The notes under the pieces were generated by a model. The model saw nothing but the letters and a program-made list of their open reading frames with translations, searched no databases and was not told where the DNA came from. Shown here piece after piece: positions 1-64,000 of a DNA stretch of 64,000 bases (the stretch's first letter is position 1; each line of letters starts with the position of its first letter). Origin of the DNA: Saccharothrix sp. ALI-22-I (lineage in GTDB: Bacteria; Actinomycetota; Actinomycetes; Mycobacteriales; Pseudonocardiaceae). Where the stretch lies: positions 1 through 64,000 of the forward strand of contig NZ_MTQP01000069.1 of assembly GCF_001984175.1 (NCBI RefSeq). Direction: 5' to 3'. A program made the position numbers and the translations under genes.

Positions 1-210
1 ACCGCGGTAGCGCCAGATCGACCCGGGGCCGGCCTCGATGTCCTCGCGGCGGATCTTGCCGAAGTCGTAGGCCACTTCCAGCGGCCCGAAACACTCCATA
101 CAGGCGTACTCCGCGGCCAGCGGAGTCTCCTGCCCGCATTCACGGCACGACAGCGCACGCGCCGGCCCCAGGTCGAGCCCAACCCGGACAGCGCTCACCG
201 AAGAAGCCAT
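1..210 (-). CDS. thrC: Threonine synthase, N-terminal part (cut by window edge)
   Basis: Seventy codons are visible from an ATG at 210 reading off the left edge. The product begins MASSVSAVRVGLDLG and carries two CxxC pairs (C22/C25 and C37/C40) followed by FGPLEVAYDF. That zinc-ribbon-like lead is typical of actinobacterial threonine synthases, the PLP enzymes that turn O-phosphohomoserine into threonine in the cytosol. The PLP domain and active-site lysine lie outside the window, so the call rests on the N-terminus only. The gene is divergent from the cysCDN operon, with about 270 bp between them. Confidence 0.8.
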   Translation of the reverse strand, partial: MASSVSAVRVGLDLGPARALSCRECGQETPLAAEYACMECFGPLEVAYDFGKIRREDIEAGPGSIWRYRG

Positions 211-480
211 TCACAAAGCCCCCATCGATTGAAAACGGCACACAACACAAATGCCAGGGACTGGCCACGGCTTTGCTGGAGTCCCCCAGATGACGGGATT
301 CATGACAGCATCGGGAGGAGAGCCAGCTCTACCACCGAACGGGTGAATGTTCCACAGGGTGGACAGCCTTGACAGAGTCCTCTAACCTCCGAATCGATTG
401 CGGGTTCCCATAGGGATACGTTATGTGAACACCTTGTTCCGTGCGCGTTCCCGAACTTCCGAGAAAACGGAGGGGTTGCG
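211..480. promoter_or_regulatory. Divergent thrC/cysC intergenic region
   Basis: These 270 bp hold no convincing gene and must contain the promoters for thrC (minus) and cysC (plus). A TTGACA hexamer at 369-374 is a possible plus-strand -35 element, but I see no good -10 at the usual distance, so no promoter is assigned. The cysC ribosome-binding site GGAGGGG is at 469-475. Confidence 0.35.
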
Positions 481-1005
481 TTGGGCGTGACAGTCTGGTT
501 GACCGGATTGCCGAGCTCGGGCAAGTCGACGCTGGGTTCGGCACTTGCCGAACGATTCGGCACCGACCGGCGGGTTCAGGTGCTCGACGGCGATGTCCTG
601 CGCCGTGACCTGTTTCCCGAGCTGGGGTTCAGCAAGGACGACCGGGCCGAGAACGTCCGTCGCACGGGTGTCATAGCACGAATGCTGGCACGCCAGGGAG
701 CATTGGTCATCACACCGGTGATCGCCCCCTACCGGGCGGCCCGGGACGCGGTTCGCAAAGACCACGAGAACTACGGACTTCCGTATTTGGAAGTGTTCGT
801 CGACGCTTCTCCGGAAATTTGCGCACAGCGCGATGTCAAGGGTTTGTACGCGCGCGCGAAACGTGGCGAAATTACCGGTTTGACCGGCTTCGACGACCCA
901 TACGAACCACCTATTCAGCCGGACCTGCACCTGCGCACCGACCAACTTTCGGTGCAAGAGTGCGTAGACCGAATGGTCGAACTCAGTGCGAAATACGTAC
1001 GGTGA
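481..1005 (+). CDS. cysC: Adenylylsulfate (APS) kinase
   Basis: A 174-residue cytosolic kinase that phosphorylates adenosine 5'-phosphosulfate to PAPS using ATP. The P-loop GLPSSGKST is at residues 9-17, followed by FPELGFSKDDRAENVRRTG, APYRAARD and the C-terminal GLTGFDDPYEPP segment, all hallmarks of APS kinases; length is normal for a stand-alone CysC. The start is TTG at 481, chosen because GGAGGGG ends six bases upstream and the reading VTVWLTGLPSSGKST sits where the family begins. Its stop overlaps the GTG of cysD (GTGA), so translation is coupled. Here CysC is separate from CysN rather than fused as in mycobacterial CysNC. Confidence 0.93.
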   Translation: MGVTVWLTGLPSSGKSTLGSALAERFGTDRRVQVLDGDVLRRDLFPELGFSKDDRAENVRRTGVIARMLARQGALVITPVIAPYRAARDAVRKDHENYGLPYLEVFVDASPEICAQRDVKGLYARAKRGEITGLTGFDDPYEPPIQPDLHLRTDQLSVQECVDRMVELSAKYVR

Positions 1006-1910
1006 GCGCGGCAACCGGTGCGCTCCGGGCACTCGACCGCCTGGAGTCGGAGGCGATCCACATCTTCCGCGAGGTGGCGGGTGAGTTCGACCGGCCGGTG
1101 ATCCTGTTCTCCGGCGGCAAGGACTCCACCCTGCTGCTGCACCTGGCGGTGAAGGCGTTCTGGCCCGCCCCGGTGCCCTTCCCGCTGCTGCACGTGGACA
1201 CCGGCCACAACTTCGACGAGGTCATCGAGTTCCGCGACCGCGTCGTGGCCCACCACGGGCTGCGCCTGGAGGTCGCCCGGGTGCAGGACTACATCGACGA
1301 CGGACGTCTCGCCGAACGCCCCGACGGCACCCGCAACCCGCTGCAGACCGTGCCCCTGCTCGACGCCATCACCCGCCACAAGTACGACGCGGTGTTCGGC
1401 GGCGGCCGCCGCGACGAGGAACGCGCCCGCGCCAAGGAACGCATCTTCAGCCTGCGCAACTCCTTCGGCCAGTGGGAACCCCGCCGCCAACGCCCCGAGC
1501 TGTGGAACCTCTACAACGGCCGGCACCGCCCCGGCGAGCACGTCCGGGTGTTCCCGCTGTCCAACTGGACCGAGCTGGACGTGTGGCACTACATCGCCCG
1601 CGAGGGCATCGAGCTGCCCTCGATCTACTACGCCCACCGCCGCGAGGTCTACCTGCGCGACGGCATGTGGCTGGCCGAGGGCCCCTGGGGCGGGCCGCGG
1701 GAGGGCGAGACGCTGCTGGAGAAGACCGTCCGCTACCGCACCGTCGGCGACGGGTCCTGCACCGGCGCGGTCGAGTCCGACGCCGCCGACATCGCCACCG
1801 TCATCGCCGAGGTGGCGGCCAGCAGGCTCACCGAGCGCGGCGCGACCCGCGCGGACGACCGGCTCTCCGAGGCCGCCATGGAAGACCGCAAGCGGGAGGG
1901 CTACTTCTAG
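1002..1910 (+). CDS. cysD: Sulfate adenylyltransferase subunit 2
   Basis: Small, catalytic subunit of ATP sulfurylase (302 residues), making APS from sulfate and ATP together with CysN. The ATP-pyrophosphatase loop FSGGKDSTLLLHLA lies near residue 33, followed by LLHVDTGHNFDEVIEFRD and a C-terminal arginine-rich tail ending KREGYF, all family hallmarks. An open frame extends upstream of 1002, but homology begins at about SAATGALRALDRLESEAIH, so the GTG at 1002 overlapping the cysC stop was chosen. The next gene begins immediately after the TAG at 1908-1910, making a tight cysC-cysD-cysN operon. Confidence 0.93.
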   Translation: MSAATGALRALDRLESEAIHIFREVAGEFDRPVILFSGGKDSTLLLHLAVKAFWPAPVPFPLLHVDTGHNFDEVIEFRDRVVAHHGLRLEVARVQDYIDDGRLAERPDGTRNPLQTVPLLDAITRHKYDAVFGGGRRDEERARAKERIFSLRNSFGQWEPRRQRPELWNLYNGRHRPGEHVRVFPLSNWTELDVWHYIAREGIELPSIYYAHRREVYLRDGMWLAEGPWGGPREGETLLEKTVRYRTVGDGSCTGAVESDAADIATVIAEVAASRLTERGATRADDRLSEAAMEDRKREGYF

Positions 1911-3197
1911 ATGAGCGACCTGTTGAGGCTGGCCACCGCCGGCAGCGTGGACGACGGCAAGTCCACCCTGGTCGGCCGGCTGCTCTACGACACCAAATCC
2001 GTGCTGGCCGACACCCTCGACGCGGTGCACCGCGCCAGCGCCGACCGCGGCCTGACCACCCCGGACCTGTCCCTGCTGGTCGACGGGCTGCGCTCGGAAC
2101 GCGAACAGGGCATCACCATCGACGTGGCCTACCGCTACTTCGCCACCCCCAACCGCTCCTTCGTGCTCGCCGACACCCCCGGCCACGTCCAGTACACCCG
2201 CAACACCGTCACCGGCGCCTCCACCGCCCAGCTCGGCGTGCTGCTGGTGGACGCCCGCAAGGGCGTCATCGAACAGACCCGCCGCCACGCCGCCGTGCTC
2301 GCCCTGCTCGGCGTCCCCCGCCTGGTCCTGGCGGTCAACAAGATCGACCTGGTGGACTACGACGAGGTCACCTTCGCCCGCATCGCCAAGGAGTTCACCG
2401 CCCACGCCACCGCCCTGGGCTACGCCGAACACGCCGTGGTCGAGATCCCGGTGTCCGCGCTGGCCGGGGACAACGTGGTGGACAGGTCCGCCAACACCCC
2501 CTGGTACGACGGGCCGACCCTGCTGGAGCACCTGGAGACCGTGCCGGTCGACGCCGACCCGCACGACGCCCCGTTCCGCTTCCCCGTCCAGTACGTCATC
2601 CGCCCCCGCACCCCCGACCACCCCGACTACCGCGGCTACGCCGGCCAGGTCGCCGCCGGCACCGTCCGCGTCGGCGACGACGTGATCGTCATGCCTTCGG
2701 GGTTGCGCACCACCGTCACCGGCATCGACACCGCCGACGGCCCACTGAGAGAGGCCGCTGCGGGCCAGTCCGTCACTCTGATGCTCGCGCACGACGTGGA
2801 TATCTCACGCGGAGACCTTATTTCGACGACCGCCGCACCACCGAGAGTCACCGGCGAGTTCGAAGCCACCGTGTGCTGGCTGTCGGACAAGGCGTTGACG
2901 CCCGGCATGCGGGTGCTCGTGAAGCACGGAACCCGCACCGTCCAAGCCGTGGTCACGGAACTGCGCGCCCGCTTCGACGAACAAGACCTGTCCACCGTGC
3001 CGACACCCGGAACCCTGGTGCTGAACGAGATCGGGCGCGTGGTCGTGCACACCGCCGAACCCCTGCCGCTGGACGACTACACCGTCTCCCGCCGCACCGG
3101 CGCGTTCCTGGTCATCGACGCCGCCGACGGCAGCACCTTGGCAGCGGGCCTGGTAGGAGCCCCACTGCCGACCACGGAGGACCACCGCATCCCCTGA
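1911..3197 (+). CDS. cysN: Sulfate adenylyltransferase subunit 1 (GTPase)
   Basis: Large subunit of ATP sulfurylase, a translation-factor-like GTPase whose GTP hydrolysis drives APS formation by CysD. The 428-residue protein shows the G1 motif AGSVDDGKST near the start, G3 DTPGH, G4 NKIDLVD and two C-terminal beta-barrel domains. It ends at KIP-like residues DHRIP without an APS-kinase extension, in keeping with the separate cysC two genes upstream. The ATG abuts the cysD stop. No sulfite or PAPS reductase gene is visible, so reduction versus sulfonation as the main fate of the products cannot be decided from this window. Confidence 0.93.
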   Translation: MSDLLRLATAGSVDDGKSTLVGRLLYDTKSVLADTLDAVHRASADRGLTTPDLSLLVDGLRSEREQGITIDVAYRYFATPNRSFVLADTPGHVQYTRNTVTGASTAQLGVLLVDARKGVIEQTRRHAAVLALLGVPRLVLAVNKIDLVDYDEVTFARIAKEFTAHATALGYAEHAVVEIPVSALAGDNVVDRSANTPWYDGPTLLEHLETVPVDADPHDAPFRFPVQYVIRPRTPDHPDYRGYAGQVAAGTVRVGDDVIVMPSGLRTTVTGIDTADGPLREAAAGQSVTLMLAHDVDISRGDLISTTAAPPRVTGEFEATVCWLSDKALTPGMRVLVKHGTRTVQAVVTELRARFDEQDLSTVPTPGTLVLNEIGRVVVHTAEPLPLDDYTVSRRTGAFLVIDAADGSTLAAGLVGAPLPTTEDHRIP

Positions 3198-3761
3198 CGC
3201 TGACGCCGAGGGGGTGGCCGGTGCCGCCAACTGCTGGGCCTGCGGTGCGACCTGGTTCCACCGGCTCTGCCAGCTCACGTCGTTGGCCATGTAGTAGATC
3301 GTGCGGGTACCGGGGATGGAGAACCTGATGGGCGCCGACAGCGCGCCACCGCCCTCCGGCGGGAAGCCGAAGTTGTGCATGTACCCCTGCGCCGTTCCGG
3401 GCGCCACCCCGTAGGACCGGTTCACCACCGTGGCCAGCTCGCTCTGCTTGGCGGTGCGGCTGAAGTCGGTGAGGAACCGTCCGCGTTGGAACCACACCAG
3501 GTCGTACTCGTACGGCGAGTCGAAGAACGTGCCGTCGGCCGTCGGCCTGGCGTAGAAGGCGCGGACCTCCGACACGAGCCTGCCCTCGTCGGCCGTGACC
3601 TCGTCGCCGAGATCCGCCGTGTACAGCCCGTCGAAGGTGTTGCTGATGAGCCGGCCGTCGATCACGTACCCGCTCGGCACGGAACGCACGAACCCGGCGC
3701 TGGCCGTCCGGCTGCGCGCCTCCGGGTACGGCCGGGTCGGGGCGTGCGGGGACCAGGTCAC
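3198..3761 (-). pseudogene. Unidentified gene remnant between cysN and katG
   Basis: The minus strand encodes protein-like sequence of about 185 residues, including SGYVIDGRLISNTFDGLY, SPYEYDLVWFQRGRFLTDFS and GTRTIYYMANDVSWQSRW, with codon use like its neighbours. No start with a ribosome-binding site is visible at the 5' end next to the katG terminator, and at the 3' end the frame has no stop but runs on into the antisense of cysN to 2805. I therefore read it as a fragment that has lost both ends, although an intact gene overlapping cysN cannot be excluded. I do not recognise the family; the aromatic-rich composition and the Ala/Pro/Ser-rich end suggest a secreted protein, which is inference. 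Confidence 0.4.
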
Positions 3762-3791
3762 TTCATGATCAGCGGGTGAGGCGCCGATCGG

Positions 3792-3826
3792 CGTCCAGGT
3801 CGGCCGACGCGCGGCCGACCTGGACG
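3792..3826 (-). terminator. katG terminator hairpin
   Basis: A perfect 15-bp stem, CGTCCAGGTCGGCCG (3792-3806) pairing with CGGCCGACCTGGACG (3812-3826), closes a 5-base loop seven bases beyond the katG stop. There is no clear U-tract, as is usual in GC-rich actinobacteria. Confidence 0.8.
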
Positions 3827-3832
3827 TCGGGA

Positions 3833-6528
<2,696 letters not shown>

Positions 6529-6535
6529 GGTTGGC

Positions 6536-6565
6536 AGTCTTACTCAATTTCTGGAATCAATCAAG
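6536..6565 (-). promoter_or_regulatory. furA-katG promoter/operator
   Basis: On the minus strand the sequence TTGATTGATTCCAGAAATTG followed by AGTAAGACTG matches the AT-rich motif known for actinobacterial furA-katG operons (TTGACT..ATTCCAGAAA..GAGT). A -35 TTGATT at 6559-6564 and -10 TAAGAC at 6537-6542 are 16 bp apart. The -10 starts only 9-14 bp before the furA ATG, so the transcript is probably leaderless or nearly so. Confidence 0.75.
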
Positions 6566-6648
6566 TTAAAGTTGGATGTCCTCGACCGCACGCGCCGCTT
6601 GACTGCTCGTGGACTGATCATGGTCGATCGTGCGCACCTCCGCCACAC

Positions 6649-6674
6649 GGAGAGTGATCGCTCGATCACTCTCC
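6649..6674. promoter_or_regulatory. Perfect 26-bp palindrome upstream of the ABC exporter
   Basis: GGAGAGTGATCG (6649-6660), a CT spacer, and CGATCACTCTCC (6663-6674) form a perfect 12-bp inverted repeat. It lies about 110 bp upstream of the ABC-transporter start and 120 bp from furA, and looks like an operator for a dimeric repressor whose gene is not adjacent. Confidence 0.6.
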
Positions 6675-6782
6675 ATGCGCCGCGAACAGTCGACCCCCGC
6701 CACGCGCCGCCGAGCGATATTCGATCGCTGTCACCCCGTCCGCTGCGGCAGCATGAGCACCGGTGCCCCCGGAGGGAGTCGG

Positions 6783-8690
6783 ATGGTCGCGCCAGGGTCG
6801 GAGAAGAGTTCGGCGGAGGGTTCGGAAAAACCGGTCAACAACCGCAAGAAAGCGGTCCTGCTCGCCCTGCGCCTGTACGGCAGGGAGTTACGCCGCCACC
6901 GCTTCCTCGCCGTCGGCGGGCTCATGCTGCCCGCGTTGGGCAACACGTTCCTGTACTACCTCGCGCCGCTGGCGGTGGGCGCCCTCGCGGGTCGGCTCGC
7001 CGGAGGTGGCGACACCGGTCTCACCACCGTGCTGCCGTACCTGCTGGCCTTCAGTGGCCTGATGCTGTTCGCCGAACTGCTGTGGCGCATCGGCATGCAC
7101 TGCGTCAACCGCACCGACGCGTACGGGATCGAGCACCTGTCCGTCTTCGGCATGGACGCGCTGCTCGGCAAGGACGCGGCGTTCTTCCACGACAACTTCG
7201 CCGGATCGCTCACCAAGCGGGTGCTGAGCTTCGCGTCGCGCTTCGAGGAGTTCGTCGACACGCTGGCGTTCAGCATCTTCGCCAACCTCATCCCGCTGGC
7301 CTTCGCGTGCGTCGTGCTGTGGAGCTACGACCCGCTGCTGGTCGTGGTGCTGCTCGGCCTGATCCTCCTCACGGGATTCGTGGTCGCGCCGCTCATCCGC
7401 CGCCGCCAGCGCCTGGTCGCCGAGCGCGAGGCCGCCTACGCGCGGGTGTCCGGCCACGTCGCCGACACATTGATGAACATGGAGACCGTGCGGGCGTTCG
7501 CCGCCGAGGAGCGCGAGAGCGCGGAGCACCGCAGCCGTGCCGCCGAGAGCCGGACGTTGGCGCTGCGTTCGTGGGACTACGGCAACCTGCGCATCGACAC
7601 GATCGTCGCCCCGCTGAACGTGCTCACCAACGTGCTCGGCCTCGCGATCGCCGTCGGGGTCAGCGGCGGGCTGAGCGTGGAGGCGATCGTGGTGACGTTC
7701 GCGTACTTCTCCAACGCGACGCGGATCATGTTCGAGTTCAACCAGATTTATCGGCGCTTCGAGAGCACGCTCACCGAGGCCGCCCAGTTCACCGAAGTGC
7801 TGCTCGACCCGCCGACCGTGCTCGACCCGGAGCACCCGGAACCGTTGCGTACCGCGGATTCCCGGGTCCGGTTCGACCGCGTGGTGTTCGCGCACGACGG
7901 CGGCAAGCCGCTGTTCGCCGGGCTGGACCTGGACATCCCGGCAGGCACGCGGATCGGGCTCGTCGGCCGCTCCGGTGGCGGCAAGACCACGCTCACCCGG
8001 TTGCTGCTGCGGCTGATGGACATCGACGAAGGCCGCATCCTCATCGGCGGACAGGACATCGCGCGCCTGCGCCAGACCGACCTGCGCAGCCTGATCGCGT
8101 ACGTGCCCCAGGACCCGGCCATGTTCCACCGGACGTTGCGCGAGAACATCGCCTTCGCACGGCCGGACGCGACCGACGCCGAGATCCGCCGCGCCGCGAA
8201 CGCCGCCCACGTCACGGAGTTCGCGGACGCGCTGCCCGACGGGTTCGACACGATGGTCGGCGAACGCGGTATCAAGCTGTCCGGCGGACAGCGGCAACGG
8301 GTGGCACTGGCCCGCGCGATCCTGCGCGACGCGCCGGTCCTGCTGCTGGACGAGGCGACCAGCGCGTTGGACTCGGAGAGCGAAGTGCTGGTCCAGGAGG
8401 CGCTGTGGCAGCTCATGGAGGGCCGCACCGCGCTCGTCGTGGCACACCGGCTGAGCACGGTCGTGCGGATGGACCGACTGATCGTGCTCGACCAGGGCCG
8501 GATCATCGAACAGGGCGCGCACGCCGAACTCCTCGACGCCGACGGGGCGTACGCGAAGCTGTGGCGCCACCAGTCCGGCGGCTTCCTCGACGAGACCGCA
8601 TCCGACGAGCCGGTGCCTGACGAGCCTGCGTCCGACGAGCCTGCGTCCGACGGACGGGGCGCGGTGGGCGCGAAGTCGTTCCGAGCGTGA
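6783..8690 (+). CDS. ABC transporter, fused membrane and ATP-binding domains
   Basis: A 635-residue half-transporter of the exporter type. Residues about 25-310 form the six-helix membrane domain, the rest the nucleotide-binding domain with Walker A GRSGGGKTTL, Q-loop YVPQDPAMFH, signature LSGGQRQR, Walker B VLLLDEATSALD and the H-loop VVAHRLST. Start: ATG at 6783, because GGAGGGAG (6771-6778) sits at ideal distance; an in-frame ATG at 6753 has a weaker site. The C-terminus carries short acidic repeats (DEPVPDEPASDEPASDG), unusual for the family. It would act as a homodimer or with a partner not present here. Substrate unknown; the 26-bp palindrome upstream suggests specific control. Confidence 0.88.
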   Translation: MVAPGSEKSSAEGSEKPVNNRKKAVLLALRLYGRELRRHRFLAVGGLMLPALGNTFLYYLAPLAVGALAGRLAGGGDTGLTTVLPYLLAFSGLMLFAELLWRIGMHCVNRTDAYGIEHLSVFGMDALLGKDAAFFHDNFAGSLTKRVLSFASRFEEFVDTLAFSIFANLIPLAFACVVLWSYDPLLVVVLLGLILLTGFVVAPLIRRRQRLVAEREAAYARVSGHVADTLMNMETVRAFAAEERESAEHRSRAAESRTLALRSWDYGNLRIDTIVAPLNVLTNVLGLAIAVGVSGGLSVEAIVVTFAYFSNATRIMFEFNQIYRRFESTLTEAAQFTEVLLDPPTVLDPEHPEPLRTADSRVRFDRVVFAHDGGKPLFAGLDLDIPAGTRIGLVGRSGGGKTTLTRLLLRLMDIDEGRILIGGQDIARLRQTDLRSLIAYVPQDPAMFHRTLRENIAFARPDATDAEIRRAANAAHVTEFADALPDGFDTMVGERGIKLSGGQRQRVALARAILRDAPVLLLDEATSALDSESEVLVQEALWQLMEGRTALVVAHRLSTVVRMDRLIVLDQGRIIEQGAHAELLDADGAYAKLWRHQSGGFLDETASDEPVPDEPASDEPASDGRGAVGAKSFRA

Positions 8691-8889
8691 AGCACCGCGC
8701 CGGCGATCCGATGTGGATGATCCGGTACGTGGATTCACCGTAGGGACACGCGCTCAGGGCCGCCTGGGTTTACACACCCGGTCAGCCCACCGCGGCCGAC
8801 GTGCCGACAGTGCTCGCGGAGTTGGAGCCCGAGCCACCGTCGGCGAGTCGGCCCTACGCCCCTGAAGACCCGTGGGGCCGTCCGTCGAG

Positions 8890-10060
8890 TCAGGCCGGCC
8901 GAGTGGGTGCTGTGGCCGAGCGGTCGGCCGCGCGGTAGCGGGCCAGGACGTCCTCGCGGAGCAGTGCGCCGAAACCGGCTGCCTGGAGGCGCAGGCCGAG
9001 TTGCGGTTCGGTCAGGCCGAGGTGGGCTGCGGTGGTGCCGAGGTGCCAGTCGTTGGCCGCGAGGGGTGGTGAGCAGGTGTCCTCGGCGGACCTGGGCCTC
9101 GGAGAGCCGGAAGGTCTTCAGGTACGCCGTGCGGCCGTCGCGGTCGGTGATCAGTTCGCCGATGTGGTTCTCCTGCTTGAGGCGGAACGGCGGCAGGAAG
9201 CGGGACAGCGCGTAGTCGCCCATCCGGTACACGCGGCCCATCGCGTAGCTCTCGCCCAGCAGCCCGTCAGCCATCGCGGTGTCGTGGAAACGGGCCCACT
9301 CCGCCTGCTGCCGGACCGCCGCCGCACGCAGGTCGGCCATGGTCTCCACGTCGTCGGGCAGGCGCACGGGGAACTGCGGCACGGGCATCGCCAGCGTCGC
9401 GTAGTGGTGGACGAGCTCGCCGTACAGGTCCCGCACGAGAGTGGCGTGCAGCGCGCGGTAGTCGTCCGGGTGGGGCACGACGAACGCCGCGGCCAACGCG
9501 TCGGCCACGTACACCAGCACACCGCACTGGTCCGGGTGGATCTCGAAGACCTTCAGCGCGTCCGCCAGGCCCTCGACCTCGGCACCCAGGTAAGCCTCCT
9601 CCACGCGCGGCGACAGCCCGTGGCGGACGGCGCGCTGCGACCACTCCTCCCACACGATCTCCGGGCCGCCGAAGTGCAGTGCCAGGTACCCCTCGATCGC
9701 CATGTGCATGGGCAGGAACCGCAGTCGGTTCCGGTCCACTCGACGGGCCATCCGGCGGTGGAAGTGCAGCCTCATGCCGTGCGCCGGCGGCTTCCGGTGG
9801 TCCGCGCTCCGCTTCATCTCGGTGCCGTACGCCGCGACCGGGGTGTCGTCGTCGGTCCACGTCGCCACGAAACCGTGCGGGATGTAGGACACGTAGTCCG
9901 TGCGCCGGTCCACCCCGACCAGGCCGAGCTCGTCCCCGTAGACCTTGGCGTGCAGCCGCAGCCCGGTGATCGGCTCGTCCCGGGTCAACGGCACGAGCCG
10001 GACGCCACCCCACACCTGCGCCGGCCCGGTGGTCAGCCCCGTGAGGTCGAGCTTCACCAT
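8890..10060 (-). CDS. ARPP-2-like protein, apparently frameshifted near the C-terminus
   Basis: Translation from ATG 10060 (GGAGG upstream) gives VKLDLTGLTTGPAQVWGGVR, YVSYIPHGFVATWTDDDTP and further conserved-looking sequence that I recognise as the ARPP-2 family; its biochemical function is unknown to me. The ATG overlaps the stop of the vWA-like gene (TGATG), so the two are coupled. At a run of four G at 9063-9066 (C on the coding strand) the frame turns into low-complexity RGQRLAPRHHRS and runs to 8735. One base out of frame the expected ending continues, LAANDWHLGTTAAHLGLTEP through LREDVLARYRAADRSA, to a TGA at 8890. So there is one extra C, or two missing. It could be a sequencing error, a real mutation or slippage. 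As-read span would be 8735-10060. Confidence 0.7.
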
Positions 10061-11463
10061 CACCGTTCCTCCAGGAACCGGGCCACCCGGTCGTCGAAGT
10101 GCGCTTGCAGCTCGGCGAAGCCGGTGGTGCCCTCGGTGAACCGGGCGAACTCCACCAGCGCCGGCACGTCCTCGGCATCGCGCACACCGACCGTCGGCAC
10201 GGCCGGGGACAGCCGCTTCGCGTCGAAGTCGGCCGCGTCGTACACCGGGTTGAGGTGGACCGCGCCCACTCGGCGTTCGGGGTCGAGCCTGGCCCGCCAC
10301 ACCCGCAACACCTCCGAGGCGAGCCCGTACGGCGCGTTGTCCCACCCGTCCGACACGATCAGCAACCGGTCCGGCGCCTGGTCGAGGGCGTCGAGCACCC
10401 GTTCGCCCAGCGGCGTCATCCCGTACGGGTAGGCCAGCAGGGCGTCGGTGCGCCCGGACGTCCACAGCGGGACGTACTCGGCCGCCAGCTCCGCCAGCAG
10501 GTAGTGGCAGGCGAGCGCGACCGCGAGCGGCCGGCGGCGCTTCTGCGCGGACCCGAACGCCGAGAAGCTGTCGTCCAGCACGGCCGCGACCCGTCCCCAC
10601 GCGCCCGCGTCCCGCCCGGCGGCCCGGACCGCTGCCGCACGCAGCGCGCCGGTCAGCTCGGCGCGCCGCTCGACCCGCTCGGGCACCGGCAGGGCGAGCA
10701 CGTACGACGCGAGGCGCGTCAACGGCATCGACCCGAGGTCGACGGCCACCGCGGCGTTGCCGCGCCGGGCGGATTCCTGCACCCGCAGCCGTTCCAGCCG
10801 GGTCATCCGGGGCGCGATGCGCTTGAGGAACGTCGCCCGGTCGATCCGGTGCTTGGCGGCGAAGCCCTCGGCCACCGTGTACGGCAGTTCGTAGACCGAC
10901 GAGTGCTCGTAGTGCGCCTTCCGCCACGTCTCCAGGATCGGGGTGTCGTACCGGCGGTGGTTGCCCGACGCGAACAGGAACGTGCCCAGCTCGCCGTCCG
11001 GCGCGACGTGCGCGTGCCGCAGCGCGCGCTTCAGGCCGGTGCGGTACTTCACCGCGTCGAACGCCGGGTCGGGACGGCCCACGACCCAGTCGCGGATGAT
11101 CGCGCGGGTGCGCCGGTTGTTCACCCGCGCCCGGCGCAAGGCGCGGAACAGGTCGTACACGCGCTGGGGCGGCAGCGCGCGCAGCCGCCGCGCGATCAGC
11201 TCGCCCTCGACCCGCCGCTGCGCCGCGGTGGCGTCGCCGGTGGTCTCCAGCAGCTTGCGCACGATCAGCGCGGCGTTGTGGTCGTTGATGTCCAGCGCGA
11301 GTGCCGCGGCGTACAGGTCGCGGTAGTTGCCGATCATGTAGTCGTGCAGGAAGTCCAGCGACAGCCGCTGGTCGTCGGCTCCGCCGTGGAACTCGCGCTG
11401 TGCGGTGGACGTGATCGCCGCGTTGATGAACATCAGCATGTCGTCGGCGGTGATGGCGTCCAT
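10060..11463 (-). CDS. vWA-like domain protein (Ro/TROVE-like architecture)
   Basis: A 467-residue soluble protein. The first 250 residues are helical with many arginines (RALPPQRVYDLFRALRRARV and similar), and the C-terminal half resembles a von Willebrand A domain with MIDAS residues: DDSFS (DxSxS), a threonine in YGMTPLGER, and the aspartate of IVSDGWDNAP. Helical repeats followed by vWA is the layout of Ro60/TROVE RNA-binding proteins, but I cannot confirm homology to that domain. ATG at 11463; the stop overlaps the ATG of the ARPP-2-like gene. Coupling of the two suggests they work together, perhaps in RNA quality control or stress response; this is inference. Confidence 0.65.
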   Translation of the reverse strand: MDAITADDMLMFINAAITSTAQREFHGGADDQRLSLDFLHDYMIGNYRDLYAAALALDINDHNAALIVRKLLETTGDATAAQRRVEGELIARRLRALPPQRVYDLFRALRRARVNNRRTRAIIRDWVVGRPDPAFDAVKYRTGLKRALRHAHVAPDGELGTFLFASGNHRRYDTPILETWRKAHYEHSSVYELPYTVAEGFAAKHRIDRATFLKRIAPRMTRLERLRVQESARRGNAAVAVDLGSMPLTRLASYVLALPVPERVERRAELTGALRAAAVRAAGRDAGAWGRVAAVLDDSFSAFGSAQKRRRPLAVALACHYLLAELAAEYVPLWTSGRTDALLAYPYGMTPLGERVLDALDQAPDRLLIVSDGWDNAPYGLASEVLRVWRARLDPERRVGAVHLNPVYDAADFDAKRLSPAVPTVGVRDAEDVPALVEFARFTEGTTGFAELQAHFDDRVARFLEER

Positions 11464-11605
11464 GCGTCCCTGCTCCGGGGGTGGGTGGGCGCCGGCCGGG
11501 GAGTGGGGGCACGATCAGCGAATCATCGCTTCAGAGGCGGGTTCCGGAAGTCGCACCGAAGTCCCGCGGCCGGCCGGGTCACCCTAGCAATCACCAGACA
11601 GGTTC

Positions 11606-11626
11606 CCCGCCTGATTATCAGGCGGG
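11606..11626 (-). terminator. Hairpin downstream of the EF-hand gene
   Basis: CCCGCCTGA-TTA-TCAGGCGGG is a perfect 9-bp stem with a 3-base loop, 60 bp past the stop of the EF-hand gene and 140 bp upstream of the vWA-like gene. Most likely a terminator; an operator role is possible. Confidence 0.55.
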
Positions 11627-11685
11627 TGGTCGGACGAGATCAGCGCGTGGCCCGACGACGAGGAGCCGGGGCTGACCGGTGGCGC

Positions 11686-12231
11686 TCAGTCGCCGACGAG
11701 CAAGCGGGCGCCCTTCTCCGACTCGTCGGTGGCGGTGAACAGACCCTGCACCTGGGCGCGCAGTTCGGGCAGGTCGAGGCGACCGTCGCCGTCGACGTCC
11801 ATGGCCGCGAAAGCGATCTCCGCCACCTGCGGATCGGTGACGCCCGCTCCCCGGTACATGGCCGCGAACTCGTTCTCGTCGAGGTAACCGTCACCGTCGC
11901 GGTCGACCAATTCGAAAGCCCGGTCGGTGACGACCAGCCACTTCTCCAGCAGTTCCTCGGTGGTCAAGCGACCGGTCGTGTGCGCCTCCCGGAATTCGGC
12001 TTCGACCACCACGTCGTCCGTGTCGACATCCGCGCCGCAGATGTACTCCCACACCTCGCGGTACGCCTCGATCAGCCCCTGGACCTCGGGCGATTCGCCG
12101 TCGAGGTCGAATTCCCGGCCGATCGCGCGGGCCTTCGTGTCGAAGTCGTCCCAGGTGATCTCACCGTCGCCGTCCGTGTCGAAAACCGTGAAAACCCGGG
12201 TGATGTTGTCCAGCCGCAGCTGATCCGACAT
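11686..12231 (-). CDS. EF-hand calcium-binding protein (calerythrin-like)
   Basis: A 181-residue acidic cytosolic protein with four EF-hand positions. Canonical calcium loops are DTDGDGEITWDD (about 18-29), DRDGDGYLDENE (about 110-121) and DVDGDGRLDLPE (about 144-155); the second position, around residues 65-80, is degenerate. This pattern and length match calerythrin-type proteins known from actinobacteria. It probably buffers or senses calcium; no partner is obvious from the neighbours. ATG 12231 has AAGGGG nine bases upstream. Confidence 0.88.
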   Translation of the reverse strand: MSDQLRLDNITRVFTVFDTDGDGEITWDDFDTKARAIGREFDLDGESPEVQGLIEAYREVWEYICGADVDTDDVVVEAEFREAHTTGRLTTEELLEKWLVVTDRAFELVDRDGDGYLDENEFAAMYRGAGVTDPQVAEIAFAAMDVDGDGRLDLPELRAQVQGLFTATDESEKGARLLVGD

Positions 12232-12449
12232 GACGAATTCCCCTTTTCCTCCGATGATCGGGTCGCGCCTTTCGGGGCGAAGCGTACCGACGGGACAGGA
12301 GAGCGGGCATCGTGAATTCGTGTTCGGTTTTTCACCCGAAACGGTCGTCGTCGCCGTCCCGACAACGACCGAGAGTTCCGATCACCGCAGGAATCGGACC
12401 CGGAAGTGGGATACCGGTGACGTTGGTGTGGCCGTCGACGCGCGCGCGG

Positions 12450-12851
12450 TCAGCCGTTCCTGGCTGCGTCGTAGCGCTCGTTGGCGGCGATCACCTCGGG
12501 CATCTGGGCCTCGACGTCGCGGATCAGGTCGAGCAGCAGCGCGGCGGTGCGCTTGCCCCGGTCGGTGAGGCTGTACTCGACCTTCGGCGGGATCGTGTGC
12601 TGCGCTTCGCGGTGCACGAAACCGTCGCGCTCCAACGCTTGCAGGGTCTGGGCGAGCATCTTCTCGCTGACCCCGTGGACCCGGCGGCGCAGCTCGTTGA
12701 AGCGGAACGTCCCGTCGTGCAGCGCCGCCATCGCCAGCACGCCCCAGCGGCCGGTGAGGTGTTCCAACGTCGACCGGGACGGGCACCGCTGCGCGAACAC
12801 GTCGAACAGCAGTTGATCGTGTTCGGCCGTGCACTCGGGCGCCTCGCTCAT
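12450..12851 (-). CDS. HxlR-family transcriptional regulator
   Basis: A 133-residue winged-helix regulator. The family core is clear: CPSRSTLEHLTGRWGVLAMA, ALHDGTFRFNELRRRVHGVS, EKMLAQTLQALERDGFVHRE and PPKVEYSLTDRGK. The start is placed at ATG 12851 (SEAPECTAEHDQ), since the open frame further upstream reads through the divergent promoter. The gene is divergent from the quinone-reductase-like SDR, the arrangement seen for redox-sensing QorR/YodB-type HxlR repressors. Cys residues at 7 and about 22 could serve as redox sensors, which is inference. Confidence 0.88.
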   Translation of the reverse strand: MSEAPECTAEHDQLLFDVFAQRCPSRSTLEHLTGRWGVLAMAALHDGTFRFNELRRRVHGVSEKMLAQTLQALERDGFVHREAQHTIPPKVEYSLTDRGKRTAALLLDLIRDVEAQMPEVIAANERYDAARNG

Positions 12852-12909
12852 GTACCTGAGGATACTCTCAGCACAGCACCCCCTCACGTGACTGTACTCA
12901 CCCTCGGGT

Positions 12910-12932
12910 TGCACTTTCTAAAAGTTAGTGCA
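12910..12932. promoter_or_regulatory. Probable HxlR operator between the regulator and the SDR gene
   Basis: TGCACT-N11-AGTGCA (12910-12915 and 12927-12932), with partly symmetrical inner bases ttctaaaagtt, lies in the centre of the 121-bp divergent region, 40 bp from the SDR start. This form, outer dyad and AT-rich centre, is like known HxlR-type operators such as those of YodB/QorR. Confidence 0.6.
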
Positions 12933-12972
12933 TTCTTGCGGAGAGCACAGTTTCGGACTTGAGGAGTTCTCG

Positions 12973-13827
<855 letters not shown>

Positions 13828-13835
13828 CCCCGACT

Positions 13836-13875
13836 CAGGTGGGGCTGCCCCGAACACATCGGGCAGCCCCACCTG
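13836..13875 (+). terminator. Terminator after the QorB-type gene
   Basis: A perfect 15-bp stem, CAGGTGGGGCTGCCC (13836-13850) with GGGCAGCCCCACCTG (13861-13875), around a 10-base loop, begins 8 bp past the stop codon. Confidence 0.85.
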
Positions 13876-13960
13876 TCCTTCGCCGGGCACACGGCCGAAC
13901 CTCCGGCGGTGCCCGGTCGAGCACCGAACCGACAGCTGTCGCCACCGTTGAGGAGTAGCC

Positions 13961-14389
13961 GTGGAATCGAGCAAGGGCCGGGTCGTCTTGGGCGTCCTGG
14001 CGGCGATCGTGGTGGCGTCGGTGGGCAACACCGTGGTGTCGTTCGCCGCTCAGGCGTTCGGGGCGTCCCCGGACGTCATCCAGGGCCTGGCGCCGCAGGC
14101 CTACGTCTTCCTGACCACCGTCGGCGTGGTCGTGGCCGCCGTGGCGTGGGCGCTGATCCGCGCCAAGGCCAAGCGCCCGAACGCCTTGCTGCGCAAGCTG
14201 GTGCCGATCGTGGTCGTGGTGTCGCTGCTGCCCGACCTGTCGCTGTTCGGTCTGGCCAACGCGAGCCCGATCGGTGTCATCGCGCTCATGCTGATGCACT
14301 TCGTGGTGGCCGGGGTCGCGGTGCCGATCTTCACCAAGGTGCTGCCGCTGCCCGCCGACGCACCGAGCACGGCCGCCGTCCCCGCCTGA
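13961..14389 (+). CDS. Small four-helix membrane protein (DUF6069-like)
   Basis: A 142-residue integral membrane protein with four hydrophobic segments at about 8-27, 48-67, 77-99 and 101-124, and the motif LVPIVVVVSLLPDLSL. It resembles the DUF6069 proteins of actinobacteria; function unknown. GTG at 13961 has GAGGAG seven bases upstream. It stands alone between two terminators. Confidence 0.7.
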   Translation: MESSKGRVVLGVLAAIVVASVGNTVVSFAAQAFGASPDVIQGLAPQAYVFLTTVGVVVAAVAWALIRAKAKRPNALLRKLVPIVVVVSLLPDLSLFGLANASPIGVIALMLMHFVVAGVAVPIFTKVLPLPADAPSTAAVPA

Positions 14390-14396
14390 ACGACGA

Positions 14397-14422
14397 CGGG
14401 ACCGGGTTGTCGCCCGGTCCCG
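14397..14422. terminator. Bidirectional terminator between the membrane protein and pectate lyase genes
   Basis: CGGGACCGGG (14397-14406) pairs with CCCGGTCCCG (14413-14422) across a 6-base loop, between two convergent genes. Confidence 0.75.
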
Positions 14423-14446
14423 CCGCGTGACGAGGTCGATCGCCGG

Positions 14447-15661
14447 TCAGAAGCGCGCCCCCACGTCGGCGCCGTTGCTCGGGCGCAGGAACGTGGACGA
14501 CGGGATCGAGCCGTCGGCGTTGCGCGGTCCGGTGATCGTGTTCGCGTCCGTGCTCACGAACGACCACGAGCCGCCGAGGTTCCACGAGTTGCCGCTGCCC
14601 GTGGAGTTCGAGCCCAGCGAGACCGCGGTGCCGTTGGCCACCGCCAGGTTCTTGGTCAACGTGCTGGAGGAGCGGTTGAAGTTGAACCCGGTCCCCGGGT
14701 TGTCCCACGCGGTGCTGCGCTCGATCCGGTGCTGACCGGGGTTGTTGTTGTCGATGAAGCCACCGACCGCGTTGTCCCAGGTCATGGTGTTGCGCACGGT
14801 GTGGTTGGCGGACACGCTGTTGCCGCCCAGCTTGAACCCGTTGCCGTCACCGGTGAAGTCGGGCAGGTTCCAGCGGTTGAACCCGTTGCCCCAGGCCAGG
14901 CTGTTCTCCAGCAGGATCGGCGAGGAGAACATCCAGTAGTCGAGCCCGTCGTCGGAGTTGTTCCACAGCCGCGCGCCACGGACCACGTTGCCGCTGCCGG
15001 AGCCTTCCTTGATGGCGAGGCCGTCGGCGCTCTCGCCGTTCTTGCGCGGATCGCGGTTGCCGTAGGCGTCCAGGTTGATGATCTGGTTGTTGCTCGACGC
15101 GCCTTGGATGTGCAGGCCCGACTCGTAGTTGTCCCTGGTGACGAGCCGTTCGAAGACGTTGTTGTTGGTGTCCAGGCCGAACACGCCGTACGGGCCGTGG
15201 ATGATCTCCAGGCCGATCAGCCGCCAGTAGTCGCCCTCGATGTGGACGGCGCCGCGCTCCGGGCGCGGGATCGACGAACCCACCGCGCCCGGCGTGTACG
15301 GCATGTTCTCGCCGTCGATGATCACGCGCTCGCTGTTGTAGTTGCGCAGGGTGATCGGCTGGCTCGACGTGCCGTTCTTGAGCAGCTGGATGTTGGTGCT
15401 GGGCGCGTACGTGCCGCCGCGGATGTAGATGGTGTAGCCGGGCCGGGCCAGGTCGACCGCGCGCTGGATGGTGCGCAGGGGCGCGGCCGACGTGCCGGCG
15501 TTGCTGTCGTTGCCGTTGGTCGCCACGTAGAGGGCGTCGGCCTCGTGGTGCGTCGTCGCGGCGATCGCCGCGGGCCCCGGTAACCCCAAAGCCGCAGCCG
15601 CCATCAGAGTGGTGACTGCGACAAGGGGTTTGAATTTCATCGTTCGGGCAACCGAACTCAT
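14447..15661 (-). CDS. Secreted pectate lyase / right-handed parallel beta-helix protein
   Basis: A 404-residue secreted protein. Residues 1-35 are a signal peptide (MKFKPLVAVTTLMAAAALGL within it, cleavage after an AIAA-like site). The mature part opens with ALYVATNGNDSNAGTSAAPL, the DUF1565-like start of polysaccharide-lyase family 9 pectate lyases, and continues as repeating beta-helix coils with asparagine ladders (DNYESGLHIQGASSNNQI, NNSDDGLDYWMF). It likely cleaves polygalacturonate by beta-elimination outside the cell. ATG 15661 has AAGGAGG at seven bases; an internal ATG at 15640 lacks one. A CebR-like operator lies 82-95 bp upstream, pointing to sugar-controlled expression. Confidence 0.85.
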   Translation of the reverse strand: MSSVARTMKFKPLVAVTTLMAAAALGLPGPAAIAATTHHEADALYVATNGNDSNAGTSAAPLRTIQRAVDLARPGYTIYIRGGTYAPSTNIQLLKNGTSSQPITLRNYNSERVIIDGENMPYTPGAVGSSIPRPERGAVHIEGDYWRLIGLEIIHGPYGVFGLDTNNNVFERLVTRDNYESGLHIQGASSNNQIINLDAYGNRDPRKNGESADGLAIKEGSGSGNVVRGARLWNNSDDGLDYWMFSSPILLENSLAWGNGFNRWNLPDFTGDGNGFKLGGNSVSANHTVRNTMTWDNAVGGFIDNNNPGQHRIERSTAWDNPGTGFNFNRSSSTLTKNLAVANGTAVSLGSNSTGSGNSWNLGGSWSFVSTDANTITGPRNADGSIPSSTFLRPSNGADVGARF

Positions 15662-15742
15662 GCACGCCTCCTTGCGGGCACAATGCGCTAAACAGCCACC
15701 AGGCCTCCACTGTTCACGCCTCTGAACTGGGAAAACCCGACC

Positions 15743-15756
15743 TGGGAGCGCTCCAG
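15743..15756. promoter_or_regulatory. LacI-type (CebR-like) operator upstream of pectate lyase
   Basis: TGGGAGCGCTCCAG matches the actinomycete CebR box TGGGAGCGCTCCCA at 12 of 14 positions, with a perfect GGAGCGCTCC core. It sits 82 bp upstream of the pectate lyase start, in the promoter region. No LacI-family gene is in the window. Confidence 0.6.
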
Positions 15757-15861
15757 GGACGCTAACGCACGGCTTTGGAAACGCGCAATGTTTTCCGCTC
15801 AGAAGCCTTCCGGATTCACAATTATGAACAACCGGAATAGCACCGCGGTCCGGTCCTCGGC

Positions 15862-16425
15862 CTACTTGGCCTGGGCGATCCTGCCGTCGATCGCGGCGAT
15901 CCGGGCTCCCTGCCCGGTGACGATCTCCTGGGCGAGGGTCTTGGTCGGCGCGTGCTGCCCCGTCGCCAACGCCGTCTTCGCCATCTCGACGCCGCTGCGC
16001 AGGTGCTTGGCCATCGTGACCAGCCATTGCCGGTCGAAGTCCGCCCCGGAGGCGTTCTCCAGCAAGGAGATCTCGGCCGCCGAGAGCATTCCGTGCATGC
16101 TGTGGCCCGCCGTGCCGGCGGCGGGGACGTCGACGTTCCAGGACTGGAGCCAGCCGGACATCAGCTCGATCTCCTCGGTCTCCGCCGTGGTGATCTCGGT
16201 CGCCGTGGTCTTCACGAACTCCCCGGTGCTGCGCTGACTGGCCAGCTTGGCGAGCTGGATCGACTGTTGGTGGTGCGGGATCATCTGCTGGGAGAAACGG
16301 ACATCCGTCTCACTGGCACCGGATCCGGTCTGTGCCACGGGCGTGGTCCCGCCGCCCGCCACGCCGCATCCCGCCAGAATCCAGACCATCAACCCGATCA
16401 CTGCTGCCGCCGGCCGTCGGCGCAT
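15862..16425 (-). CDS. DUF305 lipoprotein
   Basis: A 187-residue exported lipoprotein: MRRRPAAAVIGLMVWILAGC ends in the lipobox, followed by the DUF305 core DVRFSQQMIPHHQQSIQLAK and a second half with SAAEISLLENASGADFDRQW. DUF305 proteins have a ferritin-like fold rich in His and Met and are often found in metal-related loci. ATG 16425 with GGAGGA five to ten bases upstream. The usual second histidine pair (MIEHHQG in the paralogue at 56505) is here TMAKHLRSG, so one putative metal site is reduced. Confidence 0.85.
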   Translation of the reverse strand: MRRRPAAAVIGLMVWILAGCGVAGGGTTPVAQTGSGASETDVRFSQQMIPHHQQSIQLAKLASQRSTGEFVKTTATEITTAETEEIELMSGWLQSWNVDVPAAGTAGHSMHGMLSAAEISLLENASGADFDRQWLVTMAKHLRSGVEMAKTALATGQHAPTKTLAQEIVTGQGARIAAIDGRIAQAK

Positions 16426-16526
16426 GGAGTCCTCCGCTGTCGGTGTCGTTCTGCCATAAGGGGCTACGGCCCCGCACCGGGAACGGTTCACCGCAATCTC
16501 GGCGGATCTCAGCGGGCGACCCTGGG

Positions 16527-16769
16527 TTATCGGGCGGACGGGTCGTTGAAGATGATGTGCTGTTCGGGCGGTGCGTCGCTGAGGGCCCAGAGGGCGATGC
16601 CGTCGGCGGCGACGATCACGGCGGTGGCCAGGGCGGCGACGACGAGCCGTCGGCGTCGTTCCCGGCGGCGCCACCGGCTCCGGACCTGGCGGTAGGCGTC
16701 GGGAGAGGTCGTCACGCCGGACGCCATGGAGCGCAGCGCTTCCTCGATCCGCTGTTCGCTAGTCGTCAC
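16527..16769 (-). CDS. Small single-pass membrane protein downstream of the sigma factor
   Basis: An 80-residue protein with a basic region (VRSRWRRRERRRR, 29-41), one membrane helix (42-64) and a short extracytoplasmic tail. Its GTG overlaps the sigma-factor stop by 11 bp. Such small proteins next to SigE-type ECF factors often act as anti-sigma factors, but I see no zinc-binding HxxxCxxC, so that role is inference. Confidence 0.6.
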   Translation of the reverse strand: MTTSEQRIEEALRSMASGVTTSPDAYRQVRSRWRRRERRRRLVVAALATAVIVAADGIALWALSDAPPEQHIIFNDPSAR

Positions 16770-17301
16770 TTTGCGCCTCCAGCACCTTGCCCAGCTTCGC
16801 CATGCCCCGCGCGGTGTGGGCCTTCACCGCGCCGGGGCTGATGCCCATCGCCTCCGCGATCTCGGCCTCCTTCAACCCCAACCAGTACCGCAGCACCAGC
16901 GCCTCGCGCTGGCGGGCGGGCAACTCCCGCAGCGCGGCCACCAGTGCCCGCTGGTCGTCGCGCACGAGCGCCTGCGACTCCGCCGAGGCCACGTCCTCGC
17001 GCACCCACTCGACGTGCTTGCGGACGACCACCAGGTGGCGGACCCGCATGCGCACCAGGTTCACGATGACCGCACGCAAGTAGGGTAGCGCCGCGTCCGG
17101 CGACCGCAGCCGCTTCCAACCGCGGTGCAGCTCACAGAACGCGTCGCCGACCACGTCCTCGGCATCGGACTCCGCGCCCAGCAGCGCGGCCAGCCGGACC
17201 AGGTCGAGGTGGTGCCGGTGGAACAGGTCGGCCAGCGCCGCCTCCCGGTCGGCGTCACGGGCCGCGAGTGTCTCGACGGTGTCCGGCTGGTCGTCAGTCA
17301 C
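16759..17301 (-). CDS. ECF sigma factor, SigE family
   Basis: A 180-residue extracytoplasmic-function sigma factor. Region 2 is ALADLFHRHHLDLVRLAALL with AEDVVGDAFCELHRGWKRL; region 4 is RQREALVLRYWLGLKEAEIA followed by SPGAVKAHTARGMAKL. This is the SigE-type group common in actinobacteria. GTG 17301 overlaps the 3' end of the symporter gene by 8 bp and its own stop overlaps the small membrane protein gene, so the three form one transcriptional unit. Target promoters are not identifiable here. Confidence 0.9.
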   Translation of the reverse strand: MTDDQPDTVETLAARDADREAALADLFHRHHLDLVRLAALLGAESDAEDVVGDAFCELHRGWKRLRSPDAALPYLRAVIVNLVRMRVRHLVVVRKHVEWVREDVASAESQALVRDDQRALVAALRELPARQREALVLRYWLGLKEAEIAEAMGISPGAVKAHTARGMAKLGKVLEAQSDD

Positions 17302-18796
17302 CGGCCCGGTCCCGTGACGACAGCGTCAGCGCGGCGCTCACCGCGAACGCGACGGCCAGGTTGATCGCCAGGGCGACCACCGCCGCGTACACCTGGACAC
17401 CGCCGATGACGACCACGGCGGAGAACCCGCCGGCGGTCACCAGCAGGGTGCCCGCGAGCATCCCGGCGGCCCAGCCGGCGAGCAGGCCGGGCGAGGTCAA
17501 CCGGCGCAGCGGCCCGAGCGCCACGGCCGGGAACGTCTGCAACACCCACACCCCGCCCAGCAGTTGGAGGTTGATCGTGTCCTGGGCCGCCAGCACCAGG
17601 ACGAACCCGAGCGCGCCGAGCTTGACCAACAGTGACACGAACCGCGCGATCGCGGTTTGCTGCTTGGGCGTGGAGTTCGGGTTGACGTACTCGACGTAGA
17701 CGTTGCGGGTGAACAGCATCGCGGCGGCCACCGACATCATCGACGCCGGCACCAGGGCGCCGATGGCCAGGGCGCCGAACACCAGCCCGGCCGCCCAGCC
17801 GGGCATCAGCCCCTCGATCAGCATCGGCACCGCCAGCTCCGCCTGCCCTCCCGGTGCGAGCACGCCACGTGCGTGAGCGGCTACACCGAGTAGCGCGAAC
17901 AGGCCCAGCAGCGCCGTCCAGCCGAGCAGCGCCACGGAGTTGCGGCGCAGCACCTGCCCGTCACGCGCGGCGAACGCCCCGGTCAGCACGTGCGGGTACA
18001 TCAGCAGCGCCAACGCCGACCCCACCGCCAGCGTCACGTACACAGTGGACAGACCCGGGTCGAGGTGGGTGGTCACCACGCCGCCGTCCACCCCGGCCGA
18101 CACCAGGTCCGGCGGACCCGTCGCACGCCGTTCGGCCTGGGCGAAGATATCGGCCGGGTCGCCGAGCAGCACCACGATCACCACGATCGCGGCGAACACC
18201 AGCACGCCCTTGAGGAACGCGATCACCGCCGCCGCGCGGATGCCGTTGCGGTAGGTCGCCACGGCCAGCACCGCGAACACCAGGCCGAGGATCGCGTCAC
18301 CGACCACGCCCGCCGGGTAGACGCCGAGCACCGTCAGCACCGTCCGGATGCCCAACAGCTGCAACGCGACGTAGGGCATCGTCACCAGGATGCCGGTGAG
18401 CGCGACCGCGAGGGCCAGACCGGGCGAGTCGTACCGCACGCGCACGACGTCGGCGATCGTCACCGCGCCCGTGTCCCGCGCCTCCCGCCACAGCTTGGGC
18501 AGCAGCCAGAACGCCAGCGGGTAGACGATCACCGTGTACGGCAATGCGAAGAACCCGAGCGCGCCCTCGGCGTAGACGACGCCCGGAACCGCGACGAACG
18601 TGTAGGCGGTGTAGATCGTGCCGCCGAGCAGGAACCACGTGGTCACCGTGCCGAAGCGGCGGCCGGCCAGCGCCCAGTCCCCCGGTGTCGGCAGCACGTC
18701 GGCCCGGTGGAACCAGCGCGCCGTGACCGCCGCGGCGGAGGTCAGCACGAGAACGGCGGCGAACGCCAGCAGCGCGGGCAGATCGAGTCCGGTCAC
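17294..18796 (-). CDS. Sodium:solute symporter (monocarboxylate type)
   Basis: A 500-residue SSS-family transporter with about 13 hydrophobic helices. Family features include the TM1-TM2 region GDWALAGRRFGTVTTWFLLG, GTIYTAYTFVAVPG and the segment QTAIARFVSLLVKLG. Members such as MctC/MctP import acetate, pyruvate or propionate. GTG 18796 gives TGLDLPALLAFAAVLVLTSA, with GAGGAGGA about ten bases upstream. A DUF3311 gene, which normally sits directly before MctP-type symporters in one operon, is here on the opposite strand facing away, an unusual arrangement. The downstream CstA homologue supports a role in small organic acid uptake. Confidence 0.87.
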   Translation of the reverse strand: MTGLDLPALLAFAAVLVLTSAAAVTARWFHRADVLPTPGDWALAGRRFGTVTTWFLLGGTIYTAYTFVAVPGVVYAEGALGFFALPYTVIVYPLAFWLLPKLWREARDTGAVTIADVVRVRYDSPGLALAVALTGILVTMPYVALQLLGIRTVLTVLGVYPAGVVGDAILGLVFAVLAVATYRNGIRAAAVIAFLKGVLVFAAIVVIVVLLGDPADIFAQAERRATGPPDLVSAGVDGGVVTTHLDPGLSTVYVTLAVGSALALLMYPHVLTGAFAARDGQVLRRNSVALLGWTALLGLFALLGVAAHARGVLAPGGQAELAVPMLIEGLMPGWAAGLVFGALAIGALVPASMMSVAAAMLFTRNVYVEYVNPNSTPKQQTAIARFVSLLVKLGALGFVLVLAAQDTINLQLLGGVWVLQTFPAVALGPLRRLTSPGLLAGWAAGMLAGTLLVTAGGFSAVVVIGGVQVYAAVVALAINLAVAFAVSAALTLSSRDRAGD

Positions 18797-18964
18797 GGGC
18801 GAAGTCCTCCTCGGGCCGCCGCACAGGGCACCGCACGGCACTGCACGGGCCACCGGCGGAAACATACGCGACACAAATTTCCGGGTGTGTGTAAACCGAA
18901 CAGGTGACCTGCGCAACTCATAGGCAGACGAAGCCCAAGATCGGCTGAAGCAGGAGGTGCGACG

Positions 18965-19201
18965 GTGCACCAGGACCCAACCGTGCCACGCGAGGTAACC
19001 GAACCGATACGGCCTTCACCGGTGACGGTCGCCCTGTTGGTGCTGCCCGCGCTCGCCGCGGTCGCCGTGCCGCTGTACGCACGGGTGACGCCACGGCTGG
19101 CGGGCGTGCCGTTCTTCTACTGGTACCAGTTCGGATGCCTGCTGCTCACGGCCCTGTGCCTGGCCGTTGCGCTGCGCCTGCGGAAGCCGGGGACGACGTG
19201 A
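18965..19201 (+). CDS. DUF3311 membrane protein
   Basis: A 78-residue protein with two membrane helices and the family motif GVPFFYWYQFGCLLLTALCL. DUF3311 proteins are usual small partners of MctP-type symporters; here the likely partner is encoded divergently (17294-18796). GTG 18965 has AGGAGGT seven bases upstream. Its stop overlaps the next gene's GTG. Confidence 0.85.
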   Translation: MHQDPTVPREVTEPIRPSPVTVALLVLPALAAVAVPLYARVTPRLAGVPFFYWYQFGCLLLTALCLAVALRLRKPGTT

Positions 19202-19533
19202 CGTTCCGCCTGGACGACTTGGCGCGCACCGCGCTCCGTCCCGACGAGGTAGTGGTGGTCGACTGGCACGTGACGGGTCTGTGCTGCGCCGATTCCGGGG
19301 AGTTCTCGGTGCGGGCGCTGCGCCGCAGCCGTCTCCCCCGCCGCTTCCGACCCGTCGACGCGTTGCCGCACAACGTCGTCTACGCGCATCCCACGGCGTG
19401 GGCGCACCTGGCCAAGCGCGACGTGGCGGTGAGTTGCCGACGTGTGGGTCCGTTGCGGTGGTTCACCACGGACCTGCCGCCCGACGCCGGCCTGCGGGCG
19501 TGCCTGGGCAGGTTGCCACCGGTGAACGCCTAA
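19198..19533 (+). CDS. Conserved-looking hypothetical protein
   Basis: A 111-residue soluble protein beginning TFRLDDLARTALRPDEVVVV, with two adjacent cysteines in VTGLCCADSGE and a third in VAVSCRRVG. I do not recognise the family. Its GTG overlaps the DUF3311 stop (GTGA), so it is translationally coupled to it and precedes the CstA gene by 92 bp. A role with the transporters is inferred only from position. Confidence 0.6.
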   Translation: MTFRLDDLARTALRPDEVVVVDWHVTGLCCADSGEFSVRALRRSRLPRRFRPVDALPHNVVYAHPTAWAHLAKRDVAVSCRRVGPLRWFTTDLPPDAGLRACLGRLPPVNA

Positions 19534-19625
19534 CCACTTCCCCGCTCTCCCCCTGACCGACCGTGCGCCCCTTGCGCGGCCGGGCGGGTTTCCGCGTGCC
19601 TTTTTCCGCTCTGACAAGGAGATCC

Positions 19626-21701
19626 ATGAACGCAACACGGTTGCGGTCGGTCCTGGTGTGGACCGCCGTCGCGGGCGTCGGCGCCGTCGCCTGGGCAGTG
19701 CTGGCGCTGTCCAGGGGGGAGACCGTCTCCGCCATCTGGCTCGTCGCCGCCGCACTCGGCTCCTACGCCATCGCGTACCGCTTCTACGCGAGGTTCATCG
19801 CCAAGCGCGTGCTCCAGGTCGACGACACCCGCGCCACGCCCGCGGAACGGCTCGACGACGGCGCCGACTTCCAGCCCACCGACCGCCGTGTCCTGTTCGG
19901 ACACCACTTCGCCGCCATCGCGGGCGCCGGACCGTTGGTCGGGCCGGTGCTCGCCGCGCAGATGGGGTACCTGCCGGGCACCATCTGGATCATCGTCGGG
20001 GTGATCTTCGCGGGCGCCGTGCAGGACATGGTCACGTTGTTCTTCTCGATGCGGCGGGACGGGAAGAGCCTCGGCCAGATGGCCCGCGACGAGATCGGGC
20101 CGATCGGCGGCGCGGCGGCGTTGATCGGCGTCTTCGCGATCATGATCATCCTGCTCGCGGTGCTGGCGCTGGTCGTGGTGAACGCGCTGGCGAAGTCGCC
20201 GTGGGGCACGTTCTCGATCGCGATGACCATCCCCATCGCGTTGTTCATGGGCTTCTACATGCGGGTGATCCGGCCCGGCCGGGTCGTGGAGACCAGCGTG
20301 ATCGGTGTCGTGCTGCTGCTGGCCGCCATCGTCGCGGGCGGTTGGGTGCAGACGTCGAGCTGGGCGGACACGTTCACCCTCGAACCGAAGACGCTGGTGC
20401 TGTGGCTGGTGGGCTACGGGTTCCTCGCGTCCGTGCTCCCGGTGTGGATGCTGCTCGCGCCGCGCGACTACCTGTCGACGTTCATGAAGATCGGCACGAT
20501 CGTGCTGCTCGCGGTGGGTGTCCTGGTCACCGCGCCGGTGCTGCGCAACGAGGCGTTCACCGACTTCGCGTTCAACGGCAACGGCCCGGTGTTCGCGGGC
20601 TCGCTGTTCCCGTTCGTGTTCATCACCATCGCGTGCGGCGCCCTGTCCGGGTTCCACTCGCTGGTCGCGTCCGGCACCACGCCGAAGCTGATCCAGAAGG
20701 AGTCCCAGGTCCGGCTCATCGGCTACGGCGCGATGCTGGCGGAGTCGTTCGTGGCGGTGATGGCGCTGATCGCGGCGAGCCTGCTGGACCCGGGCATCTA
20801 CTTCGCGATGAACGCCCCCGCCGGCGTGGTCGGCACCACGGTGGAGTCGGCGTCCGCGGCGGTCGGCCAACTCGGGTTCGCCATCACCCCGCAGGAGTTG
20901 CAGGCCGCCGCGGCGGCCGTGCAGGAGTCCACGCTGGTGGCACGCACCGGCGGCGCGCCGACGTTCGCCGTGGGCATGTCGGAGATCTTCTCCGACATGC
21001 TCGGCGGTGACGCGATGAAGGCGTTCTGGTACCACTTCGCGATCATGTTCGAGGCGCTGTTCATCCTGACCACGGTGGACGCCGGTACCCGCGTCGGGCG
21101 GTTCATGCTCCAGGACGCCCTGGGCAACGTGTGGAAGCCGTTCGCCAGGGTGTCGTGGCGGCCGGGTCTGTGGATCACCAGCGCGGCGGTGGTGCTGGCC
21201 TGGGGTTACTTCCTCTACGCGGGCGTGAGCGACCCGTTGGGCGGTATCAACCAGCTGTTCCCGTTGTTCGGCATCGCCAACCAGCTCCTCGCGGCCATCG
21301 CGCTCACCGTGTGCACGACCCTGCTCATCAAGAGCGGGAAGGTCCGCTGGGCGTGGGTCACCGCCGTCCCGCTGGCCTGGGACGTGGCCGTGACGCTGAC
21401 CGCGAGTTGGCAGAAGGTGTTCAGCAGCGACCCGAAGCTCGGGTTCTTCGCCCAACGCGACCGGTACGCCGACGCGCTGGAGCAGGGCAAACTCCTGGCG
21501 CCCGCGAAAACCCCGGAGCAGATGCAGGCCGTGATCACCAATTCGACGGTGGACGGTGTGCTGGCGGCGGCGTTCGCGCTGCTGGTGATCATCGTGATCC
21601 TCGACGCGATCCGGGTGTGGCACAAGGTGTTGCGTGACGGCACGAGGCACTCCACCGAGTCGCCCTACGTGCCGTCGGATCTCTCGCTGTCACGTTCGTA
21701 G
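19626..21701 (+). CDS. cstA: Carbon starvation protein CstA / pyruvate transporter
   Basis: A 691-residue membrane protein with about 17 helices. CstA/BtsT family signatures are clear: FGHHFAAIAGAGPLVGPVLA, MGYLPGTIWIIVGVIFAGAV and the later IACGALSGFHSLVASGTTPK. Family members are proton-coupled pyruvate or peptide permeases induced on carbon limitation. ATG 19626 has AAGGAG five bases upstream; an in-frame upstream start would lie in GC-rich leader. A strong hairpin follows. With the SSS symporter and DUF3311 it suggests a region for organic-acid scavenging. Confidence 0.93.
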   Translation: MNATRLRSVLVWTAVAGVGAVAWAVLALSRGETVSAIWLVAAALGSYAIAYRFYARFIAKRVLQVDDTRATPAERLDDGADFQPTDRRVLFGHHFAAIAGAGPLVGPVLAAQMGYLPGTIWIIVGVIFAGAVQDMVTLFFSMRRDGKSLGQMARDEIGPIGGAAALIGVFAIMIILLAVLALVVVNALAKSPWGTFSIAMTIPIALFMGFYMRVIRPGRVVETSVIGVVLLLAAIVAGGWVQTSSWADTFTLEPKTLVLWLVGYGFLASVLPVWMLLAPRDYLSTFMKIGTIVLLAVGVLVTAPVLRNEAFTDFAFNGNGPVFAGSLFPFVFITIACGALSGFHSLVASGTTPKLIQKESQVRLIGYGAMLAESFVAVMALIAASLLDPGIYFAMNAPAGVVGTTVESASAAVGQLGFAITPQELQAAAAAVQESTLVARTGGAPTFAVGMSEIFSDMLGGDAMKAFWYHFAIMFEALFILTTVDAGTRVGRFMLQDALGNVWKPFARVSWRPGLWITSAAVVLAWGYFLYAGVSDPLGGINQLFPLFGIANQLLAAIALTVCTTLLIKSGKVRWAWVTAVPLAWDVAVTLTASWQKVFSSDPKLGFFAQRDRYADALEQGKLLAPAKTPEQMQAVITNSTVDGVLAAAFALLVIIVILDAIRVWHKVLRDGTRHSTESPYVPSDLSLSRS

Positions 21702-21706
21702 ACGGC

Positions 21707-21754
21707 CCCGCGCGGCGCGCCCGGTGAGGGGGTCACCGGGCGCGCCGCGCGGGG
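21707..21754 (+). terminator. cstA terminator
   Basis: CCCCGCGCGGCGCG and CCGGTGA (21707-21727) pair with TCACCGG and CGCGCCGCGCGGGG (21733-21754), a 21-bp stem with one bulged base and a 5-base loop, five bases after the stop. Three GGAGGAAGT-like repeats follow at 21753-21780. Confidence 0.85.
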
Positions 21755-21982
21755 AGGAAGTGGAGGAAGTGGAGGAAATCGGCTCGATCCGACGACGAGC
21801 GTCTGGCAGTCTGCGCGGAACGCGACGACGTGTCGCGCACGCGCGACTGCACGGTGTGAGCGTCGCGCTCGGTTCGTCGGCAGCGGAAGTGTGCGTTCGC
21901 GACATGATCCCCACCGGTAGTGTTGACGACGATCAGGGCGCCGTCGCCTTTCTCGCGCCGTTTTCTCTTGGGGGATTTTCGC

Positions 21983-23431
21983 ATGACTTCCGCAGGTGTG
22001 TCCGACGCCGTGACGTCGCCGCCGGCGCTCAGCCGCGGCGATCGCGCCGTGATCGGTGTGCTGCTCGTGGCCACGTTCGTGGTCATCCTGAACGAAACAA
22101 TCATGGGCGTCGCGCTTCCGGTTCTGCTGACGGAACTGGACGTGACGGCGGCCGTGGGCCAATGGCTCACGGCGGGCTTCCTGCTGACCATGTCGGTGGT
22201 CATCCCGGTCACCGGCTACCTGATCCAACGGGTGCCGACGCGGGTGCTGTTCGGCGTGGCGATGAGCCTGTTCAGCGCGGGCACGCTGCTCGCGGCGTTG
22301 GCGCCGGGCTTCGCGGTGCTGCTCATGGCGCGCGTCGTGCAGGCGACCGGTACCGCGATCATGGTCCCGCTGCTGATGACGACCGTGATGACGCTCGTGC
22401 CGGCGGCCCGACGTGGCGCGTTGATGGGCAACATCTCCATCGTCATCTCCGTCGCGCCGGCCATCGGTCCGACGGTGTCGGGTGTGGTGCTGGACCTGTT
22501 CGGTTGGCGCGGCATGTTCTGGGTGGTGCTGCCGATCTCGTTGACCACGCTGGTCCTGGGCCTGCGCCGGGTGACGAGCGTCGGCGAGTCGAGCAGTGCG
22601 CCGATCGACGTGGTGTCGGTGCTGTTGTCGGTGGTCGGGTTCGGCGGGCTGGTCTACGGCCTGTCGAGCATCGGGCACACGGGCGGCGGGGCCTCCCTCA
22701 CGCTGTGGATGTGGCTCGCGGTGGGTGTTCTGGGCATCACGGCGTTCGTGCTGCGCCAGCTGTCGCTGCAACGTCGCGAACGCGCCCTGCTGGACCTGCG
22801 GACGTTCAAGTTCCGCACGTTCACGGTGAGCAGCACGCTGATGATGATCATGATGGGCCTGCTGCTGGGTGTCGCCACGATCCTGCCGATCTACATGCAG
22901 AACGTCCTCGCGCTCAACCCGCTCACCACGGGTCTGCTGCTCCTGCCCGGCGGCCTGCTGATGGGCCTGCTGTCGCCGTTCGTGGGCCGGCTCTACGACC
23001 GGGTGGGCCCGCGCGTCCTGCTCATCGTCGGCACCGTCGCCACCAGCGGGTCCCTCTGGTTCGCCACCGGTTTCGACGCCTCGACGCCCGCCCCGCTGGT
23101 CCTGGTGTTCCACCTGGTGCTGAGCCTGGGCCTGGCGTTCTCGTTCACGCCGCTGTTCTCCGCCGGTCTGGGCGCCCTGCCGGCCCGGCTCTACGCCCAC
23201 GGCAGTGCCATCTTCAGCACGACCCAGCAGCTGGCCGCCGCGGCCGGTGTGGCACTGCTGGTGAGCGTGATGAGCGCGCGTGCCGCGGCACTGGCCACGT
23301 CCGGTCAGGCCGAGGCGAGTGCCGAGATGGGCGGGATGCACACGGCGTTCCTGCTCTCCGCGATCCTCTCGCTGGCGACGGTGGCCGGTTCCTTCCTGAT
23401 CAACAGCGGTAAGGCCGAAACCCCGGCGTAA
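21983..23431 (+). CDS. MFS drug transporter, DHA2 type (14 helices)
   Basis: A 482-residue major-facilitator exporter. The first helix region has VVILNETIMGVALPVLLTEL, motif A-like YLIQRVPTRVLFG and motif C AIGPTVSGVVLDLFGWRGMF, which mark DHA2 multidrug antiporters of the EmrB/LfrA kind. ATG 21983 has GGGGGA at eight bases. No regulator is adjacent on its 5' side; the TetR gene after its terminator belongs to the MMPL operon. Substrate unknown. Confidence 0.9.
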   Translation: MTSAGVSDAVTSPPALSRGDRAVIGVLLVATFVVILNETIMGVALPVLLTELDVTAAVGQWLTAGFLLTMSVVIPVTGYLIQRVPTRVLFGVAMSLFSAGTLLAALAPGFAVLLMARVVQATGTAIMVPLLMTTVMTLVPAARRGALMGNISIVISVAPAIGPTVSGVVLDLFGWRGMFWVVLPISLTTLVLGLRRVTSVGESSSAPIDVVSVLLSVVGFGGLVYGLSSIGHTGGGASLTLWMWLAVGVLGITAFVLRQLSLQRRERALLDLRTFKFRTFTVSSTLMMIMMGLLLGVATILPIYMQNVLALNPLTTGLLLLPGGLLMGLLSPFVGRLYDRVGPRVLLIVGTVATSGSLWFATGFDASTPAPLVLVFHLVLSLGLAFSFTPLFSAGLGALPARLYAHGSAIFSTTQQLAAAAGVALLVSVMSARAAALATSGQAEASAEMGGMHTAFLLSAILSLATVAGSFLINSGKAETPA

Positions 23432-23453
23432 GGGAACGAGACAGCCCGATAAG

Positions 23454-23485
23454 GCCGCCCACCACGGACCGCCGTGGTGGGCGGC
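23454..23485 (+). terminator. Terminator after the MFS gene
   Basis: GCCGCCCACCACGG (23454-23467), loop ACCG, CCGTGGTGGGCGGC (23472-23485): a perfect 14-bp stem 22 bp past the stop. Confidence 0.85.
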
Positions 23486-23537
23486 GTCGTCATGCCGGGG
23501 GCCTGAGCGGGGTGCGCGAGCGGCGTCACAGACCGGA

Positions 23538-23568
23538 TCGGTCGGTTTACCGACCGAATCGGTCGGTA
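23538..23568. promoter_or_regulatory. Overlapping TetR operators upstream of the TetR-MMPL operon
   Basis: Three alternating half-sites form two overlapping dyads: TCGGTCGG-TTTA-CCGACCGA (23538-23557) and TACCGACCGA-A-TCGGTCGGTA (23548-23568), both perfect. They end 19 bp before the TetR start codon, in the promoter, so the product probably represses its own operon. Confidence 0.8.
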
Positions 23569-23587
23569 CGTCGTGTACGGTCATGGC

Positions 23588-24178
23588 ATGGCACGACGGT
23601 TCCGGCAGCAGGTCGACGACGAGATCCTCGACCGCGCGGCCGCGCTCTTCGCCCAGCACGGGTTCGCCCAGACGTCGCTGAAATCCCTGGCCGACGCCGC
23701 CGGGCTGTCCAAGGCGGGTCTGCTGCACCACTACCCCAGCAAGGAAGCCCTCTTCGAGGCCGCTCAGGAAGCGGGCCGTGAACGGGGCAGGTTGTTGCTC
23801 GACCAGCTGAACGACCTGCCGCCCGGTCAGGAACGGGATCGGCGGGCGTTGGAGCTGCTGACCGACCTCGCGCTGGACCGGCCGGGGTGGGTGGCGCTGG
23901 CGTTCCGCTCGTTCACCGCGGCCGATGCCGACGACACGACCGATGAGCAGTTCCTCTTCGTCTCGGAGATGTTCGCCGTCGACCCCACCGGCTCCGAACC
24001 GGAACGGCTCGTGCGCGTCGCCGGCGCGCTGAGCGCGATGGCCGTGCTGAGCCTGGCCGCCAATCGCAAGGGCGAGAAGACCACCTGGCGGCCGCACATC
24101 ATCGCAACCTGTTTCGACGCGCTCGGCCATCGCAGGCCCGACGCCTCTTCGTCACGTTCCCACCAGGTGGAGGCCTGA
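23588..24178 (+). CDS. TetR-family regulator of the MMPL transporter
   Basis: A 196-residue TetR repressor with the N-terminal helix-turn-helix FAQTSLKSLADAAGLSKAGL and LHHYPSKEALFEA. It is five bases upstream of the MMPL gene and 19 bp downstream of a perfect tandem operator, so it most likely controls this two-gene operon and is released by the pump's substrate. ATG 23588 (ARRFRQQVDDEILDRAAALF) is the family-consistent start; an earlier start at 23573 would lie at the edge of the operator. Confidence 0.92.
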   Translation: MARRFRQQVDDEILDRAAALFAQHGFAQTSLKSLADAAGLSKAGLLHHYPSKEALFEAAQEAGRERGRLLLDQLNDLPPGQERDRRALELLTDLALDRPGWVALAFRSFTAADADDTTDEQFLFVSEMFAVDPTGSEPERLVRVAGALSAMAVLSLAANRKGEKTTWRPHIIATCFDALGHRRPDASSSRSHQVEA

Positions 24179-24183
24179 TCCCC

Positions 24184-26376
24184 ATGGCACTGCTGTTGCG
24201 CAGACTCGGTTTGGCCGCCTACCGGCGCCGACTGCTGGTCGTCCTGTTGTGGCTGGTCGTTCTGGTCGGCTCGGGCGTCGGCGCCCTGACGCTGTCCGGG
24301 ACCACCACGAACAACTTCTCGATCCCCGGTCAGGAGTCCAGCACCGCGCTGGAGAAGATCCAGGCGGAGTTCGGCGCGGGCGGTGCGTCCGCCCGCGTGG
24401 TGGTGCAGGCCCCCGAGGGGCAGACGCTGACCACGCCGGAGAACGCCCAGGCCATCGGGAAACTGGTGGCTGATCTGGACGCCCTGCCCGGTGTGTCCTC
24501 GGCGAGCAACCCGCTGGACCCGGCCGCGCCGACGATCAACGCCGAGCAGAACACGGCCTACAGCAGGGTGACCTACGACGCCCCGGTCGGCGGGGTGACC
24601 CCCGAGGAGCAGACCGCGCTGCTCGACGCCGTCGACGACTTCCGGGCGACCGGGTTGACCGTCGAGGTGACGGGTGAGGCCACCCAGGTGCCCCCGCACG
24701 TCGGCGGCGTGGCCGAGGTGATCGGTGTCGTCATCGCCCTGCTGATCCTCGCGCTGACCTACGGGTCGCTGGTCACGGCCGGGATGAACCTGTTGACCGC
24801 GGCCTCCGGCGTGGGCATCGGCGTACTCGGCATCACCATCGCCACCGGCTTCATGGACCTCCAGTCCACGACCACGGCGTTGGCGGGCATGTTGGGCCTG
24901 GCCGTCGGCATCGACTACGCCTTGTTCATCATCAACCGCTACCGGCAGGAACTGCGGCGCGGCGCGGACGTCCCGACCGCCATCGGCATCGCCGTGGGCA
25001 CCGCCGGGTCGGCCGTGGTCACCGCGGGCATCACCGTGATCATCGCCCTGGTGGGGCTGATCGTGGTCGGCATCCCGTTCCTCACGCAGATGGGTGTGGC
25101 CGCGGCCGCGACCATCGTGGTCGCCATGCTCGTCGCCGTCACCCTGGTCCCGGCGGTGCTCGGTTTGCTCGGCCGCCGCGTCCTGCCCCGCAAGCAGCGC
25201 ACCGCCTCGGCTGATGCAGTCGACACGGCGGAGACCAAGGAGCGCGGCTTCTACGCGGGCTGGATCGGCGTGATCACCCGGCACCGGGTGGCGTCGCTGC
25301 TGCTGGCGATCGTGGCCTTGGGCGTGGTCGCGGTGCCGTTCGCCTCCATGCAGACCACCCTGGTGCAGACCCCCGCCGCGGACAGCACCCAGGAGCGGGC
25401 CGACCAGCTGCTCACCGACGGCTTCGGCCCCGGCTTCAACGGGCCGCTGATCGTCCTGTTCGAAGGTGACAACGCCGTCCAGGCCGGCACCGACGCCGCA
25501 GGGCCGATCACCGCGCTCGGCGACGTCGCCGTGGTCACCCCCGCCATCCCCAACGCCGACGGCACCGCGGCCATGGTCACCGTCATCCCGAGGTCCGGTC
25601 CCACCAGTGAAGCCACCGAGCAGCTGGTCATCAGCCTGCGCGGCTACCTCGCCGGTGTCGACGGCGTCACCGCGTCCGTCACCGGGGCCACCGCCGTCAG
25701 CGTCGACGTGGCCGTCGCCCTCGACGAGGCGCTGCCGATCTACCTGGTGCTGGTGGTGGGTCTGGCGCTGATCCTGCTCGTGCTGGTCTTCCGGTCACTG
25801 CTGGTGCCGTTGGTCGGCGTGCTCGGCTTCCTGCTGACCGTCGGGGCGTCGCTCGGCGCGACCGTCGCGGTGTTCCAGTGGGGCTGGCTGGCCGACGCGG
25901 TCAACTTGGACACCACCGGACCGCTGATCAGCCTCACCCCGATCCTGGTGATCGGCATCCTGTTCGGCCTGGCCATGGACTACCAGATCTTCCTGGTCTC
26001 CCGCATGCACGAAGCCCACCACCGCGGCGCCGCACCACGCGACGCCATCGTGACCGGCTTCCGCCAGGCCGCCCCGGTCGTCGTCGCCGCGGCGCTGATC
26101 ATGTTCTTCGTGTTCGCCGGGTTCGTCCCGGCGGGTGAGCTGGCGCTGAAGTCGATCGCCTTCGCCCTGGCCATCGGCATCCTCGCGGACGCCTTCGTGG
26201 TCCGGATGATCCTGGTCCCGGCGGCGTTGGCCCTGCTCGGCGAACGCGCCTGGTGGCTGCCGAAGTGGCTGCGGTGGCTGCCCACCCTCGACGTCGAAGG
26301 CGCCGCCCTCGCCAAGGAGGAGACGAAGGCCGACACCGAGGCCGAGGAGCACACCCTGGTCGACAGCACTCGATAG
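24184..26376 (+). CDS. MMPL-family RND transporter
   Basis: A 730-residue membrane exporter of the MmpL/RND group with 12 helices in two halves. Features are the N-terminal YRRRLLVVLLWLVVLVGSGV, the extracytoplasmic loop with NNFSIPGQESSTALEKIQAE, the central GLAVGIDYALFIINRYRQEL and the repeated GLAMDYQIFLVSRMHEAH, whose Asp-Tyr pairs act in proton relay. Its single extracytoplasmic loops are the short type seen in non-mycobacterial MMPL proteins. It follows its TetR regulator by 5 bp. Likely exports a lipid or drug; a link to the PKS lipid locus 7 kb away is only possible. Confidence 0.92.
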   Translation: MALLLRRLGLAAYRRRLLVVLLWLVVLVGSGVGALTLSGTTTNNFSIPGQESSTALEKIQAEFGAGGASARVVVQAPEGQTLTTPENAQAIGKLVADLDALPGVSSASNPLDPAAPTINAEQNTAYSRVTYDAPVGGVTPEEQTALLDAVDDFRATGLTVEVTGEATQVPPHVGGVAEVIGVVIALLILALTYGSLVTAGMNLLTAASGVGIGVLGITIATGFMDLQSTTTALAGMLGLAVGIDYALFIINRYRQELRRGADVPTAIGIAVGTAGSAVVTAGITVIIALVGLIVVGIPFLTQMGVAAAATIVVAMLVAVTLVPAVLGLLGRRVLPRKQRTASADAVDTAETKERGFYAGWIGVITRHRVASLLLAIVALGVVAVPFASMQTTLVQTPAADSTQERADQLLTDGFGPGFNGPLIVLFEGDNAVQAGTDAAGPITALGDVAVVTPAIPNADGTAAMVTVIPRSGPTSEATEQLVISLRGYLAGVDGVTASVTGATAVSVDVAVALDEALPIYLVLVVGLALILLVLVFRSLLVPLVGVLGFLLTVGASLGATVAVFQWGWLADAVNLDTTGPLISLTPILVIGILFGLAMDYQIFLVSRMHEAHHRGAAPRDAIVTGFRQAAPVVVAAALIMFFVFAGFVPAGELALKSIAFALAIGILADAFVVRMILVPAALALLGERAWWLPKWLRWLPTLDVEGAALAKEETKADTEAEEHTLVDSTR

Positions 26377-26391
26377 CCGATCCTCCACTGG

Positions 26392-26428
26392 GACGGCCGC
26401 GACGGGGCACGATCCGGTCGCGGCCGTC
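26392..26428 (+). terminator. Terminator after the MMPL gene
   Basis: GACGGCCGCGAC (26392-26403) pairs perfectly with GTCGCGGCCGTC (26417-26428), 15 bp beyond the stop. Confidence 0.85.
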
Positions 26429-26529
26429 CTACTGCGATCATGGGCTCTTCCTGCACTCACCGCGTGCCTGCGGTCCACTGTGGGTACTCGACCGCGACAG
26501 CCGCGGACCGACTCGGAGGTAAACCTGCG

Positions 26530-27246
26530 ATGAGTGCGCGTTTCCAGGAACTCGACTGGCGCCAGACGCCACTGGGCGAGCTCGTCCTGCGGCGTCGCTG
26601 GGACCCGGTCTTCGACCGCGAGGTCCACGAGATCAAGCTCAACGACGAGTTCCTGATGTCGAGCCTGTTCACCGTGTCCGAGGTGGAGATGGCGCACCTG
26701 GCGCTGGCCGACCTGCCCGCGCCACTGGACGTGGTCGTGGGCGGCCTGGGCCTCGGCTACACCGCGCGGACCGTGCTGGAGAACCCGAACGTGCGGTCCG
26801 TGCTCGTCATCGACGCGCTCGGCGAGGTCATCGACTGGCACCGCCAGGGGCTGCTGCCCGGTGGTCTGGCGTTGGCCGCCGACCCGCGCTGCCGACTGGT
26901 CCACGGCGACTTCTTCGCGCTCTCCCGCTCGGCCGACGGGCTCGACCCGGAGGAGCCGGGCCGGCGGTTCCACGCGATCATCGTCGACATCGACCACTCG
27001 CCACGCCACCTGCTGCACCCGGACAACGCCGACTTCTACCAAGCCGAAGGCCTCCGCCGGCTGGCCGACCGCCTGCACCCCGGTGGCGTGTTCGCCCTGT
27101 GGTCCAACGAGCCACCGGACGACGACTACACCGCGTCGCTGGGCGATCACTTCGCTCAGGCCAGTGCCGAAGTCGTCCGCTTCCACAACGCGTTGCAGGA
27201 CCGTGACGCCACCAGCACCGTCTACCTGGCGAGGACGTCCGGCTGA
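26530..27246 (+). CDS. Spermidine-synthase-like protein
   Basis: A 238-residue cytosolic protein with the Rossmann-type fold of spermidine synthases and methyltransferases: VVVGGLGLGYTARTVLENP (nucleotide loop), VLVIDALGEVIDWHRQ, VHGDFFAL and HAIIVDIDHSPRHLLHPDNA. Actinobacteria carry many such homologues whose substrates are not known, and the acidic polyamine pocket cannot be judged here. ATG 26530 with GGAGGT nine bases upstream. It is a single-gene unit between the MMPL terminator and the next promoter. Confidence 0.8.
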   Translation: MSARFQELDWRQTPLGELVLRRRWDPVFDREVHEIKLNDEFLMSSLFTVSEVEMAHLALADLPAPLDVVVGGLGLGYTARTVLENPNVRSVLVIDALGEVIDWHRQGLLPGGLALAADPRCRLVHGDFFALSRSADGLDPEEPGRRFHAIIVDIDHSPRHLLHPDNADFYQAEGLRRLADRLHPGGVFALWSNEPPDDDYTASLGDHFAQASAEVVRFHNALQDRDATSTVYLARTSG

Positions 27247-27364
27247 CCGATCCGGCGAGGCCCCCGGCGACGAAGTCACCGGTCGTTTACCGCTATAAGC
27301 GGGTATTTCGATCGACATCCGCGCTACCGTCAGCGGGTCGGCCGGGCGGAGCAGTGGGGGCGCT

Positions 27365-28402
27365 ATGAGCGACGAAGGCCGTGGCGGTGACAGTCCCAAC
27401 CAGGCGTTGGTCGGGCAGCCCTACGCGTTCCTACCGCCTGGCGCGGTCCACGACAGCGTGCGCTTCTACCAGGTCGCGCGTAACCGGACGACCGACAAGA
27501 TGGCGATCGCCGTGCTGGTGCTCGGTGTGTGCGGGTTCCTGGGGATCACCATCGCGGTGGCGATCGTCCTCGGCATCCTCGTGCTGACCCGCGTCAACGA
27601 GCGGAGCGCGGGCCGCACCACCGGCCGGTCGGACCAACCGTGGTCGGCCTCGCCGGCCGGCCTCGCCCAGCCCCAACCGTTCCAGCCCTATCCGACCCAG
27701 GCCCAGCCGTTCCAGTCCTATCCGGCCCAGCCTTATCCGGCGGCCCAGCCTTATGCGGGTATCCCGCCCGAAGCGCAACCGGTCTTCGCCACGCCGAACC
27801 TCACCCCGCCCGCCGGCCAGGCGCAGGTCCCGTGGCCGGCTCCCCCGGCCAACGTGCTTGCGTCCTCACGGGTGTTCGGCAAGGGGAAGGTCCTCTTCTT
27901 CGCGATCTTCGGGATCGTCGCCGCGCTGCTCTGGTCCGGCGCGTGGACGGTCCTGATCGTCAACGCGCCGGACCGGACCCAGTCGGCTTCCTCCGCCGTG
28001 TGCATGGACGTCCCGGCCGGGCACGCCAACATCTGCACGGTGAAGCCGGGTGACTGCTTCATCCGCCCCTCGTTCGAGCGCGATATCGAAGCCTTCCGGC
28101 TCACCTCGTGCACCGCGGAGCACGACGCTCAGGCCATCGGCGTGTTCATCGAGCAGGCCGGTCGGTGGCCGGGGCCCGACGGGTTCGTCGCCGCCGCCGA
28201 GACGGAGTGCCTGAACATCGGGTCGCGGAACGTGGACGAGGCGTTGGTCGACGAGACCACCCAACTGGGTTTCCTGGCACCGGACGTGAACAGCTGGAAC
28301 GCCGGCTTCCGCAACGTCACCTGCATCGTCTACACCAACGACGCGTCGTGGAGCACTTCCGTGCTGGTCCCCGACGCCGACCTCCGAATCCCCACCCGCT
28401 GA
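27365..28402 (+). CDS. DUF4190 / septum-formation-type membrane protein
   Basis: A 345-residue membrane protein. A first hydrophobic hairpin (about 45-78, DKMAIAVLVLGVCGFLGITI) is of the DUF4190 kind; residues 85-165 are rich in Pro, Gln and Tyr with imperfect repeats (QPFQPYPTQAQPFQSYPAQP); a second helix lies near 173-200; the C-terminal domain with VKPGDCF and LTSCTAEHDAQAIGVF is the septum-formation domain found in many actinobacterial surface proteins. Four cysteines there could form disulfides outside the membrane. Function in detail unknown. ATG 27365 is preceded by GTGGGGGC. Confidence 0.75.
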   Translation: MSDEGRGGDSPNQALVGQPYAFLPPGAVHDSVRFYQVARNRTTDKMAIAVLVLGVCGFLGITIAVAIVLGILVLTRVNERSAGRTTGRSDQPWSASPAGLAQPQPFQPYPTQAQPFQSYPAQPYPAAQPYAGIPPEAQPVFATPNLTPPAGQAQVPWPAPPANVLASSRVFGKGKVLFFAIFGIVAALLWSGAWTVLIVNAPDRTQSASSAVCMDVPAGHANICTVKPGDCFIRPSFERDIEAFRLTSCTAEHDAQAIGVFIEQAGRWPGPDGFVAAAETECLNIGSRNVDEALVDETTQLGFLAPDVNSWNAGFRNVTCIVYTNDASWSTSVLVPDADLRIPTR

Positions 28403-28408
28403 CCGGGG

Positions 28409-29038
28409 TCAGCGCAGGAGCAGGCGGAGGACGCCTTCGGCTTTCTCGATGTTCGGTTCCTGGCCGGTGATGAGGTTGAGGTACGTGTACGACTCGATGA
28501 TCCGCACGATGACGTACGCGACCTCGTTCAGGTCCGCGGGCAGCGACATCCGGCCCGCGTCGGTCTCCTCCTGGAGGATCTGCCGGAACGCCTCGATCAG
28601 CCGGGGCTGGAAGCCGGTGTCGTGCCTGGTCATCAGGCGCATCGCCAGTTCACCCTCGGTGGCGATCCAGTGCTTCATCCCAGCGTTGTCCAGGACGCGT
28701 TCCAGGAACCCCACGGCGATCCGGACCACCCGTTCCGACCCCGTCTCCCGGACCTCCCGGTTCAGCTCGCCGATCGTGAACTCGGTCAGCGACCACGTCA
28801 CCTCGACCAGCAGTTGGTCGCGCGAGCCGACCCACCGGTAGAGGGTGACGCGGCTGATCTCCAACTGCTCGGCCAGCACGCTCATGTCGATGCGCTGTTG
28901 GCGCAGGAAGTTGCGCTTGGCCTGGCGGAGGGCGTCCACGGGCGTGGGTCGGGTGCGCTTCTTCAGCGCGGCGAGGTCCTGCTGCAACTTCGTCGGACCG
29001 CGGGCGTCCGACCCGCCCACAGGAGACATGGCTGTCAT
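28409..29038 (-). CDS. TetR-family regulator, QsdR type
   Basis: A 209-residue regulator. The helix-turn-helix is in RIDMSVLAEQLEISRVTLYR followed by WVGSRDQLLVEVTWSLTEF, and the C-terminal ligand domain ITGQEPNIEKAEGVLRLLLR matches the QsdR group. The start codon at 29038 overlaps the stop of the MFS gene (29035) by 4 bp, so it is the last gene of the leftward unit FAAL, esterase, MFS, regulator and probably controls that unit. Confidence 0.87.
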   Translation of the reverse strand: MTAMSPVGGSDARGPTKLQQDLAALKKRTRPTPVDALRQAKRNFLRQQRIDMSVLAEQLEISRVTLYRWVGSRDQLLVEVTWSLTEFTIGELNREVRETGSERVVRIAVGFLERVLDNAGMKHWIATEGELAMRLMTRHDTGFQPRLIEAFRQILQEETDAGRMSLPADLNEVAYVIVRIIESYTYLNLITGQEPNIEKAEGVLRLLLR

Positions 29039-30492
29039 GGTCGCACAGCCCGGCCCGTTGGCTGTCGGGTGATCTTGTCCGCGCGGGCGGCGGACAGGGT
29101 GAGTACCAGCGCCACGACCACCGCGAGCACGGCCACCAGCACACCGGCGCGGTAGGCGTGGGCCAGTGCCTCCGACTGCGGCTCACCGTAGGAGGCGGAG
29201 GCGGAGGTGACGGCGAACGTGCTGCCGACGGCGGCGACGCCGAGCGCGCCGGCCAGCTCACGGGCAGCGGTGATCGCACCCGAGGCCACGCCGGCGAACC
29301 GGTCCGCCACCGAGTCCAGCACCGCCGTGGTCAACGGGGTGGTGAGCGCCGAGCCGAACCCGGCCAACGCCAGGCAGGCCAGCAGTCCCCCGGCGTGCGC
29401 GCGGTCCGCGAGCCAGACGATCGCGAACAACGCCACCGCGACCAGAGCCAGCCCGAGGCCTGAGACGTGCCACGGGCCGATCCGCCGCACCAACGGCGCC
29501 ACGACCGGCGTCCCCACCACCACGGCCAGCGCGATGGGCACGAAGAACAGGCCGCTGCCCGCCGGGGTGAGCCCGAGGACCCGTTCCAGGTACGGCGGGC
29601 TGACGAACAGCAGCCCGGTGATCGCGACGCTCCACAACCCCTGGGCCAGGGCACCGACCACGAACACCCGCCGCCCGATCACCGCACGCGGCAGCAACGG
29701 GTGCGCGGTCCGCCGTTCGTGCAGGACGAACACCAGCGACGCCGCCACCGCCACCACGACCAGCACGGGCGGACCCGTGTCGAGCAGCAGGGCCATGAAG
29801 GCGAACATCGCCACCGACAGGGCCGTGGTTCCGACCACGGTCAGCCGCGTCCTCGTGCCCGGCCCGCCCGGCCCGCCCAGTCCGCCCGGTCGCAGCGTCA
29901 CGGCCGCCAGCACGAGCGTGACCAGGCAGCACGGCACCGCACCCAGGAAGATCCACCGCCAGTGCGCGAACTCGGACAACGCACCGCCCAACGCCGGCCC
30001 GATCGCCAACGCGGCGGCCAACGCGGCCGTCCACACCGCGATCCCGACCGGACGGTGCCGCGGGTGCAGGTCGGTGCGCAGCAACGCGAGTCCGGTCGGC
30101 ACCAGCAGGGCCGCCGCGGCGCCCTGACCCGCCCGCCACAACGCCAACGCCACACCCGACCCGGCGGTGCCGCACCCCAGTGAGGTGACGGCGAACGCGG
30201 CCAACCCGACCAGCAGCACCCGCCGCGAGCCGAACCGGTCCCCGAGCGCGCCCGCCGTGATCAACAGGCCCGCGAACACGAGCATGTAGCTGACCACGAT
30301 CCACTGCAGGCCGGTCGTGGACAGGCCCAGGTCCGCGCCGATCGTCGGCAGCGCCACCATCAGGATGCTGTTGTCCAGTGCGGTGACGAACCCGGCGAAC
30401 CCGGCGACGAGCACCGTCGGCAAAGGTCGCCGCACCGCCGGGTCCGCTCCGTCAGGTCCCACCGCACCGGGTCCCACCGCACCGGGTTCCAC
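29035..30492 (-). CDS. MFS exporter in the lipid/polyketide locus
   Basis: A DHA2-type major-facilitator protein of up to 485 residues with 14 predicted helices: SILMVALPTIGADLGLSTTG, ALGDRFGSRRVLLVGLAAFA (motif A) and IGPALGGALSEFAHWRWIFL (motif C). The frame opens with a GTG at 30492 directly against the upstream gene, preceded by tandem EPGAVGPGAVGP repeats that look non-functional; a GTG about 20 codons later, at RRPLPTVLVAG, is a plausible alternative. It likely exports the product of the neighbouring acyl-AMP ligase and PKS, or gives resistance to it; this is inferred from operon position. Confidence 0.85.
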   Translation of the reverse strand: MEPGAVGPGAVGPDGADPAVRRPLPTVLVAGFAGFVTALDNSILMVALPTIGADLGLSTTGLQWIVVSYMLVFAGLLITAGALGDRFGSRRVLLVGLAAFAVTSLGCGTAGSGVALALWRAGQGAAAALLVPTGLALLRTDLHPRHRPVGIAVWTAALAAALAIGPALGGALSEFAHWRWIFLGAVPCCLVTLVLAAVTLRPGGLGGPGGPGTRTRLTVVGTTALSVAMFAFMALLLDTGPPVLVVVAVAASLVFVLHERRTAHPLLPRAVIGRRVFVVGALAQGLWSVAITGLLFVSPPYLERVLGLTPAGSGLFFVPIALAVVVGTPVVAPLVRRIGPWHVSGLGLALVAVALFAIVWLADRAHAGGLLACLALAGFGSALTTPLTTAVLDSVADRFAGVASGAITAARELAGALGVAAVGSTFAVTSASASYGEPQSEALAHAYRAGVLVAVLAVVVALVLTLSAARADKITRQPTGRAVRP

Positions 30493-30493
30493 G

Positions 30494-31456
30494 TCAGCCC
30501 GGCACGCCGAGCGCGGTCATCAACTGCGGCCAGGAGCGGCGCAGTTCGCGCTGCCAGTACGGCCAGGTGTGGGTGCCGTCGCCGTAGGCGTTGACGGTGA
30601 TCGGGATGTTCAGCAAGCGCATCCGGAGGACGAAGTCGGGCGAGGTGTTGCCGACGATCCGTTCGTTGGCGTCGTAGTCGAACCCGGGGTCGAGCGGCCC
30701 GGTGAACCCGTTGCCGTAGGACATGTACAACGACGTCCCGCGCAGTCCGGAGGCCAGTTCCTTCGGGTTGTTGGCCCGCCAGACGCTCGCCTGGAAATCG
30801 TCGTCGCCCCACAGCGCGTCCGCGGACATGCCTTCGCGCAGCACGGTCGCCCCCACGTACTGCGGCACACCCACGAACTGGGTGGACAGGATGCCGCTGT
30901 ACGAGGCCGCCGCCTTGAAGTAGCCCGGTCGCTTCGCCGCGTACTTGAAGGCGCCCGTGCCGCCGGCGGACAGACCGGCGATGGCCCGGCTGGTGCCGGC
31001 GCGGTAGCCGCGTTCGAGCAGCTGCACCAGTTCGGTCATGTGGAAGGTCTCCCACCCGGGCGTGCCGCCGCGTCCGCCGTTCCACCAGTCCGAGTACCAG
31101 CCGGCCCGGCCGCCGTCGGGCATGGCGATCAGCACGTCGCTGGACGCGCTCAGCTGCTCGACGTCGGTCTCCCTGGTCCACGAGGTGTAGTCGTCGCCGC
31201 AACCCTGGAGCAGGAACAGCACCGGCCAGGTGCGGGTCGCGGTGGGTGACCAGCCGGGTGGCGTGAGCAGCCGCACGGGGACGTTGCCGCCGATGGCGGG
31301 TGAGTTGATGGTGAGGTCGTAGGTGCGGTCGTCGAGGCGGGTCTGCTTCACCACGGTCGCGCCGTTGTCGGCCACGACCGCGACGGCGGGCGGCGCGGGC
31401 ACGACGATCGACACCACCAACGCGGCGACCACGGCAAGGGGTGATCTGAGGGACAT
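30494..31456 (-). CDS. Secreted esterase, antigen-85/mycolyltransferase-like
   Basis: A 320-residue exported alpha/beta hydrolase. A signal peptide (residues 1-25, LRSPLAVVAALVVSIVVPAP) precedes RLLTPPGWSPTATRTWPVLF, LQGCGDDYTSWTRETDVEQL, the nucleophile elbow AIAGLSAGGTGAFKYA and the histidine region YGDGTHTWPYWQRELRRSWP, all as in the esterase D/antigen 85 family that moves acyl groups onto trehalose or arabinan in mycolata. ATG 31456 has AGGAG eight bases upstream. It lies between a fatty-acyl-AMP ligase and an exporter, so extracellular transfer or release of the PKS-made acyl chain is a reasonable guess. Confidence 0.85.
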   Translation of the reverse strand: MSLRSPLAVVAALVVSIVVPAPPAVAVVADNGATVVKQTRLDDRTYDLTINSPAIGGNVPVRLLTPPGWSPTATRTWPVLFLLQGCGDDYTSWTRETDVEQLSASSDVLIAMPDGGRAGWYSDWWNGGRGGTPGWETFHMTELVQLLERGYRAGTSRAIAGLSAGGTGAFKYAAKRPGYFKAAASYSGILSTQFVGVPQYVGATVLREGMSADALWGDDDFQASVWRANNPKELASGLRGTSLYMSYGNGFTGPLDPGFDYDANERIVGNTSPDFVLRMRLLNIPITVNAYGDGTHTWPYWQRELRRSWPQLMTALGVPG

Positions 31457-31485
31457 GACGTGCTCCTGACGGGTCCGAGGCCGGG

Positions 31486-33225
31486 TCACGCGGTCACGGC
31501 GAAGCGGCCTTCGAGGTACTGCTCACGGCACAGGGAGCGGGACAGCTTGCCGCTCGACGTGCGCGGCACCGTGCCCGGTTCGGCCAGCACGACGTCGTGC
31601 ACGCGCAGGTCGTGGTGGGTGGACACGGCCGCCCGGACCAGGGCGCCGAGCCGGGTGAGGTCGATGTCCTCGCGGGGTGTGCGGGGGCTGCGTTCCGCGA
31701 CGACGACCAGCCTTTCCTGGTCGTTCCGGTCGACGGCGAAGGCGGCGATGTGGCCGTCGCGCAGGGCGCGGTCGACCGACTCCACGGTGGCCTCGATGTC
31801 CTGCGGGTAGTGGTTGCGGCCGTCCACGATGATGGTGTCCTTGATCCGGCTGACCACGTAGAACTGGCCCTCGTGCCGCACGCCCAGGTCTCCGGTGCGC
31901 AGCCAGCCGTCGCGCGGCAGCCCGGCCGGCTGGTCGGTGACGGTGGTGCCGAACACGCCGAGGTCCCGTTCGCCGGACCAGTAGCCGGGCGAGACGTTGG
32001 GGCCGGTCACCCGGATCTCGCCGACCCGTCCGTCGGGCAGCGGCTCGTCCGAGTCCGGGTCCACGATCAGCACGTGCTGGTCGACGGGTGACCCGCAGCC
32101 GACCAGCGCGGTGCTCGGTTGCCCGGCGACCGGCGCGATGGCGTGGCCGGCGGCGAGCGCGGCGCGGTCGAAGGACGTGGTCACCGGCGCGCCACCGGCG
32201 GCGGTGACGTAGACGGTGGCCTCGGCCAGGCCGTAGGACGGGCGCTGGACGTCCGCGCCCAGGCCGTGCGGCGCAAAGGCCTCCTGGAACCGGGCCACGG
32301 TGCCGGCGCGCACCGGTTCGCTGCCGTTGGCCAACGTGAGCACACCGGTCAGGTCCAAAGTGGACCGCTTGGCCTCGGGCACGCGGCGCACGCACAGGTC
32401 GTAGGCGAAGTTCGGCGCCGCGCTGATCACCGCCGACCGGCCGCTCATCGCTTCGAGCCAGCGGATCGGGCTGTAGAGGAAGGCGAGCGGGTCCATGAAC
32501 ACCGTTTCCGACCCGAACACCAGTGGCGAACCCATGCCCAGGACCAGGCCCATGTCGTGGAACAGGGGCAGCCAGCTGACCGGGCTGACCTCGTCCACCA
32601 CGCCGTAGGCGCGCAGGGCCTGACTTGCGTTGATCATGAGGTTCCGGTGGGTCACGACGACACCGGCGGGTTGCCGGGTGGAGCCCGAGGTGTACTGGAG
32701 GTAGGCGGGCTGATCGGCCTGCGTCGCGGCGATGGTTGCGGTCGGCGGGGCCGCCTCCAGGTCCTCGACCGCCAGCACGTCGAACGGCCCGGCCAGCTCG
32801 TTCCGGGTGGCCGGGAGCAGGGCCGTCGTGGTGAGCACGGCTCTCGGCGTGCAGTCGCCGAGCACGCCGACGACCCGGTCGCGGTGCCCGGCGCCGTCGA
32901 CCGGGAAGAGCGGCACCGCGAGCACTCCGGCGTAGAGGCAGCCGAAGAACGCCGTCACGTAGTGGAGTCCTTGCGGCAGCAGCAGAACGGCGCGGTCACC
33001 GGGTTCGGCACGGGCGCGCAGACCGGCGGCGATGGCCCGGGCCCGAGTGTCCACTTCGGACCAGGTGAGCGTGGTGGCGCGACCGCGGTTGTCCTCCGCG
33101 TAGTCCACGAAGGTGAAGGCGGGCTGGTCGGGCTTCTCCCGCGCCCAGCGCAGGACGGCCGCGGTGACCGTGCCCCGCCCGACTTCGGACACCGGTACCC
33201 AGCCGGGCGACATCGTGACAGTCAT
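31486..33225 (-). CDS. Fatty-acyl-AMP ligase (FadD32-like)
   Basis: A 579-residue adenylate-forming enzyme that activates a fatty acid as acyl-AMP for loading on a carrier domain. Motifs are YTSGSTRQPAGVVVTHRN (phosphate loop), SWLPLFHDMGLVLGMGSPLV (typical of FAALs), YGLAEATVYVTA, RTGDLGVRHEGQFYVVSRIK and the lysine of PRTSSGKLSR near the C-terminus. Length and the FAAL-type HDMGL sequence separate it from CoA ligases. ATG 33225 has GAGGAGG five bases upstream. Divergent from the PKS, whose N-terminal ACP is the obvious acceptor, as FadD32 serves Pks13. Confidence 0.92.
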   Translation of the reverse strand: MTVTMSPGWVPVSEVGRGTVTAAVLRWAREKPDQPAFTFVDYAEDNRGRATTLTWSEVDTRARAIAAGLRARAEPGDRAVLLLPQGLHYVTAFFGCLYAGVLAVPLFPVDGAGHRDRVVGVLGDCTPRAVLTTTALLPATRNELAGPFDVLAVEDLEAAPPTATIAATQADQPAYLQYTSGSTRQPAGVVVTHRNLMINASQALRAYGVVDEVSPVSWLPLFHDMGLVLGMGSPLVFGSETVFMDPLAFLYSPIRWLEAMSGRSAVISAAPNFAYDLCVRRVPEAKRSTLDLTGVLTLANGSEPVRAGTVARFQEAFAPHGLGADVQRPSYGLAEATVYVTAAGGAPVTTSFDRAALAAGHAIAPVAGQPSTALVGCGSPVDQHVLIVDPDSDEPLPDGRVGEIRVTGPNVSPGYWSGERDLGVFGTTVTDQPAGLPRDGWLRTGDLGVRHEGQFYVVSRIKDTIIVDGRNHYPQDIEATVESVDRALRDGHIAAFAVDRNDQERLVVVAERSPRTPREDIDLTRLGALVRAAVSTHHDLRVHDVVLAEPGTVPRTSSGKLSRSLCREQYLEGRFAVTA

Positions 33226-33594
33226 CCGAACCTCCTCGTCGAGGTGAGAAGCGGACTGCTCGGAACGTGACGCGCAGCTAGGCCACGTCACATCGCATAA
33301 CGGAACAGAACGTCCACGTGTAACAACGCGAGGACGCTACTCATGCATCGGAGAGTGTGTCAATCGGCGCTTTAAGTAACCGATACAGTGCCAATACACG
33401 TCCGAACGGCCTATTGCCGAGCGCGAACCGGGCCGCAATCATCAGGTTTCCGTGGAATTACACCATCGACAAAGTGTTACATTCGTCGTTCTGCGAACCA
33501 GGTTCGTGGAACGCCGCACCAGCCGCCCGGGCCGTGTCCGCCGCCCGCGTCACCCGCGCGTTCCACCGTCCCTGCTCACCGCCCGAAGGTGCCC
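33226..33594. promoter_or_regulatory. Divergent promoter region of the FAAL and PKS units
   Basis: This 369-bp stretch has no gene and is clearly more AT-rich than its surroundings between about 33290 and 33500, as expected for promoters of both leftward and rightward units. I cannot assign -35/-10 pairs with confidence and I see no long perfect dyad. The PKS ribosome-binding site GAAGGTG is at 33584-33590. Confidence 0.5.
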
Positions 33595-36500
33595 ATGACC
33601 GGTCACACCCCGTCGACCGAAGCCGGCCTCAGAGACTGGTTGGTAGCCAACATCGCCGACACCGTCGGCCTCGCGCCCGAGCACGTCGACGTCGATCGCC
33701 CCCTGGTCGAACTGGGGCTGTCGTCCCGCGACGCCGTGGTGCTGGCCGGTGCGCTCGGCGAGGTCACCGGCCTGGACCTGCCGGTCAGCGCGCTGTGGCA
33801 ACACCCGACCGTCGCCCGACTCGCGCGCCACCTGTCCGACCGGACCTCGGGCGCGTCCGACCAGACCGAGGTGCCTGTCCGCAGTGGACTCAGTGCGCCC
33901 GGGCCTGATCGCGCCGACGCTGGTGAGGCCATCGCCGTGATCGGCCTGGGCTGCCGGCTCCCCGGTGGTGTCCACGGGCCGGACGAGTTCTGGTCCCTGC
34001 TGCGCGACGGGCGTGACGCCGTGCGGGCGGCGCCGCTGGAACGCTGGGACGCGATGCCCGACGGAGCGCCCCGGTGGGGCGGTTTCCTGGACGACATCAC
34101 CGGTTTCGACGCCGAGTTCTTCGGGATCACGCCGCACGAGGCGGCGAGCATGGACCCGCAGCAGCGGCTGGTGCTGGAGGTCGTGCAGGAGTCGTTGCAG
34201 CACGCGGCCGTTTCCTCGGACTCGTTGCGCGGCACGGCGACCGGCGTGTTCGTCGGCATCTCGGCCGGTGAGTACGGCGCGGCGTCCGCCGTCGACCCGG
34301 CCCGGATGAGCCCGTGGACGGCCACCGGCGGTGCGCTGAGCATCGCCGCCAACCGGGTGTCGTACCTGCTGGACCTGCGCGGACCCAGTATGGCCGTGGA
34401 CACCGCGTGCTCGTCGTCGCTGGTGGCGGTGCACCAGGCGTGCCAGAGCCTGCGTTCGGGCGAGAGCGACACCGCGCTGGTGGCCGGGGTGAACCTGCTG
34501 CTGACGCCCGCGCTCACGGTGGGCTTCCACCGGGCCGGGCTGTTGTCGGAGGACGGCCGCTGCAAGCCGTTCGACGCCTCGGCCGACGGCATCGCCCGCG
34601 CCGAGGGCTGCGCCGCCGTGGTGCTCAAGCGGCTGTCCGACGCCCGGCGCGACGGTGACCGCGTGCTGGCCGTGATCCGCGGCAGCGCGGTGAACTCCGA
34701 CGGTCGCTCCAACGGTCTGATGGCGCCCAACCCCCGGGCCCAAGCCGAACTCGTCCGCCGCGCCTACCGCGACGCGGGCGTGGACCCGGCGCTGGTGGAC
34801 TACGTCGAGGCGCACGGCACCGGCACGCTGCTGGGCGACCCGATCGAGGCAGGCGCCCTCGGCGAGGTGCTGGCCCGCGACCGTGAACCCGACCGCCCGC
34901 TGCTGATCGGCTCGGTCAAGTCCAACATCGGCCACACCGAATCGGCCGCAGGCCTGGTCGGCCTGGTCAAGACCGTACTGGCCGTCCAACACGGCAAGAT
35001 CCCACCCAGCCTGCACTTCACCGAACCCAACCCGCACATCGACTTCACCGGCCTGCGGGTGGTCACCGAACCCGTGGTGTGGCCGCGCTACTCGGGCCGC
35101 GTCACGGCCGGCATCTCGTCGTTCGGGTTCGGCGGCACCAATGCGCACGTGGTCCTGGAGGAGCCCCCCGCCACCGAACGTGCCGGTGTCAGCGACGACG
35201 CCATGCACGTGATGGTGCTGTCCGGCGCATCCGACGACCGCATCCGGCGACACGCCGAGGTGGTCGCGGACTGGTTGGACGACAACGACAACCCACTCGG
35301 CGATGTGGCGGCCACCCTGGCCCGCCGAAGTGGAGCCGACCGCGTGCGGGCCGCGGTCGTCGGCCGTGACCGCGCCGAGGTCATCGACCGCCTGCGCGCC
35401 CTCGCCACAGGGCAGCGCACACCGGGCGTGGTCCCCACACGCCCGGTTCGGCGTGGCACGGACCGGGCAGGCACGGATCGACAGCTGGTGTGGGTGTTCT
35501 CCGGTTACGGGTCCGGCCGACCGGGGATGGCTCGTGGGTTGTTGGACGCCGAGCCTGCGTTCGCCGCTGCGGTGGATGAGGTGGACGAGGTGTTGCGCGG
35601 GCACAGTGCGGTGTCGGTGCGGGACCTTCTGGTTGATCCGCCTGAGGCGATGGACATGGAGCAGGGGCAGATCGCGCTGTTCGGTGTGCAGGTCGGACTG
35701 GCTGCGTTGTGGCGGTCGTACGGCGTGCGGCCGGCGGCGGTGATCGGGCAGTCGTCCGGTGAGGTGGCGGCGGCGGTGGTCGGCGGGGCGTTGAGCCTGG
35801 CTGACGGTGTGCGGGTGGCCGCTACCCGGGCTCGGTTGTTGGCGCGGATCGACGCGGTGGGGTCGGGTGCGATGGCGGCGGTGGAGCTGGCCCGGTCCGA
35901 GTTCGACGCGCTGGCCTACGACCTGCCGGATCTGGCGGTTGCGGTCTATGCCGCGCCTCGGCGTCAAACGGTGGCTGGGCCGCGGGCGCAGATCGAGACG
36001 CTGGTTCGGCGAACGGAGGCGGCGGACCGCCTGGCGACTGTGCTGCCGCTGCGGACCAGTGGGCACACCGCCGCGGTCGAGCCGGTGCTCGCTGAGTTGC
36101 GGGCGGAGCTGCGGGGCGTGCGGCGGCGGGAGGGCGGGATTCCCTGCTACAGCACGGTCACCGACGGGCCGCCGTCGTTCGACGCCGAGTACTGGGCGCA
36201 CCACATGCGTCGGGCGGTCCGGTTCACGCAGGCTGTGGCTGCGGCCTTCGCGGATGGCCATGACGGGTTCCTGGAGATCTCGCCGCACACGATCGCGTTG
36301 TCGGCGATCGAGGAGACGGCGCGGGACTCGGACTTGCCGGATCTGCTGCTGTGCGGGTCGTTGCGCCGGGACCAGGACGATACGACGACGTTCCACACCA
36401 ACCGGGCGTTGCTCGCGCTCGACGGTTCGGCTCCACTGCCCGACGCGGCGATCACGGATGTGCCTGCGGTGCCGTGGCAGCACGTGCGGCACTGGCTCGG

Positions 36501-39500
36501 GCCGACACCGGCGGCTGTGGGGCATCCGCTGCTCGGCGCACATGCGGAGGTTCCGGGTGGGGTCACCCACGTGTGGCACACCGATGTGGGGCTCAAGGCG
36601 TTGCCCTGGTTGTCCGACCACCGGGTGCACGACGTGCCGGTGTTGCCGGGTGCGGCGTACACGGAGATCGCCTTGGCTGCGGCGGTGGAAGTGTTGGGGG
36701 TGGCGGCGCGGGACCTGGACGTCACCGAGGTGGTGTTCGAAGGGCTGCTGGCGTTGGACGACCAGGTCGCGCTCAGCACTGTCGCCGAGGACGACCGGCG
36801 CGGCGGTGTGCGGGTGGAGATCCACTCCAAATCCGCCGGCGGGCGGTGGACCCGGCACGCCACGGCGTCCGTCGTGCCCGCCTCCCCCGGTGAGCTGCGA
36901 GCCCCGGTCGTGCGGGACGGGTTGGCGGAGTTGCCGCTGTACGAGCGGGTGGCGGAGAGCGGGCTGCACTACGGGCCCGCGTTCCGGGGCGTCCGGTCCG
37001 TGCTCGCCGGTGACGGTCTGGCCGTGGGTGCGGTCGCCGTGACGGAGGAGGAACTGTCGGCGCACCTGCCGGTGACGTTGTTCGACTCGTGCCTCCAGGT
37101 GCTGGCCGCCGCGGCGTCCGAACCGCTGGGGGTGCACGTCGGGCGCACGTACCTGCCGGTGGGTATCGGATCGGTGCGGGTGCACGGTGATCCGCGTCAG
37201 GGCGTGCGGTGCGAGGCCGCGGTGCTCGCGGTCGACGAACGGGATGACGAACTGGTCGGCTCGGTGTGGCTCCACGACGACGCCGATCGGCTTCTGGTGG
37301 AGGCGACCAGCGTCCGGGTGCGGGTGGTGGACGGGTCGGCGGTGCCCGTGCCGTTGTCCGAGCTCGCGTTCGAGACGCGGTGGGAACGTCTGGCGCTGCC
37401 GCCGTCCTCCCCCGGTAGTCATGACTGGCTGCTGCTCACCGACCACGCCGCCCACCCGTTCGTGGAGCGGTTCGTCGAGCTGGCGGATGCGGTTGGTGAT
37501 CGGGTGCGGGTTGGTACGACGGACTCGGTGCGTGGTGTCCAGCGTGTGAGTGGAGTTGTGCTTGTGCCCGGCGAAATCGGTGGGCCGGGGATGGTCGAGG
37601 CGGCCGAGCGGGAGGTGGCTGCGGCAGCACGGGTTGCTGCCGAGGTGGCCGCGTGGCAGGACCCGCCGCGCCTGTGGATCGCCACGCACGAGGCCACGGC
37701 GGTGGGGGGCGGTGAGCCGGGATCGCCTGGTCAGGCCGCGTTGCGGGCGTTGGTGCGGGTGCTCGCCTTCGAACACCCACGGCTGCGGGCGTCCCTGGTG
37801 GACCTGCCTCGGTCCGGTGACGCCGAGGCGTTGCTGGCCGAATTGCGCGCGGATCAGGCCGACGACGAAGTGGCGTGGCGGGGACGTGACCGGCACGTGG
37901 CGCGGCTGCGGCCCGCCGCGATCTCACCGCCGGTGACCGGCGCGGTCGTCCTGCCCGGCTCCTACCTGATCACCGGTGGTCTGGGTGGGCTCGGTCTGGT
38001 GGTGGCGCACTGGTTGGCCGGGCTCGGTGCGACGCGGATCGTGCTCAACGGGCGGCGCGCGGCGACCGCCGACAGTGCGGCGGAGCTGGCGAAGATCCAG
38101 GCCACCGGCACCGAGGTGGTCGTGGTGACCGGCGATATCGCCGAGCCGGGTGTGGCCGAACGGGTGGTGGCGGCGGCAGTGGCCGGGGAACGACGGCTGC
38201 GCGGTGTCGTCCACGCGGCCGGTGCCCTGGTGGACCTGCCCGTCGAGCGGGTGGACGCGGAGAGCGTGCGGGCGGCGTTCGGGCCGAAGGCGCGGGGCGC
38301 GTGGCGGCTGCACGAGGCGACCGAGGGGCTCGACCTGGACTGGTGGGTGAACTTCTCGTCCGCTGCGGCCATGCTCGGGTCACCCGGTCAGACGCCGTAT
38401 GCGGCGGCCAACGCGTGGCTCGACGCGTTCACGGCTTGGCGGCGGTCCCGGGGACTGGTCGCGACGACCGTCGACTTCGGGGCGTGGGGGCAGGTCGGTC
38501 TCGCCCGCGACACCGACAACCCGCTGTTGCGGCCGATCTCGCCGGCGGAGGGGATTCAGGCGCTGGAGGCGATCCTGCTCGCCGATCGGCCGGACACCGG
38601 CGTCATCCGGCTGGATCACCAGGCTGCGGTGGATCTGTTCCCCGAGTTGGCGCGGCGGCCGTTCTTCTCCGCTGTGCTGGTCGCGCCATCGGCGGTGGAG
38701 GAGGACTGGCCGGGGCCGGAGGCGCTGCGGGACGCGCCGGATGCGGCGGCGCTGGTCCTGCGCAGGTTGCGCGCGGTGGTCGGGCGGGTCATGGGGTATG
38801 CCGATGACCAGTTGAGCACGACCGTCGCGTTGGCCGATCTCGGGTTGGACTCGCTGATGGCGATGCGTGCTCGCAACGCGGTGGAGCACGACCTGGGCGT
38901 GCAGTTGCCCATGCCGCTGCTGCTGCGGGGGGCGACGCTCGATGACGTGGCGCGGCACGTCACGACGACGTTGGGTGTGGCGGCCGACGACGTGCCGGTG
39001 GAGACCGGGTTCGTCGGGCGGCAGGTTGCGGCGACGTCGGGGGTGGCCGGCGGTGTGTCGGTGGAGACCGGGTTCGTGGCGCCGCGTGATCCGACCGAGC
39101 GGTGGCTGGCCGGGTTGTGGGCGGAGGCTCTTGGCCGCTCGCGGATCGACGTCACGGAGGACTTCTTTGCCGTCGGTGGTGACGCGGAGCGCGCGGAAGT
39201 GCTGTTCGCGGCGATCAGGCGACGGTTGGGCGCGGACGTGCCCACCGGGTTGATGGCGGTGCCGACGGTGGAGGGTATGGCCGACGAGCTGCGGTCGGCG
39301 TTCGAGGGGGTCGATGGTCCGGTCCGGGTGCTGCGCGGGTCGGGTGGGCGTCCGCCGCTGCACCTGTTCCACCCGGCGGGTGGGCCGACGAGTGTGTACC
39401 AGCCGTTGGTGGAGCTGTTGGGTGACGATCAGCCTTGCTACGGCTACGAGCGGCTGGACGACGTGGACGGTCTGACCGCGAAGGCGGCCCGGTACATCGA

Positions 39501-40161
39501 GCTGATCCGGGAGATCCAGCCGACCGGACCGTACCGGCTGGGTGGATGGTCGTTCGGCGGCTGTCTGGCACACGAGATCGCCTGCCGGCTCCACGCGGCC
39601 GGTGAACGGGTGGACGCCATCGTGATGATCGACTCCGTCCGGCCGCTGCCGTCCCCGGATGTGCCGCCCGCCGACGTGCTGCGGCACCGGTTCGGCCGCT
39701 ACGTGGAGCACATCCAGCGGACGCACGGCGTCACGGTGGAGCTGCCGTGGGAGGAGCTGGCCGGGTTGGACGACGAAGGCCAGATCGACGCGGTGATCGC
39801 CGCCGTGACGGAGGCGGGCGTGCGGATGAGCGCCGGCGCGCTGCACCACCAGCGAACGTCCTATCTGGATGCGAGGACGGCAGAACGGTTCCAGCCCAAG
39901 CACTTCCCTGGTCAAGTGGTCTTCTACCGGGCGACGGTGCGGGAACACCTGACGACCGTGCTGGACCCGCGCTACCTGCGCACGCTGGACGACGACGATC
40001 TGGGCTGGTCGGACACCGTGGACCGGCTGGACATCGTCCCCGTGCCCGGGGACCACCTGTCCATGATCGACCCGCCGAACGTGGAGGTCCTGGCCGCGCA
40101 CCTCGACGCGCTGCTCGCCGACCTCCCCGTGCCTCGACCGGACGGGGCGAGCGGGCGATGA
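33595..40161 (+). CDS. Type I polyketide synthase, ACP-KS-AT-DH-KR-ACP-(inactive carrier)-TE
   Basis: A 2188-residue single-module synthase. Domains: N-terminal ACP (GLSSRDAV, Ser44, a Pks13-type motif); KS with Cys272 in TACSSSLV, His407 in EAHGTGT, His447 in NIGHTES; AT with Ser720 in GQSSGE; DH with His1009 (DHRVHDVPVLP) and Asp1164 (FDSCLQ); KR with GGLGGLG from 1461 and Ser1588/Tyr1602; ACP with Ser1753 in LGLDSLMAM; a second carrier-like domain near 1830-1900 where FFAVGGDAE has Ala1864 instead of the attachment serine; and a thioesterase with Ser1986 in GWSFGG. No ER is seen. ATG 33595 follows GAAGGTG. It likely takes an acyl chain from the divergent FAAL, extends and reduces it once or iteratively and releases it through the TE. 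Confidence 0.93.
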   Translation: MTGHTPSTEAGLRDWLVANIADTVGLAPEHVDVDRPLVELGLSSRDAVVLAGALGEVTGLDLPVSALWQHPTVARLARHLSDRTSGASDQTEVPVRSGLSAPGPDRADAGEAIAVIGLGCRLPGGVHGPDEFWSLLRDGRDAVRAAPLERWDAMPDGAPRWGGFLDDITGFDAEFFGITPHEAASMDPQQRLVLEVVQESLQHAAVSSDSLRGTATGVFVGISAGEYGAASAVDPARMSPWTATGGALSIAANRVSYLLDLRGPSMAVDTACSSSLVAVHQACQSLRSGESDTALVAGVNLLLTPALTVGFHRAGLLSEDGRCKPFDASADGIARAEGCAAVVLKRLSDARRDGDRVLAVIRGSAVNSDGRSNGLMAPNPRAQAELVRRAYRDAGVDPALVDYVEAHGTGTLLGDPIEAGALGEVLARDREPDRPLLIGSVKSNIGHTESAAGLVGLVKTVLAVQHGKIPPSLHFTEPNPHIDFTGLRVVTEPVVWPRYSGRVTAGISSFGFGGTNAHVVLEEPPATERAGVSDDAMHVMVLSGASDDRIRRHAEVVADWLDDNDNPLGDVAATLARRSGADRVRAAVVGRDRAEVIDRLRALATGQRTPGVVPTRPVRRGTDRAGTDRQLVWVFSGYGSGRPGMARGLLDAEPAFAAAVDEVDEVLRGHSAVSVRDLLVDPPEAMDMEQGQIALFGVQVGLAALWRSYGVRPAAVIGQSSGEVAAAVVGGALSLADGVRVAATRARLLARIDAVGSGAMAAVELARSEFDALAYDLPDLAVAVYAAPRRQTVAGPRAQIETLVRRTEAADRLATVLPLRTSGHTAAVEPVLAELRAELRGVRRREGGIPCYSTVTDGPPSFDAEYWAHHMRRAVRFTQAVAAAFADGHDGFLEISPHTIALSAIEETARDSDLPDLLLCGSLRRDQDDTTTFHTNRALLALDGSAPLPDAAITDVPAVPWQHVRHWLGPTPAAVGHPLLGAHAEVPGGVTHVWHTDVGLKALPWLSDHRVHDVPVLPGAAYTEIALAAAVEVLGVAARDLDVTEVVFEGLLALDDQVALSTVAEDDRRGGVRVEIHSKSAGGRWTRHATASVVPASPGELRAPVVRDGLAELPLYERVAESGLHYGPAFRGVRSVLAGDGLAVGAVAVTEEELSAHLPVTLFDSCLQVLAAAASEPLGVHVGRTYLPVGIGSVRVHGDPRQGVRCEAAVLAVDERDDELVGSVWLHDDADRLLVEATSVRVRVVDGSAVPVPLSELAFETRWERLALPPSSPGSHDWLLLTDHAAHPFVERFVELADAVGDRVRVGTTDSVRGVQRVSGVVLVPGEIGGPGMVEAAEREVAAAARVAAEVAAWQDPPRLWIATHEATAVGGGEPGSPGQAALRALVRVLAFEHPRLRASLVDLPRSGDAEALLAELRADQADDEVAWRGRDRHVARLRPAAISPPVTGAVVLPGSYLITGGLGGLGLVVAHWLAGLGATRIVLNGRRAATADSAAELAKIQATGTEVVVVTGDIAEPGVAERVVAAAVAGERRLRGVVHAAGALVDLPVERVDAESVRAAFGPKARGAWRLHEATEGLDLDWWVNFSSAAAMLGSPGQTPYAAANAWLDAFTAWRRSRGLVATTVDFGAWGQVGLARDTDNPLLRPISPAEGIQALEAILLADRPDTGVIRLDHQAAVDLFPELARRPFFSAVLVAPSAVEEDWPGPEALRDAPDAAALVLRRLRAVVGRVMGYADDQLSTTVALADLGLDSLMAMRARNAVEHDLGVQLPMPLLLRGATLDDVARHVTTTLGVAADDVPVETGFVGRQVAATSGVAGGVSVETGFVAPRDPTERWLAGLWAEALGRSRIDVTEDFFAVGGDAERAEVLFAAIRRRLGADVPTGLMAVPTVEGMADELRSAFEGVDGPVRVLRGSGGRPPLHLFHPAGGPTSVYQPLVELLGDDQPCYGYERLDDVDGLTAKAARYIELIREIQPTGPYRLGGWSFGGCLAHEIACRLHAAGERVDAIVMIDSVRPLPSPDVPPADVLRHRFGRYVEHIQRTHGVTVELPWEELAGLDDEGQIDAVIAAVTEAGVRMSAGALHHQRTSYLDARTAERFQPKHFPGQVVFYRATVREHLTTVLDPRYLRTLDDDDLGWSDTVDRLDIVPVPGDHLSMIDPPNVEVLAAHLDALLADLPVPRPDGASGR

Positions 40162-40428
40162 ACCGGATCTGGTCGCTGGTGAGCGGCGCCGTGCTCGTCG
40201 CCGGAACGCTCGTCGGCCACACCGCGTCCTTTGGTCACGCCGGTGTCGGGTCCGACCCGCCGGCCGGTCCGCCGCAGTCCGACATCCGCCTGGCCCAGCT
40301 CTACTCGTGGCGGCATCCGACGGCGTCCCCGGCGGGCGCCAACGATTGGACCTGCCGCACGAACCCGCGTCGTCCTCGGCCGGTTGTGCTGGTGCTCGGG
40401 ACCGGCTCCAACGCCTACTACGAGCGGG
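40158..40428 (+). pseudogene. N-terminal fragment of a secreted lipase
   Basis: ATG 40158 overlaps the PKS stop (ATGA). The product starts with a signal peptide, MNRIWSLVSGAVLVAGTLVG, and continues GANDWTCRTNPRRPRPVVLV with LGTGSNAYYE, the start of actinobacterial class-2 secreted lipases (NDWxCxP..HPRPVVLVHGT). The serine elbow and catalytic triad are absent because the sequence turns abruptly at about 40428 into a regulator fragment. Once probably an intact gene in the PKS operon. Confidence 0.65.
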
Positions 40429-40710
40429 CTGCTCGCCGGTCTGTTCGCCGGGAGGTTGGCCGGGCTACCGCGCGGCAAGGCTGGTCGGCTGACGGAGACG
40501 CTGGAGGCCTTGTTGGCGTCCAGGCACCGCACCGCGACCGAGGTGGCCACCGCGCTCGGCATCCACGCGCAGACGGCCCGGTACCGGCTGCGGCAGCTCG
40601 ACCGGATGCTCGGCGATCGGCTGGACGACCCGTCGTTCCGGTTGCACCTGCAGCTCTCGTTGCGCGCCGCCAGGCTGCGATCCGATTTCCCGACAACAAG
40701 CAGTCAATAG
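40429..40710 (+). pseudogene. C-terminal fragment of a PucR/CdaR-type regulator
   Basis: In a different frame from the lipase fragment, the sequence encodes GLLAGLFAGRLAGL, RLTETLEALLASRHRTATEV, ATALGIHAQTARYRLRQLDR and a DDPSFRLHLQLSLRAARL ending. This is the helix-turn-helix end of PucR/CdaR-type regulators. The N-terminal sensing part is missing and the join to the lipase fragment is abrupt, so it is a remnant. It ends before the promoter of the polyester-hydrolase-like gene. Confidence 0.7.
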
Positions 40711-40770
40711 CGTGACAAGCACGTCGAGCATCTTTGTCAATTGACTGCACTATTCACCGGAGGCTATTCA
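40700..40770 (+). promoter_or_regulatory. Probable promoter of the polyester-hydrolase-like gene
   Basis: TTGACT (40741-40746) and TATTCA (40765-40770) are separated by 18 bp. The -35 overlaps the palindrome GTCAATTGAC (40736-40745), and GCAGTCAAT (40700-40708) mirrors ATTGACTGC (40740-40748). CTATTCAC is also repeated (from 40750 and 40764). The dyads may be a regulator site. Confidence 0.5.
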
Positions 40771-40839
40771 CAGCATACAGCGACACCGCTAGTCTCCAAT
40801 TCCGGAGTCCCCTTTCAGCGTCGAAGGAGTTCAATTCCC

Positions 40840-41706
40840 GTGCGCCTCCAGAAATTCTCCCTGCCATTCTCCGTGGCCGCTGCGGCATTGACCGCGACCG
40901 CATTGTTCGTCTCACCGCAGGCGACAGCCGACCCGACCGCGTTCGCCGTGCACGGGCCGGATCCGACAGCGCAGTCCGTGCAGGCCCAACGCGGTCCGTA
41001 CGCCACCTCCCGGACGACCGTCTCGTCGGGTACCGGCTTCAACCGGGGCACCATCTACTACCCCACCACCACCAGCGAGGGCACGTTCAGCGCGGTGGCG
41101 GTCATCCCGGGCTTCACCGAGAGCGAGTCCACGATGTCGTGGTACGGCACCACGTTGTCCTCGCACGGGTTCGTGGTGTTCACCCTGGAGGCCGAGGGCG
41201 GGCTCGACTTCCCCGACGCCCGCGCCGACCAGCTGCTCGCGGCGCTGGACTACCTGGTGAACTCGTCGTCGGTGCGCGACCGGGTCGACCGCAACCGGCT
41301 CGGCGTGATGGGCCACTCGATGGGCGGCGGCGGCACGCTGGAGGCGGCGAACGAGCGCCCGTCGCTGCGGGCGGCGATCCCGCTGGCGGCGTGGCACAAC
41401 ACCAAGAACTTCCCGCAGGTGCAGGCCGCGACACTGGTCATCAGCGCCGAGGGTGACAGCGTGGCCTCGCCCGCCAGCCACTCGGAGCCGTTCTACCAGG
41501 GCCTGCGGTCGGCGGAGAAGGCGTATCTGGAGCTGAACAACGGCAACCACTTCACCACCAATTCCTACACGCCGACCGTCACCAAGTACGCGGTGTCGTG
41601 GCTGAAGCGGTTCCTGGACGACGACACCCGCTACAGCCAATTCCTGTGCCCGCCTCCGCCGCCGGACTCGAACATCAACGAATACCGCCACACCTGCCCG
41701 GTCTGA
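40840..41706 (+). CDS. Secreted cutinase / polyester (PET)-hydrolase homologue
   Basis: A 288-residue exported alpha/beta hydrolase of the dienelactone-hydrolase-like cutinase group (LCC, TfCut2). After a signal peptide (1-30) come RGPYATSRTTVSSGTGFNRG and IYYPTTTSEG, the nucleophile elbow GHSMGGGGTL, the aspartate loop VISAEGDSVASPASH, the histidine in NNGNHFTTNS and the C-terminal TKYAVSWLKRFLDDDTRYSQ FLC with a final paired cysteine. The Trp of the aromatic clamp is in AAWHNTKNF; the oxyanion-side residue is Phe (PGFTES) where LCC has Tyr. GTG 40840 has AAGGAG ten bases upstream. Natural substrate is probably cutin or another polyester. Confidence 0.88.
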   Translation: MRLQKFSLPFSVAAAALTATALFVSPQATADPTAFAVHGPDPTAQSVQAQRGPYATSRTTVSSGTGFNRGTIYYPTTTSEGTFSAVAVIPGFTESESTMSWYGTTLSSHGFVVFTLEAEGGLDFPDARADQLLAALDYLVNSSSVRDRVDRNRLGVMGHSMGGGGTLEAANERPSLRAAIPLAAWHNTKNFPQVQAATLVISAEGDSVASPASHSEPFYQGLRSAEKAYLELNNGNHFTTNSYTPTVTKYAVSWLKRFLDDDTRYSQFLCPPPPPDSNINEYRHTCPV

Positions 41707-41744
41707 TCGGACACGGTCTGATCGGGCCGACCGGTCCGATCACG

Positions 41745-41773
41745 CACGGGGCCGGATCTCCTCCGGCCCCGTG
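41745..41773 (+). terminator. Terminator after the polyester-hydrolase-like gene
   Basis: CACGGGGCCGG (41745-41755) pairs perfectly with CCGGCCCCGTG (41763-41773) across a 7-base loop, 39 bp after the stop. Confidence 0.8.
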
Positions 41774-41823
41774 TCGTGAGAACTCCGGAAAACTTCGAGA
41801 GAAAGTCTGAGAGAAGGCAGACG

Positions 41824-43266
41824 ATGACCCAGATCTTCCGACGATCCACCGCCGCCGTGGCGGTGGCGGTGTCAACGGTCGCCGCACTGGTGCTCCCGGT
41901 GCCGACCGCCTCCGCCGCCGCGCCGACGGCCGACGTGCCGACCGCCGCCGTGCCGACGCCGCAGGTGCGAGAGATACCGTCCACGGCGGGCCGGGGGTTC
42001 GCGGCCAGTGGCTCCCACGGCGTGCTCGACCTCGCCGGGCGCGGCTACCGCGAGCACGAGTACTTCATGTCCGGCACGGCGAGCACCTACCGGGCGGAAG
42101 GGCTCTGGACCGAGAACGGTCGGTGGCGCGCCGTCGTGGACGGGGCCGGTGTCGGGTACACCACCAGGATGGTGGTGGTGCGCCCGAACAACATGGCCGC
42201 GTTCAGCGGGACGGTGGTCGTCGAGTGGCTGAACGTGAGCTTCGGCGTTGATATCCCGGTGGATTTCTCCCAGTCGTATGAGTACTTCGCGCGTCAGGGC
42301 ATCGTCTACGTCGGCCTGACGACCCAGGGGGTTGGTGCGCAGGCGCTGACCCAGATCGACCCGGCGCGGTACGCGGGGGTGTCGATTCCCGACGACGCGG
42401 CGTCCTACGACATCATGTCCCAAGCGGCGCAAGCGATCCGGAGCGCACCGGCGTTGCTCGGCGGGGCCACTGCGCGCACTGTGCTGGCCACTGGGCACTC
42501 CCAGTCGGCGTTCCGGCTGACCACGTATGCGAACGCGATCCAGCCGCTGCACGGTGTTTACGACGGGATCATGCTGCACGGCAGGGCGGGCGGTGCGGCG
42601 CCGATCAACGGCGACTCGTTCCTGACGATTACCGCCCGGATTCGTGAGGACCTGTCGGTGCCGGTCTTCACGCTCCAGGCCGAGACCGACATCGTCGCCT
42701 CTTCCTCGGTGCGCCAGGACACTGCCCGGGTGCGCACGTGGGAGGTCGCGGGTACCGCTCACGCGGACCAGTACGGCGTGGATCTGTACAACGCGGCCAA
42801 CGCTCGTGACAAGGCGATCAACGACGGCGCGCCTACCGTGTGCGATGACCCGATCAACTCGATGACGTTCCGGTATGCGCAGAACGCGGCGTACGACCAC
42901 CTGATCCGGTGGGCCCGAGGTGGTGCCGCTCCACCTACCGCGACGCCGATCCGCACACTGCTCGGTGTGATTGTGGTTCGGGATCAGGACAACAACGCTC
43001 AGGGTGGGGTGCGGCTGCCGGATCTGGACGTGCCGGTGGCGACGTACGGGCCGAACAACAGTGGTGGGAACGTTGCTGCTGCGTGCATGTTGTTGGGGCG
43101 GACCACTCCGTTCACTCCGGCGCGTATCGGCGAGTTGTACCCAGACCACGCCACGTATGTCGCTCGTTTTACGGCGGCTGCGGATCGGGCTGTGCGGGCG
43201 GGGGTCATGCTTCCGGTCGATCGCAACGAGGCCGTGGCGCGAGCTGCTGCGGCGCCTGTGCCGTGA
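41824..43266 (+). CDS. Secreted alpha/beta-hydrolase-domain protein
   Basis: A 480-residue exported protein with a signal peptide (about 1-32) and the large 'alpha/beta hydrolase domain' family layout: HEYFMSGTASTYRAEG, VVEWLNVSFGVDIPVDFSQS, the elbow ATGHSQSAFRLTTYANAI with a GHSQS nucleophile motif, an Asp in VFTLQAETDIVASSS and a His in GTAHADQYG. Substrate unknown; the family includes poorly studied esterases. ATG 41824 is preceded by AGAAGG. It follows the polyester-hydrolase-like gene after a terminator and may serve related ester breakdown outside the cell. Confidence 0.8.
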   Translation: MTQIFRRSTAAVAVAVSTVAALVLPVPTASAAAPTADVPTAAVPTPQVREIPSTAGRGFAASGSHGVLDLAGRGYREHEYFMSGTASTYRAEGLWTENGRWRAVVDGAGVGYTTRMVVVRPNNMAAFSGTVVVEWLNVSFGVDIPVDFSQSYEYFARQGIVYVGLTTQGVGAQALTQIDPARYAGVSIPDDAASYDIMSQAAQAIRSAPALLGGATARTVLATGHSQSAFRLTTYANAIQPLHGVYDGIMLHGRAGGAAPINGDSFLTITARIREDLSVPVFTLQAETDIVASSSVRQDTARVRTWEVAGTAHADQYGVDLYNAANARDKAINDGAPTVCDDPINSMTFRYAQNAAYDHLIRWARGGAAPPTATPIRTLLGVIVVRDQDNNAQGGVRLPDLDVPVATYGPNNSGGNVAAACMLLGRTTPFTPARIGELYPDHATYVARFTAAADRAVRAGVMLPVDRNEAVARAAAAPVP

Positions 43267-43308
43267 TGGTGTGAGCTGTTGGGTTTGGTGATGCCCGGGG
43301 TCTCGTCC

Positions 43309-43442
43309 GGCTCGATTTGACATGGGGCCCTTACGGGCACCGAAGGCAGGCCGTAGCCGGCAGGCTTGGCGGGGAAGAGCGTCCCGCCAAGCCTGCCGGC
43401 TACGACCAGACTAAGGCACCCGAACCCATGTCAAATCGAGCC
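43309..43442. mobile_element. MITE-like 134-bp nested inverted-repeat element
   Basis: Outer arms of 18 bp, GGCTCGATTTGACATGGG (43309-43326) and CCCATGTCAAATCGAGCC (43425-43442), are perfect inverted repeats. Inside them are perfect 22-bp arms, 43352-43373 and 43383-43404, around a 9-base loop. No protein is encoded. TCGTC occurs next to both outer ends (one base off on the left), a possible target duplication. The size and structure suit a miniature transposable element; a structured RNA or strong bidirectional terminator is the alternative. Confidence 0.6.
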
Positions 43443-43486
43443 TCGTCGGCCACCTGCGGGTCCGTCGGGGTGTCGATCAGGTTGTC

Positions 43487-43579
43487 TCAGAAGCGGATCA
43501 GGGCAGTGCCGGTGATGAACTCGTAGGCGAAGTTGATGCAGGCGCTCTTGTGCCAGGTGGCTTCGGTCGGACCCGTCAT
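43487..43579 (-). pseudogene. Short remnant with DUF397-like start
   Basis: A 30-codon frame starting MTGPTEATWHKSACINFAY has GGAG five bases upstream. MTGP..TWHKS resembles the start of DUF397 proteins, but the usual continuation is absent and a stop follows ITGTALIRF. It is in the same frame as, and downstream of, the truncated TetR gene. Weakly supported. Confidence 0.3.
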
Positions 43580-43618
43580 GTGCTCCAGCTCCTCATCGAC
43601 TTCGTTTGGGGCCGACGA

Positions 43619-43975
43619 TCAGCCGAGTGGGGTGTCCTTGTCGCGCAGAGCTTCCAGGGCCGGCGCGTACATGCGGGACTTGATGGTGCCCAGGGTCGGG
43701 CCGGCCTTGCCCGCCTGTGCGTGGGCGAGTTCGATCGCGGTCGTGCGGACTGCGTCCTCGTGCACTGCGTGGTCGACGATGGCGGCGTCGAGCGCCACCG
43801 CCTCGTCGATCAGCTGCGCCCGTCCACCGGGGAAGTGGTGGTACACCGAGCCGCGAGGGGCACCGCTGTGCGCGAGCACGCGGTCGATGCTCGTGGCGGC
43901 GGCCCCGTACTCCCGCAGCAACGCGGCGGCACTGAGCACCATCCGCTGCCGACTGTCGCTCTTGCGTGGGCTCAT
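43619..43975 (-). pseudogene. TetR-family regulator, truncated
   Basis: The N-terminal helix-turn-helix is intact (LLREYGAAATSIDRVLAHSG, APRGSVYHHFPGGRAQLI), with the TetR layout expected for the first 60 residues. After a short helical stretch the protein ends at residue 118 with LEALRDKDTPLG, whereas family members have about 190. Either a 3' deletion occurred or this is a DNA-binding stub. A dyad at 44011-44026, upstream of ATG 43975, could be its operator. No obvious target gene is left next to it. Confidence 0.6.
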
Positions 43976-44010
43976 CCACCCACCGCCCTCCTGACTACCG
44001 GCCGGTAACT

Positions 44011-44026
44011 TATGCTACATGGCATA
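44011..44026. promoter_or_regulatory. Dyad upstream of the truncated TetR gene
   Basis: TATGC-TACATG-GCATA (44011-44026) lies 36 bp before the start codon in a locally AT-rich stretch; ACCGGCCGGT is next to it at 43997-44006. A possible TetR operator. Confidence 0.4.
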
Positions 44027-44123
44027 GAACATGCAACCGGTTCACGAGAGCGTTGATCCGCCACTGGTCCACAGGGGTGCGGCGGGCGGATCTCGGGAAG
44101 ACCCGATGGAGAACGGCGCCGGC

Positions 44124-45797
44124 CTACTTCTTGGGCGTGACGGTGATGGGCACTTCCACCGCCACCGGCGGGCCGGAGCCCGCTGTGACGGTGCCGCTCA
44201 TCGTGCCGCTGACCGCCTTGGGACCGGCGAGTAAGCGGAAGTTGAACGTCACCGTGCCACCGGGGGGCAGGTCCTGCTCGGCCGTGCACGTCACCGTGCC
44301 TTTGCCGGCCGGGCAGCCGACGGTCTGCTCCTGCGCGCCGTCCAACGACAGCAGCGGCTCGGCCCGGAAGTTGTTGCCCGGCCCGACCACCTGGACACCC
44401 TCGGGCAGGGACAGCACGAGTACCGCGGGCGGAAGGGAAGTCGAGCCGGTGTTGCGGATGGTGACGGGCATGTCGACGGGAGGTCCGCCGGTGCCCATCT
44501 CGAATCCGGCGGGCACGATCGGCACCAACGGCTCGCTCAGCGGCTCGGCGTCGGTGGACGTTCCCGTCGGGGCCGAGCCGGACGGGTCGGACGGGTCGGA
44601 CGGGTCGTTCGCGGAGCCGGTCGTGGTCGACGTCGTGCCGGACAACGTGGTCGGCGTGGACGGAGTGCCCGAAGTCGGGGCGGGCGCCTGCTGGTCGAGC
44701 CGCACCGTGGGCGGCTGGGTCTCACTCGGCGGCACGAGCGCTTGCGGCTCGGTGTTCAGGCCCCACACCACGGCGACCACCACCGCCGTGGTCGACGCCG
44801 CGACGCCGATCCACTGCGATGTCGCCGCCGTGACCGAGTTGGCCGCCGCGCCGGCGACGGCCGTGCTCGCCTTCGCCGCGCCCGCGGTCGAGGCCAGGTA
44901 GCCGGCGACGCCCGACCCCAGGACTAAGGGCGCGACGACAGCGCGCAGCGTGCCGTTGACGTCGGCCAGTTCGGCGGCCAGGGCGCGGCAACTCGGGCAC
45001 TCGTCCAGGTGCGCCTCGACGTGCGCGGTCTCCCGCCTGGTGAGGCCGCCGCGGGTCCACGCGCCCAGCTTGGCGACGGAGGCGCGGCAGCGGTTGGTGG
45101 GGTTGTGCGCCAGGTGTGCCTGGAGGTAGGCGGTCTTGAGTCCTTCGCGGGCCCGGTAGGCCAACGCGGACGCGCCGTTGGCGGTCAGGCCCAGCAGCGG
45201 GGCGACCTCGGCGGCCGACTGGCCCTCGATCTCGGTCTGCCACAACACCGTCTGCCACCGTTCGGGCAGGCTGGCGAACGCCCTGCTGGCCAGGGACCGC
45301 TCCAGCGTCGCCACGGCCGGGTCGTGGAAGGGCACGGTGGTGACCTTCTCGACGCCCGACACGGCCTCCACGTCGTCGGAGAGCTTGAGCCGCTTGTCCT
45401 TGCGGGTCTTGTCGTACGCGGTGTGCCGCAACGCGGTCAGCAGGTAGGCGCGGAACGCCGAGTCCGGCCCGCCGCCCGCCCGCAACGTGTCGAGGACCTT
45501 GGCGAACGCGTCCGAGACCAGGTCGTCGGCCTCGGCGCCGGACCTGGCCAGGTTCCGGGCCAGGTTCCGGGCGGCGCCGACGTGCCGTTCGAACAGTTGC
45601 CCGTAAGCCTGGATCGCCCCGCCGCGCACGGCCTGGATCAGCTCGGCGTCGGACGGCGGCAGGGCGGAGGTCCGCTGTGCTCGCGGTGTCGACGCCCCCG
45701 ACTCCGGCTGGAGGGCTTGGTCGAGGTCGTCGCGCAGCGCGGCCATGTCGGCGGTTTCCCACCGGTCCAGGTCGTGCTCGCCGGGATGCCCGATCAA
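44124..45797 (-). CDS. ECF sigma factor fused to zinc finger, membrane and extracellular domains
   Basis: A 557-residue single polypeptide. Residues about 48-230 are an ECF sigma factor: region 2 with YGQLFERHVGAARNLARNLA and AEADDLVSDAFAKVLDTLRA, region 4 with LPERWQTVLWQTEIEGQSAA. Then a zinc-finger of the anti-sigma type, ETAHVEAHLDECPSCRALAA (HxxxCxxC), a hydrophobic region (about 285-345), a Thr/Pro/Ser-rich linker and an outer domain of about 140 residues of the DUF11/beta-sandwich kind (MPVTIRNTGSTSLPPAVLVL). TTG 45797 was chosen for AAGGAG nine bases upstream. It would tether a sigma factor to the membrane with its own sensor, perhaps of cell-wall or polysaccharide state. Confidence 0.88.
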   Translation of the reverse strand: MIGHPGEHDLDRWETADMAALRDDLDQALQPESGASTPRAQRTSALPPSDAELIQAVRGGAIQAYGQLFERHVGAARNLARNLARSGAEADDLVSDAFAKVLDTLRAGGGPDSAFRAYLLTALRHTAYDKTRKDKRLKLSDDVEAVSGVEKVTTVPFHDPAVATLERSLASRAFASLPERWQTVLWQTEIEGQSAAEVAPLLGLTANGASALAYRAREGLKTAYLQAHLAHNPTNRCRASVAKLGAWTRGGLTRRETAHVEAHLDECPSCRALAAELADVNGTLRAVVAPLVLGSGVAGYLASTAGAAKASTAVAGAAANSVTAATSQWIGVAASTTAVVVAVVWGLNTEPQALVPPSETQPPTVRLDQQAPAPTSGTPSTPTTLSGTTSTTTGSANDPSDPSDPSGSAPTGTSTDAEPLSEPLVPIVPAGFEMGTGGPPVDMPVTIRNTGSTSLPPAVLVLSLPEGVQVVGPGNNFRAEPLLSLDGAQEQTVGCPAGKGTVTCTAEQDLPPGGTVTFNFRLLAGPKAVSGTMSGTVTAGSGPPVAVEVPITVTPKK

Positions 45798-46412
45798 GCG
45801 GACGGCTCCTTCCCCAGCACCGTATTGCCAGCCAGTGCGATGCGGACCTTATCGAAGGGTCGGCCGCAAGTTTCATCGAGATACCCTCGGCGCGCCAACC
45901 CCTTGCACCTTGCACTCCCAGTGCGCCGGGATCGAGGGCTCGGACGATGTCGCCGACGTAAAAGTTTCGAAAGTGCAGGCGAATCGTTTCGACACCCATC
46001 GTCACCCCGGTACCGCCGAACGGCGGCCGGCGCCCCGTGTCGAGCATCATGATCAGCCCGACGTCGCCGTTTCCGCACACTGCGACCGTGACGGGGAGCA
46101 TCGCGGACGGTCGTCGAGATGAGCGCGACGGCCGCCCGGCTGCTCATGGTTCTCGCCGCCGGCGACACACCGACACCGTCCCGGATCGAGTTGGCGACGA
46201 TGCTCGTCGTGCGTGACAGCACCGCACCACCGGCCTGAACGCGCGGGGGGCGTCACACCGGGTATTGAGACGGTGTGCGTCCCTCTGGGCCTTGTCAACC
46301 GAACTGTTTCGCTCAATACTCCTAAATGTTTCAGCGCCGGAACACGAGTAGGGCACAGGGGATTCCCCCGGTGCCTCCCACATCCATGCCTCGTTCCGGA
46401 GGACTGACACAC
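45798..46412. promoter_or_regulatory. 615-bp divergent intergenic region (sigma fusion / CE1 esterase)
   Basis: No convincing gene. On the minus strand AAACTT (45962-45967) and CGTC (45943-45946), 15 bp apart, resemble an ECF promoter and could allow the sigma fusion to drive itself. On the plus side GTATTGAG (46262-46269) and CTCAATAC (46312-46319) are inverted repeats, and CGAACTGTTTCG (46300-46311) is a short dyad of the kind bound by LacI regulators; both precede the esterase gene. A 39-codon plus frame at 46119-46238 (MSATAARLLMVLAAGD) could be a remnant but has no recognisable family. Confidence 0.4.
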
Positions 46413-47735
46413 GTGAAACTGAACAGCAGAACGCTGGGCGCAGCCCTGGCGTCCGTCGCCTTGGCGGTCGCGGGGGCGTTGACGTTCGCCGCACCCGCAC
46501 CGGCGGCGAGCCTGACCGAAGTGACGAACTTCGGCACCAACCCCACCAACCTGCGGATGCACCTGTACGTGCCGGACAACGTCGCGCCGCGGCCCGCGAT
46601 CCTGGTGGCGGTGCACTACTGCAGCGGCTCCGGTCCGGCGTTCCACTCCGGCACCCAGTACGCGTCCCTGGCCGACCGGTACGGCTACATCGTGATCTAC
46701 CCGTCGGTGACGCGCAGCAGCCTGTGCTGGGACGTGTCGTCTCCGGCGGCGTTGCGCCGCGGCGGCGGCAGCGACCCGGTCGGGATCATGTCGATGGTCG
46801 ACTACGTCAAGCAGCGGTACAACGCCGACGCGAACCGGGTCTTCGCCACCGGCACCTCGTCCGGCGCGATGATGACCAACGTCCTGCTCGCCGACTACCC
46901 GGACGTGTTCAAGGCGGGCGCGTCGTTCGCCGGCGTGCCGTTCTCCTGTTTCGCGACCACCAACGGGTCGGAGTGGAACAGCGAGTGCGCCAACGGTCGG
47001 ATCACCAAGACCGCGCAGCAGTGGGGCGACCTGGTCCGCAACGCCTACCCCGGCTACACCGGGCCGCGTCCGCGGATGCAGATCTGGCACGGCACCAACG
47101 ACGACACCCTGCGCTACCCGAACTTCGGCGAGCAGGTCAAGCAGTGGACCAACGTGCACGGCCTGAGCCAGACGCCCACGTTCACCGACACCCCGCAGTC
47201 CGGCTACACCCGCACCCGCTACGGCAGCAGCGGCGGGATGGCGCAGGTCGAGGCGATCAGCATGCAGGGCGTGACGCACAACCTGCCGGTCGACGCCGCC
47301 CAGGTGATCCGCTTCTTCGGCCTGGACAGCAGCACGCCGCCGACCAGCACGACCACCACCACGACCACGACCACCACCACGACGACCACGACGACGGCAC
47401 CGCCGACCAGGACGGGCTGCCGAGTCGAGTACACCGTGAGCGCCTGGAACACCGGACTCACCACGGCGATCACCATCACCAACACCGGCAGCTTGCCGAT
47501 CAACGGCGGCTGGAGCCTCGCGTTCACGCTCCCCGGCGGGCAGACCATCACCAACGGCTGGAACGCCACCTACTCCCCGACCAGCGGCCCGGTGGTCGCC
47601 CAGAACGTCGCGCACAACGCCAACATCGCCCCCGTCAACGGCTACGTGAGCATCGGCTTCCAGGCCAGCCACACCGGCAACACCGGCGAACCGTCCGCGT
47701 TCACCCTCAACGGGGCGGCCTGCACCGTCATCTGA
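46413..47735 (+). CDS. Secreted CE1/PHB-depolymerase-type esterase with CBM2
   Basis: A 440-residue exported enzyme. Signal peptide 1-31; catalytic domain to about 310 with ILVAVHYCSGSGPAFHSGTQ, the elbow FATGTSSGAMMTNVLLADYP, an Asp in IWHGTNDDTLRYPNFGEQVK and a His in GVTHNLPVDA, typical of acetylxylan or feruloyl esterases of family CE1. A linker of nearly 20 threonines follows, then a CBM2 domain (CRVEYTVSAWNTGLTTAITI, GWSLAFTLPGGQTITNGWNA) that binds cellulose or xylan. GTG 46413 with GGAGG ten bases upstream. First of three hemicellulose genes in a row; it should remove acetyl or feruloyl side groups from xylan. Confidence 0.9.
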   Translation: MKLNSRTLGAALASVALAVAGALTFAAPAPAASLTEVTNFGTNPTNLRMHLYVPDNVAPRPAILVAVHYCSGSGPAFHSGTQYASLADRYGYIVIYPSVTRSSLCWDVSSPAALRRGGGSDPVGIMSMVDYVKQRYNADANRVFATGTSSGAMMTNVLLADYPDVFKAGASFAGVPFSCFATTNGSEWNSECANGRITKTAQQWGDLVRNAYPGYTGPRPRMQIWHGTNDDTLRYPNFGEQVKQWTNVHGLSQTPTFTDTPQSGYTRTRYGSSGGMAQVEAISMQGVTHNLPVDAAQVIRFFGLDSSTPPTSTTTTTTTTTTTTTTTTAPPTRTGCRVEYTVSAWNTGLTTAITITNTGSLPINGGWSLAFTLPGGQTITNGWNATYSPTSGPVVAQNVAHNANIAPVNGYVSIGFQASHTGNTGEPSAFTLNGAACTVI

Positions 47736-47792
47736 GCCCGCGACCACCGCAATCCGGTGCATCCCTGGCCGGCGGCTTTTCCGTCGGCCGAA

Positions 47793-47808
47793 TTGTTAAC
47801 GCTAACAA
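47793..47808. promoter_or_regulatory. LacI-type operator upstream of the GH62 gene
   Basis: TTGTTAACGCTAACAA has perfect 6-bp arms TTGTTA/TAACAA around ACGC and is close to the GTTAGCGCTAAC dyads of actinobacterial LacI regulators of polysaccharide genes. It lies 49 bp before the start codon. Confidence 0.65.
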
Positions 47809-47856
47809 CGCTTTCGCTTTCGCGTAACCACCCACCACATGGAGAGGAGTCCTGGG

Positions 47857-49311
47857 ATGCGGCATCCCACACGACTTCGCACTCACCTGTCCGTCATGGC
47901 CGTCGCCGGGTTGACCCTGGCCGGAACCACCGTCGCGCTGGCCGGGCAAGCCGCCGCGGCGCCGGGGTGCTCGGTCGACTACGCGGTGACCTCGCAGTGG
48001 TCCGGCGGGTTCGGCGCGAACGTCACCGTCACCAACCTCGGCGACCCGGTCAACGGGTGGACGCTGACCTGGTCGTACGCGACCGGGCAGCAGGTCACGC
48101 AGGCCTGGAACGCGACGGTGTCGCAGTCCGGCACCCAGGTCACGGCCAAGAACGTCAGCTACAACGGCAGCATCGCCACCGGCGCGAACGTCGCGTTCGG
48201 GTTCAACGGCTCCTTCACCGGCAGCAACCCCACGCCGGCCAGTTTCGCGCTGAACGGCACCACCTGCACCGGTGGCGTCGGCCCGACGACGACCAGCAGC
48301 ACGACCACCACGACGTCGGTCACCACGACGACCTCGAACCCGCCCGCGGGCAGCCTGCCGTCGAGCTTCCGCTGGTCCTCCACCGGGGCGATCATCGGCC
48401 CGAAGCCGGACTCTGCGCACGCCAACGTGGCGGTCAAGGACCCCAGCGTGGTCTACCACAACGGCAAGTGGCACGTGTTCGCCTCGACTTACACCAACGG
48501 TTACAACCTGATGTACACCAGTTTCAGTGACTGGTCGCAGGCGTCCTCGGCACCGCACACCTACCTGGACACCACCGCGATCGGAGCCGGCTACAAGGCG
48601 GCGCCGCACGTGTTCTACTTCGCGCCGCAGCGGTTGTGGTACCTGGTCTACCAGACCGGCGACAACGCGTCGTACTCGACCACGACGGACATCGCCAACC
48701 CGCGGTCGTGGAGCGCGCCCAAGAAGTTCTACGCCAACGGCATGCCGCAGATCATCCGGGACAACATCGGCGCCGGCTACTGGGTCGACTTCTGGGTCAT
48801 CTGCGACAGCGCCAAGTGCTACCTGTTCTCCTCCGACGACAACGGCCACCTGTACCGGTCGGAGACCACGGTCGCGAACTACCCGAACGGGTTCACCAAC
48901 ACCGTGATCGCCATGCAGGACTCCAACAAGAACCGCCTGTTCGAGGCGTCCAACGTCTACAAGATCCAGGGCCGCAACCAGTACCTGCTGGTGCACGAGG
49001 CCATCGGCTCCGACGGCAGGCGCTACTTCCGCACCTGGACCGCGCCCGCCATCACCGGGCCGTGGACCGCGCTGGCCGACACCGAGGCCAACCCGTTCGC
49101 CCGGCACAACAACGTCACCTTCTCCGGCACGGCGTGGACGCGTGACATCAGCCACGGCGAGATGCTGCGGTCCGGCAGCGACCAGATCATGGAGATCAGC
49201 CCTTGCAACCTGCGCTTCCTCTACCAGGGCATGGACCCCAACTCGGGCGGTGACTACAACCGGCTGCCGTGGCGACTCGGTCTGCTGACCCAGACCAACT
49301 CCACCTGCTGA
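47857..49311 (+). CDS. Secreted GH62 alpha-L-arabinofuranosidase with N-terminal CBM2
   Basis: A 484-residue exported enzyme. Signal peptide 1-34, CBM2 (about 35-140, CSVDYAVTSQWSGGFGANVT), Thr/Ser linker, then a family 62 domain: LPSSFRWSSTGAIIGPKPDS, VAVKDPSVVYHNGKWHVFAS (catalytic Asp), MYTSFSDWSQASSAPHTYLD, IWVI-like DFWVICDSAKCYLFSSDDNG and LFEASNVYKIQGRNQYLLVH (catalytic Glu). It removes arabinose from arabinoxylan. ATG 47857 with GAGAGGAG; an in-frame ATG at 47839 overlaps that site. A LacI-type operator precedes it. It is followed 270 bp on by the GH30 gene. Confidence 0.93.
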   Translation: MRHPTRLRTHLSVMAVAGLTLAGTTVALAGQAAAAPGCSVDYAVTSQWSGGFGANVTVTNLGDPVNGWTLTWSYATGQQVTQAWNATVSQSGTQVTAKNVSYNGSIATGANVAFGFNGSFTGSNPTPASFALNGTTCTGGVGPTTTSSTTTTTSVTTTTSNPPAGSLPSSFRWSSTGAIIGPKPDSAHANVAVKDPSVVYHNGKWHVFASTYTNGYNLMYTSFSDWSQASSAPHTYLDTTAIGAGYKAAPHVFYFAPQRLWYLVYQTGDNASYSTTTDIANPRSWSAPKKFYANGMPQIIRDNIGAGYWVDFWVICDSAKCYLFSSDDNGHLYRSETTVANYPNGFTNTVIAMQDSNKNRLFEASNVYKIQGRNQYLLVHEAIGSDGRRYFRTWTAPAITGPWTALADTEANPFARHNNVTFSGTAWTRDISHGEMLRSGSDQIMEISPCNLRFLYQGMDPNSGGDYNRLPWRLGLLTQTNSTC

Positions 49312-49479
49312 CCCCGTGAGGCCCCGGGCGGCGCGAGGCGGGACGTCGGCACCACGTCCCCCTTGCGTTGCCCGGTGTGCTCCCCCACCGGGGCCGGTAC
49401 CCGGACACTCCGCCCACCGCACCGCCTGTGCCGCAAGGTATGCGGACTCCGGTGCGTCCGTCCGGCCCCGGTGGAGACC

Positions 49480-49529
49480 GTCGTGTTCCCGTCGTGTTCC
49501 CGTCCTGTTCCCGTCGTGTTCCCGTCCTG
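49480..49529. repeat. Four 11-bp tandem repeats
   Basis: GTCGTGTTCCC is repeated four times (third copy GTCCTGTTCCC) from 49480 to 49523, plus a partial fifth. It sits in the GH62-GH30 intergenic region about 50 bp before the GH30 start. Function unknown. Confidence 0.8.
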
Positions 49530-49580
49530 GCCGGTTGTCGCCGGTCGGGGCGGGAGCCACCTTGAGCGTCAGGAGAAGCG

Positions 49581-51380
49581 ATGCAGAGCAGATCGACGCG
49601 ATTCGGGGCAGCCCTGACGGCGGTCGTCGCCGTGACGGCGTTGGCCGGTTATCTGGTCGTGGCGGGCGAGCGCACCGCGCTCGCGGCCTCGGCCGTCACC
49701 ATCGACGGTGCCCGCACTCACCAGCGCATCGACGGTTTCGGGATGTCCGAGGCGTTCGGACAGGCCAACGCCATCCGCAACCTGGGTGACACCGCGTTGC
49801 GCAAGCAGGTGCTCGACCTGTTGTTCAGCGAGACGAACGGTGCGGGGTTCAGCATCCTGCGCAACCTGATCCCGTCCGACCCGAGCCACACCATGCTGCC
49901 GAACGCGCCGTCCGGCCCGTCCGCCACACCCGCCTACGTGTGGAACGGCGCCGACGACGCGACCGACTGGGGGCAGCTGTGGCTCACCAAACAGGCCAGG
50001 GGCTACGGCGTCTCGACCATCTACAACGACGCCTGGAGCGCTCCGGGCTTCATGAAGACCAACAACGACGAGGCCAACGGCGGCACGTTGTGCGGTGTCC
50101 CGGGTGCTTCGTGCGCGAGCGGTGACTGGCGGCAGGCGTACGCGAACTACCTCGTGCAGAACGTCAAGAACTACGCCTCGGTCGGGATCACCGTGCCCTA
50201 CCTCGGGTTCCTCAACGAGCCGACGTGGACGACCGGCTACTCCAGCATGTTGATCAACCCGACGCAGGCCGCCGATTTCACGAAGGTCCTGGCCAACACC
50301 ATCCGCTCGGCCGGGCTGTCCACCAAGATCGTGTGCTGCGAGACGTTGGGCTGGAACAACCTGCCGGGCTACACCAACGCGACCCTGGGCGACTCGGCCG
50401 CCGCCGCCGGCTTGGGCGTGTTCAGCAGCCACGGCTACGCGAGCGCGCCGAACTCGGTCGTCAACACCGGCGGCAAGCCCGTGTGGCAGACGGAGTGGTC
50501 CCACGGTCAGGGCACGTTCAACGCCGCGTGGGACGACAACACCGCCCAATCCGGTTTCCGGTGGGCGCAGAACATCCACAACGGACTGGTCAACGCCAAC
50601 CTCAACGCGTTCCTGTACTGGTGGGGGATCAGCAACAGCACCAACAGCAACAGCGCGCTGATCCAGCTCAGCGGCACCACGCTGAACTTCGCCAAGAGGT
50701 ACTACTCGTTCGTCAACTACAGCCGGTTCATCCGTCCGGGCGCGGTCCGCATCGGCGCCTCCACCGCGGACGCCGACCTCAAGGTCAGCGCCTACAAGAA
50801 CACCGACGGCTCCGTGGTGATCGTGGCCCTCAACTCCGCCACCAGCGCCACCCAGACGTCGTTCACCCTGCCCGGCACCGGCATCACCACCGGCTCCGCG
50901 ACCCCGTACCTGACCAACGGATCGAGCAACACGGCGCGCCGGCAGCCGATCGCCGTCACCGCCGGCGGGTTCGGCGCGACCCTGCCGGGCCGGTCCCTGG
51001 TCACGTACACGATTCCCGCCGGTGGCAGCCAGCCGTCCACGTCCACCACGACGTCCGCCTCCGCCACGACCACCACTCCGCCCGGCGGTGACGGCTGCAC
51101 TGCTTCGGTGTCCCTGAACTCGTGGAACGGCGGTTTCGTCGCGACGGTCAAGGTGACCGCCGGGGCGTCGGCGGTCAACGGTTGGCGGGTCGCGCTGACC
51201 CTGCCTTCTGGCACCGCCGTGACCAACACCTGGAACGCCGTGGCCGCCGGTAGCACCGGCACGGTCCAGTTCACCAACACCGACCACAACGGTCGGATAG
51301 CCGCCGGCCAGTCCGCCGAGTTCGGTTTCCAGGCCACCGGCAGCGGATCAGGCCTGACACCGGCCTGTTCGGCCGCGTGA
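49581..51380 (+). CDS. Secreted GH30 xylanase-type glycosidase with C-terminal CBM2
   Basis: A 599-residue exported enzyme. Signal peptide about 1-36; GH30 barrel with IDGFGMSEAFGQANAIRNLG, STIYNDAWSAPGFMKTNN, acid/base Glu in VPYLGFLNEPTWTTGYSSML and nucleophile Glu in PVWQTEWSHGQGTFNAAWDD; the side beta-domain ends near 480; after a Ser/Thr linker a CBM2 (CTASVSLNSWNGGFVATVKV). The family includes endo-xylanases, glucuronoxylanases and beta-1,6-glucanases; the specificity loop cannot be judged. ATG 49581 with AGGAGAAG upstream. With CE1 and GH62 it completes a xylan-degrading set. Confidence 0.9.
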   Translation: MQSRSTRFGAALTAVVAVTALAGYLVVAGERTALAASAVTIDGARTHQRIDGFGMSEAFGQANAIRNLGDTALRKQVLDLLFSETNGAGFSILRNLIPSDPSHTMLPNAPSGPSATPAYVWNGADDATDWGQLWLTKQARGYGVSTIYNDAWSAPGFMKTNNDEANGGTLCGVPGASCASGDWRQAYANYLVQNVKNYASVGITVPYLGFLNEPTWTTGYSSMLINPTQAADFTKVLANTIRSAGLSTKIVCCETLGWNNLPGYTNATLGDSAAAAGLGVFSSHGYASAPNSVVNTGGKPVWQTEWSHGQGTFNAAWDDNTAQSGFRWAQNIHNGLVNANLNAFLYWWGISNSTNSNSALIQLSGTTLNFAKRYYSFVNYSRFIRPGAVRIGASTADADLKVSAYKNTDGSVVIVALNSATSATQTSFTLPGTGITTGSATPYLTNGSSNTARRQPIAVTAGGFGATLPGRSLVTYTIPAGGSQPSTSTTTSASATTTTPPGGDGCTASVSLNSWNGGFVATVKVTAGASAVNGWRVALTLPSGTAVTNTWNAVAAGSTGTVQFTNTDHNGRIAAGQSAEFGFQATGSGSGLTPACSAA

Positions 51381-51408
51381 CACCGAGCTGTTCGGCCGCG
51401 TGACACCG
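51365..51408. repeat. 23-bp tandem duplication across the GH30 stop
   Basis: CTGTTCGGCCGCGTGACACCG occurs at 51365-51385 and again at 51388-51408, period 23, spanning the stop codon of the GH30 gene. A recent slippage duplication without coding effect. Confidence 0.8.
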
Positions 51409-51599
51409 GCGTGCCTGCCACCCGAGCGCCGCGCCTCCTCCTTCTTACCCGGCAACGTCAATGGTGCGCTGAAAGTTTCCGCGAATCTTCCCATTCACGG
51501 ACGGTTCGCTCGATCAGGTGATCTTGAGCCGTCATCGGGAGATCCGGGTTCGGGGCGGGCACGCCCGCGGGTTCAGCGGTCGGGGGGCAGGGTCGGGGG

Positions 51600-52503
51600 T
51601 CAGCGGTCGAGGGCTTGGGAAATATCCTGCCACAGGTCGTCGGCGTCCTCGATGCCCACGGACAGGCGGATCGTGCCACCGGTGATGCCGTTCGCGTTCA
51701 GCTCCTCCTCCGTCAACTGCCGGTGGGAGGTGCTGGCCGGGTGCAGGACCAGGGTTTCCGGGCCGCCCAGTGAGGGCACGAGGCTGACCAGGTCCAGGCC
51801 GGTGACGAACTTGCGGCCCGCTTCGGTGTCCGCCAGGTCGAATGAGAACGTGCTGCCGTAACCGCTGAGGAAACGTCCCGCGACGGTGTGGCTGGGGTGC
51901 GTGTCCAGGCCGGGCCAGTGCACCGCGTGCACCGCGTGCACCGCAGGCTGGGCGGCCAGGCGGCGGGCCAGGATCTCGGCGTTCTGCTCGTGCCTGCGGA
52001 CGCGCAGCGCCAGGGTGCGCAGGCCCCGGATGGTGAGCCAGGCCGCGAACGGGTCGGGGGTGACGCCGAGTTCGATCGAGTGGTGCCAGGTCGTGCGGTA
52101 GCGGGCCGGGTCGGCGAAGACCGCCAGGCCGCCGGTCACGTCGCTGTGCCCGCCGAGGTACTTCGTGGTCGAGTGGACGACCACGTCCGCGCCTTGCTCG
52201 ATCGGGCGGCACAGCAGCGGTGAGGCGAAGGTGTTGTCCACGACGACCAGGACGTCGTCCCCCACTACTGCGCTGAGCGCGGGCAGGTCGCTGACGTGGC
52301 CGGTGGGGTTGGCGATGGTCTCCAGGTAGAGGACCTTGGTCTCGGGGCGCAGTGCCGTGCGGACCTCATCGGGGTCGTGGCCGTCGACGTACGTGACGGC
52401 GATGCCCCAACGTTTCTCCAGGTCGTGCAGCAGGGCGAGGGTGCCGCCGTAGAGCGCGCGCTGGGCGATCAGGTGGTCGCCGGTCTTGAGGCTCGACCAA
52501 GGC
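51600..52503 (-). pseudogene. Cys/Met-metabolism PLP enzyme, 5'-truncated
   Basis: The minus strand encodes the C-terminal three quarters of a cystathionine gamma-synthase/methionine gamma-lyase family protein: LKTGDHLIAQRALYGGTLAL, VLYLETIANPTGHVSDLPAL, VVVDNTFASPLLCRPIEQGA, the PLP lysine in VVHSTTKYLGGHSDVTGG, and the end SVGIEDADDLWQDISQALDR. Sequence upstream of about 52503 no longer fits the family and contains no start for this frame; a late ATG at 52265 would miss half of the PLP domain. The first roughly 90 residues have been lost, so it is unlikely to be active. Confidence 0.75.
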
Positions 52504-52645
52504 GACTGTCTGATCGGCGCGGATCTTTTCCTGCCCCTGAGCCCTGCGTCGAGGTTGGGCCTGGGCTATCGCGATCTGCCTCCGCCGGCCCTGCACTGAC
52601 GCCGGAGACCGCCGGCCGCACCGTCCTCGATGCGCAGCCACGCGG
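52504..52645. other. Unassigned junction sequence in the decayed zone
   Basis: These 140 bp separate the truncated PLP gene from the phosphotransferase fragment. Short protein-like stretches (RRRQIAIAQAQPRRRAQGQE on minus) appear but no family or complete gene can be recognised. Confidence 0.3.
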
Positions 52646-52846
52646 TCAGTTCGCCGTCAGGACCCGTTCAAGCGTGGCGTAGCCCGCCGGTTCCCAGGTC
52701 GGTTTGCCCCCGGGCAGACCAAGCCTCCCGTTCTGCCCGATCCCGATCAGGCCCAGGGCGCGCAGGACAGCCCCGCCACGGGCCCGGGTGATGGTCGCTT
52801 CGTCGGCCTGCCCGTAGGCGTCGGAGAACCGCCCGGATTCGGGCAC
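52646..52846 (-). pseudogene. C-terminal fragment of an aminoglycoside-phosphotransferase-like protein
   Basis: A 66-residue frame reads FSDAYGQADEATITRARGGA, VLRALGLIGIGQ and GGKPTWEPAGYATLERVLTA, which matches the extreme C-terminus of APH-family kinases (DEAT..RARGWAV..GGKPTWGP). The catalytic loop and ATP site are missing, so this is a remnant. Confidence 0.65.
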
Positions 52847-52866
52847 GGCGGTTCACACGGGCGGGT

Positions 52867-53793
52867 TCAGGCGCCTTGGTCGCCGGTCCGGCCGATGATC
52901 CACCGGGTCAGGGCGTCGAGGTAGCCGGGCGCCAGGCGGGTGCCGCCGTCGGTCCGGACGCGGTGGTCGGCGCCGGGGAACACCTCGACGGTCAGCGTCG
53001 CCCGGCTGTCGCGGTGGCGGTGGCAGGCGGCTGCGGTGAACAGGTGGATGCTGTCGGCGACCGGGACCACCTCGTCGTCGGCGCCGAAGATCGCCAGGTG
53101 CGGGCAGCGCAGGCGCAACGCGTCCGGGACGGGGTCGTGGTCCTGCCTGCGCTTGAGGAATCTCCAGAAGCGCTCGTCCACTTCGGCCGCGTGCTCGGTG
53201 AACGCGGTCGGCGGGGATTGGGCGAGTCGGGCCGCCTCGGCGAAGTCGGCGTCGCGTCGACCGGCCTCGACGACGCGGTCGTAGGCGGCCAGCGCGGCGT
53301 CGACCTCGTCGTCGGTGATCCCCTTGGTCCGCCGCAGGGTGGTGGCCAGCTCGTAGCGGTCCTGCGCGGCGGGTGTCGTGCCGGGGCCGCCGTTGGTGAC
53401 GACCCACGGAACGTCGTCCCGCAGCGTGGTGGTGCGCAGGACGACCCAGCCGCCTTCGCTGTGCCCGAACAGCCCGGCAGCCTCGCTCCGCACCTCCGGC
53501 CGCGCACGCAGGAAATCCAGCGCGGCGGCCGCGTCGGACGCCAGGTCGTCCATCGTCGCGTCGAGCCAGTCGCCGGACGACCCGCCGACGCCGCGCTTGT
53601 CGTAGGACAGCACGGCGATCCCGGCGTCCACCAGGTGCCGCCGGATCGCCGGGAAGTGCGTGTCGTTGTCCCGGTCCGACGGCCCCGACCCGCCGACCAT
53701 GACCACACCCGGCACCGGCGCACCGCGGTCGGGCAAGGTCAGCGAACCGGCCAACACCACTCCGGCGTTGGCGAAAGTGACGTTCTCCGACAA
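52867..53793 (-). CDS. Alpha/beta hydrolase (dienelactone-hydrolase-like)
   Basis: A 308-residue cytosolic hydrolase: VVMVGGSGPSDRDNDTHFPA, VLSYDKRGVGGSSGDWLDAT, the nucleophile elbow GLFGHSEGGWVVLRT, Asp in LAIFGADDEVVPVADSIHLF and His in VFPGADHRVRTDGG. It belongs to the large prolyl-oligopeptidase/alpha-beta hydrolase group; substrate unknown. The open frame extends to 54171 through an IS630 relic, but TTG 53793 (SENVTFANAGVVLAGSLTLP) has AGGGGGA just upstream and starts where the fold starts. It lies between gene remnants and may be the only working gene of this zone. Confidence 0.8.
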   Translation of the reverse strand: MSENVTFANAGVVLAGSLTLPDRGAPVPGVVMVGGSGPSDRDNDTHFPAIRRHLVDAGIAVLSYDKRGVGGSSGDWLDATMDDLASDAAAALDFLRARPEVRSEAAGLFGHSEGGWVVLRTTTLRDDVPWVVTNGGPGTTPAAQDRYELATTLRRTKGITDDEVDAALAAYDRVVEAGRRDADFAEAARLAQSPPTAFTEHAAEVDERFWRFLKRRQDHDPVPDALRLRCPHLAIFGADDEVVPVADSIHLFTAAACHRHRDSRATLTVEVFPGADHRVRTDGGTRLAPGYLDALTRWIIGRTGDQGA

Positions 53794-53882
53794 GACTCCC
53801 CCTGAGTCGACGATGATCAGCACCGTAGCGCCGGCGTGCCCCAGTTCGAGGTACCGGATCGCTCCGCCGCCTCGCACAACGC

Positions 53883-54195
53883 CCAGTGTCCTGCGCCAGT
53901 CAATCAAGATATGAGGCGAGGCGGTCGAGGATCTCGTCCGCGTCCTTGGTCCGGATAGAAGGCTTGGGATCCTCGTTCCACGCCTTGATCCAGTCGCGGA
54001 TGTCGTTCTCCGGGGCGCGCAGGGACTCCAGATCCGCCCGACCGTGGAGCGGGACAACCCGCTCCCGGCCGCCATCGAGGCCCGCGACCAGTGCGTGGCG
54101 TCGGCCGGTGTCCGTTCCAGCGTGGCCACCATGACCTGTCCGAGGTATCCGACAAATCCACACTTACTCAACGAATTTCAGGCGCAGGACACTGG
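53883..54195 (-). mobile_element. IS630-family relic with terminal inverted repeats
   Basis: CCAGTGTCCTGCGCC (53883-53897) and GGCGCAGGACACTGG (54181-54195) are perfect 15-bp inverted repeats enclosing 313 bp. Between them the minus strand carries the start of an IS630 transposase (VMVATLERTPADATHWSRAS, GLSRSTVGRIWS, from 54171) and, in another frame, its end (DIRDWIKAWNEDPKPSIRTK, DADEILDRLASYLD, to 53903). The DDE core is deleted, joined near 54010. It cannot move itself but could be mobilised in trans. No TA duplication is evident. Confidence 0.8.
53900..54171 (-). pseudogene. IS630 transposase, internally deleted
   Basis: About 45 N-terminal residues with a helix-turn-helix and about 35 C-terminal residues of an IS630-type transposase remain, in different frames; roughly 200 central residues with the catalytic aspartates are missing. 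See the enclosing element at 53883-54195. Confidence 0.75.
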
Positions 54196-54214
54196 AGGCC
54201 ACCCGACGGCGGGG

Positions 54215-54853
54215 CTACTGGTGGGCACCGCGAAGCAGCTGCCTGCCCCACAGCACACCGACCAGCGCCAGTACCAGCCAAGCCGCTGCCGCCGCGATCG
54301 AGCGGGGTGAGTCGAAGGCCAGGGCGGCGTCGCCGAGGGTGGCGGCGAGGGCCGTGGTCGGCAGGAGGCCGAGGGCGGTGCCGGCGGCGAAGGAGCCCGG
54401 GGTGACGGCGGTGACGCCTGCGCCGTAGTTGGACACCGCGAACGGGACGACCGGGAGCAGGCGGAGTACCACGGTGGCGGCCAGGCCGTTGCGCGCGAAG
54501 ACGGAGTCGAGCACTTGCAGCCTCCCGGAACCCAGCCAGCGCGCCACGGATCGCCGGCCGAGCAGTCGGGCGATGAAGAACGCGATCAACGCACCGGCCG
54601 TGAAACCGACCACCGCGATGACCAGTCCGGGCAGGATTCCGAACAGCAGGCCGGACGCGGTGGCCAGGACGGGTTTCGGGAAGAACGCCGCCGTTCCCAT
54701 CGCGCACAGGGCCAGGAACACGAACGGCGCCCACGGTCCTTTGTCGTCGATCCAACCGCGGAGCTGCTCGGGCTCGGGCAGGTCCACCAGCACGGCCGCG
54801 ACGGCGAGCGCCAGGACCACGACGGCCAGGCCGACCAACCGCACGTGCCGCAC
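54215..54853 (-). CDS. TVP38/TMEM64 (DedA-like, SNARE-associated) membrane protein
   Basis: A 212-residue integral membrane protein with five or six helices and the family motifs FFPKPVLATASGLLFGILPG, GFTAGALIAFFIARLLGRRS and LRLLPVVPFAVSNYGAGVTA. Such proteins act in membrane homeostasis, possibly as lipid scramblases or flippases. GTG 54853 has GGGGGAGAC upstream. Its promoter region holds a TACTAT-N5-ATAGTA dyad (54885-54903) shared with the divergent DUF3152 gene, placing it in the putative BlaI-type regulon. Confidence 0.87.
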   Translation of the reverse strand: MRHVRLVGLAVVVLALAVAAVLVDLPEPEQLRGWIDDKGPWAPFVFLALCAMGTAAFFPKPVLATASGLLFGILPGLVIAVVGFTAGALIAFFIARLLGRRSVARWLGSGRLQVLDSVFARNGLAATVVLRLLPVVPFAVSNYGAGVTAVTPGSFAAGTALGLLPTTALAATLGDAALAFDSPRSIAAAAAWLVLALVGVLWGRQLLRGAHQ

Positions 54854-54884
54854 CGTCTCCCCCGAACCGCTCGCACCCGCCAGC

Positions 54885-54903
54885 CTACTATGGTTAATAG
54901 TAG
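54885..54903. promoter_or_regulatory. BlaI/CopY-type operator 1
   Basis: CTACTAT-GGTTA-ATAGTAG: perfect 7-bp arms with a 5-base spacer, between the divergent DedA-like and DUF3152 genes (32 and 24 bp from the starts). The same dyad recurs at 55935, 57175 and 58252. Confidence 0.75.
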
Positions 54904-54926
54904 CCCATGTGCCATTCTGAGCCGCG

Positions 54927-55871
54927 ATGAAGCCTTCACTCCGCGACCGCGCCGACCCGAGCCGCAAACGGCGCACTGACCAGCCACTCGTTGCCCGACC
55001 CCGGCCGGCCGACCGTCGGCGGACAGCCGAGCCGCGCAAGCGCTCGACCCGCGGCAAGCTCGCCACCGCCGTGAGCGTACTCATGCTCGCCGGGCTGACC
55101 GCCTTCGTCGTGCGCGAGACCGTCACATCACCTCCCCCGCCGGCTCGACTCGCGGCACCGGTCACCGCCGAGACGCACGGCGGGCACGCGTCTCCGAGCC
55201 GGACTCCCCCGGCGCCCAACCCCGATCCGGTGCTGTTCGACGCGGCCACCGCGTCGGCGGAGCTGCCGCCAGGCGGCGAGTTCACCGCACAAGGCAACAA
55301 GAAGTGGGCCGTGGTCCCCGGCACCGCGCCGGCCGTGGGCGGAGTGAACCGGATCACCTACACGATCGAAGTCGAAGAGGGCGTGCGGCTCACCGGCGGC
55401 CCGGAGGACTTCGCCGCCGACGTCACGAGCATCCTCGCCGACCCGCGCGGGTGGATCGGCGACGGGCAGCACGGGTTCCAGCGGATCGACACCGGCAAGC
55501 CGGACCTGCGCATCAGACTCACCTCCCAGCTGACCACTCGGGACGTGTGCGGGTTCTCGATCCCGCTCGAAGGGTCGTGCGCCACCACGGAGATCGTGAC
55601 GATCAACGTCGCCCGGTGGGTGCGCGGCGCCGTGTCGTTCCAGGGCGCGCTGGTCGAGTACAAGCAGTACGTGGTCAACCACGAGGTCGGGCACGGCCTC
55701 GGTTACCCCCACAAACCGTGCCAGGACAACGGCGCGCTCGCCCCGGTGATGATGCAGCAGTCCTGGGGCGTCTCGAACGACTACCTGGTCGCGCTCGGCA
55801 CGGACCGCGTGGTCGCGGACGGCAAGGTGTGCCGACCGAACGCGTGGCCGTACCCGACCGGAAACCGTTGA
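54927..55871 (+). CDS. DUF3152 protein, putative zinc metalloprotease
   Basis: A 314-residue membrane-anchored protein: a basic, Pro/Arg-rich cytoplasmic start, one helix at about 46-63 (LATAVSVLMLAGLTAFVV), a Pro-rich linker and an outer domain with ITYTIEVEEGVRLTGGPEDF, ADPRGWIGDGQHGFQRIDTG and VVNHEVGHGLGYPHKPCQDN. HEVGHxxGYPH is a metzincin-like HExxHxxGxxH zinc site, so it is probably an extracellular protease, which is inference from the motif. ATG 54927 lies 24 bp after the BlaI-type dyad; no strong ribosome-binding site is seen, so a short or leaderless mRNA is likely. Confidence 0.85.
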   Translation: MKPSLRDRADPSRKRRTDQPLVARPRPADRRRTAEPRKRSTRGKLATAVSVLMLAGLTAFVVRETVTSPPPPARLAAPVTAETHGGHASPSRTPPAPNPDPVLFDAATASAELPPGGEFTAQGNKKWAVVPGTAPAVGGVNRITYTIEVEEGVRLTGGPEDFAADVTSILADPRGWIGDGQHGFQRIDTGKPDLRIRLTSQLTTRDVCGFSIPLEGSCATTEIVTINVARWVRGAVSFQGALVEYKQYVVNHEVGHGLGYPHKPCQDNGALAPVMMQQSWGVSNDYLVALGTDRVVADGKVCRPNAWPYPTGNR

Positions 55872-55933
55872 CACACCAGGGCGTGCCGACGCCGGCGGGC
55901 GGATATCGTCCACGGGGAGCCGATCGGACGCAT

Positions 55934-55954
55934 ACTACTATGCATGACAGTAGT
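55934..55954. promoter_or_regulatory. BlaI/CopY-type operator 2
   Basis: ACTACTAT-GCATG-ACAGTAGT: 8-bp arms with one mismatch and a 5-base spacer, 80 bp upstream of the DUF6153 gene. Confidence 0.65.
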
Positions 55955-56000
55955 CAGACGGGGGAGCCCCACTGTTACCCCTGTCCTCGATGCCCTACCG

Positions 56001-56017
56001 ATACCCTGCACGGGTTT
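56001..56017. promoter_or_regulatory. CsoR-like copper operator upstream of the DUF6153 gene
   Basis: ATACCC-TGCAC-GGGTTT matches the CsoR dyad ATACCC-N5-GGGTAT with one mismatch. It ends 16 bp before the GTG start, overlapping the likely promoter. No csoR gene is in the window. Confidence 0.55.
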
Positions 56018-56033
56018 TGTGTATCGTGACGGC

Positions 56034-56423
56034 GTGCTCCATCGAGTCCGCATCCGAGCCTCGCAGTGGGCCATGGTGTGGGCTGTCGCGTTCGCCGTGG
56101 TCGGCATGCACCACCTCGGCACCCAAGAGTTGGCCGTGCACCCGACGGCCGCTTCGGCAGCCGTCACCATGGCCGACTGCTGCGCGGACGCGTCCGAAGA
56201 GCACGATCAAGACCCTGCGGGGCAGCACGACATGCTGCACCTGTGCCTGGCGATCCTGGCCGCCGCGCTCGGCCTCGCACTGGCCCTGCTCGCCATCCGC
56301 CGGCGACGCCTGCCCGAACGGTTCCAGTCGTTCACCACGCGGGCGACACGTCCGCGATCCCCTCCCCCGAGACCCGGCGGCACATCGGCGCTGCTGGCCA
56401 ACCTCTGCGTCCTGCGGCTGTGA
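56034..56423 (+). CDS. Small His/Cys-containing membrane protein (DUF6153-like)
   Basis: A 129-residue protein with two membrane helices (about 13-31 and 70-89) and between them a metal-ligand-rich loop, MADCCADASEEHDQDPAGQH followed by DMLHLC. It resembles the DUF6153 proteins of actinobacteria. The GTG at 56034 is preferred because an upstream frame would run through the CsoR-like site; there is no ribosome-binding site, so the mRNA may be leaderless. Eighty-one bp downstream is the DUF305 gene on the same strand, and both probably respond to copper. Confidence 0.65.
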   Translation: MLHRVRIRASQWAMVWAVAFAVVGMHHLGTQELAVHPTAASAAVTMADCCADASEEHDQDPAGQHDMLHLCLAILAAALGLALALLAIRRRRLPERFQSFTTRATRPRSPPPRPGGTSALLANLCVLRL

Positions 56424-56504
56424 CAGGCGGCGCGTGACGTCCTTCGTGGACGCCGACGCGACGCCGCGCAATCGACTGGCTTTTTCAACACCGCAGAGGA
56501 CCTC

Positions 56505-57140
56505 ATGACCAGGAAGAACCTGGTCGGGACGGCGCTTGCCGTCCTGACCTCCGGACTCGTGCTCGCCGGGTGCGGCAGCGACTCCGACTCCGGCTCCGGC
56601 GGCCACGACATGGGCAGCATGACCGGGACCACGAGCGCCACCAGCAACGCCGCCGCGCCGTCGGGCGAGCACAACGACGCGGACATCACGTTCGCGCAGG
56701 GGATGATCCCGCACCACGCGGACGCGCTGACGATGGCCAAGTTCGCGCAGGGCCAGACGTCCAACGCCAAGGTGCTCGACCTGGCGTCGCGCATCGAGAA
56801 GGCGCAGGACCCCGAGATCAAGACGATGACCGACTGGCTCAAGAGCTGGGGCGCCGAAGTGCCCAGCACCGATATGCCCGGCATGGACCACGGCTCCACC
56901 CCCATGCCCGGCATGATGAGCCAGGCGGACATGGACATGTTGAAGCAGGCCAAGGACGCCGCGTTCGACAAGATGTTCCTGGAGATGATGATCGAGCACC
57001 ACCAAGGTGCCATCGACATGTCGAAGACCGAACTCCAGCAGGGCTCCAGCGCCGACGCCAAGAAGCTCGCCCAGCAGATCATCGACGGCCAGCAGGCCGA
57101 GATCACCGAGATGCAGGGCCTCTTGCAGGCAGGCGGCTGA
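56505..57140 (+). CDS. DUF305 lipoprotein, Met/His-rich
   Basis: A 211-residue exported lipoprotein (LTSGLVLAGC lipobox) with both DUF305 halves intact: ADITFAQGMIPHHADALTMA and FLEMMIEHHQGAIDMSKTEL. Between them is an unusually Met/His-rich stretch (STDMPGMDHGSTPMPGMMSQ, ADMDML), typical of copper-binding outer proteins. ATG 56505 follows GAGGACCTC. It lies in a run of genes with BlaI-type and CsoR-like operators, supporting copper handling at the cell surface. Paralogue of the gene at 15862, which lacks these Met motifs. Confidence 0.88.
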   Translation: MTRKNLVGTALAVLTSGLVLAGCGSDSDSGSGGHDMGSMTGTTSATSNAAAPSGEHNDADITFAQGMIPHHADALTMAKFAQGQTSNAKVLDLASRIEKAQDPEIKTMTDWLKSWGAEVPSTDMPGMDHGSTPMPGMMSQADMDMLKQAKDAAFDKMFLEMMIEHHQGAIDMSKTELQQGSSADAKKLAQQIIDGQQAEITEMQGLLQAGG

Positions 57141-57174
57141 CACCAGGCTGAGGTACCGCCGACCCCGCATCACG

Positions 57175-57194
57175 CTTACTATCCTCCATAGGAG
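57175..57194. promoter_or_regulatory. BlaI/CopY-type operator 3
   Basis: CTTACTAT-CCTCC-ATAGGAG: one internal mismatch (ATAGGA against ATAGTA), 5-base spacer, directly upstream of and overlapping the ribosome-binding site of the truncated blaI gene, consistent with autoregulation of the ancestral gene. Confidence 0.6.
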
Positions 57195-57199
57195 GAGTG

Positions 57200-57400
57200 A
57201 TGCGGGGGCTCGGTGGACTGGAAGCCGCGGTCATGGACGTGCTGTGGAGCACGTCCCAGGCGCAGCGGGTCCGTGATGTGCTCGAAGCGATCACGAAGGA
57301 ACGCGCGCTGGCGTACACGACGGTCATGACCGTGCTGGACAACCTGCACCGCAAGGGGTGGGCGGTCCGGCACATGGAGGGCCGCGCGTACCGGTACGCG
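57200..57400 (+). pseudogene. BlaI/CopY-family repressor, 3'-truncated
   Basis: ATG 57200 with GGAGG gives RGLGGLEAAVMDVLWSTSQA, LAYTTVMTVLDNLHRKGWAV and EGRAYRYA, the complete winged-helix DNA-binding domain of the family and highly similar to the intact paralogue at 59149. After AYRY the similarity stops because the sequence becomes the antisense of a multicopper oxidase gene; the frame runs on to a stop at 57508. The dimerisation domain is lost. The join is at a 16-bp perfect palindrome (57385-57400). Confidence 0.8.
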
Positions 57401-58232
57401 GTGTCGGCGGCCGCGTTGATCAGGCGCAGTCGTACGCGTTGGCCGGCCTTCACCTCGGTTGTGACCGGGTCTTGGAACGTCCGGCCGTTGGCCAGCACGT
57501 GCGGGTAGACCAAGTCGCCCGCGTCACCGCCCAGCAGCGACGACCGGGGCATCGCGGCCATCGCGCCGTGGTCCATGCCGCTCATGCCGGCCATGCCGTT
57601 GCGCTTGAGGTCGTCGAACGCTTCGTCCGGTGTGCGGTCGATGCCGTCGAGCCAGTCGTCGAGCACGATCGCCAGCTCGGTGTCGTAGTCCGCCCCGTCC
57701 TCGGGGTCCTCCACGATCAGCGGCGCGTAGAGCCCTCGATCGAGCTGCACGCCGGAGTGCGGGTGGAAGAAGTACGTGCCCGCGTCCGGGACGGTGAACT
57801 CGTAGGCGAACGCGCCACCTGCGGCGACGTCCGGCTGGGTCAGGCCCGGCACGCCGTCCATGTCGTTGCGCAAGGCGATGCCGTGCCAGTGGATGCTGAT
57901 CGGGTCGGGCAACCGGTTGTCCAGTTCAACCCGGACGACTTCGCCGCGTTTCACCCGGATCTCCCGACCGGGCAGCCGACCGTCGTAGGTCCAGGTGTCC
58001 ACCCGCACCCCACCGAGGTCCACCACCCCGGTCACCGCGTTCAACCGCACCGAGGTCTTCGCCGCGCCCGGCACCTCGCGTGCGCGTTCGGCGGCGAGGA
58101 CCAGCGGCGAATCCGGCTTGATCCGCGACGTACCCCCACCGGACGCGGACGAGCACGCCGCCAACCCGATGGTCGCCGCCGCACCCGCACCGATCCGCAG
58201 GAACTGGCGGCCGACACTCGTGGTCCGGTCAT
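57386..58232 (-). pseudogene. Multicopper oxidase, 3'-truncated and probably frameshifted at the 5' end
   Basis: Minus strand: a Tat-like signal (RQFLRIGAGAAATIGLAAC), then copper sites ISIHWHGIALRNDMDGVPGL and GTYFFHPHSGVQLDRGLYAP, a Met-rich insert (MAGMSGMDHGAMAAM) and VKAGQRVRLRLINAAADTAY. This is the first half of a laccase/CueO-type oxidase; domains 2-3, with the type 1 copper, are gone at the join with the truncated blaI. In addition no start codon lies in frame with the signal peptide; ATG 58232 is one frame off and the frame upstream has a TGA. The gene is therefore broken at both ends. A perfect BlaI-type operator lies in front. Confidence 0.8.
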
Positions 58233-58251
58233 CCCACTCCCCCTCCGAGGC

Positions 58252-58274
58252 ATCTACTATTCACCATAGTAGAT
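58252..58274. promoter_or_regulatory. BlaI/CopY-type operator 4
   Basis: ATCTACTAT-TCACC-ATAGTAGAT: perfect 9-bp arms with a 5-base spacer, 20 bp upstream of the multicopper oxidase remnant. The best copy of the four. Confidence 0.8.
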
Positions 58275-58297
58275 ACCCGGACGGAGGGGTCCGGCGG

Positions 58298-58651
58298 TCA
58301 GCCCGCGACGGTGTCGTCGGCCGGTCGGTCGATCAGGTGGACAGCGAGGCCTTCGGGCATCGGGGCGCGGCCGGGGCCGCCGTCGGCGACCCAGTCGAGG
58401 ATTCCGTCAACAGCCTCGTCGGTCAGCACGCCGCCCAGCCAGACCGGCTTGACGCCCGCGCCGCGCGCCGGGCGGACCACGACGACGTTGGAGAAATCGC
58501 ACGAGCTCAGGCAGTTCGCGACCGTGACGGCGTGCGGCCCGACACCCTCGCGGAACCTGCGCAACTGCCCGACGTGGTCGATGTCCGGGTGTTTCTCGGC
58601 GGTGCCGCAGCAGCATCCACGACAGACGGTCAACTTGCTCGAATCGGACAC
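58298..58651 (-). CDS. Thioredoxin-like (2Fe-2S) ferredoxin-type protein
   Basis: A 117-residue cytosolic protein with CRGCCCG near residue 10 and ANCLSSCDFSNVVVVRP near residue 45: four well-placed cysteines of the thioredoxin-like 2Fe-2S ferredoxin fold. GTG 58651 with GGAGGG ten bases upstream. It sits between a CopZ-like gene (85 bp upstream) and the multicopper oxidase remnant, on the same strand, so it may belong to the copper unit; role unknown. Confidence 0.8.
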   Translation of the reverse strand: MSDSSKLTVCRGCCCGTAEKHPDIDHVGQLRRFREGVGPHAVTVANCLSSCDFSNVVVVRPARGAGVKPVWLGGVLTDEAVDGILDWVADGGPGRAPMPEGLAVHLIDRPADDTVAG

Positions 58652-58736
58652 GGCTCCAGCCCTCCCGGTGGTGAGTGGACAAGCGAAGAGGTGTCGCCCC
58701 GGCTCGACGATGACCGGGGCGACACCTCCCGGGATG

Positions 58737-58991
58737 TCACGCGCGGGCGACGGCGTACCCGACGCCCTCGACGGCGGCGGTGATCGCGGCCTCGTCGGCC
58801 GAACCCGTGACGCTGAGCTTGCCGCCGGTGATGTCCACCGTCACGTCGGTGACGCCGGAAACGCCCTGGACGGCGTTGGTCACCTTGGTCGCGCACCCAC
58901 CACAGGTCATGCCCTGGACGACGAAGTCGAGACCGGCGGCCTTGGCCTCGTCGGCGGTCGTGGCAGCGGGCGTCTCACAGCTCTGGCACAT
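58737..58991 (-). CDS. CopZ-like copper chaperone (HMA domain)
   Basis: An 84-residue protein with the heavy-metal-associated domain: QGMTCGGCATKVTNAVQGVS carries the MxCxxC copper ligands, followed by VTVDITGGKLSVTG and the ending VGYAVARA. An extra N-terminal CQSC pair (residues 2-5) is unusual and may bind a further metal. ATG 58991 has GGAGGAAG ten bases upstream. A CsoR-like dyad lies 23 bp before the start, so copper induction is likely. No CopA ATPase gene is nearby. Confidence 0.88.
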   Translation of the reverse strand: MCQSCETPAATTADEAKAAGLDFVVQGMTCGGCATKVTNAVQGVSGVTDVTVDITGGKLSVTGSADEAAITAAVEGVGYAVARA

Positions 58992-59013
58992 GCGACTTCT
59001 TCCTCCGGTTTCC

Positions 59014-59030
59014 ATACCCTGTAGGGGTAT
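59014..59030. promoter_or_regulatory. CsoR-type copper operator upstream of copZ-like gene
   Basis: ATACCC-TGTAG-GGGTAT, perfect arms, matches the known CsoR consensus. A weaker, partly matching ATACCCTACG...GTATAGG stretch lies at 59045-59065. Position between the CopZ-like gene and the divergent BlaI-family gene. Confidence 0.8.
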
Positions 59031-59148
59031 CATTGGAACCGTAACATACCCTACGCCCGTATAGGTTGGCACAGCAGGCGGATAGGACTGCGCCCAGCCG
59101 TTCGAGTGATCGACCGCGTACGATGTCCGTTGGTCGAAGGGGGCGTGA

Positions 59149-59511
59149 GTGCACGGACTGGGCGAGTTGGAAGCAGCGGTCATGGACGTGCTGTGGCGCG
59201 CGCCCGAGGCGATGAAGGTGCGCGATGTGCTGGACGGGCTCGACACCGGCAAGCAGCTCGCGTACACCACCGTCCTGACCGTGCTGGACAACCTGCACCG
59301 CAAGGGCTGGGTCCAGCGCGAACTCGAAGGCAAGGCCTACCGGTACGAACCGATGACGAGCCGGGCCGAGGCGGCGGCGAACGCCGTGCGCGAGTTGGTG
59401 AACGCGTCCGGCGACCCGGACGGCGTGCTGCTGCACTTCGCCCGCTCCGCGTCTGAACGCGAGACCGAGCTGCTGCGCAAGGCCCTGCCGAGGAAGCCTC
59501 GCCGGAAGTGA
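59149..59511 (+). CDS. BlaI/CopY-family transcriptional repressor
   Basis: A 120-residue winged-helix repressor: HGLGELEAAVMDVLWRAPEA, LAYTTVLTVLDNLHRKGWVQ, GKAYRYEPMTSRAEAAANAV and a full C-terminal dimerisation part. It is the only intact BlaI-family gene in the window and the natural candidate to bind the four TACTAT-N5-ATAGTA dyads, since its DNA-binding helix is almost identical to that of the truncated copy that has such a site at its own promoter. GTG 59149 has GAAGGGGGC upstream. Its stop overlaps the start of an M56-type gene fragment. No dyad of that form is at its own promoter. Confidence 0.9.
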   Translation: MHGLGELEAAVMDVLWRAPEAMKVRDVLDGLDTGKQLAYTTVLTVLDNLHRKGWVQRELEGKAYRYEPMTSRAEAAANAVRELVNASGDPDGVLLHFARSASERETELLRKALPRKPRRK

Positions 59512-59726
59512 CCGTGGCCGCCGCGCTGCTGGTCGCGGCGGGCCTCATGGGCCTGCCGGCACCCCGCCGGCTGCCGGGCTCGCCGGCCCGTGGCGCCGAT
59601 CCGCTCGTCCCCCTGTCGGCCTGGCCGGCCTCCACCGCGAACGTCGTGGCCACCGCCGCGCTCGCCGTCACGCTGCTGCTCCTGCCCGACCACGGCTCGC
59701 ACGTGCTGGCGGTGGCCTGTCCGTAG
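59508..59726 (+). pseudogene. M56 (BlaR1-like) peptidase, N-terminal fragment
   Basis: GTG 59508 overlaps the blaI stop. The 72-residue product has a first membrane helix (TVAAALLVAAGLMGLPAPRR) and a second (TANVVATAALAVTLLLLPDH) like the start of actinobacterial M56 peptidases that accompany BlaI, then stops. The HExxH zinc protease part is absent, so the usual signal-transducing partner of the repressor is missing. Confidence 0.6.
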
Positions 59727-59772
59727 GTTCGGGGCGCCGCACCGGTACTGCTCGTCAAGGATGAGGCGCGGC

Positions 59773-60372
59773 TCAGCGCCCGATGCGACCGACCGGCGCC
59801 GGTGACGTCAGTGCGCCCAGCACGGTGGCTTCGAGCACGTTCGCCGCGTCACGCTGCTTCAACCGGCCCGCGCCGACCTCGTCGGCGGCCACGTGGATCA
59901 GGCTGTAGAAGACGGTGACGAGCCACGCCTGGGGCAGGTCGGTGCGGAACGACCCCTCGTCGCGTCCCCGTGCGATGAGCCGCTCCACCCGCTGGAGGAC
60001 GACCTTGTGGTAACCGCGGACCTGACGCGCGCTGAACACGGCGCCGGCGGCCGTCATCAGGTTCCGGTACCCGGCCAGGATGTGCCACGCCGACCGGATG
60101 AGCCGCGACAGGGCCTCCACCGCGGGCCCGTCGTCCAACGCCTCCGCGTCGAGCACCACGGCCGCACTGGACACCGCCCGGTCGAGCACCCGCGCCAGCA
60201 GCTCCTCCCGGGACGGGAAGTGGGTGTACAGGGTGACCCGGCTGACCCCCGCCGCCTGCGCGATGGCGGTCATGCTCACGTCGGGCTGCTCGCTGAAGCA
60301 GTCGAGCGCGGCGTCGAGGATCGCTTCGATGTTGCGCTCGGCATCCGCCCGCCGCCGTCCATCACGACTCAT
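59773..60372 (-). CDS. TetR-family regulator
   Basis: A 199-residue repressor with the helix-turn-helix VSMTAIAQAAGVSRVTLYTH followed by FPSREELLARVLDRAV. It is divergent from a DHA2 MFS exporter across 195 bp and most likely controls it. The start is set at ATG 60372 (SRDGRRRADAERNIEAILDA); the frame upstream of it is GC-rich leader. The C-terminal domain is normal length. Confidence 0.9.
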   Translation of the reverse strand: MSRDGRRRADAERNIEAILDAALDCFSEQPDVSMTAIAQAAGVSRVTLYTHFPSREELLARVLDRAVSSAAVVLDAEALDDGPAVEALSRLIRSAWHILAGYRNLMTAAGAVFSARQVRGYHKVVLQRVERLIARGRDEGSFRTDLPQAWLVTVFYSLIHVAADEVGAGRLKQRDAANVLEATVLGALTSPAPVGRIGR

Positions 60373-60502
60373 GGGTGCATCGTCCCACGACAGACCGCAC
60401 AGAGCCGTCGGCACGACCGCCCACGCTCACGAACGCACCAGTCGGGCGATGACCTCGCCGGCCCACGGCCACCGGGACGACCGACAAACCTTACAGAGGT
60501 GT

Positions 60503-60532
60503 TTGACTTACAGGGCGGACGCGGGCTAGCTT
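60503..60532 (+). promoter_or_regulatory. Promoter of the MFS exporter gene
   Basis: TTGACT (60503-60508) and TAGCTT (60527-60532) with an 18-bp spacer, 36 bp before the GTG start. CTTACAG occurs twice in direct repeat (from 60490 and 60507) around the -35 and may be part of the TetR site. Confidence 0.6.
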
Positions 60533-60567
60533 TCCTTAACACTATCGTTCGACTTCTGGAGCACCCG

Positions 60568-62022
60568 GTGAGCGACTCCCACGGAGAGCACCACGGACAC
60601 GGTCACGCGCCGACCGCCCAGTCCCCTGGGCGGTGGCGCGTGCTCGTCCTGCTGTGCCTCGCCCAGTTCATGGTCATCCTCGACGTGACGATCGCGAACG
60701 TCGCACTGCCCAGCATCGGCGCGGACCTGGAGCTCGGCCGCGCCGCCCTGCCGTGGGTCATCTCGGCGTACACCCTGGTCTTCGGCGGATTCCTGCTGCT
60801 GGGCGGCCGGTTGGCGGACATCGTCGGTCGGCGGACCACGTTCGTCATCGGTCTCGCCGTCTTCACCACCGCGTCACTGCTGTGCGGACTCGCGGTGAAC
60901 GGGACGATGCTGGTCATCTCCCGGTTGGCGCAGGGCGCGGGCGCGGCGTTGCTGTCCCCCGCCGCCCTGTCGATCATCACGACCACGTTCCACGGCGCGG
61001 ACCGGAACAAGGCACTCGGCGCGTGGGCCGCCATCGGCGGCACCGGCTCGGCGGTCGGCGTGCTGCTCGGCGGCGCGCTGACCAGCGGCCCCGGCTGGGA
61101 GTGGGCGTTCTTCATCAACGTCCCGGTCGGCATCGGCGTGCTGGTGGCCACCTTCGCGATGGTCGAGCAGGTGGCGGGCCGGCGGGTCGAGGGCAAGGCC
61201 GACTGGCTGGGCGCGGTGCTCATGACCGCCATGACCGGTCTGCTGATCTTCGGCTTGATCAGCGCCGGTGGCGCGGGCTGGGGTTCGATGACGACCCTGG
61301 TCCCGCTCGTCGCGGGCGCCGTCCTGGTCGTGCTGTTCGTCGTGGTCGAGCGGCGTGCGGCGAACCCGCTGGTGCCGATCCCGGTGCTGACCCGGCGCTC
61401 GGTGGTGGCCGGCAACCTGGCGATGCTGTCCGGCGCGGGTCTGCTGATCGCGAGCTTCTTCCTGGCCTCGCTCTACCTTCAGAACGTCGCGCAGTACACC
61501 GCGTTGCAGACCGGTCTCACGTTCCTGCCCGTGGCACTGGGCATGATCGTCGCCGTGCACCTCTGCGGGCACCTGCTCGCCAAGCTCGGCTGGCGGCCGG
61601 TCGCGACCATCGGCATGGTGATCGCCGCGGGCGGATTCGCGTGGCTGGCCCGACTGTCGGGCGGCGAGAACGCGTTGGGCGAGGTGCTGCCGGGGTTCAT
61701 GATCTCGGCGGCGGGCCTGGTGTGGATGTTCATCGTGGCCACCACCAGCGCGATGAACGACGTCGACCACCGCGAGGCCGGTCTGATGTCCGGCCTGGTC
61801 AACACCAACCACGAACTGGGCGCGTCGCTCGGCATCGCGTTCGTGGCCGCGATCGCCGGCGCGAGCGTGGACACCGGCGGCCACGGGACCGCCTCGGTGG
61901 ACGGCTTCCAGAACGCCTTCCTGGCCTGCGCGATCGTGGCGCTGGTGGTGGCGGTCGTGTCCCCGCTGCTGCTGCCCGCCGGCAAGCCCAGCTCGGACGG
62001 CGGCCCGGTCTTCGCCCACTGA
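60568..62022 (+). CDS. MFS drug exporter, DHA2 type
   Basis: A 484-residue transporter with 14 helices. It begins with a His-rich lead (SDSHGEHHGHGHAPTA), then FMVILDVTIANVALPSIGAD, LGGRLADIVGRRTTFVIGLA (motif A) and GGTGSAVGVLLGGALTSGPG (motif C). Typical EmrB/QacA-type multidrug antiporter. GTG 60568 has CTGGAG seven bases upstream and a good promoter before it; the longer frame upstream runs through the divergent regulator. The His-rich N-terminus is unusual and could bind metal. Confidence 0.92.
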   Translation: MSDSHGEHHGHGHAPTAQSPGRWRVLVLLCLAQFMVILDVTIANVALPSIGADLELGRAALPWVISAYTLVFGGFLLLGGRLADIVGRRTTFVIGLAVFTTASLLCGLAVNGTMLVISRLAQGAGAALLSPAALSIITTTFHGADRNKALGAWAAIGGTGSAVGVLLGGALTSGPGWEWAFFINVPVGIGVLVATFAMVEQVAGRRVEGKADWLGAVLMTAMTGLLIFGLISAGGAGWGSMTTLVPLVAGAVLVVLFVVVERRAANPLVPIPVLTRRSVVAGNLAMLSGAGLLIASFFLASLYLQNVAQYTALQTGLTFLPVALGMIVAVHLCGHLLAKLGWRPVATIGMVIAAGGFAWLARLSGGENALGEVLPGFMISAAGLVWMFIVATTSAMNDVDHREAGLMSGLVNTNHELGASLGIAFVAAIAGASVDTGGHGTASVDGFQNAFLACAIVALVVAVVSPLLLPAGKPSSDGGPVFAH

Positions 62023-62032
62023 CCCGCGCCGA

Positions 62033-62230
62033 GTGAGGCGCGGACATTCCGTGTCGCGCGGCGAGGTCAAGCCGGGCGACATGATCATCTACTACTCCGA
62101 CCAGCACCACGTGGCCATGGCCGTCGACAGTGTGCGCGCCGTGCACGCGTCCACCGAGGGCGTGCCGGTGAGGATCGCGGACATCGACTCGATCGGGCCG
62201 ATCAGCGTCATCCGGCGCATCGAGGGTTGA
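62033..62230 (+). pseudogene. C-terminal fragment of an NlpC/P60 peptidase
   Basis: The frame from about 62051 reads VSRGEVKPGDMIIYYSDQHH, VAMAVDSVRAVHASTEGVPV and a short end, matching the last 60 residues of NlpC/P60 cell-wall endopeptidases (LQPGDLI..HVGIYIG..VHAST). The catalytic cysteine and the signal or coiled-coil part are missing; only the histidine half of the active site remains. Confidence 0.65.
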
Positions 62231-62310
62231 GCCCGCTCGGGCGCGACCACCCGTTCGACTGCCGAGCCTCGCCTGCGCCAGTGTCCGAAGTGGACAGCAC
62301 ACCGGCCGCG

Positions 62311-62346
62311 CGTGCGGTGCCCCACCAGTCACCGGGGCACCGCACG
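62311..62346. terminator. Bidirectional terminator between MFS/NlpC remnant and sialidase
   Basis: CGTGCGGTGCCCC (62311-62323) pairs perfectly with GGGGCACCGCACG (62334-62346) across 10 bases, 11 bp from the end of the convergent sialidase gene. Confidence 0.85.
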
Positions 62347-62357
62347 GGGGTCGTCGG

Positions 62358-63608
62358 TCAGGAAATACCGCCGTTGCAACCGGAATCCTGGACGCCGCCC
62401 TGAATCCAGGGCAGGTTCACCTTCCGGAAGGCGATCGAGCGGTGTGACGTCGAGCTCGACGACGTGTTCTCGTTCACCTCGATCAACGCGCCGACGTGGA
62501 AGTCGGCGGTCTTGGTGATGCTGGAGTAGCCGCCCTCCCGGTAGCTGCCGCCCTCACCCGGCAGCGGCGCGTCCGAGAACGGACGGCTGTAGCTCCAGGT
62601 CCGTCCTTCGTCCTCGCTCATCCGGATGCGCATCTTGGTGCGGGTCTCGGTGCTGGCCGAGTTCACGAACGCCAGCCGGGCCGGCGCGTCGGCGTTGTAG
62701 CGCATGGTCGAGCCCTCGTTCACCGGGTCGAGCAGGCAACTGGCCGCGGCGAACGGCCGGAAGCCCGATTCGATGGTGCCGCGGGTGACCCAACGCCGTT
62801 CCTGGATCGCCGCGGTCGTGGACGTCGGCCGGTCGTTGCGGTACAGCTCGCCGTTCGACAACTCCAGCACGGTGGACTCGCCGGTCTGCTCCATCGCGGC
62901 GCCCGTCGTGGTCTCCAGCACCGCCGACTTCCACGTCACGCCGTGGTCGTCGCTGTAGATGTTGCGGTGCTGGGCGGGGATGACCAGGCGGCCCGCGTTC
63001 TTGTAGGTGGTCTGGATGCCGACCCCCGGTCCGATCGCGTCCCAGTTCCAGCTCCGGCCGTTGGCCGACGTCCTGGGCTTCAGGGTCTCGGACATGTTCA
63101 CCGGAGACGCCCAGGTGTTGCCGTTGTCGGTGCTGGAGGTGAGCCACACCTGCCGGTCGTCCCAGGAGTCGACCGGCGAGTGGCCTTCGGGCTGGTAGTT
63201 GAGGAACAGCCAGATCTTGTTGTTGGAGCGGTCCACGACGGCGGTCGGGTTGCCCCACGTGCCCTGCCCGGCGCCGACCACCTCGGACAGCCTCGACCAG
63301 GTGGCGCCGTTGTCGTCGGAGACCTTGTAGACCAGGTTGATGTTGCCGAAGTCGGCGTTGTTCGCGGCACGCCCCTCGGCGAAGGCGATGAGCCGGTTGG
63401 TGTTCGTGCGGATCAACGACGGGATGCGGAAGGAGTGGTACCTGATCCCGTTGAGCAGGTCGTCGCCCCCGCCATCAAAGATGATCTTTTCCGAGTGCGA
63501 CTGCGCCGCCGCCTCGACCTGCCCCGCCGACACCGGTACCGCAGATACCGGTACCGCGGTGGCGGCCAGCAGGGCGACGACCACGCCGCAAATCCGTAAC
63601 AGCGACAT
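62358..63608 (-). CDS. Secreted sialidase (GH33-type, BNR repeats)
   Basis: A 416-residue exported glycosidase. Signal peptide about 1-30; then IRYHSFRIPSLIRTNTNRLI with the FRIP motif and the first catalytic arginine, LIAFAEGRAANNADFGNINL, and four Asp-box repeats: SDDNGATWS, STDNGNTWA, SDDHGVTWK and SEDEGRTWS. The second arginine and the Glu of the active site are in the expected middle region (GESTVLELSNGELYRNDR). It cleaves terminal sialic acid outside the cell. ATG 63608 with GGGAGAG upstream. Two cysteines (SCLLD and the last SGCNGG) may form a disulfide. Confidence 0.88.
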   Translation of the reverse strand: MSLLRICGVVVALLAATAVPVSAVPVSAGQVEAAAQSHSEKIIFDGGGDDLLNGIRYHSFRIPSLIRTNTNRLIAFAEGRAANNADFGNINLVYKVSDDNGATWSRLSEVVGAGQGTWGNPTAVVDRSNNKIWLFLNYQPEGHSPVDSWDDRQVWLTSSTDNGNTWASPVNMSETLKPRTSANGRSWNWDAIGPGVGIQTTYKNAGRLVIPAQHRNIYSDDHGVTWKSAVLETTTGAAMEQTGESTVLELSNGELYRNDRPTSTTAAIQERRWVTRGTIESGFRPFAAASCLLDPVNEGSTMRYNADAPARLAFVNSASTETRTKMRIRMSEDEGRTWSYSRPFSDAPLPGEGGSYREGGYSSITKTADFHVGALIEVNENTSSSSTSHRSIAFRKVNLPWIQGGVQDSGCNGGIS

Positions 63609-63703
63609 CCGCGCTCTCCCAAGTTGCGCTCGGACGAAACTTGCAACCCAAGATATCCAAGATCTCGAAAATTTGTAACCGCCCGCCGACTCGGGCAGGG
63701 CCC

Positions 63704-64000
63704 TCACTGGGCCGCCACACCACCGGCGGAAGCCACGGCGGGACCGGCGGAGGTGCGGGCTCGCCTGGTCGGCCGCCTGCGGATGATCCATTCCGCGACG
63801 GCGACGTTGATCACCCAGCCCGCGCCCAGGAGCAGTGTCCTGGTCACCCCGTCGGCGTCGCCGACGAGCAGTATCCAGAACAAGGTGACCACCGCCTGAG
63901 TGCCCGCGCCTTGGGCGATCGCGTAACCGCGGATCATCCACGCGCGGTGCCGGGCGACGTTCCGCCGCCGGATCGCGGCGACGCCGAGGACGAACGACAG
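63704..64000 (-). CDS. DUF2306-type membrane protein, C-terminal part (cut by window edge)
   Basis: Ninety-eight residues are visible, from LSFVLGVAAIRRRNVARHRA at the edge through WMIRGYAIAQGAGTQAVVTL and a last helix to a basic tail and stop. AxRRRdvarHRaWMIRxYA is the hallmark of DUF2306 predicted membrane proteins. Function unknown. The gene begins outside the window; the 95 bp between it and the sialidase gene carry the latter's promoter. Confidence 0.7.
   Translation of the reverse strand: MSFVLGVAAIRRRNVARHRAWMIRGYAIAQGAGTQAVVTLFWILLVGDADGVTRTLLLGAGWVINVAVAEWIIRRRPTRRARTSAGPAVASAGGVAAQ

Follow-up and report, generated by a model that had tools for sequence, protein, structure and literature searches.

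What are relatives of the mycolic acid condensation and transfer enzymes doing in an actinomycete that presumably makes no mycolates? A medically important group of bacteria is defined by its mycolic acids. The locus considered here lies within a stretch of 64,000 nucleotides from Saccharothrix sp. ALI-22-I, analysed as a whole and hereafter called the window. It sets a fatty acyl-AMP ligase (FAAL) and a type I polyketide synthase (PKS) beside a secreted-looking esterase, an exporter and a regulator (Table 1). Judging from sequence, we consider it rather likely that the locus, as a relative of the Pks13 system, both builds and transfers a lipid, and that it has kept the reductive domains that Pks13 lost. 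No published work on this locus was found in a full-text search of open-access papers.

Table 1. Genes of the locus at 28409-40161 of the window, and domains of its PKS
Feature	Position	Strand	Basis
TetR-family regulator (TetR_C_36)	28409..29038	-	Pfam PF18598, 3.9e-29
MFS exporter, DHA2/EmrB-like (predicted)	29035..30492	-	Pfam MFS_1, 5.6e-47; EmrB subfamily 187 bits, under the cut-off of 230
PF00756 esterase, Ag85/PS1 mycolyltransferase fold, secreted-looking	30494..31489	-	Ser174-Glu276-His307
Fatty acyl-AMP ligase (FAAL)	31486..33291	-	NCBIfam PRK05850 and FadD32 models, both under cut-off
Type I PKS, ACP1-KS-AT-DH-KR-ACP2-psiACP-TE	33388..40161	+	Pfam domains; 2257 aa; divergent from the FAAL strand
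ACP1, N-terminal	33634..33834	+	Pfam PP-binding, aa 83-149; Pks13-type GLSSRDAV signature
KS	33925..35178	+	Catalytic Cys in VDTACSSSL
AT	35488..36432	+	Motifs GQSSGE and TSGH; equivalents of Gln773, Ser801 and Arg826 of Pks13 present
DH	36523..37335	+	Catalytic His (SDHRVHDVPVLP) and Asp (FDSCLQ); Pfam
KR	37957..38490	+	NADPH motif TGGLGGLG; active-site Ser/Tyr/Asn
ACP2	38803..38973 (approximate limits)	+	GLDSL
psiACP, serine-less	39064..39291 (approximate limits)	+	GGDA; homologous to psiACP/ACP3 of Pks13
TE	39355..40107	+	GWSFGG, D, H

The regulator, MFS exporter, hydrolase, FAAL and PKS that the preliminary description had grouped together are all present, with all five reading frames open and every catalytic motif inspected kept. 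Along the minus-strand run TetR-MFS-esterase-FAAL, adjacent genes overlap by 4 bases or are separated by a 1-base gap. One congener (G013) carries all five genes at 85-95% identity, and six further congeners hold the MFS, esterase, FAAL and PKS genes at about 54-73%, with the TetR gene in one of these six; given this recurrence, the grouping is not due to chance. The MFS orthologues at the congeners' loci reach 56-91% identity. TetR orthologues adjoin the locus in L058 (95%) and L065 (70%), and none was seen in the locus stretches of the other congeners. Within the genus the distribution is patchy, with a FAAL at 60% identity or more in 7 of 24 congeners.

In the PKS, the Pfam scan finds KS, AT, DH, KR and TE domains, no ER domain, and three carrier stretches, the third of which reads GGDA and is without the phosphopantetheine serine. 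The Pks13-type N-terminal ACP and C-terminal TE of the preliminary description are borne out by Pfam and by the GLSSRDAV and GWSFGG motifs, and so are the additional DH and KR, by Pfam domains and by the catalytic motifs of both. The annotated start of the protein lies upstream of the first homologous residue, aa 83 being where the N-terminal ACP sets in; the true start is probably Met70, near 33595. The best PDB match is Pks13 itself (9f48, 9.5e-285), and against the NCBIfam model mycolic_Pks13 (NF040607) the protein scores 1345.7 bits, with a cut-off of 2100. The counterparts of the AT residues Gln773, Ser801 and Arg826, which are given for Pks13 in the available part of PMC5944431, were placed on an alignment with the spacing counted by hand.

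Pks13 and the family of the window PKS form one clade (SH-aLRT 100, a starred branch) as against the PpsA-like and MAS-like PKSs. Pks13 is nested inside the family in three trees, on a long branch. In AU tests, the alternative to nesting was rejected with the first data set (p 0.0066), where the group included four relatives without a seen TE, and kept with the larger data set (p 0.156). The nesting is not secure, and what the trees place is Pks13 beside or inside the window family. The KS phylogeny suggested as a check in the preliminary description returns kinship to Pks13 and not orthology. Strict orthology with Pks13 and FadD32 was rejected, given scores under both cut-offs and the extra DH and KR domains, and by these comparisons the window locus is not a mycolate locus. 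In the searches made, no characterised pathway other than that of Pks13 emerged for the PKS.

Two pieces of Pks13 bear on this kinship. A serine-less psiACP between ACP2 and TE is reported for Pks13 in the excerpts at hand of PMC9900942 and PMC9210659; in a profile-profile comparison the window psiACP matches it with probability 98.2 and E 6.2e-14, a score that none of 200 column shuffles equalled. The linker between AT and ACP2 of Pks13 matches the family DH with E 2e-8 (8 sequences) and 9.4e-10 (38 rows, 35 distinct genes); in each set none of 200 column shuffles scored as high, and the reversed DH gave E 0.024 and 0.0075. A MAS-like DH heads the structural matches to an AF2 model of this linker (Z 12.1), on a par with other hot-dog proteins at 11.1-11.4, and single-sequence HMM or Pfam searches do not clearly see the remnant. 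The pseudo-DH of Pks13 has already been published, as DH*, in PMC11649247 (excerpt); what is added here, by profile comparison, is that it is homologous to the DH that the window family keeps intact. No KR remnant was found in the Pks13 linker (probability 0.1-0.2%). The 15 linkers of family members without DH and KR, taken as a set, hold no DH remnant; L113 (Actinomycetospora), one of the 15, does, with E 1.5e-8 at Z = 10000. The comparison with the window family suggests that in Pks13 the DH has decayed and the KR is gone.

The FAAL-PKS-esterase module recurs in Amycolatopsis, Saccharopolyspora, Streptomyces and Frankia, genera generally held to be mycolate-free. A PKS of the window type adjoins a FAAL in 62 non-mycolate loci, which were chosen by FAAL similarity and of which at least three (L058, L065, L110) end at the end of the stretch or contig. 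Genes of these relatives were called by a G+C-based caller and from stop-to-stop frames, AccD genes missed by the caller being recovered by profile. The esterase lies within the fetched stretch in 51 of the 62 loci, from several families, and an AccD akin to AccD4 nearby in 30, which rounds out the set accD4-pks13-fadD32-fbp. DH and KR were both called in 46 loci, neither in 15 and DH without KR in one; a single loss for all members without them is not rejected (p 0.23). Catalytic residues are lost in 6 of 35 aligned family DHs. The window locus, then, is not isolated and does more than mirror the mycolate genes: it belongs to a widespread family, and Pks13 is related to that family.

In the tree, AccD4 has its closest relatives in the AccD proteins beside family PKSs (94/92), and these stand separate from the AccD5/PccB type. 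They are of the same kind as the acyl-CoA carboxylase beta subunits of the 5inf group, PccB, AccD5 and AccD4, and the AccD of L082 has 5inf as its best PDB match (809 bits). The window locus has no such subunit, and those hits from the window's genome that were placed in the tree are of the AccD5/PccB type or more distant, with no member of the AccD4 clade among them. The preliminary description named a desaturase as the missing partner; the member of the mycolate trio that is wanting here is instead the carboxylase AccD4. The AT motif GA[GSA]H is found in 38 of 38 loci with an AccD nearby versus 3 of 30 without one, a count in which 15 of the motifs had been entered manually, the motif of L211 was unreadable, and L110 (cut) and L059, L213 and L214 (apparent duplicates) were left out. 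This link comprises three independent contrasts on starred branches, six on all, and is not significant with kinship counted. Since the window's branch has no AccD4-like carboxylase and its AT motif is TSGH rather than GA[GSA]H, its extender is uncertain.

The top models for the window FAAL are all FAALs (561, 516 and 485 bits), as against 318 bits for the best CoA-ligase, with every model under its cut-off (775 for PRK05850 fatty-acid--AMP ligase, at 561 bits). The preliminary label 'FadD32-type' is not supported in the strict sense: the FadD32 model, whose cut-off is 975 bits, gives 485, and the FAAL tree does not join the window protein specifically to FadD32. A FadD32 ancestry was considered and set aside, as the FAAL tree gives no resolution on it.

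The esterase had been described as an antigen-85-like secreted hydrolase. The likeness to antigen 85 is borne out, its best PDB sequence match being PS1 (6sx4, 9.7e-45), with Cmt1 at 1e-27; a hydrophobic N-terminus, read from the sequence, makes it a putative secreted protein. Structural comparison of its AF2 model (pLDDT 88.8) gives Z 35.2 for mycoloyltransferase A of C. glutamicum (6sx4) and 34.2 for Ag85A. All of the best 20 structural rows belong to mycolyltransferases or to MPT51, with many Ag85C variants among them, and on the model the esterase is structurally nearest to mycolyltransferases. By sequence, tributyrin esterase (1.8e-16) is level with Ag85A (2.3e-16) and above Ag85C, and S-formylglutathione hydrolases reach Z 30.7 against the model. 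In an alignment of 23 sequences that includes Ag85-like proteins of mycolate loci, Ser174 and His307 are invariant and Glu276 nearly so. In the esterase tree (midpoint root, no outgroup) the family's esterases occupy a side of their own, facing Ag85/PS1: 10 proteins from mycolate loci group together (99, starred), with 48 others opposite.

With the Pks13 system (FadD32, AccD4, Fbp/Ag85) the locus has in common the FAAL partner, the SRDAV N-terminal ACP, KS kinship, the AT Gln/Ser/Arg, the serine-less psiACP, the TE and the adjoining Ag85-fold esterase, and many of its relatives share an AccD4-like AccD. It differs in that its genes score under the Pks13 and FadD32 cut-offs and no AccD adjoins; moreover, the window PKS has DH and KR with catalytic motifs, whereas Pks13 has a pseudo-DH (PMC11649247, excerpt) and its product is reduced by a separate enzyme, CmrA (PMC9900942, excerpt). 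The hosts differ as well, the window organism being presumably without mycolates or arabinan; the earlier presumption that it is mycolate-free agrees with its genome, in which neither a Pks13 match over the cut-off nor the Emb C-terminal family was found. MAS and Pks2, which also have a FAAL partner, share the KS-AT-DH...KR order and a similar DH motif; the window PKS differs in having an N-terminal ACP, psiACP and TE but no ER, and its KS belongs to another clade. PpsA-type modules (L120, L121, L123, L124), which we take to be Pps-type loci, likewise have a FAAL followed by a PKS that opens with an ACP, but show several PKSs in a row, profile hits without TE or DH, and a position outside the clade of Pks13 and the family.

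Gene content, domains, catalytic motifs, Pks13 kinship (by tree, psiACP and pseudo-DH) and conservation with FAAL and esterase are established; the substrates, the single condensation, the export and the transfer steps of the module we infer as follows. The FAAL would adenylate a fatty acid and load it onto ACP1, which would hand the acyl group to the KS, while the AT would charge ACP2 with a carboxylated extender of the alkylmalonyl type. A single Claisen condensation would then give an alpha-alkyl beta-ketoacyl chain, converted by the KR, and by the DH if it is active on this substrate, to a beta-hydroxy or 2-alkyl-2-enoyl chain. The TE may pass this chain to water or a polyol, the MFS protein may export the product, and the secreted esterase may shift the acyl group to an outside acceptor, the whole under TetR control. 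The mycolate system Pks13-FadD32-AccD4-Fbp would be a specialised descendant or sister of such a module.

TetR with a DHA2-type MFS exporter is a common setting for secreted metabolites, and both are present here. The FAAL and PKS might make a small bioactive lipid, a secreted acyl-polyketide exported by the MFS protein under TetR regulation, which the esterase hydrolyses or matures (or the esterase protects the producer), Pks13 kinship being ancestry only. The patchiness within the genus and the want of an AccD4-like partner fit this alternative, as does the lack of a sharp border between Ag85-fold proteins and ordinary esterases such as tributyrin esterase and S-formylglutathione hydrolase. 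We nevertheless find it somewhat unlikely, since the esterase stays in the same stretch as the FAAL and PKS in most of the 62 loci, across several families, and since, among solved structures, the mycoloyltransferases PS1 and Cmt1 are closest to it.

A MAS-like iterative synthase, making a methyl- or ethyl-branched or multi-cycle product, with its Pks13 likeness confined to ACP1, KS and TE, is improbable. The stretch 181-1513 of the PKS does match MAS at 752 bits, no dedicated AccD is present in the window's branch, and some family members have the AT motifs YASH or VASH; against this, there is no ER, the KS groups with Pks13 and not with MAS-like PKSs, and the window motifs TSGH and GQS are not of the methylmalonyl type. 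It is harder still to believe that the locus is decaying or silent, with no current product. The same genome does hold a second site, where congeners have the full locus, reduced to TetR and esterase alone, which shows that loci of this kind are lost; at the window locus, in contrast, the open frames, the catalytic motifs and the conservation in G013 all speak against decay.

Beyond this, we advance a wider proposal, tentatively and with slightly more doubt than belief. Mycolic acid condensation may not have been born in mycolate bacteria but remodelled from a widespread actinobacterial module, composed of a FAAL, a reducing ACP-KS-AT-DH-KR-ACP-psiACP-TE PKS, an AccD4-like carboxylase and an Ag85-like transferase. 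In bacteria that are described as lacking mycolates, this module may still make and transfer envelope lipids that are alpha-branched and mycolate-like. Pks13 would carry its fossils in the pseudo-dehydratase and the psiACP, and the window locus would be a branch in which DH and KR still work and the extender has changed. The fadD32-pks13-accD4 locus is said, in the excerpt of PMC9900942, a structural paper, to occur exclusively among mycolate producers. In contrast, the homologous loci described here, which often include a carboxylase like AccD4 and a transferase like Ag85, are spread across actinomycetes that are generally regarded as free of mycolates. Pks13 has two pieces of no known function that are homologous to family domains, and one of these domains, the DH, is still intact in the window. 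Through this family the origin of mycolic acids becomes testable in harmless strains, and the reading predicts undescribed branched lipids, possibly envelope-bound, in common antibiotic producers.

Finally, an MMPL gene at 24184-26376 of the window was considered as an MmpL partner of the locus and rejected, at 27-35% identity to the locus-linked MmpLs of seven relatives; its orthologue accompanies the locus in G013 (86%) only.

The locus would work, judged from its sequence, like a reducing Pks13 system that is kin to Pks13 and lies outside the Pks13 equivalog. FAAL, esterase, MFS and TetR genes form a head-to-tail run, divergent from the PKS gene (table), in a genome of 10.3 Mb and 69 contigs. 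The PKS has the domain order ACP1-KS-AT-DH-KR-ACP2-psiACP-TE and keeps the catalytic motifs of KS (Cys), AT (Ser), DH (His/Asp), KR (Ser/Tyr/Asn) and TE (Ser/Asp/His), whereas its third carrier domain has GGDA at the arm site and therefore no serine for the carrying arm. Immediately downstream of the PKS lie a PET-hydrolase-like protein and an Abhydrolase_10 protein (40741-43266), and relatives of the former occur near the loci of two congeners (L063, L065). Three consecutive CBM2 proteins (46326-51380: PHB-type esterase, GH62, GH30-like) make up a plant-polymer set.

Genes of the locus and of a related site in the same genome
Feature	Position	Strand	Basis or remark
TetR	28409-29038	minus	Pfam + NCBIfam
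MFS	29035-30492	minus	Pfam + NCBIfam
Esterase	30494-31489	minus	Pfam + NCBIfam
FAAL	31486-33291	minus	Pfam + NCBIfam
PKS	33388-40161	plus	Pfam + NCBIfam
Orphan esterase + TetR	G000:C60:241059-241988 (L250:9056-10132)		At congeners' site of full PKS-FAAL-esterase-MFS locus

Identity with a mycolate locus was rejected: the PKS scores 1345.7 bits against the Pks13 model (cut-off 2100), the FAAL 484.8 bits against the FadD32 model (cut-off 975), none of 72 matches in the whole genome reaches the Pks13 cut-off (control genomes, 1/14), and nothing in that genome matches the C-terminal Emb arabinosyltransferase family, for which the control Corynebacterium glutamicum is positive. Since Pks13-grade and Emb matches are both absent from the genome, gene content supports the earlier presumption of a mycolate-free host. 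A search of the genome with a relative's AccD found eight AccD-like places (E 1e-30 or better); among the six put in trees (L169-L174) the best is an AccD5/PccB-type protein, and the AccD4 clade includes none of the six.

Trees were built from KS (85 rows) and from KS+AT+TE (50 and 62 rows), with five to eight mycolate Pks13s. In all three trees these and the FAAL-adjoining PKS family form one clade, apart from MAS-like and PpsA-like PKSs (SH-aLRT 100 in the 62-row tree), and Pks13 is nested inside the family. Kinship of the family to Pks13 is thereby firmly indicated; nesting is only favoured, because the alternative of Pks13 outside the rest of the family gave p 0.0066 in a first set, in which the tested group also held four loci with no TE seen (L066, L079, L105, L110), and p 0.156 in a second (AU test). 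The rows nearest to Pks13 in the 62-row tree are L071 and Actinomycetospora L113 (SH-aLRT 96, long branches), and other rows are nearest in the smaller trees. What the preliminary description found is real, and its interpretation was half right. The KS phylogeny that it proposed gives one clade with Pks13; the window PKS stands outside the equivalog.

The AccDs encoded next to family PKSs fall into one clade with AccD4 (94/92), apart from AccD5/PccB-type proteins (99/99), and a single clade of non-mycolate AccDs was not rejected (p 0.133). The AccD of L082 best matches 5inf in the PDB, a putative carboxyl transferase (809 bits) that presumably belongs to the stambomycin extender pathway, followed by PccB (781), AccD5 (677) and a 9t97 chain taken as AccD4 from its label (527). 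Over 69 loci, the AT motif is GA[GSA]H in all 38 with a nearby AccD, eight Pks13s included; where AccD is absent and the motif readable (30 loci), 27 have another motif and 3 have GAGH. The window AT has TSGH. Excerpts of the literature give YASH as a methylmalonyl and HAFH as a malonyl signature (PMC6164871), VASH as an ethylmalonyl one (PMC10646177), and Gln773, Ser801 and Arg826 as residues of the Pks13 AT (PMC5944431), which by hand count on the alignment have equally spaced counterparts in the window AT. The association of AccD with the AT motif suggests that members with an AccD share with Pks13 the use of carboxylated fatty acids, and that the window branch has exchanged its extender for a different one, perhaps shorter. 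The link is a lead and not proof, because the tree holds only 3 independent contrasts on branches with SH-aLRT support (6 on all branches), 0 of the 3 being opposite.

The best solved relatives of the esterase by sequence are PS1 (9.7e-45), Cmt1 (1e-27) and Ag85B (4e-18), then tributyrin esterase (1.8e-16), about level with Ag85A (2.3e-16). Ser174, Glu276 and His307 align with their equivalents in Ag85-like proteins of mycolate loci. With its AF2 model (pLDDT 88.8), 22 of the 24 best structural rows are mycolyltransferases, many of them Ag85C variants, or the homologue MPT51; C. glutamicum mycoloyltransferase A leads (Z 35.2), and S-formylglutathione hydrolases reach Z 30.7. In a tree, however, family esterases stand apart from mycolyltransferases. 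It is plausible that the enzyme works like a mycolyltransferase, by a presumed acyl transfer.

Structural papers describe the third ACP of Pks13 as likewise serine-less and of no known function (PMC9900942, PMC9210659). Profile-profile comparison pairs the window psiACP with it at a probability of 98.2% (E 6.2e-14; reversed 0.4%, column shuffles as high 0/200). Pks13 also has a long linker between AT and ACP2 whose profile matches the N-terminal half of the family DH, with E 2e-8 from 8 Pks13 sequences and E 9.4e-10 (score 67.5) from 38 rows, which are 35 distinct genes (L220, L221 and L242 repeat L200-L202). Control scores were at most 22.1 for 200 shuffles and 24.6 for reversed DH (E 0.0075). 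The segment with the DH catalytic His falls in a gap of the linker alignment, HMM searches with single sequences give weak hits (E 0.018-4.9, Z = 10000), and Pfam detects no DH. Among 81 sampled genomes of the family holding these Pks13 loci, 78 matched a linker+ACP2 query, and in 77 of these the match spans the DH-like part. For the linker, an AF2 model (mean pLDDT 70.6; 86-95 at residues 51-130) supports a hot-dog fold; MAS-like DH, the top structural row (Z 12.1), is not supported as the closest family, because other hot-dog proteins (11.4 and below) score within 1 of it. The name DH* was given to this domain in a cryo-EM study of 2024, on the basis of AlphaFold and DALI, and a term search of that text showed no account of how the domain arose (PMC11649247). 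The same half-DH occurs in the L113 PKS (E 1.5e-8 at Z = 10000). There, a Pks13-like PKS with decayed half-DH and no KR (L113:9919-17995) precedes an SDR gene and an Ag85-like esterase gene, and this arrangement resembles an intermediate stage on the way to that of mycolate loci.

Contig 60 carries another esterase (71%) together with a TetR of its own. On either side of the pair the surrounding sequence corresponds to the full locus of congeners, and FAAL and PKS are absent between the esterase and the neighbour gene, a putative subtilisin-like protease as read from sequence. Within the genus, therefore, such loci come and go, and the esterase and its regulator can persist where the synthase has been lost.

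The window locus is one among many. FAAL orthologues of at least 60% identity occur in 7 of 24 congeners, each adjoined by PKS and esterase. An alignment-based FAAL search of named genomes gave 79 loci from the best 80 of 580 matches; domain profiles built from close relatives were run on these loci and on 40 stretches of other relatives, three apparent duplicates (L059, L213, L214) being set aside. Outside mycolate Pks13 loci, 62 family-type N-ACP PKS loci were seen, at least three of them cut at an end (L058, L065, L110): 46 with DH and KR by profile, 15 with neither and 1 with DH only, an Ag85/PS1-like esterase within the stretch in 51 and AccD in 30, all counts hinging on FAAL similarity and stretches of ~20 kb. 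Of 35 family DHs compared, 6 have lost the catalytic residues, so that a DH call does not guarantee an active domain; the window DH retains them. Among the matches listed, hosts include Amycolatopsis, Crossiella, Saccharopolyspora, Actinokineospora, Actinosynnema, Actinomycetospora, Frankia, Actinacidiphila, Streptomyces and a Solirubrobacteraceae MAG, groups generally held to be without mycolic acids.

MmpL3 serves mycolates, and one subgroup (L068, L069, L078, L091, L106) has a conserved MMPL transporter (53-86% mutual identity). The window MMPL gene (24184-26376; TetR upstream, 23573-24178), close to the locus only here and in G013, a congener with all five genes, was rejected as an orthologue of the locus-linked MmpLs of relatives. 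A putative secreted, cutinase-like protein, read from sequence, lies near eight loci (L091, L096, L098, L100, L103, L104, L115, L122), seven of them Streptomyces-like, and recalls Rv3802c beside Pks13. Just upstream of the FAAL-PKS pair of L082 is an R2-like ligand-binding oxidase (L082:7512-8441; NCBIfam 549 bits, cut-off 286), with similar genes in L099 and L102. Finally, a contig that bears the name of a Bifidobacterium breve MAG (L140) has AccD4- and PpsA-like genes grouping with those of mycobacteria and is probably contamination.
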